IMG/VR virus record: IMGVR_UViG_3300032322_000756
Coordinates: 1 to 28,757 of that record
Strand: one strand, 5' to 3'
Length of the DNA: 28,757 nucleotides
Origin: a virus
Shown here: one piece after another, positions 1 to 28,757 of the stretch
Layout of the letters: each line of letters begins with the position of its first letter
Position numbering within the stretch: the stretch's first letter is position 1
The notes under the pieces: generated by a model
Databases searched by the model: none
What the model was told of the DNA's origin: nothing
What the model saw: only the letters and a program-made list of their open reading frames with translations
Translations under genes and position numbers: made by a program

Positions 1-202
1 CGTCCCTGATACAGGGTTCGTGGCTCAGGATCTTGTCAAAGCGCAGACGGATGCAGGCGTCACAATTCCGGGATTGGTCTATGCCGAAAACCCCGAGAAA
101 CTAGAGGCTGCTTACGGGAAACTCATCCCCGTGATGGTCAAAGCCATACAAGAGTTAACTGCGCGGGTTGAAGAGCTTGAAGCAAGATTAGCAAATGTTT
201 GA
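1..202 (+). CDS. Tail spike/fibre C-terminus with Peptidase_S74 chaperone domain (partial, 5' end outside window)
   Basis: The reading frame is open from base 2 to a TGA at 200-202 and has no start in the window that would fit a complete protein. The visible residues begin with a GFVAQD motif, the GFIAQE-type signature of the S74 intramolecular chaperone. They end in a YGKLIPVMVKAIQEL segment followed by a leucine heptad coiled coil, which is how S74 domains close. In this family the domain trimerises the fibre and then cleaves itself off. The GTG at base 20 would give a 60-aa product, but it cuts through the GFVAQD motif, so I treat the gene as truncated by the window edge. The stop overlaps the next gene by 8 bases. 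What receptor the fibre binds cannot be seen. Confidence 0.85.
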   Translation, partial: VPDTGFVAQDLVKAQTDAGVTIPGLVYAENPEKLEAAYGKLIPVMVKAIQELTARVEELEARLANV

Positions 203-677
203 CCTTCTATCAGGTGGTTTGCTTGGTTCCATCTTTGGGGGCTTGTTCAGGCTCGCACCTGAGATCCTCAAGTTCTTAGATAAAAAGAATGAACGCGCCC
301 ATGAGTTAAATATGTTCCAACTCCAGACGGATCTGGAGAAAATGCGTGGTGAGTTCAGAGTAGAGGAGAAATACGTTGATTACTCTGTTCAGCAACTGGA
401 TACCATCAAAGAAGCCTTTAAGGAGCAGTCTGAAACGGCAAAGGCTGCTGGCTGGTTTGTGGCTGGAATATCTGCTCTTGTACGTCCCGGCATCACTTGG
501 TGTTTATTTTTCATGTACGCGACGGTCAAGGCAGCAGCGCTTGTACTGGCGTTTCAAACTGGCGCAAACTGGACAGAAGTCGTAACTACAGTCTGGGATG
601 AAGATGACTTCGGTATGTTCACCATGTGCCTCACATTTTGGTTCATTGGTCGCAGCATAGAAAAATATCAGAAATGA
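195..677 (+). CDS. Putative holin, 3TM (GTA_holin_3TM-like) family
   Basis: This 160-residue protein has a glycine-rich hydrophobic N-terminus (residues 3-20). A charged helical region follows (about 28-80). The C-terminal third is membranous, with segments near 85-120 and 139-152 and the signature LVRPGITW at 95-102. An (L/V)RPxITW motif ahead of hydrophobic helices is typical of the 3TM holins found beside phage and gene-transfer-agent endolysins. A holin opens the inner membrane at the end of infection so that endolysin reaches the peptidoglycan. The start overlaps the S74 gene by 8 bases, and the TGA overlaps the ATG of the lysozyme gene (ATGA), so the lysis pair is probably translationally coupled. 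The long soluble N-terminal part could instead indicate a structural protein of the same fold family. Confidence 0.7.
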   Translation: MFDLLSGGLLGSIFGGLFRLAPEILKFLDKKNERAHELNMFQLQTDLEKMRGEFRVEEKYVDYSVQQLDTIKEAFKEQSETAKAAGWFVAGISALVRPGITWCLFFMYATVKAAALVLAFQTGANWTEVVTTVWDEDDFGMFTMCLTFWFIGRSIEKYQK

Positions 678-1144
678 ACGATGAGGCTAAAAAGCTAGCT
701 AAAAATGTGCTGATTAAGCCCTTTGAAGGGCTAGCTAGACTGCTGCCAAACGGAACCGTAACCTCATATCCCGACCCCGGAACCCGTGGGCATCCTTGGA
801 CGATTGGCTGGGGGGCTACTGGCCCTGATATTCAGCCCGGAACAATTTGGACCATGCAGCAGTGTGAGGATGCCTTAGACCACCATATTGCCTACTTTTT
901 TGCAGGTATCTGCAAATTATCTCCGATGTTTCAAAAGGCATCTCCACGGCGCATTGCCGCAGTGACAAGCTGGGTCTACAATTGCGGACTAGGGAACTAT
1001 AGGGTTTCCACGTTCAAGAAACGTGTTGACGCGGGGGACTGGGATGGCGCAGCAAACGAGTGCCTCAAATGGAACAAAGCTGCTGGAAGAGTTCTCCCCG
1101 GACTCACGCGCCGCCGTGCGGCTGAAGCTGCATTGATGAGGTGA
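674..1144 (+). CDS. Endolysin, T4-type lysozyme (GH24 muramidase)
   Basis: This 156-residue lysozyme would cut the N-acetylmuramic acid to N-acetylglucosamine bond of peptidoglycan. The GH24 pattern is visible: KPFEG with catalytic Glu18, YPDPG with Asp34, and WTIGWGATG with Thr43. The Glu to Asp spacing is 16 residues, longer than the 9 of T4 lysozyme, because of a short insertion. The later segment AAVTSWVYNCGLGNYRVSTF resembles the conserved substrate-cleft helix of the family. I chose the ATG at 674 because it forms an ATGA overlap with the holin stop. An upstream ATG at 626 would run 52 bases back into the holin gene and add an unrelated N-terminus. No signal-anchor sequence is evident, which agrees with holin-dependent export. 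Confidence 0.92.
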   Translation: MNDEAKKLAKNVLIKPFEGLARLLPNGTVTSYPDPGTRGHPWTIGWGATGPDIQPGTIWTMQQCEDALDHHIAYFFAGICKLSPMFQKASPRRIAAVTSWVYNCGLGNYRVSTFKKRVDAGDWDGAANECLKWNKAAGRVLPGLTRRRAAEAALMR

Positions 1145-1147
1145 ATT

Positions 1148-3205
1148 GTGGCGTTAAGAAAAATATTATTTAAGCCCGGGGTAAATAAAGAAAATACCCG
1201 CTATACCAATGAAAATGGTTGGTATATCAGTGAGAAGGTACGTTTTCGTCAAGGCACCCCTGAAAAAATAGGTGGCTGGCAACAAATTTCTGGTAATACG
1301 TTTCTCGGTGTCTGCCGCTCTTTATGGAATTGGGTCACGCTCACTTATCTAAATCTAATGGGCGTAGGGACTAATTTAAAGTATTACATTGAGCAAAATG
1401 GTAATTACAACGACATAACGCCTATACGGACCACAGCTACATTAGGGGCGGACCCATTTACAGGCAACGGCACAACAACCGTCACGGTTACGGCTACTTC
1501 ACACGGCGCAATCACAGGTGACTATGTAACTTTTAGCGGGGTAACTGGAACCTATGCGTCACTGTTAAATGCTGAATATCAGATAACCAAAGTAAGCGAC
1601 AGCTCTTATACGATTACTACAGCTTCTGTTGTAGCGGCTGGCGCTACGGGCGGTTCTGCGGTTGTGGCAACCTACCAAATCAATACCGGCCCTGCTATTC
1701 AGACACCTAATATTGGATGGGGCGCAGGTGGTTGGGGGCTTGGAGGTTGGGGTACAGGCACAACAAGCGTAGATTCATTGCGTGTATGGTCAAGCTCAAA
1801 CTTTGGTGAAGATTTGATATTTGGTCCTCGTGGTGGTGGTTTGTATTACTGGGATGCAACTAGTGGGTTAGCGTCTAGGGGCGTTAATGTAAATACTCTT
1901 GGTGGTACGGTAACGCTGACTATTGCTTCGCCTTGTGTTATTACGCTATCAAACATTCTTGCTGAAGGCACCGCAATAAAACTTGCAACTACAGGTGCAC
2001 TACCCACAGGACTCACTGCTGGCACAACTTATTATTTAATTAATGTTGATGGGGCAACTGCTAACTTGTCGGCAACTCTTGCAGGTACGGCTATTAATAC
2101 TTCTGGTAGCCAATCAGGAGTGCAAAGCATTTCTGAACTTGTTGATGTCCCCACCATACAAAACTACATCATTGTCTCTGACACTTCACGGTTTGTTTTG
2201 CTGTTTGGTACAACTGACTACGGAAGTACTTCAATTGACCCTATGCTTATTAGGTGGTCAAACCAAGAGTCGGTCGTTGATTGGGTGCCTTCCTCATTAA
2301 ACCAAGCAGGATCTGTACGACTGTCGCATGGGTCAGAAATCATCACTGCACTGCAAGCACGGCAAGAGATTGTCGTGTTTACTGACTCTTCGCTTTATTC
2401 GCTTCAATATGTTGGAGCACCCATAGTCTGGGCTTCACAATTATTAGGTGACAATATATCTATTGTTAGTCAAAACGCAGCGGCTATTGCTTCTGGTGTT
2501 GTGTTTTGGATGGGTGTTGATAAGTTCTATACATACGACGGACGTATTCAAACGCTGAATTGCGATCTTCGGCGGCATGTTTTTGGGAATATTAATACGG
2601 ACCAATACGAGCAAGTATTTGCAAGTACTAATGAAGGCTTCAATGAAGTCTGGTGGTTTTACTGTACGGCTGGTTCGGACACAATTGATGCCTATGTTGT
2701 CTATAACTATGTAGAACGTATTTGGTATTATGGTTCTATGGCAAGGACAGCTTGGATTGATTCTGGGTTGCGTGATTATCCGCAGGCTGCTACCTATAAC
2801 TATAATCTCGTCAACCACGAGTTTGGGGTTGATGACAACACGACCGGCACCCCTGCACCTATTGAAGCCTATATTGAGTCCGCTGAGTTTGATATTGAGG
2901 ATGGTGAGCACTTTGGGTTTGTGTGGCGCATGGTGCCAGACTTAACGTTCCAAGGATCAACCGCAGCAACACCTCAAGTTACCATGACGATGTACGGTAT
3001 GAACGGTTCGGGGTCTGGGTTTAACACTGAGGCAGCTAAAGCAGTAGCTCGAACTTCTACGGTAACTATTGAGCAGTTCACCAATATTATTTACACCCGC
3101 ATCCGTGGTCGCCAGATGATTATGAAAATCGGGTCTTCAGGGCTTGGAACCACTTGGCAGCTTGGCGCACCGCGTATTGACATTAAGCAGGACGGGCGGC
3201 GATGA
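1148..3205 (+). CDS. Tail/neck structural protein, stabilisation- or nozzle-like, with two inserted beta modules
   Basis: This 685-residue protein starts with GTG, three bases after the lysozyme stop, behind a GAGGTGA ribosome site. The N-terminus (GVNKENTRY, VRFRQGTPEKIGGW, residues 11-44) is a pattern I know from podovirus structural proteins, often compared with packaged-DNA stabilisation or tail-nozzle proteins. Residues about 96-178 resemble an E1-FCCH-like beta repeat (TVTVTATSHG, GDYVTFSGVTGT, SYTITTAS). Residues 190-202 are a GWG-rich turn. A second beta module at 250-322 carries LPTGLTAGTTYYLI. The remainder, including RQEIVVFTDSSLY and FWMGVDKFYTYDG, looks like propeller-type strands. 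No enzyme motif was seen. The exact virion position is inference. The stop overlaps the next ATG by 4 bases. Confidence 0.6.
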   Translation: MALRKILFKPGVNKENTRYTNENGWYISEKVRFRQGTPEKIGGWQQISGNTFLGVCRSLWNWVTLTYLNLMGVGTNLKYYIEQNGNYNDITPIRTTATLGADPFTGNGTTTVTVTATSHGAITGDYVTFSGVTGTYASLLNAEYQITKVSDSSYTITTASVVAAGATGGSAVVATYQINTGPAIQTPNIGWGAGGWGLGGWGTGTTSVDSLRVWSSSNFGEDLIFGPRGGGLYYWDATSGLASRGVNVNTLGGTVTLTIASPCVITLSNILAEGTAIKLATTGALPTGLTAGTTYYLINVDGATANLSATLAGTAINTSGSQSGVQSISELVDVPTIQNYIIVSDTSRFVLLFGTTDYGSTSIDPMLIRWSNQESVVDWVPSSLNQAGSVRLSHGSEIITALQARQEIVVFTDSSLYSLQYVGAPIVWASQLLGDNISIVSQNAAAIASGVVFWMGVDKFYTYDGRIQTLNCDLRRHVFGNINTDQYEQVFASTNEGFNEVWWFYCTAGSDTIDAYVVYNYVERIWYYGSMARTAWIDSGLRDYPQAATYNYNLVNHEFGVDDNTTGTPAPIEAYIESAEFDIEDGEHFGFVWRMVPDLTFQGSTAATPQVTMTMYGMNGSGSGFNTEAAKAVARTSTVTIEQFTNIIYTRIRGRQMIMKIGSSGLGTTWQLGAPRIDIKQDGRR

Positions 3206-4602
3206 CGCTTGTTGTCACAACAGAGTATGCGCTTAATAAGGTTGTTGCACCGAACTTACCGCTTGCTCCGATGCAGTACGACTCGCGGTATCAAGAGCAA
3301 TTTAATAATGTTTTACGTCTGTACTTTAACCGACTTGATAGCTTATTAGCACAACTTATGGCAACTACTTCTGAACTCCCAATTACCGGGACGGTTACGT
3401 TGCCGGGGACTTACTTTGATGCGTTTGGTAGGCAGCGTGTAAGCCAACCTTATACGCTTTTTGATAGTCAGAATCGCTACGCTGCGGATAATCAGTTTGA
3501 CGTTTCAACCACTGGGACAGGTACAACAACCTTTCTATCTAACGAAGCTGCGGTCAAGATGGAAGTTACAGGCGCTGGAGTCGGCTCTGTGACCCGTCAG
3601 TCTTATCGGTCGTTCCCATATCAGCCGGGAAAAGGTCTCTTGGTATTAGCGACGTTTGTGATGGACAGCAGCACAAGCGCCAATCTTACGCAGCAGGTCG
3701 GTTATTACAATACGCAAAACGGCGTGTTCTTCAAACGCACGGGATCAACGCTGTCGTTTGTACTTCGATCTTATGTAACAGGATCGGTTTCAGATGCTAG
3801 GACAGTTAATCAATCAGATTGGAACGGCGACAAATTAGATGGCACAGGCGCTTCTGGATTTACGCTTGATACATCTAAAGCTCAGATTCTGTGGATGGAT
3901 TTTGAGTGGCTAGGTGTTGGGTCGGTTCGCTGCGGGTTTATTATCAACGGCGAATATATTGTTTGCCACACCTTCAATAATGCCAACGATATTTCCAACG
4001 TCTATATGACCACGGCGATCCTGCCGGTGAGATACGAGATAACGACAACAACTTCAGCAGTTGCCGCAAGCATGAAAGCTATCTGCTGCTCGGTGGTTTC
4101 AGAGGGTGGTTTTGAACAAACATCCATTGACCATGTGGCGCGTCGCACGACGATCTTTAATAACATCAGTACGTCAGCAGACTTTTTTCCTATCGTTTCG
4201 ATTAGGCTTGCTTCAGGACGCACGGGCGCGGTGGTTCTTCCCAACAGGGTGCAGTTTCTGCCAACCAAAAGCCAGAATTATGAAGTAGTTTTGATGAAGA
4301 ACCCTGTGCTTACAGGCGCTACGTGGGCTGCTACTGTACCCTCTGATTCCAATGTAGAGTACGATGTAGCTGCTACGGCTATTGCAACGGTTGGGACAAT
4401 TGTCCAGACAGACTATGTAACAAGCACGGGTAGCGCCGGGGTTAGTCAAACAAGCTCTGCCACAGGTTACAACTGGGATTTACAGTTAGGAGCCACAATT
4501 GCTGGGGTGAGTGATATTTATACATTGGCAGTAAGAACCGTATCTGGAGCCACTCTTGGGGACGGTGTTGGCAGTATTTCCTTTTACGACCTAACCCAAT
4601 AG
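3202..4602 (+). CDS. Virion structural protein of unknown role (DAFGRxRVS family)
   Basis: This 466-residue protein has two recognisable parts. Residues 25-50 (YDSRYQEQF, LRLYFNRLD) form a short amphipathic helix that I have seen near the N-terminus of other podovirus tail or neck proteins. From residue 73 comes a beta-rich body beginning DAFGRQRVS and containing YQPGKG (140-145), DKLDGTGASG (210-219), and WMDFEWLGVG then CGFIINGEY (231-252). These recur in environmental phage proteins usually labelled hypothetical or structural. The C-terminal 130 residues are threonine- and serine-rich strands like a fibre or lectin tip. A surface or neck appendage is therefore plausible, but no biochemical role can be read. 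The ATGA overlap with the upstream gene suggests coordinated expression. Confidence 0.6.
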   Translation: MTLVVTTEYALNKVVAPNLPLAPMQYDSRYQEQFNNVLRLYFNRLDSLLAQLMATTSELPITGTVTLPGTYFDAFGRQRVSQPYTLFDSQNRYAADNQFDVSTTGTGTTTFLSNEAAVKMEVTGAGVGSVTRQSYRSFPYQPGKGLLVLATFVMDSSTSANLTQQVGYYNTQNGVFFKRTGSTLSFVLRSYVTGSVSDARTVNQSDWNGDKLDGTGASGFTLDTSKAQILWMDFEWLGVGSVRCGFIINGEYIVCHTFNNANDISNVYMTTAILPVRYEITTTTSAVAASMKAICCSVVSEGGFEQTSIDHVARRTTIFNNISTSADFFPIVSIRLASGRTGAVVLPNRVQFLPTKSQNYEVVLMKNPVLTGATWAATVPSDSNVEYDVAATAIATVGTIVQTDYVTSTGSAGVSQTSSATGYNWDLQLGATIAGVSDIYTLAVRTVSGATLGDGVGSISFYDLTQ

Positions 4603-4611
4603 AATACTCTC

Positions 4612-5670
4612 ATGAGCACTTCATTATCCCCCGCACAGCAAGACGCTCTTAAAAAGCTGCAATCCTTTCAGCAGCAAAAAGCGTTGGACGACTATTTGTC
4701 TAGCAGGGCTACGCAGTATGGTGCAACGCCTAAAGGTGCAAAGGCTGATACGGGCTGGACTGCTGGGGAGTCGCTTGCTAATCCGTTTGCAGGACTGACT
4801 GATTTTGGTAAAAAGCAGGTGCCTGTATACGGCACTGATGAGCAGATAAGTAATGTTGTCGGTGAAGAAGAGCAAGCCAAAACAGCCAGCGATTTGATGC
4901 GCGAGAAGTTTGGCGAGCAACTAGGTCACAAAACGACATTTACCAAAGCTTACAAGAAAGATGAAAAAGGCAATCCTGTTGAAGTAGAGCTAGATTCTCT
5001 TACTCCAGAAGAGATTAATTCTGGAAACGTTGTGCTGTTTATGGGCGGCAAGACGGGTGGTACTGAGCGCGAGCGCATGGCGCAAGCCTATATCCCCAAG
5101 GGCGACAAACTTATTCCTGTAGGTGATCCGACATACTACAAGGGCGAGCATCCTGATGCTAAGAATGTAGCTAACGCCTTAAAGATTGCTGCAATTGCTA
5201 CGCTACCGTTTGGTGGGATTGGTGGGTTGTTGAGCGGAGCTTCAAGCACTCTTGCTGGTGGGTTAGCTACGCTTGTCCCTCAAGCAGTTGCGAATGTCGG
5301 TGCTAACGCAATTACTTCTGGAATTCTCTCAGGTGGAATATCAAAATTAACGGGTGGTGACTTCTCCAAAGGCTTTAAGTCTGGCGCTATATCCGGCGCT
5401 GTTGGCTCTGGTTTAGATCAATTTGCTCCTGATGTGTTTAAGAACATGGGGCAATTTAGCGTACCTGCCAAGTCAATTGCTACTTCTGGCATTACCTCAC
5501 TACTAACGGGGCAGAAGTTTGACCCCACCACCGTAGTTAAAAATGCTGCAATTAACTATGGTTTGAATCAAGCTGGGCAGTCTATGGGGGTGGACCCGAA
5601 ACAACAAGCTGCCATGATGAAGTTTTTAAATTTTGCTGCACCCATGATTGCAGCACGGCGTAAGTCGTAG
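4612..5670 (+). CDS. Hypothetical virion/ejection-type protein with small-residue hydrophobic core
   Basis: This 352-residue protein belongs to no family I recognise. The first 190 residues are polar and charged, with a helical N-terminus (residues 7-30) and a lysine-rich stretch near 105-125. Residues 190-250 are almost entirely Gly, Ala, Ser, Leu and Ile (for example LPFGGIGGLLSGASSTLAGG), and GA-rich segments continue to about 270. That composition is common in phage proteins that insert into or cross host membranes during DNA ejection, which is the best guess here. It lies between structural genes in a compact operon. No clear Shine-Dalgarno precedes the ATG, so expression may depend on readthrough from the upstream gene, whose stop is only 9 bases away. 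Confidence 0.55.
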   Translation: MSTSLSPAQQDALKKLQSFQQQKALDDYLSSRATQYGATPKGAKADTGWTAGESLANPFAGLTDFGKKQVPVYGTDEQISNVVGEEEQAKTASDLMREKFGEQLGHKTTFTKAYKKDEKGNPVEVELDSLTPEEINSGNVVLFMGGKTGGTERERMAQAYIPKGDKLIPVGDPTYYKGEHPDAKNVANALKIAAIATLPFGGIGGLLSGASSTLAGGLATLVPQAVANVGANAITSGILSGGISKLTGGDFSKGFKSGAISGAVGSGLDQFAPDVFKNMGQFSVPAKSIATSGITSLLTGQKFDPTTVVKNAAINYGLNQAGQSMGVDPKQQAAMMKFLNFAAPMIAARRKS

Positions 5671-5679
5671 GAGATTGAG

Positions 5680-6573
5680 ATGAGTGATGAGTTTATGTTT
5701 GAAGATTTTAATTTAGGCGGGGGAGAGGATGTATCCGCTTATTTAGGTGGAGATTTAGCAGACATACCTACCAATATTAATTTTTCTGATCTTGATCTTA
5801 GTGAATTAGGTTCTGGTTTTGCTGGAGATATTAGTAATGTTGGGCTTACTCCTGACTCATTACAAACTCTTCTTAGTGATCCTGAGTTAATGGCTGAATT
5901 TGCCAAGATATATCCTGATGCAGCAAATATCCTCCAAGGGTTTCCTACTTCGGCTGAAATGAGCCAGCTTGAAGACCAAGCTAAAAGTGATATTGCCCCC
6001 GGTGGGGCTATGACAGGTAACCCTTTTGGTACGCAAACCGGCGGTACTCGTGAGCAAACGCTTTTAGAAAAATTAGGTATTGGTGCGGGTAGTGACGGTA
6101 AGGGAATTCTAGGTACAGGTATTTCTGGTTCTGATGCTGCCAAATACGCTGCAATGCTTGCTATGGCGAAATTAGCCTATGACGACGCCGAAAGAGCAAG
6201 AAAAGAAGCCAAAGGATGGACCGCGCCATCCACAGGTGGGTATACTGCAACACGAGGGCCAAAAGGTACGTTATTTAGGAAAGCTGCTTCGGGTGGCGTA
6301 ATGTCTTTGGGTATGGCAAAAGGTCGTTATCTTGGTGGAATGACCGACGGTATGGCGGATAAAGTCCCCGCGCATATAGACAACAAACGCCCCGCTGCGT
6401 TAAGTGATGGTGAGTTTGTAATCCCTGCCGACGTTGTTAGTCATTTGGGCAATGGCAATTCAAATGCTGGTGCCAAACGCTTGTATGAAATGATGGACGA
6501 TATTCGTGCCGCACGAACAGGTAACCCTAAGCAGGGTAAACAAATCAACCCTGACAAATTTATGCCGAGGTAA
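5680..6573 (+). CDS. Structural protein with C-terminal LSDGEFVIPADVV motif, function unknown
   Basis: The 297-residue product has an acidic N-terminal 100 residues and a small helical hydrophobic segment at 152-170. Its conserved C-terminus contains GGVMSL at 205-210, GMADKVPAHID at 224-234, LSDGEFVIPADVVSHLGNG at 241-259 and GAKRLYEMMD at 264-273. This C-terminal block recurs in virion-region proteins of many podoviruses and has no assigned activity that I know of. A good ribosome site (GGAG, 6-7 bases before ATG) follows the previous stop by under 10 bases. The next gene begins 2 bases after its stop. The GGVMSL element is shared with the following gene. A structural or ejected-protein role is inference from position. 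Confidence 0.62.
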   Translation: MSDEFMFEDFNLGGGEDVSAYLGGDLADIPTNINFSDLDLSELGSGFAGDISNVGLTPDSLQTLLSDPELMAEFAKIYPDAANILQGFPTSAEMSQLEDQAKSDIAPGGAMTGNPFGTQTGGTREQTLLEKLGIGAGSDGKGILGTGISGSDAAKYAAMLAMAKLAYDDAERARKEAKGWTAPSTGGYTATRGPKGTLFRKAASGGVMSLGMAKGRYLGGMTDGMADKVPAHIDNKRPAALSDGEFVIPADVVSHLGNGNSNAGAKRLYEMMDDIRAARTGNPKQGKQINPDKFMPR

Positions 6574-6575
6574 TC

Positions 6576-8549
6576 ATGGCTTATACAGATGAGCAGTATA
6601 AAAACGCAGAAACTTTTATTCTTGCTAACTTAGATAACCCTGCCTATATTGCTCAGGTTGCGGCTGACCTTGGTATATCACTTGGGGATATAACTGATGT
6701 CGTACAAAGAGTTGATCCTAACGCTACCGAAGCTCAAGTTGAACAGTATTTTGATAGTAATCTTGTGGATTATGATAGGCCTTATGAAGCCGGTATTTAC
6801 TCATTTGAAACAAAAGAAGATCGGGATGCTTATCTAGGTAGCGGGGACTCAAATTTAAACTACTATAATGCTGCATTAACTGGTCAGCCTATTGATACGT
6901 CTTCGGACACCACAGCTAATCAACCCGCTACAACTAATCAACCCGCTACAACTACTAAAGCAGATACAACTACGGCTGCACCATACAGTGTTAAAACAGT
7001 AGAAGATATATCTAAACTCTCCGCGCAAGAACTTAAAAATATTCGGGATTTTATTTCTAATTTGTATAATACCGGCGGCGTAGGTATTAATGCGGCTGAA
7101 GCTAAGCAAATTCAAGATAGGGCGGCAGAATTAGGTGTTGATCCGTCTGTAATAAACGACCTTGTTAGTACTGCGTACAAAGGTTATGGTGGTGATACAT
7201 ATTCTACTGAAGATATTAGTAAACTTATTGGTGGGCTTGGTACAACGCTTGAAGGTTTGCAGCAACAAAAAATTGACGCCGCGAAAGGTTACATTGCACC
7301 TACGATAAGTGGTAAAGGTGTTGATGTTTCTGGGGAGTCAGGGCTTCGGTCTATGTACGGACCTTATGTTCAAGATATGCTAAGCCGTGCATCAGGTTTA
7401 TTAGCCTTACGCGATGATCCGAATTTTCAAGAGCGGGAGTTTGGCACTACTTATGGCACAAGTACGTTTAAAGATTTAGAAGACTTACAAAAACAACGTA
7501 AAAGTATGATGGGTATGGGGGATGATAAATCTTCAATGTATACCCCGTATAAGTATTCATTTGCAAATATGCCCGCCACTGTTGCTGAGCAGCAACCTAC
7601 TAAATCCGCTGCTAAAGGTGGGGTAATGTCTTTAGTGGATCATTATGATGCTGGCGGTGTAGTAGGTAACAATATGCAAACGGTGCCTTCCACATTTACC
7701 GCCCCAACTGACGGGTTTTCTTCTTCAACATACAGTTCAGGGTATACGGCCCCAACTAATATGTACACTGGACCGGGAGCTACGGGCATCACAGCAGGCA
7801 CTGACACTTTTGATACTGCGGCACGTGATCGGTTAATGAATACTTTTACGTCGGGGGTTGTTGATCCGGCAGTTAGAGAAGCTAAGCGACAATCTGAAAT
7901 ACAGGGGCTAACCAACGCAGCTAAATTTACACAAGCTGGTGCGTTTGGGGGTACAAGAAATATTCTGGCTGAAGCTGAAAGGCAGCGCAATTTAAATACG
8001 CAAATTAGTGACATTTATGGTCGTGGGCAGAAAGAAGCCTATGATGCTGCACAAAGGGCGTTTGAAGCCGAGCAAGGCCGTGCGCTTACGGCAGGTGTTG
8101 AGAGTGAACGTGCTAGACAAGAAGCAGGAAGGCAAGGACTTACTAGCGCACAAACCGCAGCACAACTTGGGCTTGATGCAAGCAAACTAAGTGAACAGTC
8201 CAAACAGTTTGGTGCTCAGTACGGACTTAACGTTGCTTCTACTTCCGCCCAGTATGATCAAGCAGCGCGTCAACTACAACAACAAGCCGAAGAGGCACAG
8301 GCTAGAGGCGATCAGTTTGCCGCTAGTCTTGCATTGCAGCAACTCCAAGAAGCGCAACGTGCAGCCGAAGCTACTCGTGGATTTGAGTATCAACAGTCAA
8401 GAGATCAGTATCTCGACCCATTCCGCGAGCTTGGTTACGCCCAACAGCTATTGTCTGGTCTTCCCATAAGTGCAGGGGCTACGGGGATTAGCCCAAACCT
8501 AGAAGGTTTAGTTGCTGCGTTGGGGCTTAATCAACTTATGCCTAAATAA
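6576..8549 (+). CDS. Coiled-coil structural/ejection-type protein, Ala/Gln-rich
   Basis: This 657-residue protein is low in recognisable domains. Residues 115-135 contain a threonine-rich linker made by an 18-base tandem repeat. GGVMSL recurs at 348-353 and is followed by a DAGGVVG turn. From about residue 415 a long Ala-, Gln- and Glu-rich helical region begins with AARDRLMNTFTSGVVDPAVREAKRQ and continues through QAGAFGGTRNILAEAERQRN to near 625. The AGAFGG(S/T)R segment within such helices is a recurring feature of phage proteins thought to lie inside the particle or in the tail. It starts from ATG behind GAGGT, 2 bases after the upstream stop. A role as an internal or tail-length-related protein is plausible but unproven. 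Confidence 0.6.
   Translation: MAYTDEQYKNAETFILANLDNPAYIAQVAADLGISLGDITDVVQRVDPNATEAQVEQYFDSNLVDYDRPYEAGIYSFETKEDRDAYLGSGDSNLNYYNAALTGQPIDTSSDTTANQPATTNQPATTTKADTTTAAPYSVKTVEDISKLSAQELKNIRDFISNLYNTGGVGINAAEAKQIQDRAAELGVDPSVINDLVSTAYKGYGGDTYSTEDISKLIGGLGTTLEGLQQQKIDAAKGYIAPTISGKGVDVSGESGLRSMYGPYVQDMLSRASGLLALRDDPNFQEREFGTTYGTSTFKDLEDLQKQRKSMMGMGDDKSSMYTPYKYSFANMPATVAEQQPTKSAAKGGVMSLVDHYDAGGVVGNNMQTVPSTFTAPTDGFSSSTYSSGYTAPTNMYTGPGATGITAGTDTFDTAARDRLMNTFTSGVVDPAVREAKRQSEIQGLTNAAKFTQAGAFGGTRNILAEAERQRNLNTQISDIYGRGQKEAYDAAQRAFEAEQGRALTAGVESERARQEAGRQGLTSAQTAAQLGLDASKLSEQSKQFGAQYGLNVASTSAQYDQAARQLQQQAEEAQARGDQFAASLALQQLQEAQRAAEATRGFEYQQSRDQYLDPFRELGYAQQLLSGLPISAGATGISPNLEGLVAALGLNQLMPK
6921..6956 (+). 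repeat. 18-bp tandem repeat (two copies) in coding sequence
   Basis: Two adjacent copies of CAACCCGCTACAACTAAT differ by a single base near the end of the second copy. They encode NQPATT twice in a Thr/Pro-rich linker of the 657-aa structural protein. The repeat keeps the reading frame, so copy-number change would only lengthen or shorten the linker. Confidence 0.85.
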
Positions 8550-8563
8550 GGTGGTACATAATC

Positions 8564-10291
8564 ATGGCAATCCCTTTTCCTCCCGATGGACCACAAGTCC
8601 AAGCAGCTCTGCAAAAAGTTCCAACTCCCCAGCTACAACAGTATGCAGCAGGGCGACCGCCTCAACCTACAGGACAAGTAACACCGGGACCGATGGGTGC
8701 AGCGGCTACTGCGCTTAATGAACGTGGTGCTATGGGGGCGGCTAATCAACGACAGATGGCGATGCAAAACGACCCGTCAAAAAGCCCAACGACATTCCAA
8801 CAACTTCAAGCTAGAGAACAAGCCCTTGCTCAGAAAGAGCAGCAAATTGGTGTAATGGGTGCGCTCATGGCTAAAAAAGCCCAAGACCTCCAAGCTCGTG
8901 AACAAGGTATCGCTGCACTACCCATGCCTGAAAATATGTTTACCGCTATGGATGGTGGGGTTGTGTTTAATGGTGGGGGGCGAGTTAAAGGGTACAGTGG
9001 AAAAGATAACGAAAGCCAAGTAAAAGGTTTATACAACCGAGGTATTTTAGAGACTCTTGCAGACGTATTTAGTCAGTTATACGGCACATCATTTGAAGAA
9101 GGTATGGCGCGTACAAAAGAAGGTCAACGAGATAAAGCGTTGCGCGAAGAACTTTCTCGTGTACCCAGCACCGTAGGTGAACCCGAACCTACCGTCTACG
9201 CAAAAGAACCAGAAAAGCCTAAAGATAAGAAAGGATCTGGGGAGTCTACCGGACAACGTGCGCCATCACCTTCAAAGTTAAACGTATTCCAAGAATACAT
9301 GGGCATGGTTGCCCCTTATGCAGTAACACCCGAATCAGTACAACAATACCGTCAAGGAATTTTAGGGTCGTTAGGTAGGATGCGTGAAGGGTATGACAAG
9401 TCTCAGCTAACTCCAGAACAACGTGCTGCAATAGAAAAAGAAGAACGTGACCGTCTCGCCCAAGAATACGCTGACTATACTAAAGGTCGTGGCGAACGCA
9501 TGGAAAAAACGCGAGCCGCTTTAGAAGGTGAGGCTCCTACATTTCAAGAACGAGTTGGGCGTGGCCTTGCTAGTTTGCCCGCCAATCTAAAAGGTGTACG
9601 TCTTGGTGGAGCACTAGCTGTCCTTGGGGGTGGTGCGGCTGGAGTTGATGCCGAATACGCCAAACGTAAACGTGAAGCTGCTAAATATATGGCAGAAGCA
9701 GATGAATTAGCTGCCCGTGCAGATTTAGCCGAAAAACGTGGACAAACTGCGGCGGGACGACAATTTAGTGCAGCAGAAGATTTACGCCGTAAACAGGCAT
9801 ACGAGCTTTTAGGGGTTTCTGAGTCTGCGTATAGACAAGGTGTAGGCGCGTTGATGTCTGACGAACAAGCCGAACAACAAAAACGACTTAGTATGGCTAT
9901 GGGCGCTGCGGGAGCAGATGTTTCTGCACGGCAGCAAGAAAGATTAAAACGTCTAGAGCTTCAGAATCAAAGACCCTCTGCGTTACAAGAACGATTAGCC
10001 CTTTTTAAATCTGATCCTGCTACGTATGAAAAAATCTTTGGGGATAAAACCTCCGGTCGCCGCCCCGGACCTAGAGATATTGTAGCTGTACAACAACATG
10101 TAGCAGGGCTTCCTCTAGAACAATTACCGCTTTCTGACGAAGTAAGACTTGCTATAAAGAATGACGCTAAATCCTTAAAAGATCCAACAAGTCGCCTTAA
10201 TCAAGAAATTCAAGAAGCTAGAAATAAAGTAGCTCAAAGAATACTATCATCAGGTATTACAGATGCTGACGATATTTTAAGTGGACGATAA
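8564..10291 (+). CDS. Structural/ejection-type protein, Gln/Glu-rich, function unknown
   Basis: The 575-residue product begins with a Pro/Gln-rich leader. A helical stretch at residues 78-115 has two related units (QAREQALAQKEQQ and QAREQGIAALP). At 120-145 lies PMPENMFTAMDGGVVFNGGGRVKGYSG, a glycine motif related to those in the two preceding genes. Residues 195-230 are a Pro/Lys/Glu linker. Residues 330-360 are small and hydrophobic (GLASLPANLKG, GGALAVLGGGAAG), followed by long charged helices. No catalytic motif was found. Ribosome site AAGGTGG sits 9-10 bases before the ATG. The layout (short membrane-like segment in a helical, charged protein just ahead of the giant protein) fits an internal virion protein, by inference. 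Confidence 0.57.
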   Translation: MAIPFPPDGPQVQAALQKVPTPQLQQYAAGRPPQPTGQVTPGPMGAAATALNERGAMGAANQRQMAMQNDPSKSPTTFQQLQAREQALAQKEQQIGVMGALMAKKAQDLQAREQGIAALPMPENMFTAMDGGVVFNGGGRVKGYSGKDNESQVKGLYNRGILETLADVFSQLYGTSFEEGMARTKEGQRDKALREELSRVPSTVGEPEPTVYAKEPEKPKDKKGSGESTGQRAPSPSKLNVFQEYMGMVAPYAVTPESVQQYRQGILGSLGRMREGYDKSQLTPEQRAAIEKEERDRLAQEYADYTKGRGERMEKTRAALEGEAPTFQERVGRGLASLPANLKGVRLGGALAVLGGGAAGVDAEYAKRKREAAKYMAEADELAARADLAEKRGQTAAGRQFSAAEDLRRKQAYELLGVSESAYRQGVGALMSDEQAEQQKRLSMAMGAAGADVSARQQERLKRLELQNQRPSALQERLALFKSDPATYEKIFGDKTSGRRPGPRDIVAVQQHVAGLPLEQLPLSDEVRLAIKNDAKSLKDPTSRLNQEIQEARNKVAQRILSSGITDADDILSGR

Positions 10292-10300
10292 AGGGTTGTT

Positions 10301-13300
10301 ATGCCTATCATTAACATAGCACCTTATGGGCCGGTTAGGTTTTCTGATGCCTTATCAGAAGACGAGCTTCGTAGAAAAATTGAAGCAGTCCGTGCAAAAG
10401 GCGAACAAGAACAGTCTCAAAAATATAAATTTGACCCTCGTGAAGAACTTTCACTAGGCCAGCAATTTAAAGGGGGCGCTAAACGCGCTTTCACCGGTAT
10501 CGGTAGTCTTGCCACGGATGTTCTCCCTGCTATTGGCGGCAGCTTGCTTGGTTTTGAAGACTACGCCCGTGAGCAAATGGCTGAAGCAGCAGAAAAGCGT
10601 CGTGCCGCCGAACTCGAATCGCCAACTGCTTATAGGAAATTAAGTGACATTAGAGGAATCGGTGATGTACCTGGGTTCCTTGCAGAAACATTGGGTGAAG
10701 GTGCTGTTGATATTGCTTCTTTACTTGTTCCCGGCGGTGCTGGTTCCGTTATAGGTCGTAGGCTTGCACAGCGTGGTGCAGCAGAAGCGGGGGAACAGAT
10801 TGCAGGTCGTATTGCCAGACGGGGTGTTCCCGAAGGACCGATTCAACCAGACGTACTGAAAGGTTTACAGGAAACTGCTACACGTAGAGTAGCTGAGTCG
10901 CTTGGGCGGGAGGGTGCGGATCTTGGATTTAAGACAGGTCTGCGTGGTGGTGCATATGGCCTTGCATCAGGTGAGATTTTTCAAAGTGTTGAAGAAGAAA
11001 CTGGCAAGCTTGAACCCACCCTTGCTCTTGCACTCGGTGTGCCGTTTGCTGCACTAGACTCGCTGTTACCCGAAACCATAGCTAAACAACTTGGTGCAAC
11101 CGGTAAGGCAGTCTTAACTAAAGAAATGCTAGAGCGTTCAACGCTCCCTGAAGCTAAAGGTCTTGCTGCTCGCCTTGGTACGGCAATCCCTGCGTTGGTT
11201 GCTAAAGAAGGTTTGACCGAAGCAGCTCAAGAAAATATATCAATCCTTGCCGAGCAGATTGCTGGCAGCAGTAAAAAGTTTTTTGATCCTGAGAATGTTG
11301 ACCGGATGCTCATGGCAGGGGTCAAGGGTGGTATTGCTGGTGGTGTGTTTGGTGCTCCCGGCGCAGCGATTGAGGCTGCAAGGGATAAGGGTGCAGATCA
11401 AGCGTTGATTGATGTAGAAGTTGCTCGCCGCGCTGAAATTACTAAGGGTGAAGAAGAAAAACGCGCTGCATTAGAAGAAGCCAAAACAAGATTTGAAACT
11501 GCTGGGCTTGGAGAAACCGCACCTCTGTTCCAAGAAGGCGAGCTGCCGTTACAAGAAACCAAGATAAAAGACTTTTTAGCGTCTTTAGGTCAAGAACCAC
11601 CAAAAGAAGAAACCGCAGAAGTTAAACCGATTACACAAGAATACCTTGCAGACTCAGGTATTGTTTCTGGCCCCCTCAATAAAGCATTTAAAGGTAAAGA
11701 TTTAAACGATCCTGAAGTTGTTTCTGCGTTTCGTGAAGTGCTTACCCAAAGAGCAGAAGACCCTAAATTGTCTGTGAGCGCACAAATGATGGCTCGTGCA
11801 AGGCTTGAAGAGCTTCCGGTTGTAGAACAACAGGGGTTTGATTTTGCTGCTGCACGACGCGAGCAAGAAGAGATTGACGCTGCTAAGGTAAAAGCACAGA
11901 AAGAAGAAGCTGAAACTAAGCAAAAAGAAAAGCGCGAGCAAGACATAGCGTTACTCCAAACATTGCTACAACGTTCTAAAGAATCTCAAAAAGCTGCACC
12001 TGAAGAAGAACGTGAGGCGGGACCGTTTAATCTTCAGTTAACTAAACAGTTAGAAAATGCGCTTGGACAATTGCGACGTAGGCAAGCCTTTGAACGTGCG
12101 GAGCGCGAGGCTGTAACTCAGAAAGAAGAAGAGACTCGCAAAGCTGAAGCTCAACGCGGTGCACAAAATGAATTACAACAGGCAGCACTCATGGGTGAGT
12201 TGCCTTCAAATGTACCACTAGCACCTTCTTTAGAACCTACTGGACAGATAACGCTACCAGGATTTAGACCCCAACAATTAGAACCAACAGCGGCTGAGAA
12301 AGCCGCACCGGAAGGGAAAGCCACACCGGAAGCAAAAGACAAGCGTCAGATGGAGATGTTTACCCCATCTGGTAAACCTGCAAAAGGAGCTAAAAGTGTT
12401 ATTAAAACTGACGAACAACGAGGTGGAGAGGGCGTTTCAGTTCCTAGCGGACCCACTGGAGGAGCACCCACCGCAAGAGTTGAGCCACCTGTCGCCGAGC
12501 GAGTGGAACGCGTTGAACCACCTGTTGAGGAACCTGTACGAGGAGAGGAAGCACCATCCGGTGCAGTAAAGGAAACCAAGCCTAAAACTGAACCCACGAC
12601 TAAACCCAAAGCTGAACCCAAAGTAGAAGCTAAAACAGAACCCAAAGTCGAAGCTGAAACAGAACCCAAGACCGAACCTGAAAAGGAAACCCCAAGTGCC
12701 GCTGCGCCCACCGAAACCGTCGAAGCAAAAGAAAAGAGAACAGCAAAGGCTCCTAAAAGAGCAAAAGTGGCAGAGCCTGCCGACGAAGCCGAGCTTTCCG
12801 AGCAAGAGCAGCGAGACATTCAAGCCGAGCTAGAGCAAGAGCAAGCCGTACAAACCGAAGTCAAAAAGGTTAAGAAAGCTAAAAAAGAGCGTCGGCAAAA
12901 AGAAGCTGAGAGTGCAGAAAAAGGTGAGCCACCACCCAAGAAAACTCGCAAACCTCGTGCTAAGAAGATTGTAGGTACGGAAGAATTTCAAAAGCTTGAG
13001 GGTGGTGCAGCAACACAGCTATATCAAACGACACAATTTACTAACTTCTTAGAGCGTGGATACGTTGGGTTTGCACCACTTGATTTGCCCCAGCAGATTG
13101 ACAATCAAATAGAGGCAGCAAAAGGTAGTGCAGATAATAAAGAGCTTCCTCGTTTAGAGATTCAAAAAACCGACATTGCTGAAGATACTCAAAAAGTTAA
13201 AGACTTGATAACTGGGCCAAAGGCCGACACCCCCGAAGCAAGGGCTGCTCAGGTTTACTTCAGTAAGATGCCTCGTCTTGTCGATGGGTTAATCAACATT

Positions 13301-16300
13301 GCATTTGGTACTCAGTTTGAAGCGCCCCATCTTCTTCCTAATATTCCACAATCAGATCAGTACGGCACAACCATAGAACAAAACTTCTTCAATGGACTAA
13401 CCCAAGAAAACGCACGCAAAGCTTTTGTTTGGGTTGAGAACAACCTATCGCCTGTGTCATTCAACGAGCTTGCTGCAAGGCAGACCGCGTTTGCAATTGC
13501 TGCTAAAACAAGCGATCAACAAATTGTAAGGTTGGTGCAGCTTGGGTTTCGTGGCCCTGCTGCTCCTGTCGAGCTAGATATTGAAGGTAAGCCTATTAAT
13601 AGGCAAGAAGGTATTCAAGAATACGAAGCGGCATTTAAACGCGAGTATTCAGCCGTGGGTCGTCTTGGGATTGCGCTAGAACAAGCAGGTATGCCAGAAG
13701 CGCAGCGGGAAGAAATAATGCGACTCGCCACACGTAAAGTGGTTGAGGTACTGCCTCCCTTTACTACAACTTGGGAACTTAACACCTTAAACGGTGACGA
13801 TCTTATTCGTGTAATACCTGAAAAAAATCAAAAGCTTATCTCTGAGCAGGTTGATAAAGCCGGACCCGAAGCACGTACCGCACTTGCAAAACACTATGGT
13901 GTTGCTCCCGATAGTCCGGAACTACTATCACGCACACTTCTTGATGTTGTCAGATTTGCCAACAAAGGTATCGAAGCAGTTGATCGTGCAATCCGCAGTT
14001 TCATTAAGCAGATCGCAAACGGGCTTATGTCGGTTGCTTTGATCTTTAACCCTGCACAACTCATTGATACGTTCTCTTATAACCCTGTAAAAGTCTACAC
14101 AGACACAATTGAAATTAAAGCGGTTGTGCCTACCGATGCAAGGGCGAACATGTCTGCGGAAGCGGTTAAGGTCTATGAGTCAATGGCCCCCGCAGCTAAA
14201 GAATCGGGTAAAGGTTTTATGATCGCGGACAAACCCGCAGGGCGTCTGCATGTGTTTGATGCAGACGGTAATTTAATTGCACAAGATACCGCACTCTATG
14301 GGCGTGACTATGGTGATGTGCTCCAAGGTGAAAAACGTGTAACACCTGCTGGTAGGTACACCTTAAAAGTTGCATCAAGCCATTACGCTGGTGGCAAAGC
14401 ATTTGAACTTGTCGAGTCGGAGCACCGAGTCGGCAACACCGACTATGTGATTGCTGTTCATGCTGCATACCTTGGTGATAAGACTGAGAAACGTGATGAG
14501 CGTCTAGCCACCGCAGCCATAAGCGATAAGCGTATCAGCTATGGGTGCATCAATACAAAGCATGAAACGTTCTTAAATAAACTTATGCCTAACGCCGCCA
14601 AGTTAGATGGTGGTATGGTGTTTGTGATTCCTGATGAAGTAGCGTTGTCGGACACGTTGTTCAAACCAACAACTCAGACGGTATCTGCACAAAAATTTAT
14701 ACGTGGTGCAACCGTAGGTGACCCCCTGCACCCTGCCATCATTGCTTGCCTAAAGAGCGACGATCTACCTACTGCGCTTAAGTCGATGGCAAGTATGTCT
14801 GGTATGGTCGGTAAAGTTGCTGGTGCGTTGTTACGAGCTAACATTGATACCTCTGTAAAAGTTGTTGATAACTTAACCGACGAAGCAGGTAAACCTGTTG
14901 CTGGGTTTTTTGACCCACAGACAAATACAATCTTCCTTGATTCAAAGGCAGGGCTTAACAGCCATGTTGCACTACACGAAGCTTTACACGCAGCAACGTC
15001 ACATGTCCTAGACAACCCTTCGCATCCTGTAACCAAACAACTTCAGGCTTTGTACGACAAAGTAAAGGGGAGCCTGGATACGGCTTATGGTGCAACAAGT
15101 TTGGATGAGTTTGTTGCCGAGGCTTTTTCTAATCCTGAGTTCCAAGCCAAGTTGCAGTCGATGTTCCCTGATGGCAAACCCATCAGTGCATGGGCGAGGT
15201 TTACCCGCACGGTTGCTAACATGCTGCGCTCACTCATGGGGCGCTCCACTATTTCTACTGAGTCTGCATTTGACCAAGTAGATCGGCTTACCAATCAGAT
15301 CCTTTCGCCTGCCCCTGATCAGAGAAACGCAGGGGTGCTCTATGCTGTGTCTGCGAATCCTAAGTGGTTCAACAGCACTGTTGATGGGGTGCTTAAAGCC
15401 GCAAACGCGGCAGGTGTAAAACAAGAAAATATTTCGGTAATTGATGAGTTCTTACGTAACAGAGCCACAGGTGCGATGCGTAAGTTCTTGATGCAGTTTC
15501 TCCCTCTCCATGCCGTAGCAGATTTAGCTAAAAAGTATTTACCCCAAGCAGCAGAAATTAATAGAACAGTTAACTTGCGTACGGGGGAAGAAGATAAGAC
15601 TTATCAAGAAATTGAACCTGTTGTAACTCGTGTAGAGAAGTGGGCTAAGGGTGCAGGGAAAGCCAAGCTTGATGCGTTTAACGACCTTGTTTACGGTAGC
15701 ACACTTGCCAAGATTGATGTCGCTCCACGCTATGACGAGAATTTAAAAAAGCAGATTACCCCTACTGAAGCTGACTATGCTGGCGCAGAGGCAAAAACGG
15801 AGTTTAGAAGGTTAAAAGCTCTTTACGATTCGCTTGGGGCAGACGGTCAGAAAGCATATCGTGATGCACGAGATACGTATAGAAAACTATACAAGTATAT
15901 TCTTGACAGTCTTACCAATAGAATTGACGATGTCATAGCTGATAAAGCGCAGGCTAAACGCGTTAAAGAATCTATCCTTGAAAAGCTTGCCAAAAAAGGT
16001 GGGATTGATCCCTACTTCCCGCTAACCCGTGAAGGTAAGTACTGGCTTTCATACAGAACCAAGGACGCTTCAGGACAAGAAGATTTTGTTGTTGAGGCTT
16101 TCAAAGAAGAGCGCACTCGTAAGCTGCGAATCGAGGAGCTTGAAAAAGCAAACAAAATCCTGAAAGATAAGAAGGGCGAGCTTGATTTAAATACCTTCTC
16201 CCAACTATCCGAGATGAATTATCGTCGGGTGCCTTCTACTTCGTTTATTTATTCCATTTTAAATAACGTGCCTGAAGGGTCGAAAGACGACATCCTAAAA

Positions 16301-18175
16301 CTTTTTGTAGACGCAATGCCAGAAACAGCATTTGCTAAGTCTTTCCAAACTCGTAAAGAAACATCTGGGTTTAACAAGGACGCTGTAAAAGCTCTGCGTG
16401 AAAAAGCCTTCCCAATTGCAAGGCAAGTTGCCAATATGAAGTACGCAGCCAAGCTAGATAAGCTTGTAGCTGACATGCGGGAAAGCGTTACAAAAAAGCA
16501 AGGGACCAAAAAGGGTGATGTACAACTTGAAACAGCTTACTTAGATATTTTAGAACAACACGTTCAGTTTGCTATCAATCCCAACACCAATCGTGCGGCA
16601 CAAATACTGTCAACGATGGGCTTCAATATGACATTAGGTTTTAACGTGTCATCGGCTTTGGTAAACCTGGGGCAGGTACCGTTAATTGCTGCACCTTATT
16701 TAGCTGGTGAGTATCAAAGCGTTGGTGGACTTCCTACCGTTATGAAAGAAGTCAACAAAGCCTATAAAGTATTTATCGGAAGTGGCTTTAAGCGTGACGT
16801 TAAGACCATCGTTGGTGATGTCGAAGTCAACCGTCGGTCTATGCCTTCTTTAGACAACATCAACTATGATGCACCTGGTTTATCGGAAGATGTTAAACGT
16901 CTAAAAATACTTGCACAGAAAGCCCAAGAGCAAGGGATGCTTAATCGCTCCCAGATGTACGAAACACTTGAAGCGATGGACGATGCCAGCATCGTTACAA
17001 AAGCCAATAAGCTCTCTGGGATTATGATGCACATGGGCGAGCGCATGAACCGTCAGGTTACGATGGTCGCTGCCTACAATCTTGAGCTTGCCAAGATGAA
17101 AAAACAGGGGCGCACGATTGATGATGCAGCTATGGCAGAAGCTGCGGATCGCGCACTGTACTTGACCGAGATGACTAACGGGGGTATCGCGGCAGCGGCT
17201 GCACCACTCATCGCACAAAAGTCATCCATCGGCAGACTTGCCTTTATGTTCAAACGCTACGGCGTGTCGATGTACTACTTGTTGTTTAAGTCTGCACGTA
17301 CGGCATTGACGGACCAAGACAAAGCTACCCGCACGGCTGCATGGAAGCAGGTTGGGTATATCGCAGGTATGACAGCACTTACCGCAGGGGTGTCTGGGTT
17401 ACCGATGTTTGGTGCGATAGCCATGCTCTACAACATGTTTAAGGATGACGATGAGGAAGATTTAGAGTCCATCGTGCGTAAAGGTATTGGTGAACTTCCG
17501 TTTAAAGGTTTGCTGAACTACACAACAGGGCTTGAAGTTGCTTCGCGCATGGGGTTGAGTGATCTAATCATGCGGGACGTTATCAACGAAAACGAGAAAA
17601 CGTTACCCGTCCGGCTTCTTGAAGCTTTTGGTGGCCCCGTGTACGGCACCTTTACTAAATGGGAACGTGCAGCAGAGTTAATGAAAGAAGGGCATTATGA
17701 TCGTGCGATAGAAGCCGCACTTCCTTCTGCTTTAGGCAACGTGTTTAAGTCATACCGATATGCTAATGAAGGTGCAAACACCTTGCGGGGTGATCCCATT
17801 ACAGGTGACATCAATACGTGGAACGTAGCGGCTCAGTTCTTTGGGTTTGCTCCTGCCGAATATGTAAGACAGCTTGAGATTAACGCGTTGGTCAAAGGTA
17901 TTGATAAAGCGGTAACCGAGGAAAAAACCAAGCAGCTAAAACGTTACTACGTGGCAAGTCGCATGGGTGATACAGAAGGGCGTGAAGAAGCTAAAGAAGC
18001 GTTACAAGAGTTGCGCCAGAAATATCCCAAGCTGTTCCCAGAAGGTATTGAACAATCTATCCAACGGTCAATGGCTCAGCATATGCGTACGACCAAAGAG
18101 ATGTACCACGGTGTTACGCTTTCAAAGGCTATGCGAAATGAGCTTATTGATCTAGCTTCGGAATACGAGGACTAA
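10301..18175 (+). CDS. Giant polyvalent virion protein: YkuD L,D-transpeptidase-like, HExxH peptidase-like and LPD38-like regions
   Basis: This 2624-residue protein fills 27% of the window. Residues 1-400 are charged helices with Gly/Ala-rich membrane-like stretches. Residues 520-900 are Glu/Lys/Pro-rich, with an EPKVEA-type repeat at about 763-797 and a basic patch near 860-900. A YkuD (L,D-transpeptidase) domain spans about 1303-1436: RLHVFDADG, TPAGRYTL, His1387 in VIAVHAA, and Cys1416 in ISYGCIN. That fold normally acts on peptidoglycan stem peptides. An HEALH zinc-peptidase motif follows at 1559-1563, with DEFVAEAF (Glu1603/Glu1607) as possible third ligand. The C-terminal 520 residues (GFNMTLGFNVSSALVNL near 2107, KSSIGRLAFMFKRYGVSMYY near 2309, hydrophobic helices at 2348-2380) match what I know of large polyvalent protein-associated domain 38. 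Such proteins are thought to be carried in the virion and delivered to the host. Ribosome site AAGG precedes the ATG. Confidence 0.85.
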   Translation: MPIINIAPYGPVRFSDALSEDELRRKIEAVRAKGEQEQSQKYKFDPREELSLGQQFKGGAKRAFTGIGSLATDVLPAIGGSLLGFEDYAREQMAEAAEKRRAAELESPTAYRKLSDIRGIGDVPGFLAETLGEGAVDIASLLVPGGAGSVIGRRLAQRGAAEAGEQIAGRIARRGVPEGPIQPDVLKGLQETATRRVAESLGREGADLGFKTGLRGGAYGLASGEIFQSVEEETGKLEPTLALALGVPFAALDSLLPETIAKQLGATGKAVLTKEMLERSTLPEAKGLAARLGTAIPALVAKEGLTEAAQENISILAEQIAGSSKKFFDPENVDRMLMAGVKGGIAGGVFGAPGAAIEAARDKGADQALIDVEVARRAEITKGEEEKRAALEEAKTRFETAGLGETAPLFQEGELPLQETKIKDFLASLGQEPPKEETAEVKPITQEYLADSGIVSGPLNKAFKGKDLNDPEVVSAFREVLTQRAEDPKLSVSAQMMARARLEELPVVEQQGFDFAAARREQEEIDAAKVKAQKEEAETKQKEKREQDIALLQTLLQRSKESQKAAPEEEREAGPFNLQLTKQLENALGQLRRRQAFERAEREAVTQKEEETRKAEAQRGAQNELQQAALMGELPSNVPLAPSLEPTGQITLPGFRPQQLEPTAAEKAAPEGKATPEAKDKRQMEMFTPSGKPAKGAKSVIKTDEQRGGEGVSVPSGPTGGAPTARVEPPVAERVERVEPPVEEPVRGEEAPSGAVKETKPKTEPTTKPKAEPKVEAKTEPKVEAETEPKTEPEKETPSAAAPTETVEAKEKRTAKAPKRAKVAEPADEAELSEQEQRDIQAELEQEQAVQTEVKKVKKAKKERRQKEAESAEKGEPPPKKTRKPRAKKIVGTEEFQKLEGGAATQLYQTTQFTNFLERGYVGFAPLDLPQQIDNQIEAAKGSADNKELPRLEIQKTDIAEDTQKVKDLITGPKADTPEARAAQVYFSKMPRLVDGLINIAFGTQFEAPHLLPNIPQSDQYGTTIEQNFFNGLTQENARKAFVWVENNLSPVSFNELAARQTAFAIAAKTSDQQIVRLVQLGFRGPAAPVELDIEGKPINRQEGIQEYEAAFKREYSAVGRLGIALEQAGMPEAQREEIMRLATRKVVEVLPPFTTTWELNTLNGDDLIRVIPEKNQKLISEQVDKAGPEARTALAKHYGVAPDSPELLSRTLLDVVRFANKGIEAVDRAIRSFIKQIANGLMSVALIFNPAQLIDTFSYNPVKVYTDTIEIKAVVPTDARANMSAEAVKVYESMAPAAKESGKGFMIADKPAGRLHVFDADGNLIAQDTALYGRDYGDVLQGEKRVTPAGRYTLKVASSHYAGGKAFELVESEHRVGNTDYVIAVHAAYLGDKTEKRDERLATAAISDKRISYGCINTKHETFLNKLMPNAAKLDGGMVFVIPDEVALSDTLFKPTTQTVSAQKFIRGATVGDPLHPAIIACLKSDDLPTALKSMASMSGMVGKVAGALLRANIDTSVKVVDNLTDEAGKPVAGFFDPQTNTIFLDSKAGLNSHVALHEALHAATSHVLDNPSHPVTKQLQALYDKVKGSLDTAYGATSLDEFVAEAFSNPEFQAKLQSMFPDGKPISAWARFTRTVANMLRSLMGRSTISTESAFDQVDRLTNQILSPAPDQRNAGVLYAVSANPKWFNSTVDGVLKAANAAGVKQENISVIDEFLRNRATGAMRKFLMQFLPLHAVADLAKKYLPQAAEINRTVNLRTGEEDKTYQEIEPVVTRVEKWAKGAGKAKLDAFNDLVYGSTLAKIDVAPRYDENLKKQITPTEADYAGAEAKTEFRRLKALYDSLGADGQKAYRDARDTYRKLYKYILDSLTNRIDDVIADKAQAKRVKESILEKLAKKGGIDPYFPLTREGKYWLSYRTKDASGQEDFVVEAFKEERTRKLRIEELEKANKILKDKKGELDLNTFSQLSEMNYRRVPSTSFIYSILNNVPEGSKDDILKLFVDAMPETAFAKSFQTRKETSGFNKDAVKALREKAFPIARQVANMKYAAKLDKLVADMRESVTKKQGTKKGDVQLETAYLDILEQHVQFAINPNTNRAAQILSTMGFNMTLGFNVSSALVNLGQVPLIAAPYLAGEYQSVGGLPTVMKEVNKAYKVFIGSGFKRDVKTIVGDVEVNRRSMPSLDNINYDAPGLSEDVKRLKILAQKAQEQGMLNRSQMYETLEAMDDASIVTKANKLSGIMMHMGERMNRQVTMVAAYNLELAKMKKQGRTIDDAAMAEAADRALYLTEMTNGGIAAAAAPLIAQKSSIGRLAFMFKRYGVSMYYLLFKSARTALTDQDKATRTAAWKQVGYIAGMTALTAGVSGLPMFGAIAMLYNMFKDDDEEDLESIVRKGIGELPFKGLLNYTTGLEVASRMGLSDLIMRDVINENEKTLPVRLLEAFGGPVYGTFTKWERAAELMKEGHYDRAIEAALPSALGNVFKSYRYANEGANTLRGDPITGDINTWNVAAQFFGFAPAEYVRQLEINALVKGIDKAVTEEKTKQLKRYYVASRMGDTEGREEAKEALQELRQKYPKLFPEGIEQSIQRSMAQHMRTTKEMYHGVTLSKAMRNELIDLASEYED
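12587..12690 (+). repeat. Degenerate (T/A)EPK(V/T)EA repeat in the giant gene
   Basis: About four imperfect units of roughly 21-24 bases encode alternating TEP, KVEA and ETEPK elements at residues 763-797 of the giant protein. This is a low-complexity acidic/basic linker between the N-terminal helical part and the enzymatic regions. It also explains long spurious open frames on the opposite strand here. Confidence 0.75.
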
Positions 18176-18199
18176 AAAAGACCCCGCCAAAGGGCGGGG
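18174..18199 (-). terminator. Intrinsic terminator for the leftward replication operon
   Basis: Read on the - strand, a 7-bp GC stem (CCCCGCC/GGCGGGG, 18182-18188 with 18193-18199) with a 4-base loop is followed by TCTTTTTT (18181-18174). This is a textbook rho-independent terminator at the end of the - strand genes. On the + strand the same stem has only an upstream A-tract and no U-run, so rightward termination would be weaker. The U-run overlaps the stop codon of the giant gene. Confidence 0.88.
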
Positions 18200-18257
18200 C
18201 TAAATGGTCGTCGTGACCAGAGGAGAGTAGATGGACACATCTACGGGCCGAACAGTA
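18200..18257. other. Convergent intergenic spacer with two further hairpins
   Basis: Beyond the terminator stem lie a 5-bp hairpin (TGGTC/GACCA, 18205-18219) and a perfect 7-bp hairpin (GTAGATG-GACA-CATCTAC, 18227-18244). The second one covers an ATG preceded by AGGAG. No protein-coding gene is convincing here. The hairpins may shield or terminate transcripts meeting from both sides. Confidence 0.6.
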
Positions 18258-18485
18258 TCACACTATTCTCCAAATGCGAAGTCCTAGCTTTCCTGCCTCA
18301 ATTCTCCCCTTAAATTCCACCCGCCAACCTTTCTCTCTCGCAACCCGCTTTACTTGTATTTTTAGCTTGTGCAGGTTGATGGCAGGGACAAACACCGACA
18401 TGCCTACTTCCCATTTGTCGTAAGGGATTTTAATTTCTACCCCATCAGGGTTAATCGGCGGCAGTGGCTTGTGCGGGGTCCACAT
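18258..18485 (-). CDS. Small conserved phage protein, function unknown
   Basis: This 75-residue basic protein is last in the leftward operon and overlaps the 3' end of the primase-helicase gene by 35 bases. It has a central IPYDKWEVGMSVFVPAINL segment (20-38), a short basic helix (41-54) and a C-terminal RIEAGKLGLRIWRI strand (61-74). An IP-x-VGxSFFVP opening with a (G)xR(V/I)WR ending recurs in small phage proteins beside replication genes; I know no assigned activity. The ATG has only a weak upstream purine run, so translation probably depends on coupling to the upstream gene. The terminator at 18174-18199 lies about 60 bases downstream. Confidence 0.68.
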   Translation of the reverse strand: MWTPHKPLPPINPDGVEIKIPYDKWEVGMSVFVPAINLHKLKIQVKRVAREKGWRVEFKGRIEAGKLGLRIWRIV

Positions 18486-21300
18486 CCGTTAATCCGTCCA
18501 TGTTGTAAAGCACAATAGCGTTGGTCGGTGGGATGTTCATACGGGTGCCTTTTGCCATACGCTTACTCTTGATTTCTGCTCTAGCTTTGCTTTTCACCAA
18601 AGACTTAATAAATGGTTCGTACACAATCGAGTGCTTACCACACCACTCCCGAAACGAATCAACCGCAATGTATAAAGTTTTTAGGTCGTATTCGTAACGC
18701 AGCTTTAGCGCCATGCGCGGTGTACTATCTGGCATGACAATCTGCTCAAGCAGTTCGTTCTTATCTTTTCTTGCGTCCTCGGTGCTACGAATAGATAACG
18801 TGTTTGAAAAGTTCTCTGCCCAATACCGACCAACAACTTCAAGCGGATCAACTCTAGCTTCGGCAATTGCAGTGGTTGCTTCTTTAAGTATCCCGACAAG
18901 CCACTTAAAAACACTAGGTACGTCCCAATCAATCAAACCAATCTTCTTAGCAATGATGAGACCTGTAATCGCAGAAGCACACCCCGCTGAGTAGAATCGG
19001 TCCTCAAAAGAAAGCTCTGCTTCTTTGTCTAGCTTCAACCTGACTTGATTCCATAGTTCCTCGGTTGCTTCTAAATTACGCATGATCCACTGTAAGTAGG
19101 GAATGTGTGCATGGCCGTAATTCGACAAAATATTTTTTGCCAACTCATCCGTATCTTCTTTGGCAAGCTTTACCCCACGCACGGCTTCAATCTCAAGCAA
19201 CCTTCGCATCTCTGCATTGGGCAGTTGTTTCTCCATCCTTACCTTGTCTGACAGCTTGACGTTACCTGTCGATACAGCAATCGTGCTCCAAGGCATACCA
19301 CGCCAACGTTCTTTGTTACTGCTGCCTTCCATGCGTGATCGCTGCAAACCATTCGGGATCGCATACATATAATTACTAGATTCTTCAGACCCGATGTTTG
19401 TCATCTCATCAAACCACATGCAGATGTTTTTAAATACCTCGGTTCGTGCAAAGCGTGTTGCATGGGAGTCGTCCCGCTTCATCATCAAAAGACTTGGGTC
19501 GCCCCAGATTGACGCCCCTGCAAGCATGGCTGTCGTTTTCCCATAACCAGATAACGCACTCCAGATATGAACACCGAGTCCACGAACTGCCGAGAAATCC
19601 ATGAAGGGTGCACCGAATCCACAACCTATAACAAACTTGTGTAGCTCCGTATTAGGTTTGTCGCTAAAGAACTTCATGTTTTCTTTCCAAGCATCTAGCG
19701 TACCCACCTGAGTAAAGTAATGTATGTACTCTAAGGTCTTGCTTGATGGTGGGCTGTGCTCAATCCCTGCGGGGAAAAACTCTTTGTTCCCTACAACAAA
19801 ACTTTGTCTGACTTCATCTTTCTTAACCCATCCAAACTGTAAATGTGTCACTCCTGATTTCTCCTGAAATTGCAGGTAGTTAACCCACGCAACGACATAA
19901 CTTTTAAGCTCGTCAATTTTGTGGACGACGATACCTTGTTCTGCTAATGATTTACGTAGTTCTTCTGAAGATGTTGCAGCTTTGTTAGACAGCGTAAACT
20001 CCCGCACACCATCTTTGGGCATGTGTAAACGAAACACCAAACATTCGCCTAACGTTGCATCCATCAAGCGTTTTACGATATAAAAGTCATTGTGGTAAAC
20101 CGGCTTTTCTGTTTCAACTTGTGAACCGTCTACTGCTTTTCTTGAATCTTTCTTGAACACCCCACCATTACGTCCACGGAAATAAGGTGGTGGGTATTTG
20201 GGTATGACGTACTGCTGTTCATACCCCTCAGTTAGTCCGGTCGGTCTATCAATAACAATGCTTTCTTCCTCTTCTGAGGATTCAGCAATCGTGCGCCCTA
20301 ATGAAATGGGTGAGCGGATAACGCCTCGATGGACGCAGCCTTCGCACTTACCGGGGTTGTATCTTTCAAAGGTGTCGCATAAGTATGGGCCTTTGATTTG
20401 TGCGGCTTTCTCCTCGGTTTCTTCTGGGGTGTACTCTGGATGTTTTCTTGATACAGCATGTATAGCTTTTTCAGATTCTTCAGTAAACGCAGCAATAGAT
20501 AAAGCAGCTCGCCACTTTGGTTCTGTCATCGTAGCTTGGTTTTGTATAAGGTCTGCTAGTTGGTTGCATCCAACCCCCTCGTTAGTTTTTTGTAGGATTA
20601 TCTTGAAGCTGCTTGTGTAACTGCCAAGGATTGCTTGCGATACAGGGTCGGCTTCCCGCCGCACATACATTTGCTTTTCTCTTATTTCTTCACCAATAGC
20701 GGTTTGATAAAAAGAAAAAGGCTTTGGGGTGCACTTGTCACTGATGAGTACAACAGGGCGTGGCTCGCTTTTGAAATGCAGTGTTCCCGGTATGCGAAGA
20801 ACCGAAGCCGCGTTACAAGTTATAGATTCGTCAACTTGGAAATTGTTTTCACGTAATAAGGTGTCTAACTTCCATGCAACTTTCTGCCAATCTGCCTTGG
20901 ATACTTCTTCGGTGAAAGGCCAGTAAACATGTATGCCACGACCACTGCTTGTCATAAGCGGGCGCGGTAAGTTATATTTTTTACAGAAGGAAATTAAGGC
21001 GCGTAGCCCATCTTCACGAGTGAGGTAGGGCTTTCCTTCCCCACAATCAATATCAAGAAAAAGCGATCTAAGATAAAACGCATCATTGGCCTTGCGTGTG
21101 CCCTTTACTGCGAATGTGGCTAGTGCGAAGTACGCATCCCAACCATCTTCTTTAGCTTCGTCGCCTCGTGCAATAAGTCCTAAAAGTGTGTCGTGATAAG
21201 TTTGTTTATATGGTCCTTGCTTCTTCAACCCCTTCGATGTATATGCAACATAAATCCCCTGTGTAGGCAATACTGTCTGTAAAAATTGTAGTGTGTCCAT
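18451..21300 (-). CDS. AEP-type primase fused to a DUF927-like helicase
   Basis: This 949-residue bifunctional replication protein has an N-terminal archaeo-eukaryotic primase domain. FLDIDCGEG supplies the DxD metal pair (Asp83, Asp85), SSGRGIHVYW the SxH-type nucleotide motif (Ser119/His124), and VDES with VLRIPGT the third motif (Asp157). A Cys cluster at 308-322 (CDTFERYNPGKCEGC) looks like a zinc site. The C-terminal half is an NTPase: Walker A SGYGKTT (584-590), Walker B ICMWFDEM (Asp631/Glu632) and sensor-like AVSTGN (675-680), as in DUF927-type phage helicases. It would prime and unwind DNA for the family A polymerase encoded in the same module. Ribosome site GGAGG lies 8 bases before the ATG. 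The 98-base leader is structured and may regulate expression. Confidence 0.88.
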   Translation of the reverse strand: MDTLQFLQTVLPTQGIYVAYTSKGLKKQGPYKQTYHDTLLGLIARGDEAKEDGWDAYFALATFAVKGTRKANDAFYLRSLFLDIDCGEGKPYLTREDGLRALISFCKKYNLPRPLMTSSGRGIHVYWPFTEEVSKADWQKVAWKLDTLLRENNFQVDESITCNAASVLRIPGTLHFKSEPRPVVLISDKCTPKPFSFYQTAIGEEIREKQMYVRREADPVSQAILGSYTSSFKIILQKTNEGVGCNQLADLIQNQATMTEPKWRAALSIAAFTEESEKAIHAVSRKHPEYTPEETEEKAAQIKGPYLCDTFERYNPGKCEGCVHRGVIRSPISLGRTIAESSEEEESIVIDRPTGLTEGYEQQYVIPKYPPPYFRGRNGGVFKKDSRKAVDGSQVETEKPVYHNDFYIVKRLMDATLGECLVFRLHMPKDGVREFTLSNKAATSSEELRKSLAEQGIVVHKIDELKSYVVAWVNYLQFQEKSGVTHLQFGWVKKDEVRQSFVVGNKEFFPAGIEHSPPSSKTLEYIHYFTQVGTLDAWKENMKFFSDKPNTELHKFVIGCGFGAPFMDFSAVRGLGVHIWSALSGYGKTTAMLAGASIWGDPSLLMMKRDDSHATRFARTEVFKNICMWFDEMTNIGSEESSNYMYAIPNGLQRSRMEGSSNKERWRGMPWSTIAVSTGNVKLSDKVRMEKQLPNAEMRRLLEIEAVRGVKLAKEDTDELAKNILSNYGHAHIPYLQWIMRNLEATEELWNQVRLKLDKEAELSFEDRFYSAGCASAITGLIIAKKIGLIDWDVPSVFKWLVGILKEATTAIAEARVDPLEVVGRYWAENFSNTLSIRSTEDARKDKNELLEQIVMPDSTPRMALKLRYEYDLKTLYIAVDSFREWCGKHSIVYEPFIKSLVKSKARAEIKSKRMAKGTRMNIPPTNAIVLYNMDGLTDVDPAQATAAD

Positions 21301-21311
21301 AGCCGCTTCCT

Positions 21312-21382
21312 CCGCAGAAAAAATAGGGCGACGGGGGTTCCCTGCGGCGCGAAACCCTTTCGATCCGTCAATCTAGTCGCCC
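21312..21382 (-). promoter_or_regulatory. Structured leader upstream of primase-helicase: candidate attenuator
   Basis: Read on the - strand, GGGCGAC (21382-21376) pairs with GTCGCCC (21332-21326). The stem encloses a GGGTT/AACCC helix and is followed by TATTTTTT (21325-21318), a terminator-like layout with a long loop. A competing 6-bp pairing, CCGCAG (21347-21342) with CTGCGG (21317-21312), would span the U-run and end directly against the GGAGG ribosome site. The two foldings exclude each other only in part, by topology. A terminator/antiterminator or translational switch is inference. Confidence 0.5.
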
Positions 21383-21398
21383 GTAGCTTGTTGCCTAC

Positions 21399-22211
21399 TT
21401 AGTCGTCAAATTCGTCGAGTAGGTCTGCTAGTTTAGTCTCTGGCTCGGCTTTTTTCGAGACTACGGTAGGCTCCACTGCTGGAGTGGGTAATGCCTTCAC
21501 AGTGTCTGTTTGGGACACAGTAAGCGTAACTGCCGATAAAGCTTCGGGGCTATCCTTAGCTTTCTGCACCATTTCAAACTCTTGCTCTGAGATGGGGCGC
21601 ACAGGCTTGAAAGTAAGTTTTGGTGTGGAACTATTGGTATCAAAGCGCATCTCAGTAACCACCCCCGTGATAGGCGCACGATGCGCTGCGAGGTGTTTGG
21701 CATAGGCTTGCAAAGGTAGCTTGCCGTTTTCTCCGTCACCAAAAATACTGGTAGCAGGAAGTGCCAACTGATATACAAACCCATTAGGCTCGTTCTCAGG
21801 AATCACTGCCAAGCGGCGTTGGAAACGACATGCACGGCTATCCCCTTGTCCAGAACCCTTAGCGTTCTGGGGGCAGTCCATACACTTGCTTGCCTGACGA
21901 TTCTTGGCTTTTACATCGGGCGTAATACCGTCATTAGACCAACAATCGGGCGACGAAACCTGCCCCTTTACGTAAGTTCCTGAGTAGAAAATACGGCTGT
22001 TGTTCTGCGCGGCTTTGACGATGATGACGTTCATGGCGCGGTCTTCGTTAACTGCGATTTCCTTACCACCAACTAACATGCGAAACACGCCGCCCTCGAT
22101 AGAGATACGCTTGGCACCACCGCTACCACCTGCCAAAGCTTCGGTTGTTTCGTCTTGCATACCCTTGAGGTACGCGGGGAGTCCACCTTTAAACAACGCT
22201 AATTCAGACAT
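21399..22211 (-). CDS. Putative single-strand-DNA-binding protein with zinc ribbon and acidic tail
   Basis: The 270-residue product has an N-terminal flexible start, a beta-rich core (residues 35-80) and a Cys4 set (Cys90, Cys110, Cys113, Cys128) likely to bind zinc. A second beta/helix part spans 130-215. A Pro/Glu linker then ends in the acidic tail LADLLDEFDD (261-270). A core plus acidic C-terminus is the layout of phage SSBs such as T7 gp2.5, and zinc within the core recalls T4 gp32. The position between an HTH gene and the primase-helicase fits a replisome single-strand binder. I found no direct OB-fold signature by eye, so the call is inference from layout. A strong ribosome site (AAGGAG) precedes the ATG. 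Confidence 0.6.
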   Translation of the reverse strand: MSELALFKGGLPAYLKGMQDETTEALAGGSGGAKRISIEGGVFRMLVGGKEIAVNEDRAMNVIIVKAAQNNSRIFYSGTYVKGQVSSPDCWSNDGITPDVKAKNRQASKCMDCPQNAKGSGQGDSRACRFQRRLAVIPENEPNGFVYQLALPATSIFGDGENGKLPLQAYAKHLAAHRAPITGVVTEMRFDTNSSTPKLTFKPVRPISEQEFEMVQKAKDSPEALSAVTLTVSQTDTVKALPTPAVEPTVVSKKAEPETKLADLLDEFDD

Positions 22212-22221
22212 TTATTTCTCC

Positions 22222-22473
22222 TTACAGGTCTTTGTCTGGGTTAAGGTCAAGTTCTAACTGCCGGGGGTCTTTCTGTTGCTCTTGCTTTTCTTTGTTCTCG
22301 CTGTACGTCTTTAATGCTGCATCTACTGCGGACAACTTAAACCGATAAACGTTTGCAATTTTTAGCGTAGGGATGATGTCGTTCCGCATCCAAGCCCGAA
22401 CGGTTGATATTGAAACTGAGTAATGTTTTGCAACATCCTCAATCGTTACGTACCTCTCTTCGACAACTTCCAT
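22222..22473 (-). CDS. Excisionase/MerR-like helix-turn-helix protein
   Basis: This 83-residue protein opens with a winged HTH of the excisionase/HTH_17 type: YVTIEDVAKHYSVSISTVRAWMRNDIIP (residues 8-35), followed by the wing (KIANVYRFKLSAVD). Such proteins bind and bend DNA, as excisionases or small regulators. The C-terminal tail is a charged helix ending QLELDL at 72-77. I chose the ATG at 22473 because it follows AGGAG by 6 bases and overlaps the upstream stop (TGATG); the TTG one codon earlier is worse placed. It is the second gene of the sub-operon behind the 22.9-kb promoter and is a candidate autoregulator of the palindrome there. No integrase gene is seen in the window. Confidence 0.78.
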   Translation of the reverse strand: MEVVEERYVTIEDVAKHYSVSISTVRAWMRNDIIPTLKIANVYRFKLSAVDAALKTYSENKEKQEQQKDPRQLELDLNPDKDL

Positions 22474-22886
22474 CAATTTCTCCTGTTACGTTGAACGGTT
22501 ACGGAATATTCGCTGTCCACATTCAACCCCGGTGGCAGCAAGTCGGGGTTACCTTCTAAAAATTCTTTAAGGTTTGTTTGATGAACCCGCTTCTCCAGCA
22601 CATGCGGGATTTCATGCTCCAAGATGAAGCCGTAAAACGCTTCCCAGTTATCAGTCCAGTACCGCTTACTGGTAGTGCGGTAAACCAGACCCTCAGAGGT
22701 GCGTAAGCTTTCTACGTTAGCCGACTTCATTTGGTCGAGTAGTGCGTTTTTTACAAGGCGCATTTTTTCACTGAGCTTCTCGTACTCGGTGTCGTATGTC
22801 CTTGTTAGCTCTTCTCGTTTTTCCCGCATCTTGATGTAAATGCGGACTAATTTATCGATGGAAACACCATCCTCAGATTCGGTCAT
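22473..22886 (-). CDS. Conserved coiled-coil phage protein, function unknown
   Basis: The 137-residue protein has a long charged helix (about 10-55, RIYIKMREKREELTRTYDTEY) and a small domain with EGLVYRTTSKRYWTDNWEAFYGFI, then LEKRVHQTNLKEFLE and a final LPPGLNVDSEYSVTVQRN. This combination (coiled coil, TxxGxxYRTT, W-D-AF, PPG-(I/L)NV) is common in phage replication regions and carries no function I know. I use the ATG at 22886, 6 bases after GGAG. A TTG 57 bases upstream would also keep the frame open, but it is the -35 box of a strong promoter. The transcript probably starts between them. It is the first gene of the sub-operon and couples to the HTH gene (TGATG). Confidence 0.72.
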   Translation of the reverse strand: MTESEDGVSIDKLVRIYIKMREKREELTRTYDTEYEKLSEKMRLVKNALLDQMKSANVESLRTSEGLVYRTTSKRYWTDNWEAFYGFILEHEIPHVLEKRVHQTNLKEFLEGNPDLLPPGLNVDSEYSVTVQRNRRN

Positions 22887-22907
22887 CATACTCTCCGTTG
22901 GTTGTTG

Positions 22908-22926
22908 TGCCACTAATATAGTGGCA
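22908..22926. promoter_or_regulatory. Operator candidate: perfect 19-bp palindrome over the -10 box
   Basis: TGCCACTAATATAGTGGCA has two 8-base arms that are exact reverse complements around a 3-base centre. It covers the -10 hexamer and expected start site of the leftward promoter at 22915-22943, the place where a dimeric repressor would block polymerase. The binding protein is unknown; the neighbouring HTH protein or the winged-helix protein near 28.1 kb are candidates. Confidence 0.75.
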
Positions 22927-22943
22927 TCAGATGTTTTTGTCAA
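22915..22943 (-). promoter_or_regulatory. Sigma70-type promoter for the SSB/primase sub-operon
   Basis: On the - strand a perfect TTGACA (22943-22938), a 17-base spacer and TATATT (22920-22915; one mismatch from TATAAT) form a near-consensus promoter. The expected start is near 22908, about 22 bases ahead of the ATG at 22886 and just upstream of its ribosome site. The -35 box lies in the last codons of the SNF2 helicase gene and the helicase stop lies in the spacer. This promoter can uncouple the SSB, HTH and primase-helicase genes from the upstream polymerase operon. Confidence 0.85.
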
Positions 22944-24486
22944 GCACTTCTTTGTACAACGCTACAAGCTGTGTGTGAGCGTTAATTTTACTATCAAGAA
23001 GTTGGTATATATGCCTTTCCGCATTACTACCTACCAATCTTACTACAGTAACCTTGTTGACCTGTCCCGCCCTGTGTGCACGAGCGTTAGCCTGTGCGTA
23101 GATCTCCATCGAAGGGGTTGGCCCCCACCAGATGATTGTGTCAGCGGCAGTGAGTGTAACCCCGTGTGCAGCAGCTTGAGGCTGCACGATCAACATCTTT
23201 ATGTTGTTGGTGGTCTGGAAGTCATTAAAAATTCTGGTGCGGTTGGCTACCGATACATCCCCGTCAATAACTTCAACGGGTACACCATCTTGGGTGAGAC
23301 GTTCGCGCAGTACTTCAATCGTATGTTTGAACGGCACAAAAAGAATGACTTTGTTGTTGGTTTCTTCAACAACCTCGCACAGCACCGTGTATCTGTTTTT
23401 TATATCAAATACAACTGTTTCACCAGAGTCGGTGTAGGCTGCACCGCATGAGATTTGTAGCAGTTTGTTTAGGCCAACAGCCGCGTTAACTGCGGTAATT
23501 TCTTCCCCCGCTGCGTTAACAATCATCTGCTTTCTAAGCGTTTCGTAATATTTATTTTGCTGCGGGGTAAGCGCAACTGTTCTTGTGGTGTACACAATAT
23601 CAGGCAGGTCTAAGCACTCCTTCTTTGTGAACCTGATGGCAGGTTGCATGACTCGGTACACCGTGTCGGTTGCGTTGTCTTTTGGCTCCCACCTGTATCG
23701 TGATAATTGATACATCACCATGTCTTTGTAAGCAGCAAAGATTTTTGGTACACCTGCGGGGTTAACTAATTTACCTAGCGCATAAGCATCGAGTGGTGAC
23801 TGTGCCGCAGGGGTTCCTGTCAACATCCATAACCACGTTTCAGGTTTTAGTAGTTTGTATAACGTTCTCCATCTTTTAGTGCTGATGTTCTTATAAGCGT
23901 TAGCTTCGTCAATAACGATGAGGTCAAACTTGGCGTTAGCAATTTCAGCTTCTACTATGTTCACCCCATCATAGTTAATGATTACAAATTCTGCATCGCT
24001 TTCAATGATCTCCTTGCGCTTTTCTGCCGAGCCATAGGCGATGTCAACACTGCGGTGCATAGCAAACTTAAACAAATCCGCTCGCCACGCCGAGTCCATG
24101 ATTGATAGTGGGCAGATGACAAGAACACGTTTAATTTTGCCTACGCGCATCAAGTAATCCGCAGCCCAAATAACTGATCCGGTCTTGCCCGTGCCTTGCT
24201 CGTTTAAACAAAACGCACGTTTGTGCACCGTCAAGAAAGATGCCGTGGTCTTTTGGTGATCGAAGGGTTTGTGCATCCCACGCCAATCGTAGTCCCGCAG
24301 GATGGGCGAAGGTACGTTCTTGATCTTCAGGTTGCCTAGCACTTGTACTTCATCAAGCCCCCACTTCACTAGAACTTGGGTTGAGCTATCTTGCTTGCCA
24401 ACGATGCGGCTAGCAGGTATGTGTGCTGTGACAACCTGTGGGTTTTTTAAGCGTAATAGTAACGCCTTGTTTTCAATGATTTCCAT
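22927..24486 (-). CDS. SNF2-family DNA helicase/translocase (SF2)
   Basis: The 519-residue protein carries the full helicase set: motif I NEQGTGKT (95-102), motif II VIDEANAYKN (191-200), motif III LTGTPAA (222-228), motif V region QPQAAAHGVTLTAADTIIWW, and motif VI QANARAHRAGQ (465-475). The pattern of motif VI and the spacing to motif V are those of the SNF2 group, short phage form without extra domains. Motif II reads DEAN where most members have DEAH or DEGH. It would move on or remodel double-stranded DNA in replication or recombination. It follows the nuclease and HNH-like genes, with GGAG 5 bases before the ATG. Its 3' end hosts a promoter for the downstream genes. Confidence 0.9.
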   Translation of the reverse strand: MEIIENKALLLRLKNPQVVTAHIPASRIVGKQDSSTQVLVKWGLDEVQVLGNLKIKNVPSPILRDYDWRGMHKPFDHQKTTASFLTVHKRAFCLNEQGTGKTGSVIWAADYLMRVGKIKRVLVICPLSIMDSAWRADLFKFAMHRSVDIAYGSAEKRKEIIESDAEFVIINYDGVNIVEAEIANAKFDLIVIDEANAYKNISTKRWRTLYKLLKPETWLWMLTGTPAAQSPLDAYALGKLVNPAGVPKIFAAYKDMVMYQLSRYRWEPKDNATDTVYRVMQPAIRFTKKECLDLPDIVYTTRTVALTPQQNKYYETLRKQMIVNAAGEEITAVNAAVGLNKLLQISCGAAYTDSGETVVFDIKNRYTVLCEVVEETNNKVILFVPFKHTIEVLRERLTQDGVPVEVIDGDVSVANRTRIFNDFQTTNNIKMLIVQPQAAAHGVTLTAADTIIWWGPTPSMEIYAQANARAHRAGQVNKVTVVRLVGSNAERHIYQLLDSKINAHTQLVALYKEVLDKNI

Positions 24487-24498
24487 CTACTCTCCATA

Positions 24499-24804
24499 TT
24501 ATTTTTCACGCTTACTTGTTTCAGATACAAGGGCGCTTTTCCCGTTTCTACGAAATGATCTATTCTTTGACTTGTCCTGAATAAAATAACCGTCTTTGTT
24601 TGAACCTCCATTACTGAGTGCCTTGCGGTGGGCTACGTCTTTGCCCTCGCGTCTATCGGCTTTACCGTCGTTGTCTTTGTCTACACCCGTCTTATCAATA
24701 GCACGGCGAGCACGTTGGCGTTCAAGCTTTGCAGGGATGTCTCCCCTAGCAAGCTGTTGTTGGTATTCTTTTTTATAGGGGCGGGGTTTGTTGACGTAAG
24801 GCAT
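24499..24804 (-). CDS. Small HNH-like protein with EF-hand-like loop
   Basis: This 101-residue basic protein begins MPYVNKPRPY, and its ATG shares a base with the stop of the nuclease gene (TAATG) behind a GGAAG site. An open extension upstream exists but overlaps the nuclease gene fully. A helix (residues 10-38) leads to DKDNDGKADRRE (42-53), which fits the 12-residue EF-hand calcium-loop pattern. Then comes DVAHRKALSNGGSN (56-69) and SKNRSFRRN (79-87), which resemble the His and Asn parts of an HNH core (His59, Asn65/69, Asn81). Whether it cuts DNA is uncertain, as the usual Cys metal pairs are absent. The site between a Cas4-like nuclease and a SNF2 helicase suggests a DNA-processing role. 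Confidence 0.6.
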   Translation of the reverse strand: MPYVNKPRPYKKEYQQQLARGDIPAKLERQRARRAIDKTGVDKDNDGKADRREGKDVAHRKALSNGGSNKDGYFIQDKSKNRSFRRNGKSALVSETSKREK

Positions 24805-25508
24805 TATTGATTCTTCCCATTGTGTATACAACTCAACACAGGGCAATGCTTGCGGCATAAGCCGCTTGTCTTTGGGTTCCAAACCCCAGTGCTATAGGCT
24901 TCTAACAACCTATCGTAATGCCCCGTCCATTTTTGCCATGCACCTTCTTGCATCTCGTGGTCGTACTTATCCTTCACGAAAGCATTACACACCACAAAAA
25001 GTAATCCTGCCTTGACTTGCGTGATCTCAGGAAAGTGTTTGAAGATAGCTAGGGCCATAAGCTCTAGCTGATCCTTGTCTGCGTATTGGGCAGACTTTCC
25101 TGTCTTGTAATCAACAATAAAAGCTTTGTTGCGTTCTCGGTCAAGAATTGCCAAGTCCACAATCCCACGCCACCAAACATTTTTACTACCAAAGGTGCAA
25201 GGCTTAAAGTCTCTGGTAAGACCCATGCGGTATTCGCACAGCTTCTCCCCTTCCATGCTATTGAGTTTGTCCAAAGCTTCTTTAGCAAAGTTGAAATACT
25301 CAGGCAGGGGGGTGCCTTCCTTGATGTAATCTTCTGCGGCTTTGTGAAACCTCCCCCCGTAAAGGGTAGCCTCGGTAGGGGGTTCGGTAACGTCTTTGAT
25401 TACCCTAAGATGGAAATACTTTTTAGGGCATTGCTCAAATAGCTTTATGCTGCTGTAGCTCCAAACTGGGGCTATGGGTGCTTTGGGTTGCAATTTTGTC
25501 TCGAACAT
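24804..25508 (-). CDS. Cas4/RecB-like PD-(D/E)XK nuclease, likely with Fe-S cluster
   Basis: The 234-residue protein follows the PDDEXK_1 order: WSYSSIKLFEQCPKKYF (residues 16-32, including Cys27), GRFHKAAEDYI with His55 (52-62), WWRGIVDLAI with Asp118, AFIVDYKTGK with catalytic Asp133 and Lys135, and QLELMAL with Gln147. The C-terminal Cys218, Cys222 and Cys227 (GLCRKHCPVLSC), together with Cys27, form the four-cysteine layout used by AddB and Cas4 proteins to bind a 4Fe-4S cluster. It is likely a single-strand-directed exonuclease used in recombination or replication. An ATG 36 bases farther upstream is open, but MFETKLQPKAP fits better just ahead of the conserved start. Neither start has a clear ribosome site. 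The 5' end overlaps the small upstream gene. Confidence 0.85.
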   Translation of the reverse strand: MFETKLQPKAPIAPVWSYSSIKLFEQCPKKYFHLRVIKDVTEPPTEATLYGGRFHKAAEDYIKEGTPLPEYFNFAKEALDKLNSMEGEKLCEYRMGLTRDFKPCTFGSKNVWWRGIVDLAILDRERNKAFIVDYKTGKSAQYADKDQLELMALAIFKHFPEITQVKAGLLFVVCNAFVKDKYDHEMQEGAWQKWTGHYDRLLEAYSTGVWNPKTSGLCRKHCPVLSCIHNGKNQ

Positions 25509-25653
25509 GTCTGAGTGCCGTAAGGGTAGTAAGGATACAACCATACGCTTTTATTGGGTCATTTTCAAGCAAGTTTCGTTTCATCTCTTTTAGTGCACTC
25601 TCAGCTTTTATTAGCTCTACAACGTAGTCGTCGTGTTCAGCAATCACCATAAC
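25435..25653 (-). CDS. Small helical protein, function unknown
   Basis: This 72-residue reading frame starts 17 bases inside the 3' end of the DNA polymerase gene, behind GGGGAAAG. It ends inside the nuclease gene, overlapping it by about 74 bases. The first 50 residues look like two amphipathic helices (DDYVVELIKAESALKEMKRNL, then IKAYGCILTTLTALRHVRD); the tail is Gln/Ser-rich. It bridges an otherwise empty gap of about 130 bases between polymerase and nuclease, the main reason to accept it. No family recognised. A longer frame to 25767 runs antiparallel to nothing but lies inside the polymerase gene in another phase, so I reject that extension. Confidence 0.5.
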   Translation of the reverse strand, partial: VMVIAEHDDYVVELIKAESALKEMKRNLLENDPIKAYGCILTTLTALRHVRDKIATQSTHSPSLELQQHKAI

Positions 25654-27457
25654 TTTCCCCAATTCCCGATTCACAATTAATAGGTAAACCTTGCGCCCAA
25701 TAAGGCACCCAACGCATACATTCTTCCACATAATCCCGCGCTCGATACTGCTCCGTGGCGGGGGCAATACAAGCTATGGCGTCGTGGACGGTTAACACCA
25801 CACGGTATTCTTTTGCTATGCGCGTCATCTGCTCGCCAATGATGCACCTTGCTATGGCTTGGCAGACGTTCTCTATAACTTTCCCACCATAAATCTTGAT
25901 TTGCCCTTTGCGGGTTTTGTAAGAGAACTCGCTGCCATCTTCTGCCGACAGCCCGTCGTAACGCATCATTAACTTACTGGGTAGTTTAATCGCTTTGTGC
26001 TTGCCTATAACTTCTAGCACCCCCGGCTTACCAAGCGTTCCGTTGACGTTATCTGCCATCAAGTGAAGTGCGAACTGTGCTTCACGCCAAAGCCCAACAA
26101 TGTGTGGATTTGTTTTACGGTAAATATCAATGATCCGACGGCACTCATCAAGTTCTGTTTCAACCCCCATCGTCTTTAACTGCGCTTGAAACTTCGCTGC
26201 ACCCATGCCGTAACCAGCACCGAGAATTGTGGTCTTACCAACAAACCGCTGATCTTTCGTAACCTGATCTTCAGCTACGCCGTAGATCGCACTTGCCATC
26301 TTCTTATAAACATCTTCCTTGTTTGCGAAAGCCTGCACCAAGTCATCCTGCTGCGCCAACCATGCAAGCACCCGTGCCTCAATCTGCGAAGAGTCTGAGT
26401 CGATAATGACGTAACCCTTGGGTGGCAGGATGGCTTTCTTGAGTTTCCCTGCGTTGTCCCCCCGACTAGGCAAGTTTTGCAGGTTAAGGTTGTCCGACCC
26501 ACCCCATCTACCGGTGTGCGCTGCGTAGTATTTAAGGGGTACAGGCATATTGCCACGTTCAGCAATACCGATAAATCGCTCGGTGCGTGTTTCTTCTAAC
26601 GTTGACTTCGTACCAATCCGTGCAGCGACCAGAGCTTGCACCCGCTCATCAGGATGCTCAAGTAATGCTTTGAACTCCTCGTCATTCTTAGCTAACGCCA
26701 ATGTTTCTTTACCTGTGGTGGGGCTGATCTTTTTAGGCGGTTCCACACCAACTGAGCGCAACAAGTCCGCAAACTTCGGATTGCTCATCAAGTCATCTCG
26801 GTTTGCTGCGGCTTCGGATAACAGCTTTTCTTTACGCTCTTGAACCTCTTTCAAATGCTGCTCCAACAAATCCTTATCCAGGCGGAGCACAGGTTCAGTG
26901 AACATACGTAAAGTTAAATCGATGAGTTTGATTTCGTGCGGCGGAAAGTTCTTACCCATCATCAACCTATCAAAAAGTTTGTAGGTCAAGTCAACGTCGT
27001 TGATGCAGTAATCCCCGTAAGCCTCCAAACCTTCTTCAGTGAACTCGGTGCGGTGCATCCCTAATGCGTTAATAACTTCCGTGCCTTTGATACCGAGGTT
27101 ATAGCGTTCAGCTAAGGCTTTCAACGACCCGCCCACTTCCACACCATGCAAAGCCCTCGCCATAGACAGAGTGTCAAGCCATAACTTAGGGCGTATATCA
27201 AAAACCCAGTTAAGAATGGCACCATCAAACATAGCGTTATGAGCAAGGCCAGCACTATTCTCCCAATCGAATTGGTCGAGCCAGCCCTTAATCTGTTCAT
27301 GTGTCCCACTTGCCCACTCCGTTTGGTTGTCATCTACTTTCACCGCAACACCGATCACCTCAAAGAATGGGCTGCGTATGTACTCCTCAGTCGTCAATTT
27401 ACTCAGGGAGTATTCTCGGTTGTAGTACGTTTCAAAATCAATAGTTATTATTTTCAT
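25637..27457 (-). CDS. Family A DNA polymerase with 3'-5' proofreading exonuclease
   Basis: The 606-residue replicative polymerase carries exonuclease motifs DFET (Asp7, Glu9), HNAMFD (Asn74, Asp78) and YCIND (Tyr150, Asp154). The polymerase half has TGRWGGSDNLNLQNLP (315-330), motif A IIDSDSSQIEARV with Asp355, motif B RFVGKTTILGAGYG with Arg404, Lys408 and Tyr416, and motif C VHDA with His558 and Asp559. It lacks the 5'-3' exonuclease of bacterial Pol I, like T7-type enzymes. The residue aligned with E. coli Phe762 is Leu412, and motif C has Ala560 where Pol I has Glu. The C-terminal ESYGDC ending is typical of this phage group. GAGG precedes the ATG by 5 bases; the start lies 20 bases inside the upstream gene. 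Confidence 0.95.
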   Translation of the reverse strand: MKIITIDFETYYNREYSLSKLTTEEYIRSPFFEVIGVAVKVDDNQTEWASGTHEQIKGWLDQFDWENSAGLAHNAMFDGAILNWVFDIRPKLWLDTLSMARALHGVEVGGSLKALAERYNLGIKGTEVINALGMHRTEFTEEGLEAYGDYCINDVDLTYKLFDRLMMGKNFPPHEIKLIDLTLRMFTEPVLRLDKDLLEQHLKEVQERKEKLLSEAAANRDDLMSNPKFADLLRSVGVEPPKKISPTTGKETLALAKNDEEFKALLEHPDERVQALVAARIGTKSTLEETRTERFIGIAERGNMPVPLKYYAAHTGRWGGSDNLNLQNLPSRGDNAGKLKKAILPPKGYVIIDSDSSQIEARVLAWLAQQDDLVQAFANKEDVYKKMASAIYGVAEDQVTKDQRFVGKTTILGAGYGMGAAKFQAQLKTMGVETELDECRRIIDIYRKTNPHIVGLWREAQFALHLMADNVNGTLGKPGVLEVIGKHKAIKLPSKLMMRYDGLSAEDGSEFSYKTRKGQIKIYGGKVIENVCQAIARCIIGEQMTRIAKEYRVVLTVHDAIACIAPATEQYRARDYVEECMRWVPYWAQGLPINCESGIGESYGDC

Positions 27458-27776
27458 GTGCGCCTCTGTAAATTAACGATCTCCACTTGGTTACGACCAT
27501 CCCGTGCACTGATCTACTAGTTGCACGAACCCAACTGTCTGCAACTACGATGTTGTCCCTTTTTGCTTGGAGAGCTATTGCCCCCCAAGCCCTGTCGTCA
27601 GGGGGGAAGGGCATGTCTGTGTTTGCTTTACGTACTTCTTCGGTAGTAAACAACTGATGGTTTATTGCGTGTTCTCTAAAAGCTGCGTATGCCGCAGCTC
27701 TCCATTCTTCCCCTGCATTGCTAGCGGCAATTTCAGCCATTGTATGTCCAAGAGCAAGTCCTTCGTGTTTGTCCAT
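27438..27776 (-). CDS. Putative small DNA-binding (winged-helix-like) protein
   Basis: The 112-residue protein has an N-terminal helix pair (EEWRAAAYAAFREHA, residues 23-37), then FTTEEVRKA (43-51), PPDDRAWGAIALQAKRDNIVV (58-78), and HGMVVTKWRS (91-100). A (F)TTE(D)VR helix followed by DxRAWGxVxxxAxRxGII is a pattern I have seen in phage replication regions; it suggests a winged helix that binds DNA, but no assigned function is known to me. AGGAG lies 8 bases before the ATG. Its stop is 20 bases inside the DNA polymerase gene, so the two are probably co-translated, and a replication accessory role is a fair inference. Confidence 0.65.
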   Translation of the reverse strand: MDKHEGLALGHTMAEIAASNAGEEWRAAAYAAFREHAINHQLFTTEEVRKANTDMPFPPDDRAWGAIALQAKRDNIVVADSWVRATSRSVHGMVVTKWRSLIYRGAHENNNY

Positions 27777-27786
27777 TTCATTTCTC

Positions 27787-27996
27787 CTAAAAAGGTGCTT
27801 CTTCTACATCACTCAAATCAGGTTTTTTAGCTACACGCACCAACACAACATCCCTGCGGTTGATAAATGCGTAGTGTGGGAAAGGCCAGTTATTGTCTGA
27901 GGGTATGCGTATGCACAACATACCATCCTCATCTTCCTTAACAACGTAGCCTATCTCCCCTGTGCTCCTGATACGTACTCGTGTGTCAGGTTGCAT
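27787..27996 (-). CDS. Small beta-barrel-like protein, function unknown
   Basis: This 69-residue frame reads as short beta strands: TRVRIRSTGEIGYVVK (5-20), GMLCIRI (25-31), and DVVLVRVAKKP (49-59), with an acidic end (LSDVEEAPF). The turn GEIGYVV resembles KOW/SH3-like barrels of small phage proteins, though this is only a visual likeness. It starts behind GGGGGT and overlaps the winged-helix gene by 11 bases; the next gene begins 10 bases after its stop. It is probably real because it keeps the operon closed, but no role can be assigned. Confidence 0.55.
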   Translation of the reverse strand: MQPDTRVRIRSTGEIGYVVKEDEDGMLCIRIPSDNNWPFPHYAFINRRDVVLVRVAKKPDLSDVEEAPF

Positions 27997-28330
27997 GTGG
28001 ACCCCCTATATTGAATGGGTTGTGGAATTGAAGCTTGTAAGGTTTAGCCTTCTTCACTTTATCTTTCTTTTCGATAGTGTAGTAGCCGTAAGCCCATCCT
28101 GATTTCTTACAGATAGAAGATTGACGCAGCATCAGCTCTCTTTCGATGATTCCTTGTTCAAGGAGCGGCATCAGTGAGTTGGATACGGCCTTGGTTGTAA
28201 CACCCAGCTTGCTCGCTAAGTCCTTGAGCGTCACAGGCGATGATCTTGTCTGCATATATTGAAGGCAGGCTTGCCCTCTGTCCTGTTTAGCTTTCATCCT
28301 GAGTTTGTGGATGCTCATCGTTGCACTCAT
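27986..28330 (-). CDS. Winged-helix/HTH transcriptional regulator-like protein
   Basis: The 114-residue protein has a predicted HTH with PVTLKDLASKLGVTTKAVSNSLMPLLEQGIIERE at about 32-65, where helix two and the recognition helix (TTKAVSNSLMPLL) and wing lead are clear. A short Cys/Trp segment (CKKSGWAYGYY) and a basic tail follow. The SVxRxLxxLLxxGxIxR-type spacing is that of MarR/DprA-like winged helices used as small phage regulators. The start ATG lies behind GGAGG and overlaps the preceding stop (ATGA). It is a candidate regulator of the leftward promoter near 22.9 kb, without direct evidence. A start at codon 5 is also possible. Confidence 0.65.
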   Translation of the reverse strand: MSATMSIHKLRMKAKQDRGQACLQYMQTRSSPVTLKDLASKLGVTTKAVSNSLMPLLEQGIIERELMLRQSSICKKSGWAYGYYTIEKKDKVKKAKPYKLQFHNPFNIGGPHAT

Positions 28331-28548
28331 TCATCCCTCCATGTGCCGTCCTTAAATATAAAACGTGTAAACAGTAACCTCCCATATGTGTCGTAGTGTG
28401 CTGCCATGCAGGGTGGATCGTTGTATGCCGGAGCGCGAGAGGGTAACCCCATGCCACTCGCCGTTTGATGCGGGAAGTAATACATCGTTGTTACAGCTTC
28501 TTTTGGTACGTCCGGTGGTGTAGTGAAATCATACAGTTCGCGTTTCAT
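28327..28548 (-). CDS. Hypothetical small protein
   Basis: This 73-residue frame shows no known motif. It is rich in Pro and Tyr (FTTPPDVPKEA, MYYFPHQTASG, RAPAYNDPP) and ends with a beta-like YGRLLFTRFIFKDGTWRDE. It begins 3 bases inside the upstream partial gene (ATGA) behind AAGGGG and shares ATGA with the next gene. The packing into the operon and the good ribosome site support it as a real gene. Function is unknown. Confidence 0.55.
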   Translation of the reverse strand: MKRELYDFTTPPDVPKEAVTTMYYFPHQTASGMGLPSRAPAYNDPPCMAAHYDTYGRLLFTRFIFKDGTWRDE

Positions 28549-28757
28549 TGCTCACCCCTTGCTCTGATGGCATCGGAAAAATTCAGCAGCACTGTTGCAG
28601 TCCAGCTTTGCAAGCGATGGTCAGCATCCATTGGGCTGAGGTCTACGTTCAAGAGCAAATTCGCACACGCCTCACGCTCATGTGCTGCAACAAGTGCGGC
28701 GAAGCGTTCAAATAATTCGAGGTTTGCGCCCGTGTATGAGACTGGGTTAAAACCAGC
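28545..28757 (-). CDS. Partial small phage protein, 5' end outside window
   Basis: The - strand frame is open from the right edge to a TGA at 28547-28545 and gives at least 70 residues. A helix-rich segment contains LELFERFAALVAAHEREACANLL and the end reads SDAIRARGEQ. The (H)ERExACA and AIRARG ending is a pattern of small phage proteins near replication genes that have no assigned function. The stop overlaps the ATG of the next gene (ATGA), as at other junctions here. Because the beginning is missing, length and start are unknown. Confidence 0.6.
   Translation of the reverse strand, partial: AGFNPVSYTGANLELFERFAALVAAHEREACANLLLNVDLSPMDADHRLQSWTATVLLNFSDAIRARGEQ

Follow-up and report, generated by a model that had tools for sequence, protein, structure and literature searches.

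A probable internal sigma70-type promoter in the replication operon of an environmental phage group and a lineage-specific palindrome upon it

Introduction

Does the end of a helicase gene in a long leftward phage operon carry a promoter of its own, and is the perfect palindrome lying over it the operator of a switch? The locus belongs to the virus record IMGVR_UViG_3300032322_000756, of which positions 1 to 28,757 (28,757 nt, the whole stretch of DNA analyzed) are called the window here. An original prediction made from the letters of the window proposed both a near-consensus promoter and a repressible switch at this place. The best explanation of the comparative analysis described below is an internal promoter of the host-sigma70 type within the replication operon of a tailed phage, which we consider very probable.

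Promoter Elements and Gene Context

The -35 hexamer TTGACA (22938-22943, - strand) agrees with the consensus at 6/6 positions and falls within the last codons (Leu-Asp-Lys) of an SNF2-type helicase gene (22927-24486, - strand; Pfam SNF2-rel_dom and Helicase_C). It is separated by 17 bp from the -10 hexamer TATATT (22915-22920, - strand), which agrees at 5/6 positions and reads TATAAT in most relatives. The spacing predicts transcription to start at an A at 22908 (- strand), 7 nt past the -10. The hexamers and 17-base spacer are present as originally described, with spacing inside the 16-18 bp range of sigma70-type promoters, and TTGACA-17-TATATT (22943-22915, - strand) is the sole 11/12 sigma70-like match in 18000-28757. 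The promoter had been placed as a whole in the helicase 3' end, which is correct for the -35; the -10 and the palindrome both lie in the intergenic gap past the helicase stop codon (22929-22927, - strand).

Nine promoter-like matches were found in 18000-28757 against 13.9 expected from shuffles, which is no enrichment, so the reality of the promoter has to be judged from comparative evidence. This count is in favor of the view that the site is not a promoter and that its hexamers are coincidental in AT-rich DNA; against that view, the hexamers, their spacing, and the synonymous codon choice are conserved in relatives, as described below, and we regard it as very unlikely.

The first gene past the promoter (22473-22889, - strand) has a weak match, below the Pfam cut-off, to DUF7307 (Pam3 gp33-like). 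Its Shine-Dalgarno (SD) sequence GGAGAG (22896-22891, - strand) precedes an ATG at 22889 or 22886; the TTG start at 22943 given by the ORF finder was rejected because of this proper SD and because relatives start equivalently. The second gene of the unit encodes an HTH_17 protein (22222-22473, - strand), a candidate regulator in the original prediction. It is followed by an SSB-like gene (21399-22211, - strand), named as in that prediction and without a Pfam match, and by the last large gene, a primase-helicase gene (DUF927; 18451-21300, - strand). An intrinsic-terminator-like hairpin with a T run (18181-18200, - strand) closes the unit, and a weak anti-hemB match was seen beside it (18174-18231, - strand). 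Host RNA polymerase would start near 22908 on the - strand and re-initiate transcription for the DUF7307-like, HTH_17, SSB-like, and primase-helicase genes, and the transcribed unit would end at the terminator-like hairpin (18200-18181). Such a start would presumably serve to give the replication genes behind it additional expression, or expression at a later stage.

A longer contig of the window's species carries a strong candidate early promoter approximately 17 kb before the junction site, and strong candidate early promoters also lie far upstream in the 65-67 kb records of relatives. In three of the five relatives with records of that size, the junction site ranks with the few best promoter matches. 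Many of the candidate early promoters have a TGTGG element before the -10, which the junction promoter does not have. The GTGG of this element, which is like the complement of the junction CCAC, was considered as a shared operator and rejected, as it is better read as TRTGN, a known extended -10 element. In one relative (L105; record G001, 67,240 bases), the promoter is present twice in the same orientation, near both ends (3491-3519 and 66495-66523), and other repeats of this record are likewise spaced by 63,004 bases, which points to terminal redundancy or to an overlap in the assembly.

Conservation of the Promoter Among Relatives

Relatives were found by searches with the helicase and the next gene, yielding 107 distinct helicase/next-gene junctions. 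Each set of relatives was thinned to at most 85% DNA identity, and their shared ancestry causes the counts given here to overstate independence. In 59 of the 107 junctions, the -10 lies 15 bases past the helicase stop and is in register with a -35 resembling TTGA(A/C)T, which itself overlaps the stop codon. The helicase of the window's lineage is three codons longer, so that the same promoter register lies 6 bases past its stop. The elements thereby keep their position across related genomes.

Codon choice was analyzed in 56 non-redundant relatives chosen without reference to the junction. The final Leu codon of the helicase, which supplies the -35, was CTT in 44 of 48 cases, against 6.5 expected from the codon use of each helicase, and the largest count in 20,000 simulations was 17. 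Another codon of the tail (-8) was also biased toward CTT (35/52), indicating that terminal codon bias is not unique to the -35; the evidence is thus strong without being perfect. TATAAT matches of 5 or 6 of 6 positions occurred at a spacing of 17 in 26/48 relatives, compared with at most three at each of the other spacings between 10 and 29.

The same pattern was seen by column in 44 non-redundant junctions with helicase identity of at least 63%: the -10 columns -12, -11, -9, and -7 (T, A, A, and T) held 0.98-1.47 bits, whereas spacer columns mostly held less than 0.6, and position -14 was A in 38 of the 44. Among nine more distant relatives, TTGACTAG was invariant and TA was present at -12/-11 in all nine. 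Some relatives with very short gaps, such as L042, L044, L045, and L047, have lost the -10, and the promoter is therefore not essential in all members.

Comparison of the junction and helicase with named phages by blastn gave short, weak matches only. Named phages are related by protein, at approximately 40% identity or less, and two that were inspected have a different downstream gene arrangement; with this divergence and arrangement they are of no use as a test of the promoter. No relative was found by a genome collection search, and a literature search on this promoter found nothing.

Taken over the sequences compared, it is well supported that the junction carries an ordinary internal sigma70 promoter maintained in evolution, and they show that selection has kept its elements in relatives. 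The proposal that it could drive the DUF7307-like, HTH, SSB-like, and primase-helicase genes apart from the polymerase genes upstream is likewise supported by the conserved hexamers and 17-bp spacing. The phage group is large, environmental, and unannotated, and the site would give its replication genes an internal start that can be put to the test.

Sequence and Distribution of the Palindrome

The perfect 8+3+8 palindrome TGCCACTATATTAGTGGCA (22908-22926) consists of TGCCACTA-TAT-TAGTGGCA and spans about -18 to +1, with a lineage-specific right arm. Its position over the -10 and the predicted start point, as first claimed, was confirmed; it is exact, and the window has no other copy. The window contains two perfect inverted repeats with arms of at least 8 and loops of at most 8, compared with about 4.1 expected by chance. 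The palindrome in itself is thus nothing out of the ordinary, and neither it nor the promoter-like match indicates a function when taken alone, in contrast to their comparison across relatives.

Its position was evaluated at 53 junctions by shuffling all bases except the fixed -35 and -10. A palindrome with arms of at least 8 overlapping the -10 appeared in approximately 0.3% of shuffled sequences, so that about 0.15 cases would be expected in the 53 junctions, and one was seen. Palindromes with arms of at least 5 over the -10 numbered 10, against about 7.5 expected. GTGGC-AAAAC-GCCAC, present in L064, L066, and L091, was considered as a shifted form of the same operator and dropped on the indirect evidence of this last count.

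These numbers bear on the reading that the symmetry arose by chance, in which the left arm (GCCACTATA) is conserved as part of the promoter and drift in one lineage made the right arm its complement. The low number of such repeats in the window, the 0.15 cases expected among the junctions, and the many relatives in which the left arm has no partner (GCCACTATAAT) are in line with it. The value of approximately 0.3% for this particular promoter speaks against it, as do the invariance of the right arm in the species and its retention at 7/8 positions in a sister lineage. We consider chance symmetry quite possible, though somewhat short of probable.

The constraint within the window's species was determined from seven sequences that carry the exact palindrome and share 90-95% DNA identity with the window over about 2.5-3 kb. 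Of the helicase third codon positions, 116/328 vary (35%), compared with 0/40 gap positions. The longest invariant run of the alignment (96 bp; 22882-22977, - strand) is centered on the promoter, and the second longest (77 bp) is inside the primase gene. This invariance means that the entire junction is constrained, and within it the alignment does not separate promoter from palindrome.

Beyond the species, the two parts come apart. Among viral contigs, the exact 19-mer was found in six contigs only, all of the window's species and all at the helicase junction. The sister lineage L004-L006 (75-76% DNA identity) has TGCCATTATATTAGCGGCA at this place, an imperfect palindrome with an intact -10, in which two pairs are altered, one to a G-U type and one broken, and 7/8 of the right arm is kept. 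The right arm is absent from all other relatives, and the left arm persists in many of them as GCCACTATAAT, that is, as promoter sequence. No second copy of the palindrome was found in the longer contig of the species, where the nearest other site has three mismatches, and a half-site search in the window gave no excess. The expectation that related genomes would have the palindrome at the same place therefore fails between species, the perfect form being confined to the window's species. The original prediction counted a palindrome that is not conserved amid freely varying flanking codons against itself; between species the palindrome is indeed lost, but within the species it is kept while 35% of the helicase third codon positions vary. 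Judging from these contigs, a single lineage added the palindrome to the promoter. The comparison thus distinguishes a maintained part, the promoter, from a striking part bound to one lineage, the palindrome.

Possible Functions of the Palindrome and Candidate Regulators

A repressible switch would work through a dimeric repressor, encoded by the phage or the host, that shuts the promoter by occupying the palindrome at the -10 and start. A dyad-symmetric site does lie over the promoter, its perfect symmetry falling exactly over -18 to +1; it is invariant in seven sequences that differ by 5-10% in DNA, and L004-L006 keep most of the right arm in spite of their low overall identity. However, nearly all relatives with the promoter lack the palindrome, so the switch layout is not supported beyond one species. 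Each genome fragment has a single copy without a second one close by, the symmetry is broken at two pairs in L004-L006, and across the family, palindromes over the -10 are not enriched relative to shuffles.

The candidate regulators point in the same direction. With or without the palindrome, nearly all relatives encode the HTH_17 protein, and its recognition helix (S-x-STVR-x-W) is similar among them. For the winged-helix protein encoded near 28.1 kb, identity is 69% in L002 and falls to 51% in L086, where the recognition helix is different; the palindrome is unchanged in both. Neither of the regulators first proposed tracks the palindrome, and no co-varying cognate regulator was found among these two window-encoded proteins. 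A specific partnership of either protein with the palindrome is consequently not supported by the sequences, although the conserved HTH_17 protein may bind an imperfect site. Altogether, we view the repressible switch as possible but doubtful.

The palindrome may instead act in RNA, as an 8-bp hairpin that read-through mRNA would form past the helicase stop and ahead of the next SD, with a role in processing or stability. It folds at -11.6 kcal/mol (z -5.2), and another subgroup has a different 8-bp stem with compensatory changes just past the same promoter. The two positions are not homologous, though, one pair is broken in L004-L006, and transcripts begun at 22908 would exclude the hairpin. 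There is also no T run on the - strand and hence no terminator there. Such an RNA element seems quite unlikely. The subgroup stem itself, found in L008, L009, L010, L014, L016, L017, L023, L027, and L033, would form the predicted 5' end of the transcript; four of its pairs show compensatory changes, and a T run often comes next.

If the palindrome is functional, it would most likely serve as the operator of a repressor, covering the -10 and the start. A broader scheme is that an old internal promoter keeps its core and each lineage adds its own control element: the window's species would have its palindromic operator, the other subgroup its covarying hairpin at the 5' terminus, and the rest none. 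We think this scheme unlikely, but lineage-fitted control elements of this kind would mean that the regulation of replication genes turns over much faster than the promoter.

Other Elements in the Same Phages

The early region of the window's species, seen in L176 (positions 1-16000 of contig IMGVR_UViG_3300047551_001190), contains the perfect palindrome TCCTACCGTAGGA in 12 copies within approximately 8 kb (70-7905). It is the core of TTTCCTACCGTAGGAAA, and several copies lie 6-16 bases before an SD. Other records have multi-copy palindromes of their own, GTTAGGGAGTCCCTAAC (six copies) with the variant TTAGGGATTCCCTAA (three copies) in G002 and GTTATACCGTATAAC (nine copies) in G004. These early-region repeats resemble an operator or leader element that is repeated and specific to each lineage.

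The gap between the SSB-like and primase-helicase genes of the window holds a structured leader (21309-21383, - strand) with a full-length match to the Rfam int-alpA RNA (30.0 bits; cut-off, 35.8), which is strongly conserved within the window's species. The same gap in L007, L049, L095, and L153 has int-alpA matches above the cut-off. A literature search on the function of int-alpA RNA found nothing. Among relatives (e.g., L016, L018, L045, L054, and L129), this gap is occupied by interchangeable elements: an int-alpA-like RNA, a plain hairpin with a T run, or an insert of 32-97 bases bracketed by GGGGGGAAAG...GAGTACCCCC. The Rfam scan of the loci gave no match to the bracketed insert; some inserts contain GTCGGCTCGGCGACTTTAAA, reminiscent of the pistol ribozyme, without a match to it. 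A sub-threshold match to the Rfam Betaproteobacteria toxic small RNA was also seen in L087 (6455-6523; 30.2 bits; cut-off, 50). The lineage-specific multi-copy palindromes and structured RNAs may be the more important regulatory elements of this phage group.

Comparison with Known Systems

Several known elements were compared with the palindrome. An intrinsic terminator was rejected, since the stem is followed by CAACAACC on the - strand and by CAGATGTTTT on the + strand, where a weak terminator scan hit has its T run set off from the stem. The NrdR box is a 16-bp dyad that occurs as two boxes about three turns apart. It was rejected because CACTA-TAT-TAGTG is one base shorter between the half-sites and, by eye, no second box lies 31 bp to either side. 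The early-region palindromes of the same species (TTTCCTACCGTAGGAAA) are likewise perfect, short, intergenic, and located before an SD, but they differ in sequence and occur in many copies in the early region only, with no copy in the window.

Operators that overlap the -10 and start are known from phage promoters controlled by repressors. The layout here is the same, with a perfect dyad of suitable size over -18 to +1; the difference is that the dyad is present in a single copy, in one lineage, and without a co-varying cognate regulator. Compared with the candidate early promoters of the same phages, the junction promoter has no TG-type extended -10. In all features open to comparison, it agrees with what defines a sigma70 promoter. 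With sigma70 promoters of phage operons (TTGACA-N17-TATAAT), it shares hexamers at 6/6 and 5/6 positions, the optimal 17-bp spacer, and a purine at the predicted start approximately 7 nt downstream; it is distinguished from them by a -35 embedded in the final codons of the upstream gene.
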